Virus record (IMG/VR): IMGVR_UViG_3300025941_000657
Coordinates: 1 to 36,725 of that record
DNA from: a virus
Reading direction: 5' to 3' (one strand)
Length of the DNA stretch: 36,725 bases
Part shown: in pieces, positions 1 through 36,725 of the stretch
How positions within the stretch are numbered: position 1 is the stretch's first letter
Layout of the letters: every line of letters starts with the position of its first letter
Translations under genes and position numbers: made by a program
The notes under the pieces: model-generated
What the model was told of the DNA's origin: nothing
The model's database searches: none
What the model saw: only the letters and a program-made list of their open reading frames with translations

Positions 1-1
1 T

Positions 2-1030
2 GCGGCGACCTTGGCTGGCGCCGGAAACCTGTCAGCCGCGGGCACGCATACTCCGACTGCTTCGGCCACGCTCGATGGCAGCGGTATGCTCCAAGCTGAG
101 TCAGCGACCGCGGGTGTCGCCAGCGGGGCGGCAATCATTCGTGGTGCAGGAAGGCTCGCCGCCATTCCCGTTCAGGTCGATGTGGCCGCGGCAGCACTGG
201 ACGGCACGGGTAGCACTAGCAACGCGTCAGTGACGCGGGACCTCGCCGCCGCAGCTATTGATGGTGGGGGCACGCTGAGCGCTGGCGGCGAGCACACCCC
301 GCAGGCGACAGCGGCCTTCGACGGCCGAGGCGCCATCACTGCAGCGGCCGCTCACACGCCATCCGCCACGATCTTGTTTGCTGCCTCCGGCAGCTTCGCT
401 GTTGATGCAGCTTCGGGTGCCCCGGCAGGCTTAGGGACGCTGACGGGACTTGGCACGTTATCGGCCGATCAGCTCAATACGATCGACGCCGCGACTGCCA
501 TACTTGCTGGTAGCGGCGCGGTCGTCGGCACCGGCATCCCAGCACAATTCGCTGACGGCACAGGCGCGGGGACTGGCGCGGTCATAGCGAGCGCCGTGCT
601 AATCGCGGCTGGAGCCGCGACAGTCACCGCCAATAGCTCGTTGACTGCGAACAGCGTCGTCCGTCAGGCAGCCTCCGTCGAGCTAGACGGTGCTGGCGAA
701 GCAACCGGCATTCCAGTCCAACGCATGGCCGGGGCTGGCACACTCTCTGCCAACGCAATGGTTATCCCCGCACCTGTGCAAAACTGGTCCACCGCCGCCG
801 ACCTGGCTGGTGAGAGCGAGACCGTCGGCATTGGCTCTTGGCATCCGTCCGCGACGCGGACCACGTTAGATGGCGGTGGCACGCTGCTTTGCAGTCCGCA
901 CATCATTCCGCCCAGCCTACCTTGGGCCAGGGCTGGCCGTGGTGGTGCTTTAGCACGGACAGGAGGTGACGTGGCCTCGCCAACCAATCGCAGGTATTCA
1001 GGTCAGGCGGGGGAGAGAGAATTGGCATGA
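2..1030 (+). CDS. Gly/Ala-rich 20-residue-repeat structural protein (5' partial)
   Basis: The frame is open to the left edge, so the N-terminus lies outside the window; at least 342 codons are present. Nearly the whole protein is a tandem array of about 20-residue units of the type [LF]-D-G-x-G-x-L-x-A followed by an Ala/Thr-rich stretch. The triplet HTP recurs at the same place in several units. Such short glycine-anchored repeats suggest a beta-solenoid or fibrous virion protein; this is inference. The same repeat occurs in the tail protein at 18630-21755. The stop overlaps the next start (ATGA at 1027-1030), so it belongs to the late operon. Its place just before the head-tail connector suggests a head decoration or fibre protein. 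Confidence 0.7.
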   Translation, partial: AATLAGAGNLSAAGTHTPTASATLDGSGMLQAESATAGVASGAAIIRGAGRLAAIPVQVDVAAAALDGTGSTSNASVTRDLAAAAIDGGGTLSAGGEHTPQATAAFDGRGAITAAAAHTPSATILFAASGSFAVDAASGAPAGLGTLTGLGTLSADQLNTIDAATAILAGSGAVVGTGIPAQFADGTGAGTGAVIASAVLIAAGAATVTANSSLTANSVVRQAASVELDGAGEATGIPVQRMAGAGTLSANAMVIPAPVQNWSTAADLAGESETVGIGSWHPSATRTTLDGGGTLLCSPHIIPPSLPWARAGRGGALARTGGDVASPTNRRYSGQAGERELA

Positions 1031-1644
1031 CGTATAGCCAGAGCCTGGAGATCACTGATGTCGCGGATACGCAAGACCTCACCGTTCTGGCCACCGCCAA
1101 GGACGAACTCGGCATCGCACAAGCTGACACCTCGCAGGATGCGCAACTCGCGCGGTGGATCCACGAAGCGTCCTCGCTGATCAATTCGCAAGTTAATCGC
1201 GTGCTCGGGCGCGAAACGGTGCGTGAGACGTTTGAGTGCGGTTACTGCGGTCATATCGGTCCATTGCCGCTGTCGCGCTATCCGGTCGCCATCATCGATA
1301 GCATTTCAAGTCCAACCCAATCACTCTCAAACACCGACTATCGGTTGGATGCGAATAAGGGTCTGCTGTATCGCAACTTCGGTCGCTGGGTCGGCGAGAT
1401 CGTCGTTAATTATCAGGCGGGCTATCAGCTGCTTCAGGAACTGCCCTACGGCTTGGAACGTGCGTGTCTGCAGCTGATGCGTTATCGGCAAACGTCGGCG
1501 CTGCGCGATCCGTCAATCCGCAGCGAAGAAGTGCCCGGTGTCTACAACGTGTCGTATTGGGTGGGCATCGTGCCCGGATCTGATGCGGCGATGCCTGCCG
1601 ATGTGACCAGTATGCTCGCACCGTATCGCGATCTTCCCATCTAA
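1027..1644 (+). CDS. head-tail connector protein (gp6-like)
   Basis: This 205-aa protein resembles HK97 gp6-type connector proteins, which form a ring below the portal and join head to tail. The N-terminal half carries the typical helical pattern (LGIAQADTSQDAQLARWI) followed by LINSQVNRVLGRETVRETF. A later segment, EIVVNYQAGY, is common at this point in the family. The ATG overlaps the preceding stop by four bases, indicating translational coupling. The position ahead of head-closure and tail-terminator genes supports the assignment. No truncation is seen. Confidence 0.75.
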   Translation: MTYSQSLEITDVADTQDLTVLATAKDELGIAQADTSQDAQLARWIHEASSLINSQVNRVLGRETVRETFECGYCGHIGPLPLSRYPVAIIDSISSPTQSLSNTDYRLDANKGLLYRNFGRWVGEIVVNYQAGYQLLQELPYGLERACLQLMRYRQTSALRDPSIRSEEVPGVYNVSYWVGIVPGSDAAMPADVTSMLAPYRDLPI

Positions 1645-1655
1645 AGGAAATCGTC

Positions 1656-2003
1656 ATGTCCGATATCCTGCGCGCCTCGGAGGAGCGTCGACGCCGCGCG
1701 CTCATCGACAGCGCGATATCGGTCTCGCATTCCAGAGCGGAACTGGTTGGCCATCTCGAGGGAGAAGCCGATGTCTCCGACGTTGCAAAAAGCCTGGAAG
1801 GCAAGGCGCTGCTCGCGTCCAAGAGCCCGTGGATTACCGTGCTGGCTGGTGCGGTCGGCTTCCTGATCGCATACCATACCTTGCATTTCGGCTACTGGGG
1901 CACCGGCCTCGTGACCATCGTCAGTGCGCTGTTTGGCGGATACATCGTTCGCGTAAGCACTCGCGCGCCGATTACCGGCATCATCCGGCCGGGTTCGGTG
2001 TGA
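1656..2003 (+). CDS. small membrane protein, possible holin
   Basis: This 115-aa protein has a charged N-terminal half (residues 1-55) and two hydrophobic segments, at about 58-75 (WITVLAGAVGFLIAYHT) and 80-98 (GTGLVTIVSALFGGYIV). They are separated by a short turn and followed by a basic tail. An AAGGAA ribosome site lies just before the ATG. Two-helix hairpins of this size occur in holins, but the gene sits among head-tail genes, far from the endolysin at 23620. A membrane-associated role is visible; holin function is only a guess. It could instead be an exclusion or moron protein. Confidence 0.6.
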   Translation: MSDILRASEERRRRALIDSAISVSHSRAELVGHLEGEADVSDVAKSLEGKALLASKSPWITVLAGAVGFLIAYHTLHFGYWGTGLVTIVSALFGGYIVRVSTRAPITGIIRPGSV

Positions 2004-2004
2004 C

Positions 2005-2334
2005 ATGGATGCCAGCGGCTTCGTCCGTATCATCGCTGGCGCAAACGGCCCGGTGCAGGCCATCACGCTGCGGCGCGTTGGATCGGCCGACGTGCCCTGC
2101 CCCGCCGCCGTCATCATCGGTGGCGCATCCGAAATCATTGGTGACGTGCAGCAGACGGGCGACAAGATCATGCTGTCGGATCGCCAACTGAACGCGGCCG
2201 GGTGGATCGAGGAGCCGCATCATGGGGATCAGGTCATCTATCAAGACGGCCGCGTGACAGTGGTTCAAGGTAGGGCCCAGGTCTTCATGCTCGAGTCGGA
2301 TCGGGTGTTCATTCTTCGTTGTATAGGCGGCTGA
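2005..2334 (+). CDS. head closure / head-tail adaptor protein
   Basis: This 109-aa beta-rich protein lies between the connector and the tail terminator, where siphoviruses encode the head closure (stopper) protein. Segments such as GDKIMLSDRQLNAAGWIEEPHHGDQVIYQDGR (quoted by start and end: GDKIML, QVIYQDGR) resemble the small beta-barrel adaptors that plug the connector. The ATG follows the previous stop by one base and the stop is followed almost at once by the next GTG. The assignment rests on size, fold impression and gene order rather than a diagnostic motif. Confidence 0.6.
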   Translation: MDASGFVRIIAGANGPVQAITLRRVGSADVPCPAAVIIGGASEIIGDVQQTGDKIMLSDRQLNAAGWIEEPHHGDQVIYQDGRVTVVQGRAQVFMLESDRVFILRCIGG

Positions 2335-2335
2335 C

Positions 2336-2803
2336 GTGTCTCCGGAAGTCTATGCCGACGTCAAGTTAATCATTGCCGCGGAAGCAACAGCACTTGGCCT
2401 GCCCGTGCAATGGCCGAACATCGATTTCACACCACCAGCGCCGCCATCTTTGTGGCTGACGATCGACCTGGCAGCAGAGGCATCCGAGACCATCGAGCTC
2501 GGCAATAAGCAATGGGAAGAGCAGGGCGCGATCTGGCTACATGTGATGATCGGGTTGAACAGCGGCATCGAACTGGCGCTGTCCTATCGTAAGGCGCTCG
2601 CCAATGCCTTTCGCTCCGCAATACCGACCACCGTCGGTCTCTACTACGGCTCGCATGCCTACGACCCGCTAAGTCCGGACGATGGCGTCTGGCGGCGGCT
2701 AAGCGTGGCGATTTCGTATCGCTACTACGACATCAATACTGCCGACGTTCATGGTAGCGCAGCCTTCCCGGGTGTCGCCGATATGGATGCCACCGCGGCG
2801 TAA
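2336..2803 (+). CDS. tail terminator protein
   Basis: This 155-aa protein begins with GTG one base after the previous stop. The layout (an N-terminal helix with IIAAEATALGLPVQWPN, then strands around LWLTIDLAAEASETIELG and IWLHVMIGLNSGIE) is that of phage tail terminators of the gpU/DUF4128 type. These proteins cap the finished tail tube and bind the head. The segment AYDPLSPDDGVWRRLSVAIS near the C-terminus is also typical. Gene order, after head closure and before the tube, supports it. Confidence 0.65.
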   Translation: MSPEVYADVKLIIAAEATALGLPVQWPNIDFTPPAPPSLWLTIDLAAEASETIELGNKQWEEQGAIWLHVMIGLNSGIELALSYRKALANAFRSAIPTTVGLYYGSHAYDPLSPDDGVWRRLSVAISYRYYDINTADVHGSAAFPGVADMDATAA

Positions 2804-2848
2804 CGCGTTTCCCACGCACTAATATCAGCTTTGGTAGGAGTCACCCAC

Positions 2849-4108
2849 ATGAGTGGTAGCACCACCGTGCCGACGATGGACGCATTCAATGCGGTCGTAT
2901 CCAAGGTGGATGCGCTGAATACCCGCGTCACTGCGCTCGAGCATGGCGCCCCCCCGGTTCCGCCGAACCCCGTGAAGCCACCATCCGCCGATGGCACGAC
3001 GGTGACCAACACGACAGGGGAAATTGTCGACGGTAAGCACCGGACGTTCAAACTCACCGGCCCGGCAAGCAACTACCAAATCAGCACCGACGGCCAGGTC
3101 TCCGGTGGGATGGTGGTGCGGCTCTATGCCAAGGGCCAGCTCTGCTACCAGGAGAACGTCAACCACGACTGGTGGGTAATGCCGCTCGCGGCGACCACCC
3201 ACGGCGACGACAACTGGGTGGGATGCCCCAATCCTACTGGCGTTGCTCCGCCTATACCCCCGATACCACCTGTCGTCGCGGGTGTTCCTGCGGCCGCTGC
3301 AGCGGTAGGCTTCACCAAGCTGACGCATGGTCCGGATGTCACGCTGGGAAAGAACTGGTTCCCGGTGCCTGGCGGTAGCCAGAACGTATCGCAGCAACCC
3401 GACGGCTCAGTGCTTGATCGAGGGCCGACTGACCAGGGTGCGTGGCACTACAACGACCATTTCGGCACCGACCACAACCTCAATGGAGGCTTTGGTGGCT
3501 TGGCGTTTGGTGGCGGCGGCTATTTCGAAGTCACCATGTCGATCCAAAACCGCATTAAGGGCTGGTGCAATCCAGGCTCCGATCCGAACTGTAAGGGTTG
3601 GCCAGCGTGGTGGAGCAATAGTGTCGAGGGTGATTACGGAATCCCCAACAATCTACCAGATGGCATGGGCATCGAATATGATGCCGCTGAGTTTCTTGAT
3701 GGAGGGACCAACAAGTTTTCTGCAGGGATAATCCTATGGAACGGCTCTGGCGGCAACTACAATAATAGCCAGGCTGGTCAGGGCAACGGCTTCACTGGGC
3801 CGGCTAACTTCAACTTCGCTGAGAAACACAGGTATGGATGGCTGTGGGTTGCAGCGACGGATACGACGCAAGGCTATATCAAGAACTACATGGACGGCGT
3901 CCAGTTCGGTAGGACCTACACCTGGAGTAAATACAAGGGCGGTAACTGGGAGCAGACCAAGAGCGACCCATGGAGCCCAATGGACATGGGGCACCATCGC
4001 TTGATGCTTGGCACTGGGCCAGAAAACCCTATGACGGTGTATTCGGTCGCGGTCTGGCAGAAGGACGACAGCCACAACATCCGACGTGGTGTGCCGCTAC
4101 CCGGCTGA
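2849..4108 (+). CDS. GH16-like glycanase/lectin, virion-associated
   Basis: The ATG at 2849 is chosen because TAGGAG precedes it; a longer TTG frame lacks a ribosome site. The 419-aa protein has a short coiled coil (about 10-32), a Pro-rich linker, a small beta domain (about 50-120), a second Pro/Ala linker (135-155) and a GH16-type domain to the end. The domain shows GYFEV, WPAWW and the catalytic signature E276-Y-D278-A-A-E281 (family E-x-D-x-x-E), then HRYGWLWV and YIKNYMDGV, as in laminarinase-type enzymes. GH16 enzymes cut beta-1,3/1,4-glucans or galactans. It likely degrades or binds surface polysaccharide. A close paralogue is fused inside the spike at 12548-18190. Confidence 0.8.
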   Translation: MSGSTTVPTMDAFNAVVSKVDALNTRVTALEHGAPPVPPNPVKPPSADGTTVTNTTGEIVDGKHRTFKLTGPASNYQISTDGQVSGGMVVRLYAKGQLCYQENVNHDWWVMPLAATTHGDDNWVGCPNPTGVAPPIPPIPPVVAGVPAAAAAVGFTKLTHGPDVTLGKNWFPVPGGSQNVSQQPDGSVLDRGPTDQGAWHYNDHFGTDHNLNGGFGGLAFGGGGYFEVTMSIQNRIKGWCNPGSDPNCKGWPAWWSNSVEGDYGIPNNLPDGMGIEYDAAEFLDGGTNKFSAGIILWNGSGGNYNNSQAGQGNGFTGPANFNFAEKHRYGWLWVAATDTTQGYIKNYMDGVQFGRTYTWSKYKGGNWEQTKSDPWSPMDMGHHRLMLGTGPENPMTVYSVAVWQKDDSHNIRRGVPLPG

Positions 4109-4111
4109 CGC

Positions 4112-4261
4112 CTACATCAAGCCCCCGCTCATAGCCGCATCGCCGACGGCTTTCCTATCGGCAACATCTGAGAAATCGACGGTCTGTCTGGCCAAGCGGC
4201 GCCCCCCGCGCTTGGTCGATACGCCGCTGTAGCGCCCGCCGGCTGCGTCAAGTTCCGGCAT
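4112..4261 (-). CDS. small hypothetical protein, antisense to late operon
   Basis: This 49-aa reading frame on the minus strand fills the gap between two plus-strand genes almost exactly. It starts with ATG at 4261, preceded by GGAAG, and stops with TAG four bases from the end of the convergent GH16 gene. It is basic in the middle (STKRGGRRLARQTVDFSDV) and has no recognisable domain. Size and fit suggest a moron-type gene, but a chance frame in high-G+C DNA cannot be excluded. Confidence 0.35.
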   Translation of the reverse strand: MPELDAAGGRYSGVSTKRGGRRLARQTVDFSDVADRKAVGDAAMSGGLM

Positions 4262-4289
4262 TTCTTCCACACATACGGAGGGCAATGCC

Positions 4290-5519
4290 GTGGTTGCGAC
4301 GACGGGCTATAAAGCTGCTTTAGAGACTAATGGCACGCAAATCTCTTACGGCATTGAAGCCGCATGGGGAACGGCGGCGGGGCAATTCCAAGCGATCCGC
4401 TCTGTGTCGAGCACCCTCGCGGGCGCTCGCACTACGCAGCGACCGTCGGAAATCACCAGCACGCGCGAAGCGGCGCAAGAAGTAACCACGCAGATCACTG
4501 CTGGCGGCACGATAAACTACGCGTTTAGCTCCACGACATTCGACGATATCGTGTTTGCCAATGTGCTGCAGAATGAGTGGGGTTCAACGCTCTCCATCAA
4601 TGGCTCGAGCGGTGACATTACACTGACCATATCGTCTGGCATGGCGACGCTGTCGTCGTCCACTCCCGGTAAGTTTGTCGGGCTGATCAACAAGCAGTGG
4701 ATCCGACTGCTCGGCTTTTCGCTCGGGGCGACCCTGAGCGACGGCACCGTCGCCAACAACGGCTGGTGGTTCATCGAAAATCGTGGCTCCAGCCCGGACA
4801 ATGTGCTCAGTTTGGTCGGTCCTAATCTGGCATCGGCGGTGACCGAAACACCTACCGGATCGGCGGCGAAAGTGCGTGCTTGCACAATAAAGAATGCTTC
4901 CGTATGCCGGACGTTCTTTGTTGAGCAGAAACTCGACACTTCCTTGTTTTTACAATACCCCGGATCGTATGCGGCGCGTGCGACGCTGACCGGCGGGCTC
5001 GGTGCATTTACCACTGGCACCGTCGACCTGGTAGCCAAGACAGAACAGAAGGCCACATCGACATCGTCCACCGGCGCGGTGCTTGCTGCTCCCACCGGAA
5101 GGGTAATTGATCCTGTCGGCGGCTTCATCGGCGCATTTTGGAACGGCGCCGTCTTGGGCACCTGCGTTGAGAACTTCGCCATCACCATGGAGAACACCGG
5201 TGCGGCGTCGGAATTCTGCATGGGTGACACCGCAGCGCACGGCATCCTGACAGGGACCTTTACCGCTAGCGGAACCATGCGTTGTTACTTCAATGATTTC
5301 ACATTGTTCGATAACGTTCTAACTGAGACTACCGGTGAATTGTCTTTCTTGATGAAAGATTCCACCGGCTATTCTTATGCCTTCACCTTCCTCGATGCGC
5401 GCTTGAACGGCCGAATTGTAATTGGCGGGCCCGGGCAACCGGTCTCGGCCGAATACACTATCTCGGGCGGCCCGACGTCTGCGGGCACGTTCGTCATCGA
5501 TCGGATGGCCGCTTCGTAA
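4290..5519 (+). CDS. major tail tube protein
   Basis: This 409-aa protein starts with GTG, with GGAGG seven bases upstream. The N-terminus (GTQISYGIEAAWGTAAGQFQ) and the following region (RPSEITSTREAAQEVTTQITAGGTINYAFS) match phage tail tube proteins, where a strand-turn-strand reads a short sequence as tube subunit. The C-terminus (GPGQPVSAEYTISGGPTSAG) is also typical. Hundreds of copies would stack around the tape measure protein. At 409 residues it is longer than the usual 150-250, so an extra surface domain may be inserted (about residues 120-290). A terminator-like hairpin follows. Confidence 0.8.
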   Translation: MVATTGYKAALETNGTQISYGIEAAWGTAAGQFQAIRSVSSTLAGARTTQRPSEITSTREAAQEVTTQITAGGTINYAFSSTTFDDIVFANVLQNEWGSTLSINGSSGDITLTISSGMATLSSSTPGKFVGLINKQWIRLLGFSLGATLSDGTVANNGWWFIENRGSSPDNVLSLVGPNLASAVTETPTGSAAKVRACTIKNASVCRTFFVEQKLDTSLFLQYPGSYAARATLTGGLGAFTTGTVDLVAKTEQKATSTSSTGAVLAAPTGRVIDPVGGFIGAFWNGAVLGTCVENFAITMENTGAASEFCMGDTAAHGILTGTFTASGTMRCYFNDFTLFDNVLTETTGELSFLMKDSTGYSYAFTFLDARLNGRIVIGGPGQPVSAEYTISGGPTSAGTFVIDRMAAS

Positions 5520-5594
5520 TCGAATGGTTGCCCTCGGCTGGGGGCGATCAAGGGCGGCGAAGGTTTCCTCCCCAACGGAAGACGGACCCGCCTG

Positions 5595-5637
5595 GGCGCG
5601 GTGGTAAGCCGGGGGGCCTCGCCACCGCGCCTTTCTT
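5595..5637 (+). terminator. rho-independent terminator or attenuator after tail tube gene
   Basis: A perfect 10-bp stem (GGCGCGGTGG at 5595-5604 with CCACCGCGCC at 5622-5631) encloses a 17-base loop and is followed by TTTCTT. It lies between the tube gene and the chaperone gene, both on the plus strand. A leaky terminator here would give more tube transcript than downstream tail transcript. Confidence 0.7.
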
Positions 5638-5658
5638 ATGTTCAACAGGAGAATATGC

Positions 5659-6132
5659 TTGGTTAAGCTTTCAGAATTCGTGACTGATCCGCGCGCCATG
5701 CTCGATGGCATGTGGGTCAGGGTCGACCCGGCGAAATACGGTGAATTGGAAATCCTGTCGTGCGGCTTTACCGACGAGATGCTGGACGCGCGCGCCGAAC
5801 TGGAATGGGCGGCAGCCGACCGACTTGGCGTAGACCGCAATCGTCTGCCGAACGCTGAACAGCGTCAGGTCAACGCCATCTTGCTCGAGCGCTACTTGAT
5901 CAAGGACATTCGCGGCCTGGAGGACGACGACGGCAAGCCGATTACCGTCGAGCAGTTCCATCGCTTCATGCACCAGCCGGGTTACGAGAACCTGTCGTCG
6001 GCAGCATGGCAAGCGGCGCGGCGCATTTCGACCACCACTGCCAAGCAGATGGAACACGCCCTGGGAAACTCGCTGAAGCCCTCAATCAAGAACTCGAATG
6101 GGGCCCCTTTAGGCGCAAATACCAAGGCATAA
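5659..6132 (+). CDS. tail assembly chaperone, short form (gpG-like)
   Basis: The TTG at 5659 is preferred: AACAGGAG ends eight bases upstream, whereas an upstream in-frame ATG (5638) has none and the ATG at 5655 is out of frame and soon stops. The 157-aa protein begins VKLSEFVTDPRAML and has the mixed helical content (YLIKDIRGLEDDDGKPITVEQF) of gpG-type chaperones, which coat the tape measure during tail assembly. Near its end lies the slippery heptamer CCCTTTA, and a -1 overlapping frame continues to 6437. The pair sits directly ahead of the tape measure operon segment, as in lambda G/T. Confidence 0.8.
   Translation: MVKLSEFVTDPRAMLDGMWVRVDPAKYGELEILSCGFTDEMLDARAELEWAAADRLGVDRNRLPNAEQRQVNAILLERYLIKDIRGLEDDDGKPITVEQFHRFMHQPGYENLSSAAWQAARRISTTTAKQMEHALGNSLKPSIKNSNGAPLGANTKA
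6105..6111 (+). promoter_or_regulatory. programmed -1 frameshift slippery site
   Basis: The heptamer C-CCT-TTA has the X-XXY-YYZ form with CCT and TTA as zero-frame codons. Slippage by one base moves ribosomes into the overlapping frame, which is open from before 6006 to 6437. This is the arrangement known for tail assembly chaperones. Confidence 0.8.
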
Positions 6133-6437
6133 TTCCTGAGGCCGACCTGCCGAAGAAACCCGACGTGCATCCGCGTTGGATGTGGATATGGCGGGTGTGG
6201 CATCGGCTGTCGCCTGACCGACCATATATTGGCGGCGGCATGGGACCCCCGGTTCCTGGCAACATTCCGTGGCGCGATCTGCGACTGTGGGCTGATACGC
6301 ACGACCTGACGCGGGGGCAGTTCATGATGTTGGATGTCTGCGTCCGCAAAATGGATGAAGCATACCGGGATTGGGCACGCATGCGTCAGGAGCGTGAGCA
6401 GGAGATTACCAAAGCGCAGCAGCGCAAGGCGAGCTAA
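6111..6437 (+). CDS. tail assembly chaperone, frameshift extension (gpGT-like)
   Basis: This frame is reached by -1 slippage at 6105-6111 and adds 108 residues, beginning RRKYQGIIPEADLP, to the first 151 residues of the chaperone; the fusion is about 259 aa. It contains a Trp-rich stretch (HPRWMWIWRVWHRLS) and ends with a charged helix (MRQEREQEITKAQQRK). A free ATG exists at 6006, upstream and antiphase, but it has no ribosome site. The gpT-like part normally binds tube subunits, recruiting them to the tape measure. The stop is followed directly by the next GTG. Confidence 0.75.
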   Translation, partial: RRKYQGIIPEADLPKKPDVHPRWMWIWRVWHRLSPDRPYIGGGMGPPVPGNIPWRDLRLWADTHDLTRGQFMMLDVCVRKMDEAYRDWARMRQEREQEITKAQQRKAS

Positions 6438-7091
6438 GTGGCGCAGTTGGGTGACGCGCTCCGCAAGCAGATCGTCAGGGTCAAGCTCGATGGTGCGCTT
6501 TCGCCAAAACAGCTTGGGGTGTTGGCGGGAACCATCGCGAAGACGCGGCATGCCGCGCTGGTCGCTGACGGCAAGCTTCCTGAGGCGAACATCCGCTTTG
6601 TCGACGGGGCGCAGGGCGCGGCGGAAACCACCGTCAAGATTGCCGCGGGTAAACCAGGGATAATCCTATACAAGGGATCGTCACTGGCTCAGGCTGCGGC
6701 CTATGCTCTAGAGGCGGCACGGCAGGCATCGCAACGCAACAGCAAATCGGGAACCTACGCCGCGTCGTGGCGCATCTTCGTCAACGGCCAGGAAGCTGAC
6801 GAGGCACACGTTCCACCCAATGCGCAGGAAGCGATCGTGGTGAACATCACGCCGTATGCCCGACGCCTTGAACAGGGCACGGGACGCGGCGCCGGGCGCG
6901 CTCCCTACCTGATCACTGAAATTGTGGCCCGTGCCACCAAGTCGCGCTTCTCCGGGCTCGTTGTGCTGCGTAAGTTCGTATCGTTGTCCGGTGCGTCCAG
7001 CAACCGGTTCCCCGTCCCGTATCATCTGAAACGACCACCAGGAGGCGAGATGCTGTATCCTAGCGTCGTAATCTCGCTTCGGGCGAGCTGA
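6438..7091 (+). CDS. tail protein of unknown role, between chaperone and tape measure
   Basis: This 217-aa protein starts with GTG immediately after the chaperone stop. The C-terminal half contains a segment around AIVVNITPYARRLEQGTGRG that resembles gp10-like neck or tail-completion proteins, which often read YA-x-x-x-E-x-G. The N-terminal part (residues 1-60) looks helical. The location between chaperone and tape measure is not usual for a neck protein, so the similarity may be only local. It is certainly part of the tail operon; its role is not known. Confidence 0.6.
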   Translation: MAQLGDALRKQIVRVKLDGALSPKQLGVLAGTIAKTRHAALVADGKLPEANIRFVDGAQGAAETTVKIAAGKPGIILYKGSSLAQAAAYALEAARQASQRNSKSGTYAASWRIFVNGQEADEAHVPPNAQEAIVVNITPYARRLEQGTGRGAGRAPYLITEIVARATKSRFSGLVVLRKFVSLSGASSNRFPVPYHLKRPPGGEMLYPSVVISLRAS

Positions 7092-7092
7092 G

Positions 7093-10000
7093 ATGTCGGG
7101 CACGTATTCGTCTGGCACGTATACCGAGACGTATCAATTCGTCGGCGAGTTCGTCGACAGGGTAACCGCGCCCGCCGATCAGGCCAGCGTATCGTTGGAT
7201 CATTTGGGCAGCTCAGCGGTGGATATGTCGGCGCAGCTCAAAGCCGCAACTGACTCGGTCTCCGCCGGCCTTGGGAAGTTAGAAGCATCCGCCAACAACG
7301 CGTCGTCGCGTGGATTTAACACGCTGCAACGATCGATTGATCCGCTTGGCGCAAGCCTGCGGCGTGCGGAAGCTGATCTCACCAAATTAAATGCGCGCAT
7401 TGCTGCCGGTGGCAGCGAGCTGGACAAATACAATGCGCTACTGCCGATAGCCACCGCCAAGGTTGAGGCGCTACGCAAACAGCATGAGCAGTATAATACC
7501 ACATCCGGTCAAGCCACCACGCAGAACAAAGCGCTCGGCTTTGCGATGCGGGATCTTAGCACGCAGTCTATCGACCTATTTACCCAGCTTGCCACCGGCC
7601 AGAACGTTTTCAGGAGCTTAATCCAACAGGGTTCGCAGGTCGTCCAGGTTAACAAGCAGATGGGCGTCGGCTTCGGCGAGATGGCCGCCGCGGTCGGCGC
7701 CCGATTGTTGAATCCGCTGACCCTTGCTGTCGCAGCCGTTGCTGCACTCGGTGCCGCGTTTGTCGCTGCAGGCGTGCACAGCGAGAGCCTCGATCGTCAG
7801 CTCAGCACAATCGGCAATTCCTTGCGTGGCACTCGAGCCGATTTCCAGGGACTGTCAGAGGACGTGGTCGCGGCAGGTCGCTCGGTCTCCCGCGCGATGG
7901 ACACCGCGCGCGCCGACTCCACCGCCGCTGTGCAGGCGATCGCCGCCGCCCCAGGCTGGGGCGGAACCCGCGAGCAATTGGAACACCTTGGCGTGGTCGC
8001 GACACAGATGTCGCGGGTGTTGGGCGGCACCGCAGTGGACAACGCCAAGCTCCTCGGCAAGTCCTTTCTCGAGGCGGGTGACGTCGCTAAGGATCTTGCG
8101 GACAAACATCTGACGGGATTAACGGCGACCCTAGAAAACCAAATCCAGACTATGCAGAGGTCTGGCAAGACAGCAGAGGGCTTCGCCGCCCTGCTCAAGG
8201 TCGTCGAAGATGCGGTCAGAGGGGTTGAGCAGCCCGCCACTGATATCCAGGCGGCAATCAAGGAACTCGACAAGGCATTCCAGGACGCGACAGGTTCTGG
8301 CGCCACCCTCGCCGAGGGCATAGGTCAGGCATTCCAGAGCGCCGCGGCGACCGCGATCCAAATGGTCGCGGAGACGATCAAAGCGATCGGCGACTTGGTC
8401 AGTTACGTCCAGTCGATCCCCAGCAAGCTCGGCAACCTCGGCTCACAACTCGGCGCGTTAATCCCACAAGGCATAAGCCGAGGCGTTCGACAGTTCATCT
8501 CCGGCAGCACGGAGACCCCGCCACTCGCGCCCCAGGCCCAGCTTGGCGGCGAGAACTATCGAGCGGGAGACGAACTGTTTGGTCCGCCAGAGATCTTTGG
8601 CCCTAGCCAGCCATCGGCGTCAGTCATCGCTTCTGGTGCGCGCTATCAACAGACATTGCGGCAGGCCTACAACACTGCGGGACCGAAGAAAGACATCGAG
8701 GATATCACCGCTGAGCTCAACAAGATGCGGGAGGCAAAGAAGCTTGCCACCGACACGAAAGAGGTCACGGCGTTCGACAACGCTATATTCGATCTGAATA
8801 AGAAGCTCGAAGCCGCAATCAAGGCGACGCAGGGCCATAAGGACGCCTCAGAGGATCTGGCCGCCGCGCTCGACCGCGCCGCCCAAAAGACCAACCTGCA
8901 AGCCGATCAACTCATCGCTGTAGCCAAGGCTGCCGACCAGGGTGGTGCCGCCGTCAATCAGCTTAATGCTGCCTATAAAGCGCAAGAGGATATCCTCAGC
9001 AAAGACACCCGGAAACTATCGGCTGACCAAATAGCAGAAGCCATTGATAAACAGACGCAAGCCAACCTGCGTCTGGTTGACGCGCAAAACCAAGCTGCCG
9101 TGCAGAGAGAAGCTAAGAGTAACGAAAACCAAGTCCAGGTAATTGAGGCCGAGACCGCAGCCATCGGCAAGAATGCCGTCGAACGCACGACCATCATCGA
9201 GCAACTAAAGATTGAGCAGGATCTAAAACAAAAAGGCATCAGCACCGAAAGCGAATATGGCCAGCGCCTGTTGCAATCTGCCGCAGATTTGGCGCGGGTG
9301 CGCGAGGAGAACCGGCTGGCGCAGGCGTCGTTCGACGAACTGGGTAATTTCGTCGATACCGCGATGAACCAGATCAGCCAGGCTATCAGTAACGCGTTCT
9401 TGTCGGGCCAGGGCGCGGCTGTCAGCTTCCGCAACGTCGTCAAGTCTATAATTGCGGAAATTGTGCAAGAGCTGATCAAGCTGGCAATTCTGAATCCACT
9501 GAGGAATTTCCTCGGTCTCGGAGCGGCGCAGCCGGACCTATTCTCTGTGCTTGGTGCGATCGGAGGTGGTGGAGCCGCCAGCGGCGGCGGTGGTCTTGGA
9601 GGCCTCCAGCAGATCGGTGGCGCCGCCTATCAGGGCTACAACCTGTTCAACGGCAACGGCATCTTCGGTGGCCTAGGACGCCTGTGGGACGGAATATCGC
9701 CGAACTTCGGCAACGCGGGCATCTTTTCGCCAGGCGGCATCGGCGGCAACTTGGGTCCCGTTACCTCGTTCTTTCAGGGCGGTCTGTTCGGCACGTCGGC
9801 AATAGAGGCGCAATCTCTCGGCACCAACTTGGCACTATCCAATCTGGCGGGCGAGGGGGTCGGGTTTGGGCCAGCGACCCTGAGTGACGTTGCGGCGACA
9901 GGCATATCCCAATCGGGAACCGGCATTCTCGGCGGTGCATCCATCGGTGGTCTCGCTACCGGCGTGCTCGCCGGCTTTGGCGCGGGCTCTCTGGCGGGCG

Positions 10001-12075
10001 GATTAATTCAAGGCGCGCTCGGGAAAACCGGTCCAGGGCCAATGATCGGCGCGGGTGCCGGAGCCGCCGCAGGAGCGGCAATCGGCAGCGCATTCTTCGG
10101 CATCGGTGCCATTCCTGGCGCTATTATTGGCGGCCTGATCGGAGGCGGCGGTGGTGGCTTGATCGGGCCTAAGCCGGCGTCTCCCTATCAGGCGACGTTC
10201 GTCGGGATCGGCGCGAACGGCCAACTGTCGGTTGATCCGCGCCTATCCGGTAATCAGCTTTCACCATCGAATCTCCAGGCCATCCAGAACGAAGTCGGGG
10301 CATTCAACCAGAACCTCAACACCCTCGGCGTCCAGGTTCTCGGCGTGCGAAATCCGCCCCCGGCTGGATACGCAGGAGGCCTCGGCTTCTTCGGTCAGGC
10401 AAAGAACCCGGCCGGTCTTGCCGGGCAATCGGTCACCGACGTGTTCTCCAATCTCAAGTTCGGCGCACAGGCGGGAGTATTCGGCGCAGACGAAACCGAT
10501 GTGCTCAATCGTTATATCAACAACAAAACGTTCCAGACGTTCACTGACCTGGGCCAGGCAGTGGATAAGGTGCGCACGTTCATGGAACGGACGCTTCCGG
10601 CGATGCGCAAATACGGGGAGAACGTCGGCTCGCTGCAACAGGCGATCGATCAGATCGCAGCGGCGTTCGATCCGGCTATCGCCACTGCCCATGATCTTGG
10701 ATATGCTGAAGAAGAACTAACCACAAAGCGCGAGCAACAGATTGCCAAAGCGCAGCAGCAGGCCGAACAGCAGTTCAAGGATATCGATGCCGGTCTTAAC
10801 GCGCGCTATATAAGCGCTACCGCGTCCTCTCCCTTTGACCAATTAAACGCTAATGTGACGAACTTCGACATACAGGCGCAGCAACAGCGCACGCAATTGT
10901 CGGATCAGCTTAAGGCGGTGTATGGCGACGCGGTTACCGAGACCGAGGGTTTCGGTCTGCATATGGCGTCGCTGGAGCGCACGCTCGGAGCCGAGCGGCT
11001 GGCTATCCTGAAACAGTTTGATGAGGCGTATGTCGCGACACTGCGGCAGGCGGCGGATACCGTTAATGCCTTGGCGGTGAGGCAGATCCAGGCTGGTGCG
11101 GCGCTTTCTGACAATCGACTAGGTTCCTTGCTGGCGTCGCTGACTGCGTTTGATATAGCAGCCGATCAGCAGCGCAGGCAGCTCCAGGCAACGTTCACGG
11201 GTCTGTTTGGCGCTCTTGGCCTGCAAACGAAGGAATACGCCGAGTCGGCGGTGCGGCTGGACGTCAGCCTAGCGCAAGAGCGGCTGGCTATCCAGAGACA
11301 GTTTAGTGCCAAGTATGAAGCGGCAGTGCAGCAAACGAGAGATATCGAAATTAGCCTTGCTCTACGACAACAGCAGGCCAGCGCGACACTCTCTGGCGAT
11401 CCCGCGCAGATACTAAACGCCAATCTGGCGGCCTTTGACGCGCAAGCACAGCAACAGCGCGCCCAGCTCCGAGACCAATTCCAGGCAATGTATGGCGATG
11501 TCTACACCCAACTGATTGACTTCTCCGTCTCGTCCGCGGCCTTGGAGAAAACTCTGGGCCTCGAACGGCTGGCCGTCCAGAAACAGGCGAACGATGCGAT
11601 CGTAGCAGATCAGAAGGCGGCGATGGATCGCGCACGGCAGAGTGCGACCGGGCTGGTGACACAGCTTACGGATTACTCGCGAAATCTCCAATACGGCGGC
11701 CAATCGCCGCTGTCACCGCTGCAACAGCTCGACGCCGCCCAGAAGGAGTTCAACGCCGTCTCTGGTGCGGCGCGGGCCGGCAACGCGGAAAGCTACGCAA
11801 AGCTCTCGTCCTATTCTGACACCCTTCTGAACGCCGGTCGCGCGGTCTACGGGTCAGGCGAAGGCTATGCAAATCTGTTCCGCCTCGTCACCGATACGCT
11901 GGGGCAGGTGGCTGCGGTGCCAGAAGATACCTTAACGGCTTCTGTCTATGCGCTAGAGACCCGCACCCAGACACAGACCCTGGTGGACGCGATTGCCGCC
12001 TTGAGAAGCGAGGTGGCGGGCCTGCGTGCTCAGGTCGCCGCAGGTTCCGCAATGCCTGATCGGCTCGCCGCCTAG
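7093..12075 (+). CDS. tail tape measure protein
   Basis: This 1660-aa protein sets tail length and occupies the tube lumen. It starts with ATG one base after the previous stop. It has N-terminal coiled coil (1-150), the lambda-type signature SIDLFTQLATGQNVFRSLIQ (about 155-175), long helical stretches (380-760) and the C-terminal-region motif EIVQELIKLAILNPLRNFLG (about 790-812). A Gly/Ala-rich part with a glycine-zipper membrane-like stretch (about 975-1020) may insert into the host membrane. Residues about 1238-1530 form three tandem 95-residue repeats. At about 0.15 nm per residue the tail would be roughly 250 nm; this is an estimate. Confidence 0.92.
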   Translation: MSGTYSSGTYTETYQFVGEFVDRVTAPADQASVSLDHLGSSAVDMSAQLKAATDSVSAGLGKLEASANNASSRGFNTLQRSIDPLGASLRRAEADLTKLNARIAAGGSELDKYNALLPIATAKVEALRKQHEQYNTTSGQATTQNKALGFAMRDLSTQSIDLFTQLATGQNVFRSLIQQGSQVVQVNKQMGVGFGEMAAAVGARLLNPLTLAVAAVAALGAAFVAAGVHSESLDRQLSTIGNSLRGTRADFQGLSEDVVAAGRSVSRAMDTARADSTAAVQAIAAAPGWGGTREQLEHLGVVATQMSRVLGGTAVDNAKLLGKSFLEAGDVAKDLADKHLTGLTATLENQIQTMQRSGKTAEGFAALLKVVEDAVRGVEQPATDIQAAIKELDKAFQDATGSGATLAEGIGQAFQSAAATAIQMVAETIKAIGDLVSYVQSIPSKLGNLGSQLGALIPQGISRGVRQFISGSTETPPLAPQAQLGGENYRAGDELFGPPEIFGPSQPSASVIASGARYQQTLRQAYNTAGPKKDIEDITAELNKMREAKKLATDTKEVTAFDNAIFDLNKKLEAAIKATQGHKDASEDLAAALDRAAQKTNLQADQLIAVAKAADQGGAAVNQLNAAYKAQEDILSKDTRKLSADQIAEAIDKQTQANLRLVDAQNQAAVQREAKSNENQVQVIEAETAAIGKNAVERTTIIEQLKIEQDLKQKGISTESEYGQRLLQSAADLARVREENRLAQASFDELGNFVDTAMNQISQAISNAFLSGQGAAVSFRNVVKSIIAEIVQELIKLAILNPLRNFLGLGAAQPDLFSVLGAIGGGGAASGGGGLGGLQQIGGAAYQGYNLFNGNGIFGGLGRLWDGISPNFGNAGIFSPGGIGGNLGPVTSFFQGGLFGTSAIEAQSLGTNLALSNLAGEGVGFGPATLSDVAATGISQSGTGILGGASIGGLATGVLAGFGAGSLAGGLIQGALGKTGPGPMIGAGAGAAAGAAIGSAFFGIGAIPGAIIGGLIGGGGGGLIGPKPASPYQATFVGIGANGQLSVDPRLSGNQLSPSNLQAIQNEVGAFNQNLNTLGVQVLGVRNPPPAGYAGGLGFFGQAKNPAGLAGQSVTDVFSNLKFGAQAGVFGADETDVLNRYINNKTFQTFTDLGQAVDKVRTFMERTLPAMRKYGENVGSLQQAIDQIAAAFDPAIATAHDLGYAEEELTTKREQQIAKAQQQAEQQFKDIDAGLNARYISATASSPFDQLNANVTNFDIQAQQQRTQLSDQLKAVYGDAVTETEGFGLHMASLERTLGAERLAILKQFDEAYVATLRQAADTVNALAVRQIQAGAALSDNRLGSLLASLTAFDIAADQQRRQLQATFTGLFGALGLQTKEYAESAVRLDVSLAQERLAIQRQFSAKYEAAVQQTRDIEISLALRQQQASATLSGDPAQILNANLAAFDAQAQQQRAQLRDQFQAMYGDVYTQLIDFSVSSAALEKTLGLERLAVQKQANDAIVADQKAAMDRARQSATGLVTQLTDYSRNLQYGGQSPLSPLQQLDAAQKEFNAVSGAARAGNAESYAKLSSYSDTLLNAGRAVYGSGEGYANLFRLVTDTLGQVAAVPEDTLTASVYALETRTQTQTLVDAIAALRSEVAGLRAQVAAGSAMPDRLAA

Positions 12076-12446
12076 TATCCCATGCGTGCCGCCTGCATCT
12101 GCATGCATTGGGCATACAACTGGTTCGCCTGGAACCCCTGGTTTATGACGCCGTAGAACAGCGAGCCGTCATTGGCCAGATTAACGGTCGCCGCATTCGC
12201 TTGGTATCGGCATTCCAGCGCGGCCGCCCGCATGATCCGTTCCCGTTCGTGCGCCACCTGCATCTCAGTCGGGCTTAGCGGCTGCGTGGCCTGATCGTAG
12301 CCGGGATTGTTTTGCCTCCACCCAGCCTCCAACGCCGTCTGCCGGGCGTAATCCGCTTGGATGTCAGCTTGCGACGCTACAGGCGTTGTTGTCGGCGTGC
12401 ATGCCGCAAGCAGTGCAGCCGCCGCCAGAATACCGAACCGATGCAC
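12072..12446 (-). CDS. small lipoprotein, moron-type, antisense within late operon
   Basis: The GTG at 12446 is preferred over an ATG four codons upstream because that ATG lies inside the ribosome site GGAGG. The 124-aa product has a signal peptide with an AAALLAAC lipobox (Cys near residue 16), then a helical, Gln-rich secreted domain. Two more Cys (in LECRYQ and AQCMQM) could pair. Its stop overlaps the tape measure stop in the palindrome CTAG at 12072-12075. Reverse-oriented lipoproteins in phages often alter the lysogen surface or block superinfection; here that role is inference. A 10-bp inverted repeat overlies its start region. Confidence 0.75.
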   Translation of the reverse strand: MHRFGILAAAALLAACTPTTTPVASQADIQADYARQTALEAGWRQNNPGYDQATQPLSPTEMQVAHERERIMRAAALECRYQANAATVNLANDGSLFYGVINQGFQANQLYAQCMQMQAARMGY

Positions 12447-12456
12447 TGTTTCCTCC

Positions 12457-12516
12457 ATTGGCGGGTTTTAACAAATAGTTATACGAAACACAACAATTCA
12501 TTCCTTACCCGCCAAT
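12457..12516. promoter_or_regulatory. inverted repeat flanking AT-rich spacer, probable promoter/operator of the lipoprotein gene
   Basis: ATTGGCGGGT (12457-12466) and ACCCGCCAAT (12507-12516) are perfect inverted repeats around 40 bases of AT-rich DNA that contrasts with the G+C-rich surroundings. A TATAAC -10-like hexamer reads toward the lipoprotein gene. It separates that gene from the tail spike gene. This could be an operator or looped control site. Confidence 0.5.
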
Positions 12517-12547
12517 CCACTGATATCAATAATGAAAGGGCACACCA

Positions 12548-15500
12548 TTGGAATATGGTTGGGCCGGCAGCGGCAGCTATTTAACCGCGCCCGTCACCGC
12601 TCTATCGACCGAATTGACCGGCCTCGCATCGTCCTCAAGCGATGTGCTGGCGGTCTCGGCGCCGTTCGCCAATTCGCAAGGTGCGGTATGGGCAGACATT
12701 GAATTTATCGCCGGGGGGGCATGCTCTCCCGGCCTTGATGCGTTTCTTGAGGTCTGGGTGCTCCGCTCACTCGATGGCGGTCTGACCTTCGAGGATGGTG
12801 CCGCAGCGACCGCTCCCGCACGCGGTCCGGATGCGACAATCGAAATCAACACCGGAACGAGCATCACGCCGCACGCCGGTTTCCCGGGGGTTATGCTGCC
12901 GCCTGGCACGTTCAAGATCGCGCTGCGCAATCAAATGGGCGTCGCCATTCCGGCGGGCTCATCCGTGCGCTTTGCCGTCTATTCGGAGGGCTCTGGGGCG
13001 GATAGCGCAGTGCTTGCGGGCGATGCCACAGGAACCACCGCGCTGCGCATTGCCGATATGATGGAGCGCTTCGGTGTTGTCACGTATTCGCAGTCGGTTG
13101 CCGGGACCAACCCGTGGGGCGCTGGGGTCAGCAATTACACCACAGATTCGGTGATCCAGGCGCTCACCTGGCTGACCGCAAACTCCGGCATGCGCTGCAA
13201 TCTGCGGGAATACCACGTGGCAGGTCGCGATACCGGCGCTGGGGCAAACCAGCTGTCTTGGTGTCCCACCGTGGCCGCCTCGACGGGCAGCAAGTTCAGT
13301 GTCTCGTTGCTGCGTGGCGCGGTCAGCGCCGATGCGACCTCGCTCGCAGCGATGGCGGTATCGTCGGCCGGCGGGACGGGCTGGATGACGTGGGCTGAAG
13401 GACTGAACACACCCAACGATGGCAGCATCACCGCGGCCAACTGCGTCACGGTGCAGCAGACACTGTATAACGCCGTCGCTGCTACCCGCACTATGGCAAA
13501 CCCGGTCACGACCGTCGGCCCATCCTTCACCTACAACACACTGCCCCCAGAGACCTCGACGGCAATCGCCAACTATCTCACCACACAGCAAAAGGCCGAC
13601 CTGTTGGCCTCGTCGTCACTGGCATCCGTTCGGTTCTTCCCCACGCTCAATCCGGAGGCGGACGACAGTTCAAGCCGCGGCGGAAACGCTGATGACGTAG
13701 CACTGGGCCACGGGGTTTACTTCGGCAAGCCGCTGATCATGGGCGAGTGGCATCCCACATCGGGCAACACCGACAGCCCGAGCCACGCGATCGACGACAG
13801 CTTTGGTGCGTTCTACGCCGCGCTCGGCATGCTGAACTTTCATCGCCTGGGCTATGAGGCGTGGTTCTGGAAGAGCCTGTTCGATATCGGCCAGAGCGGT
13901 GACTCACCGTTTACCCGTGTCGGGCTATTTCCCAATAGCGGCTCTGGCACGCCACGACTGCCCGCGCGCACGATCCGCGCGATGTATGCGTTGACGGGTG
14001 ACAGCGGCTCGAAGAAACGCACGTTCCGGCCATCGAAGCTGGATTACACCATCACCGGCTTACAGGCGCCCGGGTCCAACGCGACACCATGGAGCGGCGG
14101 GCATCATCGTCTGTATCAGAATTCCGGCGGAACATTCTTTTTGTTCCTCTGGAACGAGCAACGACCGATCCTTGGCACCGGCGCCACCATCACGGTCAGC
14201 TTCATCCGCACCATGGCGCAGGTTGTGCACTATGATCTAACGACTGATCCGCTGACAGCGGAGACAGCCGTCGCGACGCTGACCAATATCGCCACTCTGT
14301 CCTTCTCACTGACCGCGTCGGTGCATCTGCTCGTTATATCCCCGCAGGGATCTATTATTCCAACTGAGAGCGCACAGGGCACGACGCTGAACACAGCGTC
14401 CGGCGCTATCCATGACGCGGCCGGTATCGCCTATTCATTGGTCGCCAATCCGCCGAACGGCTTCCAGGTCAACCACGGCGGCGTCACCGACAGTTCCAAT
14501 GTAGTGCTACTGCTGTATTGGGACCATCAGGTTTGGCAGCAGACCTCAACTAACAGCTGGTTCTATTGGTCTGGTTCATCTTGGGTGGCAGGCACCGACC
14601 CGCGCATCGTGGCGAGCGAGAGCCCCGAGGGCATGACCATCAACGGCCCGGGCAATACGATCTTTGCGTCGCAGACGCCGGGCTCCGTAGCTGGCGCGAC
14701 GTTGGATGAATGGACAATCAATTCCAGTGCACAGATAGTGCTGAATGGCGTTGCCAACGGCAGCACCGCGAACGTCATGCAGGCCTACTACCACAACCAC
14801 ACGGTGTTCATCCAACAGAGTTCCGGCAACGCGTTTGGCAGCCCAGGCTGGTGGTCATGGAACGGTGCAGCATTTGTCGCGGTGGCAAATCCGTTGGGCA
14901 CCGTGGAGTCACCCGAAGGCACGCAACTTTCCAGCATTGGCCCGACGATAAATGCCTCGGCCACCCCCGGAACGGCATCGAACACGGTGCATGTGTGGGC
15001 CCTCGTCCAGGCCACGCAGCTTGATAATCCGGCTTTCCAGATATCGTTCGACGGAACCCTAGATACGGCAAGCTGGGGCGTCGATCTACTCTACTACCAC
15101 AACCATCAGATTTACCAGCGCACCGTCGGTTCCAACTCGCTCGGCAGCCCGGCGTGGTATGTGTGGGTTGGCCCGGGGATGAATGATTGGAACGATACCT
15201 CCAATCCCATTCCTGCGGCGCCAACCGAGACGACCAGCGGCGCCTATGTCACCACTGCTGGCACAATCGTCTATGCGTCCCAGACACCAGGCCAAGCCGG
15301 CGGCGTCATTCTTGACGAATGGGCGATAACCTCGAGCCGCGCGTTGAATCGCAACGGCTCGCCGGACGGTTCGTCCAGCAACGTCGTCGCTATCTACTAT
15401 GCCTCGCACTTCCTCTACCGCCAGCAATCTACTGCCAACTCGCTCGGTGATAATCCGGGTTGGTGGCGATGGAACGGCACCGGCTGGATCGACGTGCATG

Positions 15501-18190
15501 ACCCGCGTCCGGTTAATCCCGCCATTACTATCGCCAATATTCCGCAGGTCATCGAGGGCCAGACCTTTGGCGTGAGTGGCACGCTGCAGGGACAGACTAC
15601 ACCTCCAGCGTTGCAATACCGCGATGGCGCTGGCGCGTGGGTAGCGCTGCCGACTGGGTCGTCCGTATCAGCGACGGCATTCAGTTTTACCCATCCGGCA
15701 ATGTCTACCACGGGCGCTGCAGCACCCGCGCCAGCCGCCGCCGTGGGATTTAATATGCGCACGCATGGCCCTAATGTGACGCTGGGGTCCAATTGGAAGG
15801 TTCATTCGCCATCGGCAACCCAGAACTCGGATGGCTCCGTGCGGCTGTCGGAGGACTTTTACGCTGCCAACTTGAATATCAACACCGCAGGCAACGGGGG
15901 CAATTTCACCGGGGTTGCCTTCGGCGGTGGCGGATATTTCGAGATCATATTCACCATCGAGAACGATATCCTAGGGTGGGGGGGAGATCCAACTGGCTGG
16001 CCTGCATGGTGGATGAACAACATAGAAGGGACCTTTAGCGACGTTCCAAATCCCTTAGTTGATGCGCAGGGCATCGAGTATGACGCTTGCGAATTCCTCG
16101 ACCCACATGGCACCCCTATCAATGCAGGGATTATCCTGTGGTCTGGCGATGGTCGCTTGTTCAACAACACCGATGCTGGCCAAGGCAACGGCATTAACAT
16201 CCCAGGTTCCGGGATCGGCAACTACACAGTGCGGCACAGGTATGCCTGGCTCTGGGTTAAAGCGACAAACAGCACGCAAGGCTACATCAAAAACTATATC
16301 GACGGAGTCCAAGTAGGACGCACATACACCTGGAGCCAGTTTGTTAACGGCAGATCATGGGAAGACTCCAAAAATAACGATCCATGGGCTGTTATGGACA
16401 CGGGAAGGTATCGGTTGCTGGTTGGAAGCAACCAACAGAATCCCATGACCGTTTACTCTGTCGAAGTCTGGCAAGCGAACGATAGCGCGAACCTACGAGT
16501 TGGTGTCGCATTACCGAGTCAAGGCGGCGGCGGTAGCGGTGGATCATCATCGGTCGGCGTGCGCCTAGCGGCGAACACCGCCATCCAAGCGACGTCGAAT
16601 ACCTTCAATATTGTGCCCGCCGGCGCTATGACGCTGACTGGCATTACGCTCTCTGGCACCACAGTCGTAGCTGGGTCGGGTGCCGGAACGCCAATCGGCG
16701 ATGTCGCGGTTCAGGCGACCGGCGGCACCTTCTCAGGCACGCTTGCTGTCAACGATACGACGCACTTCCGCTTTGTCGGCTCGTCACTGCAATTGGCTAC
16801 CACGCTAGCTACGGGGAACTATCAAATTAACATCACAGCGACGCAGCCTGGCGCGTCAGGATCGCCACGGGTCCAGGCGTTCACCATCACCGCAGCCGGT
16901 TCGAGCAACACATCGGTGAACTTCTCAGCACCCACCGGGAAGACGGTGAACAAGGCGCTATTCGGCGTCTCGACATCGTTCTACGGCGATCAGACTGGTA
17001 ATGGCGGCACATTCTTCGAGAACGCCACTTTCCGAAACACAGCCAATACGTGGCTCAAGCCGGCGCTGCTAGCGTTCAATGCTGATTGGGATCTCGACTA
17101 TCTATTTTCCATCGGTGACATGACGCGGATCAACAATTTCCTCAACAACTATAAGTCGTTCTGCCAATCGGACGTCCGCGTGGTGATGGGATGCTGCATC
17201 CATCCAGACATCGACCCGCAGACCCGCGCCTCTAACGCGGCGAACTTCGCCACATATCTAAACAACAACGGCCACTCCAACGTCATGGATTGGCAGGTCG
17301 GCATTCTGTGGGATCGTAATCCAGGGTGGCCGCAATCCACGGTGATCCAATACTTCAATGCGGTGGCCGACGCCCTGCATGGGGTCAACCCGAACTATCG
17401 TGTGTGGGGTCCGGCGCAATGGGATCCAGGCGCGTTCGCCAATGCGACCTTCGGCAATCAGGTCGGCAGCGCCCGCTGCCAAGGGGTGAAGTGGGTTTCC
17501 TACGATGTCGCGGGGACCAACCGAAACATCACCGACTCTCTGGATATCTGCTACGGCGCCAAAGGTGTGAATAACCCTGATGCGATCAACCAGCGGAATG
17601 CACTGGCCGGAACACCGCTCGCCAACGTCGCGTTGGGCACCTTCGACTATAATATGTGTGAGACGGCGGAAGTCCAGACCGCTGTCCAGAACGGCCGCTA
17701 CATGGCCGGGATTTATGCCATGTGCTATCTCTATGGACTATTCAGGTCCACCAACAACGTTACCGCCTGCGCGCTGCAGAATATCGTCGGTTACCAAAGC
17801 AACGGCTGCATTGGCAGCGACCAGCAGGGCGGCAGTCTTACGGGCGTGTCGTGCACCGGCTATATGATAGGCAAGTTCGGGCAGTCGTTCTTCGGACCCG
17901 AATATACTGTGAACTCGACCATCGCCAACCTGGCGATCTGGGCGGTAAAGCCGTCGGCGACGACCTTCGCAATTGCGCTGATCAACTATGATCTGAGCAG
18001 CTCGCGCATTGTCAACCTCGCGGTGAGCGCAGGCGGTGTGCCGAGCGGCACGATTGCCCGCTGGGAAATCGGCAAATCCTCTCCTGGTGCACCGAACTCG
18101 CCCACACCGGTGACCGGAACCCAGGCCAGCCTCGCGTCGATCAGCGTTGCCTCAGAGACCGTGGTTCTTCTCACAGGGACGCTGGCATGA
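12548..18190 (+). CDS. multidomain carbohydrate-active tail spike/tip protein
   Basis: This 1880-aa protein starts with TTG, with AAAGGG eight bases upstream. Visible parts are: 1-145, a virion-attachment-type domain shared with the protein at 18187; 150-595, a clan GH-A-like TIM barrel with AEGLNTPND (282-291) and IMGEW (E400); 606-988, four tandem modules of about 85-105 residues with YYHNH and GW-W-W-G motifs; 989-1060, an Ig-like domain; 1063-1325, a GH16 domain with E1177-Y-D1179-A-C-E1182; a Gly/Ser linker; 1336-1455, an Ig/cadherin-like domain; 1457-1880, a second GH39-like barrel. It probably binds and cuts host surface glycans. Both barrels lack the usual acid/base Glu. Confidence 0.8.
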   Translation: MEYGWAGSGSYLTAPVTALSTELTGLASSSSDVLAVSAPFANSQGAVWADIEFIAGGACSPGLDAFLEVWVLRSLDGGLTFEDGAAATAPARGPDATIEINTGTSITPHAGFPGVMLPPGTFKIALRNQMGVAIPAGSSVRFAVYSEGSGADSAVLAGDATGTTALRIADMMERFGVVTYSQSVAGTNPWGAGVSNYTTDSVIQALTWLTANSGMRCNLREYHVAGRDTGAGANQLSWCPTVAASTGSKFSVSLLRGAVSADATSLAAMAVSSAGGTGWMTWAEGLNTPNDGSITAANCVTVQQTLYNAVAATRTMANPVTTVGPSFTYNTLPPETSTAIANYLTTQQKADLLASSSLASVRFFPTLNPEADDSSSRGGNADDVALGHGVYFGKPLIMGEWHPTSGNTDSPSHAIDDSFGAFYAALGMLNFHRLGYEAWFWKSLFDIGQSGDSPFTRVGLFPNSGSGTPRLPARTIRAMYALTGDSGSKKRTFRPSKLDYTITGLQAPGSNATPWSGGHHRLYQNSGGTFFLFLWNEQRPILGTGATITVSFIRTMAQVVHYDLTTDPLTAETAVATLTNIATLSFSLTASVHLLVISPQGSIIPTESAQGTTLNTASGAIHDAAGIAYSLVANPPNGFQVNHGGVTDSSNVVLLLYWDHQVWQQTSTNSWFYWSGSSWVAGTDPRIVASESPEGMTINGPGNTIFASQTPGSVAGATLDEWTINSSAQIVLNGVANGSTANVMQAYYHNHTVFIQQSSGNAFGSPGWWSWNGAAFVAVANPLGTVESPEGTQLSSIGPTINASATPGTASNTVHVWALVQATQLDNPAFQISFDGTLDTASWGVDLLYYHNHQIYQRTVGSNSLGSPAWYVWVGPGMNDWNDTSNPIPAAPTETTSGAYVTTAGTIVYASQTPGQAGGVILDEWAITSSRALNRNGSPDGSSSNVVAIYYASHFLYRQQSTANSLGDNPGWWRWNGTGWIDVHDPRPVNPAITIANIPQVIEGQTFGVSGTLQGQTTPPALQYRDGAGAWVALPTGSSVSATAFSFTHPAMSTTGAAAPAPAAAVGFNMRTHGPNVTLGSNWKVHSPSATQNSDGSVRLSEDFYAANLNINTAGNGGNFTGVAFGGGGYFEIIFTIENDILGWGGDPTGWPAWWMNNIEGTFSDVPNPLVDAQGIEYDACEFLDPHGTPINAGIILWSGDGRLFNNTDAGQGNGINIPGSGIGNYTVRHRYAWLWVKATNSTQGYIKNYIDGVQVGRTYTWSQFVNGRSWEDSKNNDPWAVMDTGRYRLLVGSNQQNPMTVYSVEVWQANDSANLRVGVALPSQGGGGSGGSSSVGVRLAANTAIQATSNTFNIVPAGAMTLTGITLSGTTVVAGSGAGTPIGDVAVQATGGTFSGTLAVNDTTHFRFVGSSLQLATTLATGNYQINITATQPGASGSPRVQAFTITAAGSSNTSVNFSAPTGKTVNKALFGVSTSFYGDQTGNGGTFFENATFRNTANTWLKPALLAFNADWDLDYLFSIGDMTRINNFLNNYKSFCQSDVRVVMGCCIHPDIDPQTRASNAANFATYLNNNGHSNVMDWQVGILWDRNPGWPQSTVIQYFNAVADALHGVNPNYRVWGPAQWDPGAFANATFGNQVGSARCQGVKWVSYDVAGTNRNITDSLDICYGAKGVNNPDAINQRNALAGTPLANVALGTFDYNMCETAEVQTAVQNGRYMAGIYAMCYLYGLFRSTNNVTACALQNIVGYQSNGCIGSDQQGGSLTGVSCTGYMIGKFGQSFFGPEYTVNSTIANLAIWAVKPSATTFAIALINYDLSSSRIVNLAVSAGGVPSGTIARWEIGKSSPGAPNSPTPVTGTQASLASISVASETVVLLTGTLA

Positions 18191-18627
18191 CAACCGTTCG
18201 CTGGGGCGCCTATGAACTGCCGGTTACGCTGCTGGGCAGCAACGTGCTGGCGGGCCTGGCCAATACCGGGATCAGTGCGCCTGGCGACGACATCATCAAT
18301 ACCGGCGGATCGCTTTACTGCAATCTGGAGTTCGTCGCCGGTGCGGCGTTCTCTCCCGCCAGTTTCGCCATGCTGGACCTCTGGGTGCTGCGCTCGATCG
18401 ACGGCGGCGTGTCGTTCGAGGATGGTGCTGCCGGATTCATCCCATCACGGGATGCCGACCTCATCATCGCCGTTCGCGCCGGCTCCTCGATTATCCCGCG
18501 CGCGGGCGGCGGGCCGCTGGTGCTGCCTCCGGGCCACTTCAAAGCGATGGCGCGTAACCGGCTCGGGGTATCGATCCCCAATGGCAGCCTCGTGCGCATC
18601 GCCTCCTACACCGAAATCGCGGTGTAG
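18187..18627 (+). CDS. paralogue of the spike N-terminal domain
   Basis: This 146-aa protein overlaps the spike stop by four bases (ATGA). It aligns along its whole length with residues 1-145 of the spike: LEFVAGAAFSP against IEFIAGGACSP, LDLWVLRSIDGGVSFEDGAA against LEVWVLRSLDGGLTFEDGAA, and LPPGHFKAMARNRLGVSIP against LPPGTFKIALRNQMGVAIP. It is probably a beta-sandwich that attaches to the tail tip. It may be an adaptor or a stand-alone copy that forms mixed complexes with the spike; this is inference. Confidence 0.75.
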   Translation: MTTVRWGAYELPVTLLGSNVLAGLANTGISAPGDDIINTGGSLYCNLEFVAGAAFSPASFAMLDLWVLRSIDGGVSFEDGAAGFIPSRDADLIIAVRAGSSIIPRAGGGPLVLPPGHFKAMARNRLGVSIPNGSLVRIASYTEIAV

Positions 18628-18629
18628 TA

Positions 18630-21600
18630 ATGGCACAGCCGCCGTTTGAACGGGCCGCGAGGCAAGCACCGGGCAAACCGCGCGGCCCTATTTCGGTCGA
18701 CACCAGCCACCCGCTCGGCAACTTCCTCCGCACGGTTCTGCTGTTCGAAGACAGCCGCCTGACGGACACTGCCCTTCCGGCCCGCAGGATCGCCCGCCGC
18801 GGGTCCATCGCGACCACGCACGGCCCTAATGGGACGCAGGTTCGCAGCGCCCTGAGCGGCACCACAGGCACAGCAGCGACGCCGTGTCTGACACTGGCGC
18901 CCGAGGACACGGTGACCAGCGCGTTCACCCTCTCGGCTTTGGTGCGGTTCTCTGGCGCCGGGCCGCAACCGGGCAGTTTTAACTCCATCGGCGCTGGACT
19001 GGCGGGCGATGATACCGGGCGCATGCCGCTGTTTGTGCCGATCATCGCGGGCACGTTTCGCACGCGCGTGCCGGCAGAGACGGCCTTTCTCTCAGCGGGT
19101 CAGCCGCTGGTGGCGTCATCGCTGACCAGCTGGCATCGGGTCACCATCACAGTCAGTGGTTCCACCGCCACACTCTATATCGACGGCGGCACGACGTGGA
19201 TCGGCACCGCGACACAAGCCTTCGCCAACTGGACGCTACGCTCGGTGATTGGCTCGGATGTGACGTCCGCCATCGAATGGCCTTGGCCCGCGGCAGATGT
19301 CTTCTACTGGGTGCGTGCGCTGACCGCCGATGAGGTCGCGGCGCATGCGCGGCGGCCTTATGCCGTGCTGAAAAATAGCCTGACAGAGCGCTGGCTGACG
19401 CCAACCGTCGTGGCGGCGCCGATTGAGGACGGCGACGCTTGGGATCCCGTCTTCTCCGATGAGTTTGGCGATGCCATTGCGCTTGGGGTGCTGGCGCAAA
19501 CCCAAGGAGCGGGACGGCTCACCGCCAACGCGTCCGTCGTGCAAACCTCCACGCCGGTCGATGCCAACACCACGCTCGACGGCAGCAGCTTCCTGCATGC
19601 CCAACCCTTGGTGCTTCGGCCGACCACTTACAGATTTCCTGGCGTCGGCTCGCTCTTGGCCAACGGGATCAGCACAGCACCGCATGCTGATTTCACCGGG
19701 CTCGGTTCGTTCACAGCAAACGCCTCGCGCACGCTCCGCTCCGTCCGCGCACAGCGCGACGGCGTGGGCACGCTCGCAGCGACACCGGGCGTGCGATTTT
19801 CCGTCCGGGCGGCGGGGCAGGGTGTCGGCTCATTGACGGCGGACGCAGACGTCTTAGAGCCGTTCAACCGTGGCAGGGCGGCATTCCGCGGCCTGGGTTC
19901 GATACGGGCGGCGGCAGTGGTGCGTGGCGCCTCGCCGCTCACGGCAAGGATCGCCGGGGCGGGCACGCTCCAGGTCGGAACCATCACGCTGAAGGGGGCA
20001 GCCCGCGCGAAGTTCATCGGCAATGCCACGCTCATCGCCAACCCGCGCGTGCGGAAGAAGCCCAGAGTGCGTCCTGGCATCGCAGCGGGGGTGGAACCAG
20101 ACCTCGTTGCGCTGGAGCTTGAGACGTTCGTGCCAGGCATCGTGGCGGTCACGGCGACCAATTCACATGGCACTCGCCCCCACGGCACGCTGTCCCGCCT
20201 ACCACCGACAAGCCTCGAGATCACCGGCCTTATTCGCGCCTCCGACGTCGGATATCGCAGTGCACCGACCGATCAGAGCGGCGTGATCCCCTATCCCGGA
20301 CTGCTATCTGACGCCTACCAGATCGATGCGGGGCTGGCACTTGAACCAACACGCACGTCGGCCTCCGCCGCCTGGGGCAATGTGCTGCTCGCCAATCCCG
20401 ACCAGCGCTTCGACACTCAGGCCGGATTGCAGAATTCAGACGGACGCTCGCTCCGTCTGCTGACCGGCAGTAAACGCTGGGACGAAGATCGGCAGTATTT
20501 CACCGACCCAACCTATGCCTCGCTGACCGTGCTGTTCTCCGCGCTCGCCGCGCCCTGGTCGCTTACCGATGACGGTCTGTCCATTCCACTGCGGGACGCA
20601 ACGTATTTCTTAGAAAAGCCCCTGCAGAGTGATTTCTACGGCGGTGGCGGAACGTCCGATGGCACGTCCGACCTCGCGGGCAAGCCGAAGCCGATGTTGC
20701 GTGGCGGCACGGCTGCATCACCGGTGCAGAACATCACCCCGACATTGGTCGATCCCAATCCAGCGGGGTTCATCTACCAATATTCCGACCAGCCCGGTCA
20801 GGTCATCGCACTTTATGAGGGGGCGGCCACCGGCCCGGGCGCAATCACCTTCGCCGGCGATACCACCAACCTGTGGGCCGGGACGACGCCGATTGGCCAG
20901 TATCGCACCGACAACTCGCGCGGCATGTTCCAGCTCGGAAGCCTTCCGGTCGGGCAGATCACCGTCGATGCCATCGGTCAGTTCGGGATAGCGGGGCCGA
21001 TCTCGCATCCGTTCGACATCTGCCGATATCTGCTCTCCGAGGAAATGGCGCTACCGAGCTCTATGCTCGATATCGACAGCTTCACCACGCTACGAGCGGC
21101 ATATCCGAGCTATATCGCTGGAGTGTATTTCGGTTCCGATGAACCGTGGACCAGCCTCCAGGCGATCGACACAATACTCGCATCATTAGGCGCCAATCTC
21201 GTGCCAACGCGTGACGGCAGGCTGCGGCTGACGCTGCTGCGCGCACTCACCGGCAGCGCAGTGTCCGCCGCAACCTATGACCAAACACAGATCATCCATC
21301 TGTCGCGACGCAAGCTGCCAGCGACGCTCGATCCGCCACCCTATCGGTTCAAGGTGGGCTACCAACACAACTACACAACACTGACCGCGATCAATACCTC
21401 GCTCGCCACCGCGGCGCGCCAGCAGTTCGTGCGCTCGCCCGACCGCTTCGCCACGTGGTTTGACCCGACGATTCTTCAGGCCTACCGGCGCCCTAACGAC
21501 TTCCAGCCGATGCCCGGTCCATTGCTGACGCTGGCGAACGCGCAGGATGTCGCCAATGCGCTTGGTGGACTGTGGGGCCAGAAGCGTCGGATCTATGACA

Positions 21601-21755
21601 TCACCCTGCCACGCCGCGAGTTCGGCCATGAGTTCGGCACGGTGCTGAATGTCAAATATCCGGTCGAGGAATTGACCAACGGCCATAACACGCAGGTCAT
21701 CGGCTATTCGCTTCGTGCGACCGATGCGACCGTGACCTATACGATTCTGTCTTGA
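18630..21755 (+). CDS. baseplate/tail-tip protein with LamG-like domain and 20-residue repeats
   Basis: This 1041-aa protein starts three bases after the previous stop. Residues about 25-250 form a LamG/concanavalin-like lectin domain (FTLSALVRFSG, SWHRVTITVSGSTATLYIDGG). Residues about 288-475 contain nine units of the repeat G-x-G-x-L-x-A-(x)n, the same type as in the first gene of the window. Residues about 495-1041 resemble phage baseplate-hub proteins, with VRxLLSEE-like and GVYFGSDEPWTSLQAIDTIL segments and a C-terminal ITLPRREFGHEFGTVLNV region. It probably links the tail tip to spikes or fibres and may bind sugar. Confidence 0.7.
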   Translation: MAQPPFERAARQAPGKPRGPISVDTSHPLGNFLRTVLLFEDSRLTDTALPARRIARRGSIATTHGPNGTQVRSALSGTTGTAATPCLTLAPEDTVTSAFTLSALVRFSGAGPQPGSFNSIGAGLAGDDTGRMPLFVPIIAGTFRTRVPAETAFLSAGQPLVASSLTSWHRVTITVSGSTATLYIDGGTTWIGTATQAFANWTLRSVIGSDVTSAIEWPWPAADVFYWVRALTADEVAAHARRPYAVLKNSLTERWLTPTVVAAPIEDGDAWDPVFSDEFGDAIALGVLAQTQGAGRLTANASVVQTSTPVDANTTLDGSSFLHAQPLVLRPTTYRFPGVGSLLANGISTAPHADFTGLGSFTANASRTLRSVRAQRDGVGTLAATPGVRFSVRAAGQGVGSLTADADVLEPFNRGRAAFRGLGSIRAAAVVRGASPLTARIAGAGTLQVGTITLKGAARAKFIGNATLIANPRVRKKPRVRPGIAAGVEPDLVALELETFVPGIVAVTATNSHGTRPHGTLSRLPPTSLEITGLIRASDVGYRSAPTDQSGVIPYPGLLSDAYQIDAGLALEPTRTSASAAWGNVLLANPDQRFDTQAGLQNSDGRSLRLLTGSKRWDEDRQYFTDPTYASLTVLFSALAAPWSLTDDGLSIPLRDATYFLEKPLQSDFYGGGGTSDGTSDLAGKPKPMLRGGTAASPVQNITPTLVDPNPAGFIYQYSDQPGQVIALYEGAATGPGAITFAGDTTNLWAGTTPIGQYRTDNSRGMFQLGSLPVGQITVDAIGQFGIAGPISHPFDICRYLLSEEMALPSSMLDIDSFTTLRAAYPSYIAGVYFGSDEPWTSLQAIDTILASLGANLVPTRDGRLRLTLLRALTGSAVSAATYDQTQIIHLSRRKLPATLDPPPYRFKVGYQHNYTTLTAINTSLATAARQQFVRSPDRFATWFDPTILQAYRRPNDFQPMPGPLLTLANAQDVANALGGLWGQKRRIYDITLPRREFGHEFGTVLNVKYPVEELTNGHNTQVIGYSLRATDATVTYTILS

Positions 21756-21771
21756 TGAAGGCGGAGCAGGC

Positions 21772-22575
21772 ATGCCAGCAACCACCGGTATAGGCGGCAG
21801 CAATACCCTGTTGGCGTGGAACAACTATGTGCTTACCTCGGCGCTGGCAGCCAGCTCACAGACAGCGACATTGTCGGTCAATAACCTGCAAAACGAAATC
21901 GGCGCCCCCTCGAGTGCATGGCAGACCGCAGGTGCTACGCAGAATGTCATCGTCACCATCACGCCACAGATCGCCAAATCAGTCTGGCGGGCCTTCGGTC
22001 TGTTCCGCACCAATCTGACGCCGTTCGCGACTATCACCATGACGCTCTACAACAATCCAGGACTGGTCCTGTGGACAGGCTCCGTCGATGGCCCTGAACC
22101 TGGATTTGGCCAGTCCGTGCTGATCGCTGCCACCGACATGCAGGCCGATTACTGCACGATCGAGATCGATGACGTGGGAAACCCCGACGGCTTTCTTAAT
22201 GTCCCACTGATCTACGCAGGCCCCGCGTGGCAGCCGCTCACCGGCTTGGGCTATGAGACGACATTTGGAGGTGATGCGGCGCTTGATGAGAACCTATCAC
22301 GCGGAGGGCAGGAGTATCCCAAGTTTCGCTATGACCGCCGCCGCGCCGAGCTGGCCTTCATGGGCATCCGTCAGGGCGAGGTGCTGGGTCAGTTGGCCGA
22401 ACTGCAACTAACCGCGCGGCGTGGCAACAACATTCTTATGGTGCCGGACGTTTCCTCTGAAACCATAGCACAAGAAGCGATATTTGGTCGGGTATCTGCC
22501 ACCGCAGATGTCGGCTTTCCTTATCAGTCGGCCGACCGTCGGTCATGGCGGGCGCGGATCACCGAGCGATTGTAA
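21772..22575 (+). CDS. tail tip protein of unknown role
   Basis: This 267-aa protein has GGAG before its ATG. The N-terminal half (LLAWNNYVLTSALAAS..., SVWRAFGLFRTNLTPFATITMTLY) looks like a beta-sandwich of the kind that binds virion partners or sugar. The C-terminal half (GGQEYPKFRYDRRRAELAFMGI, then LQLTARRGNNILMVPDVSSE) is charged and mixed alpha/beta. Similar proteins sit between the hub and collar-domain fibre genes in many temperate siphoviruses. No enzymatic motif is seen. Confidence 0.55.
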   Translation: MPATTGIGGSNTLLAWNNYVLTSALAASSQTATLSVNNLQNEIGAPSSAWQTAGATQNVIVTITPQIAKSVWRAFGLFRTNLTPFATITMTLYNNPGLVLWTGSVDGPEPGFGQSVLIAATDMQADYCTIEIDDVGNPDGFLNVPLIYAGPAWQPLTGLGYETTFGGDAALDENLSRGGQEYPKFRYDRRRAELAFMGIRQGEVLGQLAELQLTARRGNNILMVPDVSSETIAQEAIFGRVSATADVGFPYQSADRRSWRARITERL

Positions 22576-22602
22576 TCGGCACACTCGCAGGAGAATTGCC
22601 CG

Positions 22603-23607
22603 TTGATTAAGAACTATGTCCTCCAGCGCTGCAACGCGCCTGGAACCAACAGCAATGTTCTACTCGGTCCGGCGCCACAGGACCGAATGACATGGGCGCA
22701 GGCGTATAGTGATGGTTCCCCGGTCTTCTACTTCCTCGACGATGGTCTCAAGGCCGAGTGGGGCGTTGGCACGTTCCGCGCGGGCAACCCAGCAACGGTC
22801 AGCCGCGACACGGTGGTCGGCAACACAGCGGGCAACACGACCATATTAAATTTTACCTCAGCGGTAGATTGCTACAACGAGATTCCTGGCGACCGGATGC
22901 CATATATAAATGGCAATGTAATATTGGCGCCCAACGCCCGTTTGGATACCCACGCAGGCGGCGTTCCGATCGGCGCGTCAATGGATTTCTGGGGAACCGC
23001 TGCACCGGCGGGATGGGTGTTTGCCAACGGCCAGTCACTATCTCGCACGTCATATGCGCTGCTGTTTGCCGTCCTCGGCACAACGTATGGCGCCCCGGAC
23101 GCCAACACTTTCCGCGTTCCCAACCTCCAGGAATCGGTCTCCGTAGGCCGCTCGACGATGGGAAGTGCGGCGAGCCCAAACAGAATGCCGTCCATCGCAA
23201 ATATCAGTGTCCTAGGCGCGGCGATCGGACACCAGGATATGCCAGCGCACACCCACACATTAAACTGGTCAGACCCCGGCCATGCTCATGCCGTCGCAGA
23301 CGGCGGACACGTCCATGGCGTAGCAGATCCCGGCCACTTGCATACCTATCGTCATCAGCCCTTCCCGGCTGGCGGCAATCTCGCCGCTGGTGCTGGTGTA
23401 GCCCTTGGGGAACAAGGGCACTTTACCGACGATGGGATCAGAGCACCCACCTTTATTACCATCGCCGCCGCATTGAGCGGGGTATCGATATTCGCATCGT
23501 TCACCGGAATTGCCGCCTCCGTCGCCTCTGCCGGCGCGGGCAATCAGGCGAACATCCCACCCGCTTTGGTGTGCAACATAATTTTGTATGCCGGCCCCGT
23601 TCCGTAG
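22603..23607 (+). CDS. tail fibre with collar domain and histidine-rich tip
   Basis: The TTG start has AGGAG nine bases upstream. Residues about 124-175 are a phage tail collar domain (IGASMDFWGTAAPAGWVFAN, then LGTTYGAPDANTFRVPNL). They are followed by a His-rich run with repeated H-x-H (HTHTLNW, GHAHAV, GHVHGV, GHLHTY; residues about 215-250), as in T4 short fibres and lambdoid fibres where His pairs bind metal along the trimer axis. The C-terminal part is Ala/Ile rich and ends in VCNIILYAG. The protein is probably a trimeric receptor-binding fibre. Confidence 0.8.
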   Translation: MIKNYVLQRCNAPGTNSNVLLGPAPQDRMTWAQAYSDGSPVFYFLDDGLKAEWGVGTFRAGNPATVSRDTVVGNTAGNTTILNFTSAVDCYNEIPGDRMPYINGNVILAPNARLDTHAGGVPIGASMDFWGTAAPAGWVFANGQSLSRTSYALLFAVLGTTYGAPDANTFRVPNLQESVSVGRSTMGSAASPNRMPSIANISVLGAAIGHQDMPAHTHTLNWSDPGHAHAVADGGHVHGVADPGHLHTYRHQPFPAGGNLAAGAGVALGEQGHFTDDGIRAPTFITIAAALSGVSIFASFTGIAASVASAGAGNQANIPPALVCNIILYAGPVP

Positions 23608-23619
23608 GACAAAGGCAAT

Positions 23620-24651
23620 ATGAGCGAATGGACCGACGCCCTTGCGGGGCCCCTGTTGGCTCAGCACCGCTACGGTGATGGGATTGCGTGGGCCTATGTT
23701 GCCTCGGGAATTACCGAAGACGGCGGTGGCCCGCGGGTGAATACGCAGCAGTTGGTCGACGACGTGTTTGACACGTTCGGCGCTGATCTACGCACCGCTT
23801 CTAGCAATGCGGCCGTTCCTATCGAACTGCTGGTGTCTGCCGTCTGTCTGGTCGCGGCAACGCATGGCGCGACTGCTGCCGCCACCCACGTGCAATACAT
23901 CGACGGCTTCGAGAGCTTCGAGACGACGCCGACGCTTTGCTATGCGGGCTGCACCGGCCTGCGCTGGGATCGCATCACCCAAATCGTCGGCTCAACGACG
24001 CTAGAAGCCTATCTTGCCGATCCGCAAACCGCCATCGACGCCGCCGCAGATCATATGCTTGCCGCGATCCCAGAGACGCGGTTTCAGCCGCCGATGATGG
24101 CCTCGGCGTATAACGCTGACGGACTGCGCTACGACGGCACAGCGAGCTGGCGCATGGCGCAGAATACGCAGATCACCAACTTCGTCGGCTGGTTCAACAC
24201 CGCGGTGCACGCGCTCCAGCTCGATGCCACACCGGCGGGAGCCGCGCCGAGTTTTATGGCAGAACTGCTAACCGTTGGTGCGACGACCCCCTTGCCGCCC
24301 GCGACCACCAGCCAGAGCACGCAGTATTTCAAGACTGAGTCTCAGGCCGCCGTCGATGCCGGTATGATGACGATTTGCGAGAGCAATACTAGCCTCTCAA
24401 CGATCTGGTCGCTGGATGACGTGACCACCACGCAGATGACCAATCTGGCCCTGGGTGTCGGTGCAGGCCAGGGACTGCCGCTGGGCGGCTCCACTTTCTC
24501 CTATCCCGACCGCAACCGCGTCATGCGGGAGATGACCCCGGGCGAGATCCAGATGCTCTACCGCGCCATGAGGGACTACATCACGAATATCATTCTCTAC
24601 GACACAGGCCATCTTCCCAACCTGCCGGGTCAACCGGTGCTCATGACCTGA
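23620..24651 (+). CDS. lysozyme/transglycosylase-like endolysin fused to a tail-chaperone-like C-terminus
   Basis: Residues 1-205 resemble phage peptidoglycan-cleaving enzymes of the lysozyme superfamily. A Glu (E69 in VPIELLVSAVC) sits where soluble transglycosylases place the catalytic acid, and SAYNADGLRYD later recalls the family's AYNAG motif. Residues about 255-343 (MTNLALGVGAGQGLPLGG, REMTPGEIQMLYRAMRDYI) resemble DUF4376-like domains that usually occur in fibre-assembly proteins. It is the last gene of the late operon, a usual place for lysis genes, and a strong terminator follows. It could instead be a virion-associated hydrolase for DNA entry. Confidence 0.6.
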   Translation: MSEWTDALAGPLLAQHRYGDGIAWAYVASGITEDGGGPRVNTQQLVDDVFDTFGADLRTASSNAAVPIELLVSAVCLVAATHGATAAATHVQYIDGFESFETTPTLCYAGCTGLRWDRITQIVGSTTLEAYLADPQTAIDAAADHMLAAIPETRFQPPMMASAYNADGLRYDGTASWRMAQNTQITNFVGWFNTAVHALQLDATPAGAAPSFMAELLTVGATTPLPPATTSQSTQYFKTESQAAVDAGMMTICESNTSLSTIWSLDDVTTTQMTNLALGVGAGQGLPLGGSTFSYPDRNRVMREMTPGEIQMLYRAMRDYITNIILYDTGHLPNLPGQPVLMT

Positions 24652-24713
24652 GAGTTGCCAGGTTCCCGCAGCCCGTGCGATATATGACCGATCATCGGTT
24701 AAGAGACCCCTCC

Positions 24714-24739
24714 GGCCCCCGTTCGCGGGGGCCTTTTTT
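24714..24739 (+). terminator. strong rho-independent terminator of the late operon
   Basis: An 8-bp G+C stem (GGCCCCCG with CGGGGGCC) closes a TTCG tetraloop and is followed by six T. It lies about 60 bases after the endolysin stop. Confidence 0.92.
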
Positions 24740-24801
24740 ATTGTTCGCGGTGTGCACCGTCAGGTCGATCCCGTGCGGTAGTTCCTGGAAACCGGGGTAG
24801 G

Positions 24802-25002
24802 GTGCCAATTATGACGCTGTCGACTGACGTGGAACGGCGCTGCTCCGACGAGGAATACCTCGAAGCTGCCTACTGGAGCATGAAAGCCTGCCTGATCGTG
24901 CTCGCGCAGGCGAACCAAAAACCGCATCCGGCGCTGGCTATCGAGTGCAGCGCGCGCTTAGCATACTGGCAGCAGCGGGCGATTGCGTTCGCGTCGCGGT
25001 GA
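24802..25002 (+). CDS. small hypothetical protein
   Basis: This frame encodes 66 residues from GTG at 24802, or 63 from the in-frame ATG at 24811; the GGGGTAGGG just upstream can serve either start. The product is mostly helical (YLEAAYWSMKACLIVLAQAN) and ends SARLAYWQQRAIAFASR. No domain is recognised. It lies beyond the late terminator and is convergent with the minus-strand operon, so it needs its own promoter, which is not obvious. Confidence 0.5.
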   Translation: MPIMTLSTDVERRCSDEEYLEAAYWSMKACLIVLAQANQKPHPALAIECSARLAYWQQRAIAFASR

Positions 25003-25039
25003 TCTAGAAAAGCTGATGAATCCCTTCGCTGGGGTGAAG

Positions 25040-25303
25040 TTACTGTCGCTCGATCACGTTCATAATGATCTGCATAGCACCGTCATCGCCGTGGAATGGA
25101 CCGCCGGCTAAATCACCATCATCAGGCATGCCTCCATCTGGCGTCCACGGCTGGATCTCATACACGCCGCGCTTCATGTAGATGCTAAAGTTCCCGTCTA
25201 GCAGCGTAGCCGTCCAACCGTTAGGAAACGATGTCTCAGCCCAACGCCCAAGGTCAGGCCTCTCTGGGTGGGGTTGCCAGTTTAGATCATAGAATAGCGG
25301 CAT
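25040..25303 (-). CDS. small hypothetical protein, last gene of minus operon
   Basis: This 87-aa protein starts with ATG after GTGAGGAACG, part of the start-associated repeat. It begins with an aromatic stretch (MPLFYDLNWQPHPERPDLG), then AETSFPNGWTATLLDGNFSIYMK, and has an acidic Gly/Asp-rich middle (GGMPDDGDLAGGPFHGDDG). It looks soluble and beta-rich. No family is recognised. The stop overlaps an orphan repeat copy. Confidence 0.7.
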   Translation of the reverse strand: MPLFYDLNWQPHPERPDLGRWAETSFPNGWTATLLDGNFSIYMKRGVYEIQPWTPDGGMPDDGDLAGGPFHGDDGAMQIIMNVIERQ

Positions 25304-25322
25304 ATACGTTCCTCACCGGGGT

Positions 25323-25535
25323 TCAGTAGCTCATCTCTATTATGACCGATTTGGCCGCCCTGTCGCTGCGGAATTCTTCGTAAGCTCCGCCGCCCATTGA
25401 CCTCTTCTCATACCAATCCCACCAGATCCATATCTTATCCCCATTCTCATTTTCCCCAGCCAACGCGGGAAGGTAGGCGAACCTGCGTTTCCACTCGGAC
25501 CAGTCACCATTCCGCCGCTGCGTAAATGCCGGCAT
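25323..25535 (-). CDS. small hypothetical protein
   Basis: This 70-aa protein is preceded by a repeat copy and a GGGGAT ribosome site. The sequence is Trp-rich (DWSEWKRRFAYLPALAGENE, KIWIWWDWYEKR) and ends AAKSVIIEMSY. Aromatic small proteins of this kind are common in phage early regions; the function is not known. Its stop (TGA) runs into the next repeat copy. Confidence 0.7.
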   Translation of the reverse strand: MPAFTQRRNGDWSEWKRRFAYLPALAGENENGDKIWIWWDWYEKRSMGGGAYEEFRSDRAAKSVIIEMSY

Positions 25536-25559
25536 CCGTTTTATCCCCAGGGGTGAAGT

Positions 25560-25742
25560 TCATTCTGATCGTTGCGGAATACCCCACCTTAGCAAAGCGG
25601 GATCCTGCTCAGCCCCGCCACAGGTTGGGCAGCTATAATAGCAGTTCAATTCCCTCTGCTCGGCTGGGCTCATATCAATGCCAGATATCTGCTGGTATAG
25701 CGTTCCACATTCTCTGCACCTGCCAGGCATTCGGTAGGCCAT
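25560..25742 (-). CDS. small zinc-ribbon-like protein
   Basis: The ATG at 25742 is chosen because GGAGCGG lies seven bases upstream and because the previous gene stops at 25762; longer in-frame ATGs would overlap that gene. The 60-aa product has two Cys pairs, CREC near residue 8 and CPTC near residue 38, typical of a zinc ribbon. A conserved-looking ISGIDMSPAEQRELN lies between them. Zinc ribbons bind nucleic acid or protein partners; the partner is not evident. Confidence 0.65.
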   Translation of the reverse strand: MAYRMPGRCRECGTLYQQISGIDMSPAEQRELNCYYSCPTCGGAEQDPALLRWGIPQRSE

Positions 25743-25761
25743 TTTCCGCTCCGGAGTTAAG

Positions 25762-26016
25762 TTAATCCAATAGACCGGCCCGACGAAGCGCCGATATTCG
25801 CTGCTGAAGTGCCTCAAGCTCACTGGCTTGATAATGCCAATTAAGTTGGCGCTCATCACCCGCCACGGGTTTGTCTGGGTCCATTCCGAACTCGGCGCAA
25901 AGCTCCCGAGCGATAGGTTCGAGATGCTGGAACTTTGGTAACTGCTCTGACCATATGCGCCAGTAGTCGTCTTCCGCAGGACGACTCGATTCTGACTTTT
26001 CCTTCCACGGCCACAT
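25762..26016 (-). CDS. small hypothetical protein
   Basis: This 84-aa protein begins MWPWKEKSES and has a repeat copy with GAGGAA about twelve bases upstream. The middle (LEPIARELCAEFGMDPDKPVAGD) and the helical C-terminus (QASELEALQQRISALRRAGLLD) look like a small helical bundle. No family is recognised. It is separated from the zinc-ribbon gene by one repeat copy. Confidence 0.7.
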   Translation of the reverse strand: MWPWKEKSESSRPAEDDYWRIWSEQLPKFQHLEPIARELCAEFGMDPDKPVAGDERQLNWHYQASELEALQQRISALRRAGLLD

Positions 26017-26055
26017 CTGTGTGTGCGTTCCTCAATCGGGGTCTAGTATCAGGTC

Positions 26056-26184
26056 TTATGGTATTAGCTGCCAAAGCTGCCATGCACCGAACAATAGCAG
26101 GGCAAGAAGGCTGCTCGCGCAGATTGTGATGAGCGCGACCAGCAACTCTGGGACTTCGGAAAGTCTGTGTCTGTCTTCACTCAT
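26056..26184 (-). CDS. 42-aa single-pass membrane protein
   Basis: This small frame starts with ATG seven bases after the preceding stop, inside a repeat copy (CTAAACCCCAG-ATG), so translation is probably coupled. The product begins MSEDRHRLSEVPEL and carries one strongly hydrophobic segment (about 14-33: LLVALITICASSLLALLLFG), then a short WQLWQLIP tail. It fills the interval between two repeat copies, which supports it as a gene. The role is unknown. Confidence 0.6.
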   Translation of the reverse strand: MSEDRHRLSEVPELLVALITICASSLLALLLFGAWQLWQLIP

Positions 26185-26191
26185 CTGGGGT

Positions 26192-26488
26192 TTAGTTGAC
26201 CTTAGCGTTAGACTGATAAGTGTCATGTGATTGACACCCCAGAGGAATATTGGATGCCACCACCTTAGTCAGCCACTCTCTGTGAGCATCATCGTTAGCA
26301 ACTGATGCGATAAGCATTCCAGTCGCGCTTCCCACCATCATAAAAATATTGTTGTAGAAGCCCCACTGATCTGGAACATCCCAATCCCCGACGGCGCCAT
26401 CCACATAGTGCCTTCTGATAACTTCCGTCCACGCGCTTATGAGCGCGTGCCTTACTTCACGGTTCTTGGGTGTCAGCGGCTCATTCAT
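26192..26488 (-). CDS. small hypothetical protein
   Basis: This 98-aa protein starts with ATG after GGTGAGAG in a repeat copy. It begins MNEPLTPKNREVRHALIS with a helical head, then a mildly hydrophobic stretch (FYNNIFMMVGSATGMLIASVA, about 44-64) and a polar tail. It could be weakly membrane-associated. No family is recognised. Its stop is followed by the next repeat copy and the 42-aa gene. Confidence 0.7.
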   Translation of the reverse strand: MNEPLTPKNREVRHALISAWTEVIRRHYVDGAVGDWDVPDQWGFYNNIFMMVGSATGMLIASVANDDAHREWLTKVVASNIPLGCQSHDTYQSNAKVN

Positions 26489-26522
26489 GGCAATCTCTCA
26501 CCGGGGTTAAGTTTATTAGCAA

Positions 26523-26798
26523 TCACGAGCCACATCGATAGGCCACAAACCATAATGCAATGCCGAAGAAGGACAGAAAGATCGCAGCCACCGATAGACT
26601 GCATGCCCAGTCTGCCGAGGCATGTCCTCCAGTCATGAGGTAGCAAGTTACGTCAATCGCTAAGAACATCAAGCAGCCTAATATAACAGGACCCATAATA
26701 AGAATCATTAGTATGCAAAGGACGCAGATCTCCGGACTGCCTTCCCGTTTATACGCCGGCAGGCTATGCGGTGCCAGGTTTGCTCCGTAGTAAGGCAT
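26523..26798 (-). CDS. small two-helix membrane protein
   Basis: This 91-aa protein has two hydrophobic segments, about 25-50 (VLCILMILIMGPVILGCLMF) and 67-86 (LSVAAIFLSFFGIALWFVAY), joined by a short polar loop. Its ATG lies about eleven bases after a GAGGA ribosome site that is part of a repeat copy. The tRNA gene is just upstream on the same strand. Topology alone would fit a holin-like or exclusion protein, but nothing specific supports either. Confidence 0.65.
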   Translation of the reverse strand: MPYYGANLAPHSLPAYKREGSPEICVLCILMILIMGPVILGCLMFLAIDVTCYLMTGGHASADWACSLSVAAIFLSFFGIALWFVAYRCGS

Positions 26799-26833
26799 TT
26801 AGGCGCCATCCTCAATCGGGGTTGAGTTACAGT

Positions 26834-26919
26834 TGGTGGACAGGGCTGGATTCGAACCAGCGTGCCTCGTAGGGACCAGATTTACAGTCTGGCGGTTTCA
26901 GCCTCTCACCCACCTGTCC
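26834..26919 (-). tRNA. tRNA-Tyr (anticodon GTA), CCA encoded
   Basis: The minus strand folds as a class II tRNA: acceptor GGACAGG/CCTGTCC, anticodon stem CCAGA/TCTGG around CTGTAAA (GTA at 26883-26885), a long variable arm with a CCT/AGG stem, and T arm GCTGG-TTCGAAT-CCAGC. Discriminator A and CCA are encoded. It lies eight bases after an upstream gene's stop, so it is probably cut from the operon transcript. Confidence 0.93.
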
Positions 26920-26926
26920 TAACTCT

Positions 26927-27307
26927 CTATAGTGAAGCATCTTCAGGAGTCTGCCACCGACGTATTCCCGCAGCCGTCCCACGATTTGACGCAATCATGT
27001 ATCGGCCAATCGCAGCGCACACAATGTCGGCCATTCGCTGTTCGCCAATAACTAGCGTATCTGGGATCTTCGATAGTTTGTGCGGCAGAAAGGTCAGTCT
27101 GGCCAACACTTTGTCTTTTTGTCCAAAGGAGAGATTGCCTCCACTATGGCTCGCAACTCTGATTACTCCCTCACGTCCTGGGAATTGGTAGTAAACAGAC
27201 TCACTTTGCATTGAGACGTAGGCAACCTCAAAGCCTGCCATCTTCAGAAGACTTGCTGCCTCATCGCAGGCTTGCAGTGTCGTCAGGATGCGCCTTGGCT
27301 CTCTCAT
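26927..27307 (-). CDS. hypothetical protein of the minus operon
   Basis: This 126-aa soluble protein begins MREPRRILTTLQACDEAASL. An alpha/beta core follows (LKMAGFEVAYVSMQSESVYY, then VIRVASHSGGNLSFGQKDKV), and later LVIGEQRMADIVCAAIGRYM. Its ATG overlaps the stop of the preceding 48-aa frame (ATGA). It resembles no family I can name; the overall size and mix would suit a small regulatory or nuclease-inhibitor type protein, but that is not supported. Confidence 0.65.
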   Translation of the reverse strand: MREPRRILTTLQACDEAASLLKMAGFEVAYVSMQSESVYYQFPGREGVIRVASHSGGNLSFGQKDKVLARLTFLPHKLSKIPDTLVIGEQRMADIVCAAIGRYMIASNRGTAAGIRRWQTPEDASL

Positions 27308-27450
27308 TTAACCGGGGTGAGGTTTACTTCTATGCCCCATGGCCACATGCGTAACCCGATACTCTTGTTCCGCGCTCTTGCGAGCGTCGGGAGCGGCGCA
27401 TGCCACATTTCGCCGGTGTGGTTCCTAAGAACGACCATGAGGTTCGTCAT
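27304..27450 (-). CDS. 48-aa first frame of the minus operon
   Basis: This is the first frame after the minus-strand promoter at 27484-27512. It encodes 48 residues, MTNLMVVLRNHTGEMWH to IEVNLTPVK, and its stop overlaps the next start by four bases. A ribosome site is weak; AGGAAA lies about 20 bases before the ATG and a second ATG follows four codons later. It could be a leader peptide that couples translation into the next gene. Confidence 0.45.
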   Translation of the reverse strand: MTNLMVVLRNHTGEMWHAPLPTLARARNKSIGLRMWPWGIEVNLTPVK

Positions 27451-27468
27451 AATCCGGTGTCTGGTTTG

Positions 27469-27485
27469 TTTCCTGTTGACAGAAA
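27469..27485. promoter_or_regulatory. near-palindrome overlapping the plus promoter -35, possible operator
   Basis: TTTCcTGT-tg-ACAGAAA is a 7-bp inverted repeat with one bulged base. It covers the plus-strand -35 (27476-27481) and touches the minus-strand -10 (27484-27489). A bound regulator could act on both promoters at once. Confidence 0.45.
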
Positions 27486-27505
27486 CCTAGCCAATAAACT
27501 ACATT
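27476..27505 (+). promoter_or_regulatory. sigma70-type promoter for the recombinase and tagged-gene operon
   Basis: TTGACA (27476-27481), 18-base spacer, TACATT (27500-27505). It reads into the recombinase gene at 27541. Confidence 0.6.
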
Positions 27506-27512
27506 GCGTCAA
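27484..27512 (-). promoter_or_regulatory. sigma70-type promoter for the minus operon
   Basis: In minus sense TTGACG (27512-27507), 17-base spacer, TAGGTT (27489-27484). It reads into the 48-aa frame and the small-gene/tRNA operon and overlaps the plus promoter almost completely. Confidence 0.6.
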
Positions 27513-27540
27513 GAGGAAAGTTTAGGAGTCTGTAAATCAG

Positions 27541-28173
27541 GTGCCACGGAAGCCGAAAGCCAAGGATCAGCCGCCTCCCCGGCCGACCGAGGAGCCGCAC
27601 AAAATGGGTTATGCCCGCGTCTCCACGTCCGACCAGGATTTGCGGATGCAGCGGGACGCCCTGATTGCTGCCGGCGTCGATCCACGGGACATCTGGGAGG
27701 AGAAGGTCAGTGGCACCAGCTTGTCCAAGCGCAAGCAGTTCCACTTCATGATGAAGGACGTTCGCGAGGGCGATATCGTCTATGTGTGGAAGCTGGACCG
27801 GCTCGCACGCAATGCCGTGGACCTCTACCAGACGGCTAAGCTGATTGAGGACAGGGGCGCTACGCTGGTCGTCCTGACCATGCCTGGCATGGACACCGGA
27901 ACGCCCGTAGGCCGCGCCATGTTCGGCATGCTGGCCGTGTTCGCAGAGTTTGAGCGTGCCATTGCCCATGAGCGCACGATGGCCGGTCTGAGGGCGGCGC
28001 GGGAGCGGGGATGGAAGGGGCGTCAATCCAAGTTCAGCGATGACGAAGTGCTGGCTACCCAGCATCTCCCGAAGGCTGTGGCCGCGCGCCAAATAGGGAT
28101 CACGCCGGCGGGATACGGTAAGCGGTTAGCGAAAGCTTTAGAGAACCGTGCGAAAGGGAAATCTGATGAGTGA
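27541..28173 (+). CDS. serine recombinase (resolvase/invertase family)
   Basis: This 210-aa protein has the catalytic Ser28 in GYARVSTSDQD, the WKLDRLARN arginine motif (about 95-103), the E-helix region FAEFERAIAHERTMAGLRAA, and a C-terminal helix-turn-helix (about 175-200, LPKAVAARQIGITPAGYGKR). Length fits small resolvases and invertases. It uses GTG with AGGAG twelve bases upstream; the extra 20 Lys/Pro-rich N-terminal residues are unusual, and an ATG at 27604 would give a standard start. It could resolve multimers of a circular element or invert a segment; no paired recombination sites are visible here. It is first in the tagged-gene operon. Confidence 0.88.
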   Translation: MPRKPKAKDQPPPRPTEEPHKMGYARVSTSDQDLRMQRDALIAAGVDPRDIWEEKVSGTSLSKRKQFHFMMKDVREGDIVYVWKLDRLARNAVDLYQTAKLIEDRGATLVVLTMPGMDTGTPVGRAMFGMLAVFAEFERAIAHERTMAGLRAARERGWKGRQSKFSDDEVLATQHLPKAVAARQIGITPAGYGKRLAKALENRAKGKSDE

Positions 28174-28363
28174 GAAAGATACGACACTCTCATGCCCCCA
28201 CTGCGGTGGATGGCTGATTAGCCGCGCGGCTAGTGCTTACAGGGACGCTCATTGGCGCGCGTCCGTCCTGCGGGAAGCCCCCAAGGAGGTCTGGGAGGCT
28301 TACCGAGCTGACGGCATCGGCTTGATGGATGCCCTCTCGATGGAGCTGTCCTATGCCGGATGA
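28166..28363 (+). CDS. tagged small protein with CxxC motif
   Basis: The ATG at 28166 is chosen: GGGAA lies just upstream, and this start gives the tag MSEKDTT. It overlaps the recombinase stop by eight bases (28166-28173). The 65-aa product has a CPHCGG pair near residue 10 and a helical remainder (SAYRDAHWRASVLREAPKEV). A single Cys pair may be half of a zinc site completed in a dimer. The function is unknown. Confidence 0.65.
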   Translation: MSEKDTTLSCPHCGGWLISRAASAYRDAHWRASVLREAPKEVWEAYRADGIGLMDALSMELSYAG

Positions 28364-28514
28364 AGATCACCCAGACCGATCCCAGACGACCCAACACTGG
28401 ACCAGCCGTTATTACGCAACGGTTCTGTCTCTAGTGCTGTCCTGGGGCTTCGTGTGGGGCATTGTCATTGGGGCACATCTCGAAAAGATTACGGAATTTC
28501 TGAATGACCGATAA
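28353..28514 (+). CDS. tagged single-pass membrane protein
   Basis: The ATG at 28353 follows GGAG by eight bases and gives the long tag MPDEDHPDRSQTT. The 53-aa protein then has one hydrophobic segment (about 21-42, YYATVLSLVLSWGFVWGIVI) and a polar tail ending EFLNDR. The tag would lie on one side of the membrane. It contains the first copy of an exact 28-bp direct repeat. Confidence 0.65.
   Translation: MPDEDHPDRSQTTQHWTSRYYATVLSLVLSWGFVWGIVIGAHLEKITEFLNDR
28364..28391 (+). repeat. 28-bp exact direct repeat, copy 1
   Basis: Identical to 28735-28762; both encode the DHPDRSQTT part of the tag in the same reading frame, 371 bases apart. Perfect identity in otherwise unrelated genes suggests recent copying of the tag. 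Confidence 0.9.
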
Positions 28515-28698
28515 ATCAACCACAGCTTCAGTTGAGCTTGGTCGCGTGGCATTTAGAGAGTTCATGGAAGGTAATCCCAATCCCTTTCCGCTGGGGTCAT
28601 TGGATAGGATGTGGTGGTGGTCGGCTTTCATTCGTGAAGCAGAGCGCGTGCGCGATGATGCGATTAATCAGTGGTCTATTAAAGAGGCAATGAAATGA
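28504..28698 (+). CDS. tagged small protein
   Basis: This 64-aa protein starts MTDKSTTASVEL. Its first eleven bases (ATGACCGATAA) contain the stop codon of the preceding gene. The rest is helical (VAFREFMEGN, then WWWSAFIREAERVRDDAINQ) and has no known domain. The stop overlaps a possible 11-codon frame (28695-28730) leading into the next gene. Confidence 0.65.
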   Translation: MTDKSTTASVELGRVAFREFMEGNPNPFPLGSLDRMWWWSAFIREAERVRDDAINQWSIKEAMK

Positions 28699-28726
28699 GT
28701 TCGGCTGAACAGAGAGGGGGTGGACG

Positions 28727-29029
28727 ATGAGTGCAGATCACCCAGACCGATCCCAGACGACCACCGAGGAGCATGACCAGGACGCCAAGGTGCATGAGGA
28801 TTTGGGGCGGGCCAGCGTGACGCGGAGAAAGATCCGACCACGATCCGATACGACACTCATCAACCACGTGGCCGCTGCGCTTGCTAGGGAAGCTGGATGG
28901 GTAACGCCGTTGATGGAGATGGAAGCGGAATTTGTGCTCGGATATCAACGGCGAGCCCAAGCCGCGATTATCGCCATGAAGGACTGGGAACGCGAGCAAC
29001 GGTTGTTTGGAGATCACCCCCATGACTGA
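28727..29029 (+). CDS. tagged small protein
   Basis: This 100-aa protein starts MSADHPDRSQTT after a strong GAGGGGGTGG. It contains the second copy of the 28-bp repeat. The body is charged and helical (ASVTRRKIRPRSD, then HVAAALAREAGWVTPLMEME and RRAQAAIIAMKDWEREQRL). An 11-codon frame upstream (28695-28730, MSSAEQRGGGR) overlaps its start and may couple translation. No family is recognised. Confidence 0.68.
   Translation: MSADHPDRSQTTTEEHDQDAKVHEDLGRASVTRRKIRPRSDTTLINHVAAALAREAGWVTPLMEMEAEFVLGYQRRAQAAIIAMKDWEREQRLFGDHPHD
28735..28762 (+). repeat. 28-bp exact direct repeat, copy 2
   Basis: Identical to 28364-28391, in the same frame relative to the tag (DHPDRSQTT). Confidence 0.9.
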
Positions 29030-29231
29030 CAACACGACGATTCCGGAATTCCTTCGTCCCATAGCCCATGACGATGGCACCCTGGAGGGAACGCTGCCGG
29101 GAGATCGGGGCGGCTATGTCATCCTGCCGTGTGATAGCGGTCTGGTGCTGCTCGACGGAGTATGGACACCCTCGCAGCTCCGCGCGATTGCTGACTACGC
29201 AGAGAGCATTGGAGTTCATAATGCCCGATAA
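29022..29231 (+). CDS. tagged small protein
   Basis: The ATG at 29022 has TTTGGAG nine bases upstream and gives MTDNTTIPEFLRP; its first eight bases (ATGACTGA) contain the previous stop. The 69-aa product has LEGTLPGDRGGYVILPCDSG and ends in a helix (PSQLRAIADYAESIGVHNAR). It appears to be a compact alpha/beta protein with no recognised family. Confidence 0.65.
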   Translation: MTDNTTIPEFLRPIAHDDGTLEGTLPGDRGGYVILPCDSGLVLLDGVWTPSQLRAIADYAESIGVHNAR

Positions 29232-29454
29232 CTCATCGACCATAAGAGAGGCCGGGGAATGGCATGCCCGTCACGAGCCTATTAGCGCTCTACTTCCAGA
29301 CGACGGACAGCCCAGAGTGTTTGTGGAGAGCGACGACTTCGCGCACGATGTCAGGCTATATGTAAGTGGTGACTTTAAAGACGATGAACAGCGATTAGCA
29401 TACGCGAACGAAATTGCTCGGCGCCTGAACGCCTGGGAGTCTCAGAATGGCTGA
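29221..29454 (+). CDS. tagged small protein
   Basis: The ATG at 29221 has GGAG six bases upstream and gives MPDNSSTIREAGEWHAR; the first eleven bases (ATGCCCGATAA) contain the previous stop. The 77-aa protein has acidic loops (ALLPDDGQPRVFVESDDF) and the helical end AYANEIARRLNAWESQ. The function is unknown. Confidence 0.65.
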   Translation: MPDNSSTIREAGEWHARHEPISALLPDDGQPRVFVESDDFAHDVRLYVSGDFKDDEQRLAYANEIARRLNAWESQNG

Positions 29455-29686
29455 AAACCCCACCACCCACAAGGTCCGAGAGAATGACCCTATCTACCGC
29501 ATTCGCCAACGCGAATCGACGGTCCAGATCGGATGGGTGCAAGGCAGGTTTCGGCATATCGATGAATGGATGACACGACTTGGGCTACATTCCAGGTCTC
29601 CACAGTTTCTATCCGAGCCCATCAGCGACGAGTCCCGCCGCAAAATAGACAATAGGCTCGCTAGCGTTCCGAGAATCAAACTATGA
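29447..29686 (+). CDS. tagged small protein
   Basis: This 79-aa protein starts MAENPTTHKVREND after GGGAG, and its first eight bases (ATGGCTGA) contain the previous stop. The body is basic (YRIRQRESTVQIGWVQGRFR) and ends SRRKIDNRLASVPRIKL. It could bind nucleic acid by charge, but no motif shows it. Confidence 0.65.
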   Translation: MAENPTTHKVRENDPIYRIRQRESTVQIGWVQGRFRHIDEWMTRLGLHSRSPQFLSEPISDESRRKIDNRLASVPRIKL

Positions 29687-29886
29687 ACGATCAGCCGACG
29701 CAAAACCCAATGACCCAGAAGCCTGAATGCATCCACATCGAGCAGTGGGCGCTGGACGACAAGGGAAACATGGCCTGGGAGTTTCACGTCTGGGGAGCCG
29801 ACGACAAGGACCCGCTTGTCTGTGGAACAAGGCCAACACTAGTCCAAGCTATTGAAGCAACGTTGCAGTTCGTGAGATCACTATGA
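29683..29886 (+). CDS. tagged small protein
   Basis: This 67-aa protein starts MNDQPTQNPMTQKPE, a more diverged form of the tag, with ATGA overlap to the previous gene. The middle (CIHIEQWALDDKGNMAWEFH) and the end (RPTLVQAIEATLQFVRSL) suggest a small beta-beta-alpha fold. A clear ribosome site is missing, so it probably depends on coupling. Confidence 0.62.
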   Translation: MNDQPTQNPMTQKPECIHIEQWALDDKGNMAWEFHVWGADDKDPLVCGTRPTLVQAIEATLQFVRSL

Positions 29887-30230
29887 ACAACAGACCTGAT
29901 CGATCCGAGACGACCCGCGAAGATCTCATTGGCACGGGCATTATCCAGTGCTGTCCTGAATGTGGCCAGCCACTAGAGGGGGTGGCCATCAACATTCACG
30001 GTTCACTTCCCTACATTCGCCACATCAATGTGTCTGGGAATATCAGGGGGGCGATTCGCAGATCGGCGGGAAACAGCGAGAAGTTGGCGGTCGAGCTGAC
30101 CAACATGATCGTCGGCCAGGAATTCCCTGTCGAGGAGATCGGCGACATCCTCGAATGTATCAGCATTTATCAGCCGACACCGATCCCTACCGAGGTCGTA
30201 GAGGCAATAAGGGTCCGTTTGAATGTCTGA
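29883..30230 (+). CDS. tagged small protein with CPxC-type pair
   Basis: This 115-aa protein starts MNNRPDRSETTRED, the long tag form, with ATGA overlap. It has CCPECGQPLEG near residue 23, as in half zinc ribbons. A hydrophilic alpha/beta body follows (KLAVELTNMIVGQEFPVEEI, then PTPIPTEVVEAIRVRLNV). The family is not recognised. Confidence 0.65.
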   Translation: MNNRPDRSETTREDLIGTGIIQCCPECGQPLEGVAINIHGSLPYIRHINVSGNIRGAIRRSAGNSEKLAVELTNMIVGQEFPVEEIGDILECISIYQPTPIPTEVVEAIRVRLNV

Positions 30231-30405
30231 CAAGCGAAACTCATCGACCGGACACATGGATGAGCGGGAGAACCATATTCGCCGGCTCGCTATGATCATG
30301 ACCAAAGCGGCAATACCGTCTCATGACTGCGAGGAATATCTGCGAAACCGGGAATACGGGCTAGCCCTGGCCGCTCTGGCAGAGGATGTAATTCATGGCC
30401 GATAA
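30223..30405 (+). CDS. tagged small protein
   Basis: This 60-aa protein starts MSDKRNSSTGHMDERE; ATGTCTGA contains the previous stop. The rest is a helical domain (HIRRLAMIMTKAAIPSHDCE, then YGLALAALAEDVIHGR). The function is unknown. Confidence 0.62.
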   Translation: MSDKRNSSTGHMDERENHIRRLAMIMTKAAIPSHDCEEYLRNREYGLALAALAEDVIHGR

Positions 30406-30592
30406 TTCCCAGACCACCGCTAACTGGCCGGTTTGCGAGAGTTGCGAACACCCCGGAGTTTGCCGCCAAGAGGATGAGTGCCTGATCGACCATCATTCCC
30501 TCTATCGGATGGAACTACATCGCCAGCGTGAGATAGCCATGAAGGTCATTGAGCGCGATGCCCCATTGTTCAGGAGACTTGCAAAACGATGA
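30395..30592 (+). CDS. tagged Cys-rich small protein
   Basis: This 65-aa protein starts MADNSQTTANWPV; ATGGCCGATAA contains the previous stop. Cys residues occur as CESCEHPGVCRQEDEC (four Cys in 16 residues, about 14-29), which could hold one zinc or a disulphide pair. The C-terminal half is a basic helix (HRQREIAMKVIERDAPLFRR). Confidence 0.65.
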   Translation: MADNSQTTANWPVCESCEHPGVCRQEDECLIDHHSLYRMELHRQREIAMKVIERDAPLFRRLAKR

Positions 30593-30783
30593 GCCTAAAC
30601 CCCACCACCGTCGAGCCAACCCTGGTCGAGCGCGTTGCGCGCGCACTATGGGAGACGGATTGCGCGCGCTGGGGCGACGCCGCGTGCGGGGATATGCCGC
30701 AGTGGGATACCGACGGGACGGCTTACATCGCTATGGCTGAGGAAGCCATTGCAGTCGTTAGACAATGGGACGCGGGGAAATGA
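30589..30783 (+). CDS. tagged small protein
   Basis: This 64-aa protein starts MSLNPTTVEPTLVERVARAL with an ATGA overlap. The middle (TDCARWGDAACGDMPQWDTD) and the helical end (GTAYIAMAEEAIAVVRQWDA) recall small phage proteins that start with a VERVARAL-type helix and end in a similar helix. The function is unknown. Confidence 0.65.
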   Translation: MSLNPTTVEPTLVERVARALWETDCARWGDAACGDMPQWDTDGTAYIAMAEEAIAVVRQWDAGK

Positions 30784-30941
30784 GCGATCAGAACTCAACC
30801 ACCCATCCCAGCCTTCTGTTCGAGGAAGCGTGTTTGCTGGATCGAGATATCGACGCCTGGCATGAACAGGTCGACAAGGAGGAGCCACTGGCGGCCTACC
30901 TCGTGCGCATTGGCTGGCGAAAGGCAAACCAGAATGGCTAA
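30780..30941 (+). CDS. tagged small protein
   Basis: This 53-aa protein starts MSDQNSTTHPSLLFEEA with an ATGA overlap and ends RIGWRKANQNG. It is acidic in the middle (LLDRDIDAWHEQVDKEEPL) and helical. Its stop lies inside the start tag of the next gene, which supports both. Confidence 0.62.
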   Translation: MSDQNSTTHPSLLFEEACLLDRDIDAWHEQVDKEEPLAAYLVRIGWRKANQNG

Positions 30942-31173
30942 CTCCGATACCACGGCCGATGATCTGACACACGACAAGGCGGTCGCCGGCGTATTGTTAG
31001 ACTCCTTGATCCACATCCTGCCCTATGGGCTCCCTGCTGCTACGCTGCTGGACGTGCTTGTTCAGCAGCACGTCTCCAAAGGGATTGCAGCGTCTCTGAT
31101 CAGGGAGGGATTGGGCAACGGCTCGCTGGTGCTGACCGACAGCATGAACATTGCAGGAGAGCATTCGTGGTAG
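30934..31173 (+). CDS. tagged small protein
   Basis: The ATG at 30934 gives MANSDTTADDLTHDK; ATGGCTAA contains the previous stop. The 79-aa protein has a winged-helix-like helical pattern (LPYGLPAATLLDVLVQQHVS, then KGIAASLIREGLGNGSLVLT). This may be a small DNA-binding fold, but no family match can be claimed. Confidence 0.65.
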   Translation: MANSDTTADDLTHDKAVAGVLLDSLIHILPYGLPAATLLDVLVQQHVSKGIAASLIREGLGNGSLVLTDSMNIAGEHSW

Positions 31174-31358
31174 ATCAGCCCAATCAATCCGAGACGACCG
31201 AACCAAACGCCGTTGCCTTGTGGCGGAGTATGGGACGGCTCGCCCGCATCACAGGCGAACCATGCGAACCGCCGTCAGTCCTGTCCCACCTGAATGACGC
31301 CTGGACCGACGGCTGGAGGCAGGAAGATGCGAAACGGGAAAATCAGCATGACCGATAA
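31167..31358 (+). CDS. tagged small protein
   Basis: This 63-aa protein uses GTG after AGGAG and starts MVDQPNQSETTEPNA; the previous TAG lies inside GTGGTAG. It is helical (VALWRSMGRLARITGEPCEP) and ends in a charged, Gln-rich tail (WRQEDAKRENQHDR). The function is unknown. Confidence 0.62.
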   Translation: MVDQPNQSETTEPNAVALWRSMGRLARITGEPCEPPSVLSHLNDAWTDGWRQEDAKRENQHDR

Positions 31359-31557
31359 ACCCGCCGCCATCCCGGAACTGTCCCAAGTTCGGTTGCTGCG
31401 CCAAGTGGGACCTATTGCCGAAGGGAACGTCGGAACCGTTGTTCACGTCTATCCTCGTGGCGATGCCTACGAAGTAGAGTTCCGCACCGGACCAGAAGAT
31501 TACGACTGGCACCTTGAGACATGTCCGCCGGATGCCGTGGAGGCTTTGAATGTCTGA
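31348..31557 (+). CDS. tagged DUF4926-like small protein
   Basis: The ATG at 31348 gives MTDKPAAIPELSQVR; ATGACCGATAA contains the previous stop. The 69-aa body (VRLLRQVGPIAEGNVGTVVH, then YEVEFRTGPEDYDWHLET) resembles the DUF4926 family, small beta-barrel proteins with a GxVGTVV turn and YEVEF strand. These are usually of unknown function and some neighbour toxin-antitoxin genes. Confidence 0.65.
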   Translation: MTDKPAAIPELSQVRLLRQVGPIAEGNVGTVVHVYPRGDAYEVEFRTGPEDYDWHLETCPPDAVEALNV

Positions 31558-31669
31558 CGAGCGAAACTCCACCACCACCGGGATGGTGGTGTGGCGAGAG
31601 ATAAAATTGTCCGCAAGGCAATTCTTTGCCCCCGTCATCTGGGTATGGAAGATCTGCCATGGCAGATAA
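31550..31669 (+). CDS. tagged 39-aa protein
   Basis: This short frame starts MSDERNSTTTGMVVWRE; ATGTCTGA contains the previous stop, and its own stop lies in the next gene's ATGGCAGATAA. The rest (KLSARQFFAPVIWVWKICHG) is weakly hydrophobic. An inverted repeat around CCACCACC/GGTGGTG lies early in the coding part. Confidence 0.55.
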   Translation: MSDERNSTTTGMVVWREIKLSARQFFAPVIWVWKICHGR

Positions 31670-31910
31670 CCCAACCACCAGCGAGGACATTATAGAGCGC
31701 CTGCTCTACGTCGCGGAATGGGGCAGCACTGATCCGTGCAAGTTGTGCATCGATGCGGCGAACGAAATCGAACGGCTGCGCGCGACGCTACGCGAAATCC
31801 GCCGCGACATCGAGGAGTCCGCCGATGACGTTGTGTGGATGCGTGGCGGCATTGAGACCGTCTGCGATAGGATCACCGCAGCGCTTGGAGATCAGCATGT
31901 CCCCGAATGA
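31659..31910 (+). CDS. tagged small helical protein
   Basis: The ATG at 31659 gives MADNPTTSEDIIERLLYVAE. The 83-aa protein contains DPCKLCIDAANEIERLRATL, a motif common in short phage proteins in which a coiled coil begins with AANEIERLR. It probably oligomerises through that helix. The function is unknown. Confidence 0.68.
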   Translation: MADNPTTSEDIIERLLYVAEWGSTDPCKLCIDAANEIERLRATLREIRRDIEESADDVVWMRGGIETVCDRITAALGDQHVPE

Positions 31911-32079
31911 TACGACCCGGGACATGGACGCCTTCGACGAAGGGTATGACGCATTCGCGGATAACCACTTAGACTACGACGCATGTCCTTACCCTATCGG
32001 GACAGCCAAACGTAAAGAGTGGCTAAGGGGATGGGACTGCGCTTTGGACGATGCGGCGACTAGCACGTGGGAAGATTAA
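31897..32079 (+). CDS. tagged RMF-like protein
   Basis: The ATG at 31897 gives MSPNDTTRDMDAFDEGYDAF and overlaps the previous gene by 14 bases. The 60-aa body matches the ribosome modulation factor pattern: A-x-x-x-G-Y-x-A, then A-C-P-Y-P, and K-E-W-L-R-G-W-D-x-A (residues about 12-50). RMF dimerises 70S ribosomes in stationary phase. A phage version could bind host ribosomes, or the fold may be reused. Confidence 0.72.
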   Translation: MSPNDTTRDMDAFDEGYDAFADNHLDYDACPYPIGTAKRKEWLRGWDCALDDAATSTWED

Positions 32080-32080
32080 C

Positions 32081-32275
32081 ATGACTGATTCCCAGACCGC
32101 CGCAGTCTCAACGACAGACGACGACGGTGGATCTATCGAGCCTAGACCGGCAAGGTGGCTCACTGCGCCTGAAGTTCATTCCTTGGTTTGGTTCTCGATA
32201 GGGGCCGCGATGTCCTCTGTGGTGTGGATAGGCGTGGGCGCGCGTATCGCGATGGATCACCTATGTGGCCGCTGA
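32081..32275 (+). CDS. tagged single-pass membrane protein
   Basis: The ATG at 32081 gives MTDSQTAAVSTTDDDG, one base after the previous stop. The 64-aa protein has a hydrophobic segment (about 35-57, SLVWFSIGAAMSSVVWIGVG) and a short polar end. Topology alone is visible. Confidence 0.62.
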   Translation: MTDSQTAAVSTTDDDGGSIEPRPARWLTAPEVHSLVWFSIGAAMSSVVWIGVGARIAMDHLCGR

Positions 32276-32294
32276 CAGAGCATGGGGAATCCGC

Positions 32295-32339
32295 ATGACT
32301 GATTCCCAGACCACCACTTGCGAGTGTCCTGCGGGATGA
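32295..32339 (+). pseudogene. orphan tag, 14 codons
   Basis: This frame encodes only MTDSQTTTCECPAG before TGA. Its first 18 bases are identical to the start of the preceding gene. It is either a tag copied without cargo, or the remains of a gene cut at the junction with the opposing secretion operon. Confidence 0.5.
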
Positions 32340-32345
32340 GGTCCA

Positions 32346-32702
32346 TTACCTACGCACAATACAGGCCGGGGCGTCCGCCACGCCCGCGTTATGGCCGATA
32401 TAATATCCCGCCACCCCAGCTGGCACGGCAACCGCCACGCCGCCTACGACGCACCCAGCAGCACAGGCGATGATTATGTAGCGCCAGCGCTCGCCGCTGA
32501 CGGAAGAGCGGATTGCCTGACGCAGCATTTCCGGCTTCCACGGATTAGCCAGGGCCGCCGCCGCCATAAGCGCGGTCAGCCTCTCCACCAGGATATGGAC
32601 CGGATCGCCCGGCCGCAGCCCGCATTTGTGGCTGGCATCGTGGATTTCGGCAACGAGCGCCGTGATGTCGGCGCTGTTCAGGTTCTCAGCGCGACTGGCC
32701 AC
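32346..32702 (-). CDS. membrane protein at end of T4SS operon
   Basis: This 118-aa protein uses GTG and overlaps the preceding 58-aa gene by 17 bases. It has a soluble helical part (residues 1-70) and a hydrophobic Gly/Ala-rich segment (about 74-103, IIIACAAGCVVGGVAVAVPA) near the C-terminus. It is probably an inner-membrane accessory of the conjugation system or an unrelated small membrane protein. The C-terminus is convergent with the tagged operon. Confidence 0.6.
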   Translation of the reverse strand: MASRAENLNSADITALVAEIHDASHKCGLRPGDPVHILVERLTALMAAAALANPWKPEMLRQAIRSSVSGERWRYIIIACAAGCVVGGVAVAVPAGVAGYYIGHNAGVADAPACIVRR

Positions 32703-32862
32703 GCTGCACTACCAGCGGAAGCTGCTGCTGCGGTGATCGGGTCGGCTCCTGTTGGCGGATCAGCGCCTGCGTCGGCTGAGCTAGCTGCATAGCCAAGTGG
32801 CCTTTATGCAGCAAATTCGCAATCCACTGCTCAGTTCGGCGGTCCTGCTCTTCAGACGGCAT
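32686..32862 (-). CDS. 58-aa hydrophilic protein between virD4-like and membrane protein genes
   Basis: The ATG at 32862 overlaps the VirD4-like stop by eleven bases (ATGCCGTCTGA), and its stop lies inside the next gene. The product is Gln-rich (TEQWIANLLHKGHLAMQLAQ, then SPQQQLPLVVQRGQSR) and helical. Placement in a tightly packed operon supports it as real. The function is unknown. Confidence 0.55.
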   Translation of the reverse strand: MPSEEQDRRTEQWIANLLHKGHLAMQLAQPTQALIRQQEPTRSPQQQLPLVVQRGQSR

Positions 32863-34717
32863 CGATATCCTCCATTTCTCGGTAGAACCGCGACGGCATT
32901 ACGCGGTCGATCAGTTCGGCGCGCTCCCAAGGCCTGACACGGTAGAGTTCCTTCAGCGGCTTCTCCAGGCCCAGGATCAGCTGCTGCCTGGGGTGTAGGT
33001 CGGCCAGCAGTTGATACGGGTCGATCAGGTTCTTGCTGATCTCGTGGGTGCCGACATTCTCGCCGCGCGAGATGCGTCCGCCGAAGCCGGTCCCGGCGGC
33101 AACGGAGCGGTTGAAACTGTCGTTCCGCGCCATCACGCCATGTCGGCCGCTGCTGTCGGAAATCTCCCGCGCCACGAGATGGTCGCGGATCTCGGTGTAG
33201 GACCGCCACGTGGCGCACTCAAACCAGGAGCGGCGTCCAGTGACGTCCCAAACTTCCTCCATGTCGGCCACGCTCAGCCAGTTCATGTGCATTGAGACGC
33301 GATAGCCGCGGCCATATTGCCGCAGATGGTCCAACGCCGTCATCCGGCCGAACAGCTTTGATTCGTCGATCTCGAAATGCACCCGCCCCTGCGGGACGTC
33401 ACCGTCGGCGACGATCATGGCGTTGAGGAAACAGGCCATCAGCACCTTGACCACGGGAGGCATGGTGGTCACCGCGTCGAGCGGCACTTGGATAAATACC
33501 GCCAGCTTCTTGCTGACAATGTCGGTCGAGCGAATGGTATCGCCCGAGACCAGGGCGGCAAACGCCGGAATGGTCAGCCACGAGGTTTTCTGCGCCGCTT
33601 CCTTGAAAATCCCCGGCCACATTTCCTTTGCCTGCTCGGTGCCGACGATTTCCCCCGCCAAGTCGCGTGCCATGTGTGAGCGGGAACTAGCCTTGATCCC
33701 ATGTAGCGCAACGATGACTGCGTCGGGCCCCTGGGAAAGGATCCGGCGAACGGTGGCCAGAGTCTTCGGTGGCGGCAGGACCACCGCGCCGGTTTGCTCA
33801 TTGACCTCGGGTATGGACCACAGCACGTGGGCCAGCAGGCAGGCGACGAGGTCTCGCCCGGATAAATGGAAGAAGTCCCCGGTGTTGGTTTTGATTTGCT
33901 TTTCCGATGGATCAAACATCCAATTGACCGCAGTGTGGACGTGCATCTCGGCAAGCGGATGCTTTGGGTCGATCCAATCGACCACGTTGACCGATCCCGA
34001 ACATGACGCCCAGGGATAGATCCGGCCCGTGCTGTCGCTTGGCCTAGGGTTGGGATTGAGCATGACAACACGGTAGCCCTCCCTTTCTTTGGCCTCGTAA
34101 AGCATCGGGCCAAGCTCGGCCTTGGGGTCGGTGACGACCATTGGCCCGAGCCAGTAGGCACATCGGGCGGCGGCCATCGAGGTCTTGCCACCGCCAGAGG
34201 TGGCGAATTCTAGCGACAGCCCATTGCGCAGTTCGCAAGTATCGAACAGCAGCTCGCCTTTGGCGGTCTGGCCAACCAGCTTGCCGCCATAGCTATATTT
34301 CGGGCCGTTGAAGATTTGCTTGGCCCGGTCGACTGTCATCCATTCGGCATGGCCGTGGTTGTCTGTCATGGCCCGCTCTGAGGCAATCGGGGGCCTAGCG
34401 AAAGAGCGGCGGATCCGTCGCATCGGGATACGCCTGATCCTAAAGTGGATAAGACACACGATAGCGATGATTGACGCCGGCGGTGCAAATACTGAGGCGA
34501 GAACCAAACCCCGCACCGGAACCGGCGCGCCGAACACGCGAATAACATGCTCCGGATAATCCCGATAATAGTCCAACAGCATGGTCGCATACCAATTATC
34601 TTCGCCGCCGCTGCCGGTTAGCAATACGAAAATATATGTCGCAGAGGCATACCATACGACTAACACGACGCAGACAATCAGCAGAGACATCCAAACCGTG
34701 CGGTCAATTCTACGCAT
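32852..34717 (-). CDS. virD4: VirD4/TraG-type coupling protein
   Basis: This 621-aa hexameric ATPase family protein would bring substrate (DNA-relaxase complex or effector) to the T4SS channel. It has two N-terminal membrane segments (about 8-33 and 71-92), then the cytoplasmic ATPase. Walker A reads ATSGGGKTS (172-180) and TDPKAEL (196-202) matches the VirD4 DPKGE motif. The Walker B region reads VHFEIDESKLFGR (447-459) instead of the usual LLDEF; the acidic pair is kept as D451-E452. It starts one base after the AT-hook-like gene. Phage terminases are not similar, so it belongs to conjugation or secretion. Confidence 0.88.
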   Translation of the reverse strand: MRRIDRTVWMSLLIVCVVLVVWYASATYIFVLLTGSGGEDNWYATMLLDYYRDYPEHVIRVFGAPVPVRGLVLASVFAPPASIIAIVCLIHFRIRRIPMRRIRRSFARPPIASERAMTDNHGHAEWMTVDRAKQIFNGPKYSYGGKLVGQTAKGELLFDTCELRNGLSLEFATSGGGKTSMAAARCAYWLGPMVVTDPKAELGPMLYEAKEREGYRVVMLNPNPRPSDSTGRIYPWASCSGSVNVVDWIDPKHPLAEMHVHTAVNWMFDPSEKQIKTNTGDFFHLSGRDLVACLLAHVLWSIPEVNEQTGAVVLPPPKTLATVRRILSQGPDAVIVALHGIKASSRSHMARDLAGEIVGTEQAKEMWPGIFKEAAQKTSWLTIPAFAALVSGDTIRSTDIVSKKLAVFIQVPLDAVTTMPPVVKVLMACFLNAMIVADGDVPQGRVHFEIDESKLFGRMTALDHLRQYGRGYRVSMHMNWLSVADMEEVWDVTGRRSWFECATWRSYTEIRDHLVAREISDSSGRHGVMARNDSFNRSVAAGTGFGGRISRGENVGTHEISKNLIDPYQLLADLHPRQQLILGLEKPLKELYRVRPWERAELIDRVMPSRFYREMEDIDAV

Positions 34718-34954
34718 TTAGTCCGTGTCCGTGGCAGATGGTGCTGAGCGCCGCTTGCGTGGCTTCTTGTCTTTGGCTCCCGGAGGTCGGCCGAGCTTCC
34801 TTCGCTGGCTGATCGGGGACAACTCACTCACGGCTGTCAAAATATCGTGCCGCACCGCAATCGCTGCACGCATCAGCGCGACGAAACTCTCCGGCGACAG
34901 GTTCAACGAGCCGCGGTGTTCTTGGATCAACCGAAAGAGCTTCTCGTCATCCAT
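34718..34954 (-). CDS. small AT-hook-like DNA-binding protein in T4SS operon
   Basis: The ATG at 34954 follows GAGG by seven bases and gives MDDEKLFRLIQEHRG. A longer GTG frame would overlap VirB11 and lacks a ribosome site. The 78-aa protein has a helical N-terminal part (FVALMRAAIAVRHDILTAVS) and the basic end LGRPPGAKDKKPRKRR, an AT-hook-like GRPPG motif. It may help the coupling protein or relaxosome to hold DNA. No direct homologue is known to me. Confidence 0.65.
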   Translation of the reverse strand: MDDEKLFRLIQEHRGSLNLSPESFVALMRAAIAVRHDILTAVSELSPISQRRKLGRPPGAKDKKPRKRRSAPSATDTD

Positions 34955-34962
34955 AGTTGGCC

Positions 34963-35958
34963 TCAAGCGAGGTCTGCATCCTTGAACCATACTTCGTCCA
35001 CGTGTCGCTCTCCGCCCTCATCCAGCGTGAGATGTATCACCACGTCGATGAAAGCCTTCAGCTGCTCAGTGACATCCTCCGGCCGCACGCCTCTACCTTC
35101 TGGAGTTTGGCTTATCAGCACACGCAGGCGATGAAATACTCCCGCGCAATCGCTGGCATGGATCGTAGTGATTGCCCCTGTGTGGCCAGTCTGAAGTGCG
35201 ATCATGAGGGCATTGGCAGTATTTCCATCGCGGATCTCTTGTATGAAGAGACGGCCGATACGCATTCTGAGAGCCGCATCGACGAGCTGTGTGGCCGTGA
35301 TGTCTCCCTCCCTTGGATCCTTTTTACAGAACAGCGCGACCGAGTTCTGGTGCGGCAGATCTAGCAATTCCTGCGCGTCCTCAATGACGATCAGCCGGTC
35401 CTCTAGAGGGATCTCGCCAATGAGGGCTTTGCTGAGCGTGGTCTTCCCGGACGCAGTCTGACCACATGCTATGATTGTGCGGCGGCGCCTTACCGCGAGC
35501 GCGAGGAACTCGTCGAAGCGCTCGTCGCGGTATAGCTGCAATAGGTCCTCATCTCGATTGATCTGTCGCTTGGCGACGGCTCTTTTGAAGAGGCCCTTGG
35601 AGGCCAACTCCTTCATGGTCGGCCAGTCGCTGCTGCCGCGACGGATGACGAGGCATGGCCGACCCTGAGGAACACACGGATAGAATACGGCCTGCAGTCG
35701 CCTGGCTGCCTCCCCCGCGCTGTTCATGGCAATCGACAATAATGGTCTGTCGTGATGGATGTTCTGCCGCAGCTGTGCCGCCGCAACAATGGCAATGTCC
35801 TCGATGTCGTCCGCGTCGAGCCGCACATCGTGTCGCTTGTATGCACCACGCTCGAACGTCCATATGTTGTCGGGGGCGTTGACTAATACATCTTCGACAG
35901 AGGGGTTTCCCAGCCAATGACCGAGCGGGTCGAGGAGGTGGTCTAGGGTTACGCTCAT
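34963..35958 (-). CDS. virB11: VirB11-type secretion ATPase
   Basis: The ATG at 35958 has AGGAG six bases upstream and overlaps the VirB10 stop (TAATG); longer upstream starts lie inside virB10. The 331-aa hexameric ATPase shows Walker A GQTASGKT (166-173), an Asp box IEDAQEL (192-198), a Walker B region RMRIGRLFIQEIR (231-243), and a His box GHTGAITTIHA (258-268). Family members usually have GE in place of QE in the Walker B region and T in IEDTQEL. It powers pilus assembly and substrate transfer at the inner membrane. Confidence 0.9.
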   Translation of the reverse strand: MSVTLDHLLDPLGHWLGNPSVEDVLVNAPDNIWTFERGAYKRHDVRLDADDIEDIAIVAAAQLRQNIHHDRPLLSIAMNSAGEAARRLQAVFYPCVPQGRPCLVIRRGSSDWPTMKELASKGLFKRAVAKRQINRDEDLLQLYRDERFDEFLALAVRRRRTIIACGQTASGKTTLSKALIGEIPLEDRLIVIEDAQELLDLPHQNSVALFCKKDPREGDITATQLVDAALRMRIGRLFIQEIRDGNTANALMIALQTGHTGAITTIHASDCAGVFHRLRVLISQTPEGRGVRPEDVTEQLKAFIDVVIHLTLDEGGERHVDEVWFKDADLA

Positions 35959-36725
35959 TACTGGCTCCTGTATTTCTGGACCAAGGTGTAGGCTCCCCTC
36001 ATGTCCAAATCGCGGACTACGAAGATCGAACACGGAAGTCCTTCGTCCCGCGTCATGACATCCGGTATCTGAATATACGAGCGAAGCAGCTCGTCAGCGG
36101 CACCCTGGCCTCCTTGTTGGAAGCTGTTGAAATTCAGATTGGTCTGACTGTTTCCGTTACCCTGCTGACGGCCAAGATATTGTGTCGCCATGTCGATGCC
36201 ACCGCGGAACAGCGATAAGCCGAAAATGCCGCCCAGCTTTCCGGGAAATGGATTGAACAGATGCCTGTTCACATCGCCATCAACTCCCGTTTCGCCACGC
36301 TCGCTGGCAGCAGGAGAATTGACCGCGACACGAAACTGATGCGGCATCCCACGCGCATCATAGAGCACCGGTGTTGTGATATCCTGCCAAAGCACCGCAG
36401 CGCGATCTAAACCGTTTAGCAGCCCGTGCTGGATTGTGCCGAACACTTTGGCGCCCTTCGGCAGCAAGACGACGTCGCCGGTCTCGCCGCGTATCTCTTC
36501 GGGTATGATGGCGGTGACCGCCCCCGGAAGCGTGGTATTTATGCGCGTCTGCTGGATACAGCGCAGAATGCGACCTTCCTCGATGAGCCATCTAGGGTTG
36601 GGCAGTTCAGCTACGCGCGTGCCGTTCATTTTGGTCGGCTGTAGCGATGCCTCTAGGGCATCAGGGCGTCCACTGGGCGGTATTGCGTCTTGGTCACCCT
36701 CGCCGCCCGGCTTTCCTGCGGCCGC
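35958..36725 (-). CDS. virB10: VirB10-type T4SS scaffold protein (5' partial)
   Basis: The frame is open to the right edge, so the N-terminal cytosolic and membrane segments and part of the Pro-rich linker are outside; about 255 codons remain. The visible C-terminal domain has GAVTAIIPEEIRGETGDVVL, LLPKGAKVFGTIQHGLLNG and AAVLWQDITTPVL. The end, PCSIFVVRDLDMRGAY, matches the family's I-x-V-F-V-x-R-D-L-D. VirB10 spans inner and outer membranes and gates the channel. A Gln/Asn-rich insert (about residues 190-205 from the edge, YLGRQQGNGNSQTNLNFN) lies where the antenna loop is expected. Confidence 0.88.
   Translation of the reverse strand, partial: AAAGKPGGEGDQDAIPPSGRPDALEASLQPTKMNGTRVAELPNPRWLIEEGRILRCIQQTRINTTLPGAVTAIIPEEIRGETGDVVLLPKGAKVFGTIQHGLLNGLDRAAVLWQDITTPVLYDARGMPHQFRVAVNSPAASERGETGVDGDVNRHLFNPFPGKLGGIFGLSLFRGGIDMATQYLGRQQGNGNSQTNLNFNSFQQGGQGAADELLRSYIQIPDVMTRDEGLPCSIFVVRDLDMRGAYTLVQKYRSQ

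What the first reader, a model, noticed from the sequence alone, without database searches (positions are those of the whole stretch)
25031..27325. A second, different start-associated repeat in the minus operon
ACTNNACCCC, usually run into CCCCGGTGAGG or CCCCGATTGAGG, precedes nearly every minus-strand gene (nine copies in 2.3 kb). It resembles in concept the start-associated sequences described in some mycobacteriophages, but the sequence is different. The plus array has no such element, so the two divergent operons each have a private start signature.
Basis: partly seen in the sequence, partly recalled or inferred. Interest (0 to 1): 0.78.

Follow-up and report, generated by a model that had tools for sequence, protein, structure and literature searches.

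The report
Repeated linker before phage accessory genes
A short repeated DNA sequence sits between the small genes of one operon in a soil phage, recurs in four related viral records beside largely different genes, and probably helps each gene start being translated while also marking where genes are swapped between phages.

Summary
The repeat is real. Nine copies (consensus AACTTnACCCCGG) lie between 25029 and 27324, all on the minus strand. A matrix built only from a relative's copies finds one upstream of 8 of 8 minus-array genes, 0 of 17 plus-array, 0 of 15 structural and 0 of 4 T4SS-side starts, and in 1% of random stretches. The operon's tRNA-Tyr has none in front, and one copy follows the last gene with no gene after it. 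Further IMG/VR arrays carry it (G003, G689, G690, G691; G692 is near-identical to G691): in the last three, 15 of 25 array genes against 0 of 72 other ORFs. Window and G003 arrays share no genes, but G691's array holds genes of both, and shared DNA blocks mostly end at the element. It holds or follows the upstream stop codon, lies just before a floating Shine-Dalgarno, and shows no RNA structure or second promoter-like block. Best reading: a start-associated translation linker, similar in kind to motifs of mycobacteriophage cluster K and Microbacterium clusters EC/EF, that also serves as a cassette boundary. Complementarity to 16S rRNA 1484-1495 is only weakly significant (about 0.03).

The parts
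27312..27324 (-). element e1, AACCTCACCCCGG, before g1 (ATG 27307)
26816..26828 (-). element e2, after tRNA-Tyr, before g2
26501..26513 (-). element e3, before g3
26185..26197 (-). element e4; contains the TAA stop of g3; before g4
26036..26048 (-). element e5, before g5; homology with the G691 array begins inside it
25751..25763 (-). element e6, AACTTAACTCCGG, before g6
25548..25560 (-). element e7, before g7; homology with the G691 array ends inside it
25316..25328 (-). element e8; contains the TGA stop of g7; before g8
25029..25041 (-). element e9, directly after the stop of g8; no start codon or gene follows on this strand
27454..27466 (-). weak candidate element (AACCAGACACCGG) before leader ORF g0; the matching place in G690 has a better copy
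   Evidence: score 10.5; G690 copy
27304..27450 (-). leader ORF g0 (48 aa), overlaps the g1 start as ATGA; its DNA is matched in G690
26927..27307 (-). g1, 126 aa, no family match
26834..26919 (-). tRNA-Tyr (GTA), no element in front
   Evidence: ARAGORN, Rfam
26523..26798 (-). g2, 91 aa
26192..26488 (-). g3, 98 aa
26056..26184 (-). g4, 42 aa
25762..26016 (-). g5, 84 aa; 96% identical copy and a 65% paralogue in the G691 array
25560..25742 (-). g6, 60 aa; 87% identical copy in the G691 array
25323..25535 (-). g7, 70 aa
25040..25303 (-). g8, 87 aa, last gene of the array
27466..27525 (.). divergent promoter-like region, TTTCCTNTTGAC in inverted repeat, between recombinase and minus array
   Evidence: plus promoter-like hit at 27476-27505; the minus hexamers were read by eye and were not reported by the scan

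Best explanation
The element is a start-associated translation linker of a polycistronic accessory-gene operon. Each copy sits between two genes: its 5' part holds or follows the upstream stop codon, its C-rich core (ACYnnACYCCrG) is fixed, and a Shine-Dalgarno of free sequence follows a few nt later, with the start codon usually 21-32 nt from the element's first base. Shown: position, orientation, restriction to this operon, lack of RNA structure, conservation across unrelated genes in several arrays, and shared DNA blocks that mostly end at the element. Inferred: that it acts in the mRNA at initiation or re-initiation (through a phage or host factor, or the ribosome itself), so that any small gene placed between two linkers is terminated and started properly; and that, because all linkers share the core, they are the points at which such genes are exchanged between related phages.
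For: G003-only matrix: 8 of 8 array starts, 0 of 36 other starts tested, 1.0% of random 45-mers; tRNA not preceded. New arrays: 15 of 25 genes, 0 of 72 control ORFs. Information confined to columns -2..+12, no second block, Shine-Dalgarno floating. Mean folding z +0.2 over 16 elements. Of 12 elements with a noted upstream stop, it ends -10..+5 nt from the element start in 11; the exception is -56. Window and G003 arrays have no homologous genes and no alignable DNA, while tail-gene DNA is 70.6% identical. G691 carries window genes g5, g6 and two G003 genes. Comparable motifs are in print.
Against: e9 has no gene after it. e1 and e4 have no evident Shine-Dalgarno. Ten of 25 genes in the new arrays lack a scored element, and two genes that follow one in G003 lack it in G691, so it is not essential to a gene. 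No binding factor was found. All functional steps are inferred from sequence; no expression data exist.
Confidence: 0.5

Rival explanations
1. The element is first of all a recombination linker: a short shared word at cassette ends at which accessory genes are exchanged by homology or by a site-specific enzyme; its place near starts follows from marking gene ends.
For: Elements bound the array at both ends, including after the last gene (e9). Shared blocks between arrays end in an element in both sequences at 4 of 10 block ends, and within about 15 nt of one in at least one sequence at 7 of 10 (hand-read). Gene pools mix: G691 has genes of both the window and G003. A serine recombinase lies beside the window array and a truncated homologue beside G690's.
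Against: Block ends at gene ends are usual in phages (established knowledge), and the conserved core itself stretches alignments. Core to Shine-Dalgarno spacing is tighter than a pure boundary marker needs. No recombinase homologue was seen in the G691 or G689 stretches, nor among the neighbouring ORFs scanned; the element is neither folded nor attC-like.
Confidence: 0.27
2. The element acts as DNA: a promoter part or a regulator's binding site upstream of each gene.
For: Repeated asymmetric intergenic motifs in phages can be promoters or operators; cluster K extended sequences were later read as putative promoters (PMC11373665, passages).
Against: Core is G+C rich with no second conserved block at promoter spacing; promoter scan at chance level; stop codons lie inside the element and spacing is tied to the start codon; tRNA not preceded.
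Confidence: 0.12
3. The element pairs with 16S rRNA: ACTTCACCCC is the exact complement of rrsH 1486-1495 (decoding-site strand of h44), extended to 1484 by R-G, and holds terminating or initiating ribosomes.
For: Single match of GGGGTNNAGT in E. coli 16S; the 10-mer is kept in 6 of 8 alphaproteobacterial 16S loci recovered. Shuffled 16S contains ACTNNACCCC in 215 of 4000 and ACTNNACCCCRG in 25 of 4000. Over all 31 elements, 44 of 1500 shuffles reach the observed pairing.
Against: The two NN positions pair in only 15 and 14 of 31 elements, and the conserved first A does not pair. Most non-TC elements pair no better than shuffled copies. The site is base-paired in h44; the comparable downstream-box pairing was disproved by experiment (PMC4611024, passage), and free oligomers against this strand inhibit translation (PMC5774723, passages).
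Confidence: 0.05
4. It is only the usual ribosome binding site of this phage lineage, alike by common descent.
For: A Shine-Dalgarno follows most copies.
Against: The conserved block lies upstream of the Shine-Dalgarno, which itself varies; 0 of 36 other starts in the same record have it.
Confidence: 0.06

Closest known systems
Start-Associated Sequences (SAS/ESAS) of cluster K mycobacteriophages (PMC3203893)
   Same: Short asymmetric repeats, nearly all in one orientation, at starts of non-structural genes of different families; upstream stop codon can lie inside; function unknown.
   Different: Consensus GGGATAGGAGCCC includes the Shine-Dalgarno and lies within a few nt of the start; about half have 17-bp inverted repeats. 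Here the core lies upstream of the Shine-Dalgarno, no inverted repeat is conserved, and all array copies sit in one operon.
18-bp motif of Microbacterium cluster EC phages (PMC7302621, section 12)
   Same: 12 asymmetric copies in small intergenic regions, one orientation, 21-30 bp upstream of starts and upstream of the ribosome binding site.
   Different: Unrelated sequence (TAGaCTATaGGTgTaAgC); those phages encode a sigma factor; no exchange boundaries were mentioned in the section read.
SAS-like motif of Microbacterium cluster EF phages (GGGAAAGGACCCC, PMC7302621)
   Same: Start-associated repeat with an ACCCC run.
   Different: ACCCC follows the Shine-Dalgarno there and precedes it here.
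Integron attC cassette arrays (recalled, no paper read)
   Same: Many small unknown genes in one direction, separated by a repeated sequence, with gene content that differs between relatives.
   Different: No folded attC-type site and no tyrosine integrase found; the neighbouring enzyme in the window is a small serine recombinase.

Membership tests
Cluster K SAS | 13-bp consensus GGGATAGGAGCCC within two mismatches | tested here: not met
   0 matches in the window
Cluster K SAS | repeats at starts of non-structural genes, oriented with transcription | tested here: met
   8 of 8 array genes, 0 of 15 structural
Cluster K SAS | motif contains the Shine-Dalgarno, a few nt from the start | tested here: not met
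   conserved block ends before the Shine-Dalgarno; mostly 21-32 nt from the start
Cluster K ESAS | 17-bp imperfect inverted repeats just upstream of the motif | tested here: not met
   no sequence information upstream of column -3
Cluster EC motif | sequence TAGaCTATaGGTgTaAgC | tested here: not met
   0 matches with up to 2 mismatches
Cluster EC-like start-associated intergenic motif (kind, not sequence) | asymmetric, one orientation, about 20-30 bp upstream of starts, upstream of the ribosome binding site | tested here: met
   e1 and e4 are closer (17 and 13 nt)
Cluster EF SAS | GGGAAAGGACCCC at starts | tested here: not met
   2 matches with 2 mismatches, 0.9 expected, neither in the array
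Integron cassette array | tyrosine integron integrase beside the array | tested here: not met
   neighbour is a serine recombinase, phrog_125/phrog_95
Integron cassette array | attC sites with inverted repeats that fold | tested here: not met
   no structure, mean z +0.2
Bacterial promoter | two hexamers at fixed spacing | tested here: not met
   no second conserved block; promoter scan at chance level

The most novel reading that the evidence does not exclude
A plug-in gene cassette system in a group of soil phages, some perhaps phage-plasmids, of Acetobacteraceae-like hosts: a non-palindromic linker of about 13 bp carries stop-codon context and a translation-start signal, so small accessory genes are swapped at the linker core and expressed at once wherever they land, without integron-type sites.
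Probability: 0.25. Interest if true: 0.75.

Novelty: new member of a known kind. Interest (0 to 1): 0.52.

Why it matters
Start-associated repeats were seen here outside the actinobacterial phages in which the papers read describe them, and their function is still called unknown in those papers (PMC3203893, PMC11373665, PMC12699233). This lineage gives a simpler test case: one operon, one motif, one tRNA without it, orthologous genes with and without it in relatives, and gene blocks that break at it. It links a possible translation signal to the way phages trade accessory genes.

Tried and rejected
RNA hairpin that hides the Shine-Dalgarno: rejected, folding no better than shuffles. Known RNA family: only the tRNA is above its gathering score; a cobalamin riboswitch hit below it overlaps the tRNA. 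Promoter: scan at chance. 16S pairing: kept as a low-probability rival. Built-in stop codons in several frames: elements close 1.4 frames on average against 0.65 in other 19-mers of the strand, but 10 of 16 close no more than one, so not argued further. Element in cellular relatives: the tail protein found nothing in genome contigs; it matched 28 of 299 genomes of one family and 19 of 385 of the class; 19 stretches from 16 of those genomes held no array. Genome pattern scan: 42 stretches, no array. Viral pattern scans: one search gave 1 hit, taken as chance; two searches gave only G003 as a true array; one search gave the new arrays, first seen, which scanned all 295 loci then held. Host: nearest VirD4 relatives are mostly in Acetobacteraceae plasmids (31-37% in the first 15 rows); this and searches are the only hints.

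Limits: the loci were found through at least one element each, so 15 of 25 is biased upward; its start codons were picked by me, one (G690, 949) is not at a start codon, and the G691 g5 gene is scored as a miss although a copy with one extra base is visible; control ORFs are all frames of 100 aa or more, not curated genes. In one search about four of the 17 plus-array starts were off frame by a few bases. The weak G003 copy h3 was put in register by hand. Eight paper searches were answered and seven papers opened, all in part; I did not search papers for the motif's letters.
Full report
WHAT WAS CHECKED. The window is one IMG/VR virus record of 36,725 bases. ACTNNACCCC occurs 8 times, 0.63 expected, 0 of 100 shuffles as many; 7 copies lie in 25031-26827 on the minus strand and one lies antisense in a plus gene at 17483. 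The looser ACYNNACYCC gives 13 (2.87 expected), with nine in the array. I name them e1 to e9.

ANATOMY. The plus strand to 24651 carries siphovirus morphogenesis genes. A small plus gene at 24802-25002 follows; its homologue in G003 is 84% identical and in L022 79%. The minus array runs 27307-25040 with eight small genes (126, 91, 98, 42, 84, 60, 70 and 87 aa), with no Pfam match over its cut-off and no PHROG match, plus tRNA-Tyr 26919-26834. A serine recombinase points away at 27541-28173. In the window the element begins 13-32 nt before the start codon (21-32 in 6 of 8). In window and G003 together, 11 of 12 noted upstream stops end -10 to +5 nt from the element's first base; in four the stop lies inside it (e4, e8 and two in G003).

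SPECIFICITY. A matrix built only from G003's seven copies scores 9 or more upstream of 8 of 8 minus-array starts, 0 of 17 plus-array, 0 of 15 structural and 0 of 4 T4SS-side starts, and 1.0% of random 45-mers; upstream of the tRNA it scores -1.1. Information is confined to columns -2 to +12; the Shine-Dalgarno is weak and floating and there is no second block. Folding is no better than in shuffles (mean z +0.2, 16 elements).

RELATIVES. The tail-protein search found the record G003 (124 kb; 72% identical tail protein), whose array at the same place has seven copies: four strong, two weak, and one (h3) that I put in register by hand. An insertion of about 3.7 kb with an 8-base target duplication interrupts that array (IS1595-like is my reading of the transposase, not a database call). 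Array proteins of window and G003 have no convincing match to each other; the only alignable DNA across the array region is the small flanking gene, while the tail genes are 70.6% identical. The last viral scan, screened for clusters, gave G689, G690 and the near-identical pair G691/G692. In the three arrays 15 of 25 genes have an element, against 0 of 72 ORFs outside them. G691 also has a tail gene 59% identical, in the same arrangement. Distant cellular relatives had no array: 19 stretches of 16 genomes examined.

GENE EXCHANGE. G691's array holds window g5 (96% aa) and g6 (87%), and G003's 114-aa gene (92%) and a Gly/Tyr/Pro-rich gene (86% over 65 aa). BLASTN gave 8 alignments between arrays; I set aside the flanking gene, a g5 paralogue and a 30-base piece. 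The other five have ten ends. By my reading, four ends lie in an element in both sequences (both ends of the g5-g6 block; the 3' end of the 114-aa gene block; the 3' end of the g0 block with G690), three more lie within about 15 nt of one in at least one sequence, and three have none. At the resolved ends the stop side goes with the upstream gene and the Shine-Dalgarno side with the downstream gene. This fits exchange at the linker, but block ends at gene ends are common and the conserved core lengthens alignments, so it is not proof.

16S RRNA. ACTTCACCCC is the complement of E. coli rrsH 1486-1495; of 8 alphaproteobacterial loci recovered from 7 of 41 genomes, 6 keep GGGGTGAAGT and two have GGGGTTAAGT. 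Set-level chance is 44 of 1500 for 31 elements and 71 of 2000 for the first 16. The NN positions do not keep pairing, and the site is paired within h44 (PMC5774723). I hold it at 5%.

LITERATURE. Passages of PMC3203893, PMC4351075, PMC11373665, PMC12699233, PMC5774723 and PMC4611024, and section 12 plus passages of PMC7302621 were read. The papers on these motifs describe them in actinobacterial phages and say their function is unknown. My searches listed no proteobacterial example that I recognised; most subscription papers are not in that library.

VERDICT. A real, operon-specific, start-associated linker shared by a lineage of soil viruses; most likely a translation signal that also serves as cassette boundary (0.5), with a mainly recombinational role next (0.27). 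It is a new member of a known kind.

Noticed in passing
window 32852-34717 (-) and 34963-36033 (-): VirD4/TraG-type coupling protein (PF02534) and VirB11-type ATPase (PF00437) in the same record as siphovirus genes: possibly a conjugative phage-plasmid, or a chimeric contig. PF02534 is absent from the 5 relatives searched.
   Followed up: partly
window 28166-32300 (+): Most plus-array proteins begin with a shared N-terminal pattern like M-S/T/A-D/E-x(1-7)-T-T (MADNPTTS, MSDQNSTT, MADNSQTT), a separate start-associated signature at coding level.
   Followed up: no
window 26834-26919 (-): tRNA-Tyr gene inside the minus array between g1 and g2; nearest phage DNA matches are tRNA-Tyr genes of Stenotrophomonas and Pseudomonas phages.
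   Followed up: partly
L010 22164-18439: Insertion of about 3.7 kb with ends GGTATTATGTAGCAACG and target duplication AAAATAGC, carrying a transposase-like gene and passengers, inside an array gene of G003.
   Followed up: partly
L305 6999-7702 (-): Recombinase homologue in G690 cut to its C-terminal part, with a T5orf172-domain gene in place of the rest.
   Followed up: no
L304 5777-6463 and 6603-7283 (-): Tandem paralogues (228 and 226 aa) in the G689 array, each with its own element: arrays may also grow by duplication.
   Followed up: no
window 24714-24733 (+): Strong terminator-like hairpin (8 G-C pairs, then TTTTTT) at the end of the structural operon.
   Followed up: no

Follow-up and report, generated by a model that had tools for sequence, protein, structure and literature searches.

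The 21 small open reading frames (ORFs) lying in a row in the phage DNA analysed here most probably form an array of exchangeable gene cassettes, in which the N-terminal tag shared by otherwise unrelated proteins is the translated half of a splice joint, and exchange is likely to proceed by annealing or homologous recombination at these joints (we place the probability of this reading at roughly 0.8). It is debated how phages acquire and rearrange their many small accessory genes, usually with illegitimate recombination on one side and exchange at boundary sequences on the other. This question becomes testable with a joint that is repeated about 20 times and whose crossovers are located to a few bases. 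The window, that is, the whole stretch of 36,725 nucleotides that was analysed, is an IMG/VR virus record, and the phage is described as a soil phage. Its left part carries tail genes (tail tube, tape measure, collar), after which come a block of small genes on the minus strand, the serine recombinase gene, the 21 small ORFs and, at the right, conjugation-type genes. All records compared in this work are metagenomic and possibly fragments. The array and its head comprise the following features:

27541-28173, plus strand: serine recombinase (PF00239, E=7.8e-40), a possible partner, whose 3′ end overlaps the first tagged gene
28166-32339, plus strand: array of 21 tagged small ORFs, from the ORF list and the tag statistics
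28166, 28353, 28504, 28727, 29022, 29221, 29447, 29683, 29883, 30223, 30395, plus strand: ORF starts, first half of the array
30589, 30780, 30934, 31167, 31348, 31550, 31659, 31897, 32081, 32295, plus strand: ORF starts, second half of the array
31348-31557, plus strand: DUF4926 cargo (profile match of 31.6 bits, cut-off 29.1)

Neighbouring ORFs of the array mostly overlap by 4-14 nt, and the last one (32295-32339) is only 14 aa long. The RMF profile (PF04957) matches the ORF at 31897 with 29.9 bits against a curated cut-off of 27.9.

According to the preliminary description, every gene from 28166 to 32295 starts with the tag. The shared tag is real, although "every" is slightly too strong. 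Using gene starts called from the sequence and, as background, 129 small genes of the window phage and five relatives delivered by a simple purpose-made gene finder, a Thr-Thr pair within residues 4-13 was found in 17 of the 21 array genes versus 7 of 129 other small genes (Fisher p=1.6e-13), and D, E or N at position 3 in 18/21 versus 29/129; both features coincide in 14/21 array genes and in 2/129 of the background (p=7e-13). After shuffling of each protein, on average 1.1 and never more than 5 of the 21 scored, and internal protein windows scored in 9 of 868 cases. Background genes, shuffles and internal windows rule out chance or composition as the source of the tag, whose residues do differ from those of ordinary start regions. 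The exceptions to "every" are ST instead of TT in genes 29221 and 30223, and the degenerate tags at 29683, 31348 and 32081, which read MT, AA and TA. It was likewise ruled out that the tag is inherited along with homologous cargo, since the homologues of cargo s6 (13 IMG/VR loci and phage CASP1) and those of the RMF-type cargo in phages TM16 and BUCT548 have different starts and lack the tag.

At the DNA level, the tag corresponds to the coding part, one half, of a repeated joint of ~32 bp, GGAAA-TCA-CATGACYGATAACCC-ACSACC, which reaches past the start codon to an ACSACC hexamer within the coding sequence. The Shine-Dalgarno (SD) element lies at a fixed distance ahead of the tag, with G at -11 in 15/21 genes and at -10 in 17/21. 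The perfect 28-bp repeat that had been reported in two copies is real, and two diverged copies exist besides:

32280-32315, plus strand: joint example (SD GGGGAA, ATG, tag codons, ACCACC)
28364-28391 (copy 1) and 28735-28762 (copy 2), plus strand: 28-bp perfect repeat, long form of the joint
29885-29915 and 31169-31199, plus strand: diverged copies of the 28-bp repeat

Long tags are carried by genes 28353, 28727, 29883 and 31167 (e.g., MPDEDHPDRSQTT), and judging from the joint alignments these forms (such as DHPDRSQTT) may represent complete joint copies whose ATG has decayed, with an upstream start used in its place. Within the hexamer that encodes Thr-Thr, position 3 is C or G in 42/42 joints and position 6 is C in 34/42, a non-independent set in that some cassettes are common to the two phages compared below. 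Third codon positions of the tags are more variable than first and second ones, which together with the fixed hexamer bases makes both a coding and a DNA-level constraint visible. A nucleotide profile built from the joint does not reach significance on its own, being too short, and its control loci were chosen by the same pattern.

A scan of IMG/VR with a degenerate pattern of SD plus tag returned 72 loci, among which L096 and L070 (records G009 and G010) hold a dense tagged array. These two records are identical over 31,373 bp, possibly derive from common reads, and were treated as one phage; several genes of their array are clear window genes with other tags. A second pattern scan led to G011 (77 kb, with six or seven tagged genes) and G012 (37 kb, with three), both of the same type, so that the tag-pattern scans of IMG/VR yielded similar arrays in three further phages in total. 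Eight array segments are common to the window and G009:

28386-28524, plus strand: cassette s2 (ACGACC to stop, SD, ATG and the tag MTDKSTT of s3), 97% to G009 30928-31074
28757-28855, plus strand: cassette s4a (lacks its own stop and ends in the internal joint RPRSDTT), 98% to G009 30014-30108
28850-29039, plus strand: cassette s4b (joined to s4a in the window but a gene of its own in G009; ends in the s5 tag MTDNTT), 95% to G009 30537-30725
29462-29715, plus strand: cassette s7 (ends in the s8 tag MNDQPTQN), 94.5% to G009 31384-31638
29910-30249, plus strand: cassette s9 (ends in the s10 tag MSDKRNSST), 98% to G009 32122-32463
30798-30954, plus strand: cassette s13 (ends in the s14 tag MANSDTT), 91% to G009 28822-28978
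31194-31368, plus strand: cassette s15 (ends in the s16 tag MTDKPAA), 75% to G009 31946-32120
31912-32101, plus strand: cassette s19 (RMF-type cargo; ends in the s20 tag MTDSQTA), 93% to G009 31632-31824

Seven of these segments are 91-98% identical and one 75%, in phages whose long tail-gene blocks share only about 63-68% identity. Their order is completely scrambled (s2, s4a, s4b, s7, s9, s13, s15, s19 in the window; s13, s4a, s4b, s2, s7, s19, s15, s9 in G009), and no pair is adjacent in both. Each segment is bounded by the ACSACC hexamers of two successive genes. In this one phage pair (window versus G009/G010), from which all the fine boundary evidence comes, 16/16 segment ends fall 0-7 bp from a joint, and their summed distance of 35 bp compares with a mean of 839 and a minimum of 340 when ends were placed at random in 100,000 simulations. 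To the left of the hexamer identity ends immediately (runs of 0, 0, 0, 0, 1, 0 and 2 bases), and the 30 nt to its right are 70-100% identical. In the clear pairs the codon left of Thr-Thr differs, which places the crossover in the hexamer or to its right. The tag stays with the upstream cassette in six pairs, and the reading frame is kept across the exchanged joints. The cargo TTREDLIGTGIIQCCPE stands behind MNNRPDRSE in the window and behind MPDKP in G009, and the RMF-type cargo TTRDMD behind MSPND and MNDQPTQNS; the tag MNDQPTQN follows the same upstream gene in both phages and is joined to different cargo. ORF 28727-29029 consists of two cassettes fused via its internal joint (RPRSDTT, at 28850), and in G009 its first half is followed in fusion by a different cargo and its second half is a separate gene. 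Counting against the cassette reading, tag and cargo of G009 gene g3 (29152) are out of frame. Gene order does vary at tag boundaries between the two phages, and the earlier suggestion that the tag could be the joint at which recombination adds new cargo genes is strongly supported by the reordering of the same cargo in G009, by the segment ends and by the untagged homologues.

A cassette would consist of ACSACC, cargo, stop codon, SD, ATG and tag, closing at the ACSACC of the next gene, and each cargo would borrow its start and N-terminus from the cassette ahead. Recombination at ACSACC would keep the frame whichever upstream tag and downstream cargo it brings together, and an incoming cargo lacking a start codon would gain a ribosome-binding site, a start codon and an N-terminus at once. 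Such a joint would solve the expression problem of a captured gene, and we infer that the joint itself promotes exchange.

If the shared start were kept solely for strong coupled initiation, in the manner of the start-associated sequences described below, the exchange boundaries would merely mirror gene ends. This explanation accommodates the G at -11/-10 in most array genes, the weaker structure at array starts than at those of other genes (mean of -4.25 vs -6.14 kcal/mol, p=0.001) and the abundance of stops in the +2 frame of the tags (30/40 versus 65/295 in the background); the other-frame stop used by the overlapping upstream gene is often contained in the joint. It leaves the boundaries unexplained, as these lie inside genes, past the tag, and not at stop or start codons, and it needs 21 different genes to converge on Thr-Thr when their homologues elsewhere lack it. 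A translation-start element alone is accordingly rated as distinctly improbable. The enhancer role proposed at the outset is compatible with the SD spacing and the weaker structure, and the joint of the cassette array probably retains a translation-start function, which would be a reason for its persistence.

Comparison of six of the cassettes shared by the window and G009 gives a pN of 0.028 and a pS of 0.090 for the cargo, as expected of translated, useful proteins, and on these substitution rates the cargo is under purifying selection; the RMF-type cargo, one of the six, has pN above pS. Six tags that moved together with their upstream cassette have a pN of 0.086, about three times that of the cargo (p=0.009), on the small number of 8 nonsynonymous differences. 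If the tag were a peptide with a single shared task, it would not be expected to outpace unrelated cargo, and this fast change speaks against such a task. The idea that the tag guides its carriers to a common location, partner or protease draws on the similarity of its residues (M-[STA]-[DE]-x-[ST]-T-T) among genes whose codons vary synonymously. Besides the rate of change, it is countered by a tag length that ranges from 6 to 13 residues, by the loss of TT from several copies whose genes are still present, by the untagged cargo homologues and by the tag copy inside a fused protein (28850). A localisation, assembly or protease peptide, as had been envisaged, is hence without support and very improbable. 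A common N-terminus need not imply a common function, which is worth a warning.

As for the chemistry of exchange at the joints, a RecT-type phage recombinase that anneals or recombines the repeated joints would be the first choice and is modestly favoured, and a dedicated site-specific enzyme would come second. RecT-family matches occur at a distance of about 1-2 kb from the arrays in G011 (over the cut-off) and G012 (22.2 bits, under the cut-off of 24), and also in G006; a search of the window, G009 and G010, which are fragments, found none. The matches near the two arrays provide circumstantial support for homologous exchange. Phage annealing proteins act on short, diverged sequences (PMC3945230). 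The left halves of the joints are on average only 35% identical, which offers little for annealing, and the crossover is sharper than homology alone would give.

This sharpness at a 6-bp core is what one would expect of integron-like shuffling, in which a dedicated recombinase, e.g., the serine recombinase that precedes the window array, would cut ACSACC inside reading frames and move cassettes into and out of the row; start-less cassettes would be captured in frame behind an existing ribosome-binding site, start codon and N-terminal leader, amounting to an integron analogue with a coding joint. The recombinase gene directly ahead of the first window joint and the head-to-tail cassettes in a single orientation fit as well. 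Nevertheless, neither PF00239 nor PF00589 was matched in G009, G010, G011 and G012 (incomplete contigs), which speaks against the serine recombinase as a constant partner of the arrays. The head protein of G009 resembles this recombinase only weakly (33% identity over 61 residues), its predicted fold is unusable (mean pLDDT of 48.6), and it was dismissed as a candidate. The joint does not look like an ordinary recombinase site either: its alignment reveals no conserved arm right of the hexamer, and its folding is no stronger than that of shuffles (mean z of -0.02), which leaves no attC-like hairpin, even for the joints at 31659 and 32295, which look palindromic. Taken together, site-specific shuffling is considered unlikely.

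The nearest known repeat is the start-associated sequence (SAS), the nearest evolutionary idea that of boundary sequences, and the nearest layout that of integron cassettes. The lambdoid nin region may be a case of modules with boundary sequences. Short boundary (linker) sequences between phage genome modules have been proposed as foci of homologous recombination, in work cited in PMC3029335. As in those systems, a short conserved sequence marks the joints where mosaics switch partner, with all 16 module ends within 7 bp of it; unlike them, the array uses one and the same joint for about 20 consecutive genes; part of this joint is read in frame and supplies an N-terminal tag, and gene order is freely scrambled. 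The array would extend modular exchange at boundary sequences to a coding, repeated joint. In cluster K mycobacteriophages, the SAS is a repeat of 13 bp that precedes the start codon and holds a Shine-Dalgarno (PMC3203893). Both repeats stand at the starts of many unrelated small genes (non-structural ones for SAS) and include a Shine-Dalgarno, but SAS is confined to the region upstream of the start codon, whereas the array joint continues 5-12 codons into the gene, to the coding ACSACC, and exchange boundaries sit at its end. With integrons the array shares promoterless small genes in one orientation that are exchanged as units and, in the window, a recombinase at the head; it differs in that the joint is unfolded, is coding and supplies the start codon of the next gene, and the integron tyrosine integrase (PF00589) was absent from seven records, all possibly incomplete. 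The inverted segments of a shufflon or invertase are not seen, as none of the shared segments changes strand between the two arrays. Rad52-like phage recombinases carry out relaxed homologous recombination that produces mosaics of a few hundred bp, with traces of flanking homology at only about 30% of them (PMC3945230). The RecT-family matches near arrays of the window type agree with such relaxed recombination, from which the array departs in that every segment end sits at one repeated joint. In the open-access literature, no paper was found on consecutive phage genes that receive an N-terminal tag from a coding joint.

The joint may also serve as a handle in searching for accessory-gene arrays in metagenomic phages. 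No tagged array was present in the examined stretches of tail-gene relatives and of relatives of one cargo protein, nor did scans of genome collections by tail protein and by tag uncover one. Among named phages and plasmids no related array exists at the DNA level, plasmid matches falling in the recombinase gene. An exact search for the DSQTT form gave zero matches, and two matches to the 21-nt long-tag DNA, inside tail genes on the opposite strand, were taken as chance.

Outside the array, the neighbouring minus-strand operon has its own leader repeat before several starts, unlike the array joint, and one block of it is shared with G009:

25537-26040, minus strand: operon block common to G009 27243-27751 (92%), both ends in the different start-leader repeat

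With this 0.5-kb block ending in the leader repeat on both sides, these phages may exchange DNA at start-associated repeats as a general habit.

The minus strand of the window carries conjugation-type genes alongside its phage tail genes:

32852-36629, minus strand: genes for a TraG/VirD4 coupling protein, a VirB11-type ATPase and TrbI/VirB10

Since a relative of the window in its tail genes (G005) likewise has a TraG match and a VirB11-type match adjoining the tail genes, this pairing is probably real, and the element would then be either a phage-plasmid or a phage carrying conjugation genes.

Within the tagged array, two upstream genes that otherwise differ, the ninth and the sixteenth (s9 and s16), have identical last codons, LNV*, and are followed by a common start with the tag MSD[KE]RNS (31545-31569 and 30218-30242), and therefore some copying also took place directly upstream of the start. 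In the scrambled array of a second phage, G009, the joint of one gene, g3 (locus L124, approximately 12735-12930), places the tag and the following cargo in different frames, and this cargo may be served by another start within the joint.

Within the minus-strand operon, several small genes have a repeat of their own, and a tRNA gene is also present:

24900-27330, minus strand: leader repeat like AACTTAACCCCGGTGAGG, upstream of several small genes
26834-26919, minus strand: tRNA-Tyr (GTA), among the small genes of the operon

A 0.5-kb block common to the window and G009 (92%) ends on both sides in this leader repeat, which may represent a second, non-coding start joint.

The proteins at the heads of two other arrays are related to each other (E=1e-11):

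L124:11745-12401, array-head protein of G009
L235:1372-2055, array-head protein of G012, a further phage with a tagged array

Both bear a faint likeness to the window serine recombinase (27541-28173, plus strand), and they are possibly a DNA-binding protein derived from a recombinase. In G011, another phage with a tagged array, a RecT-family gene (58536-60059; 82.9 bits) is located upstream of that array, at a distance of about 1 kb.
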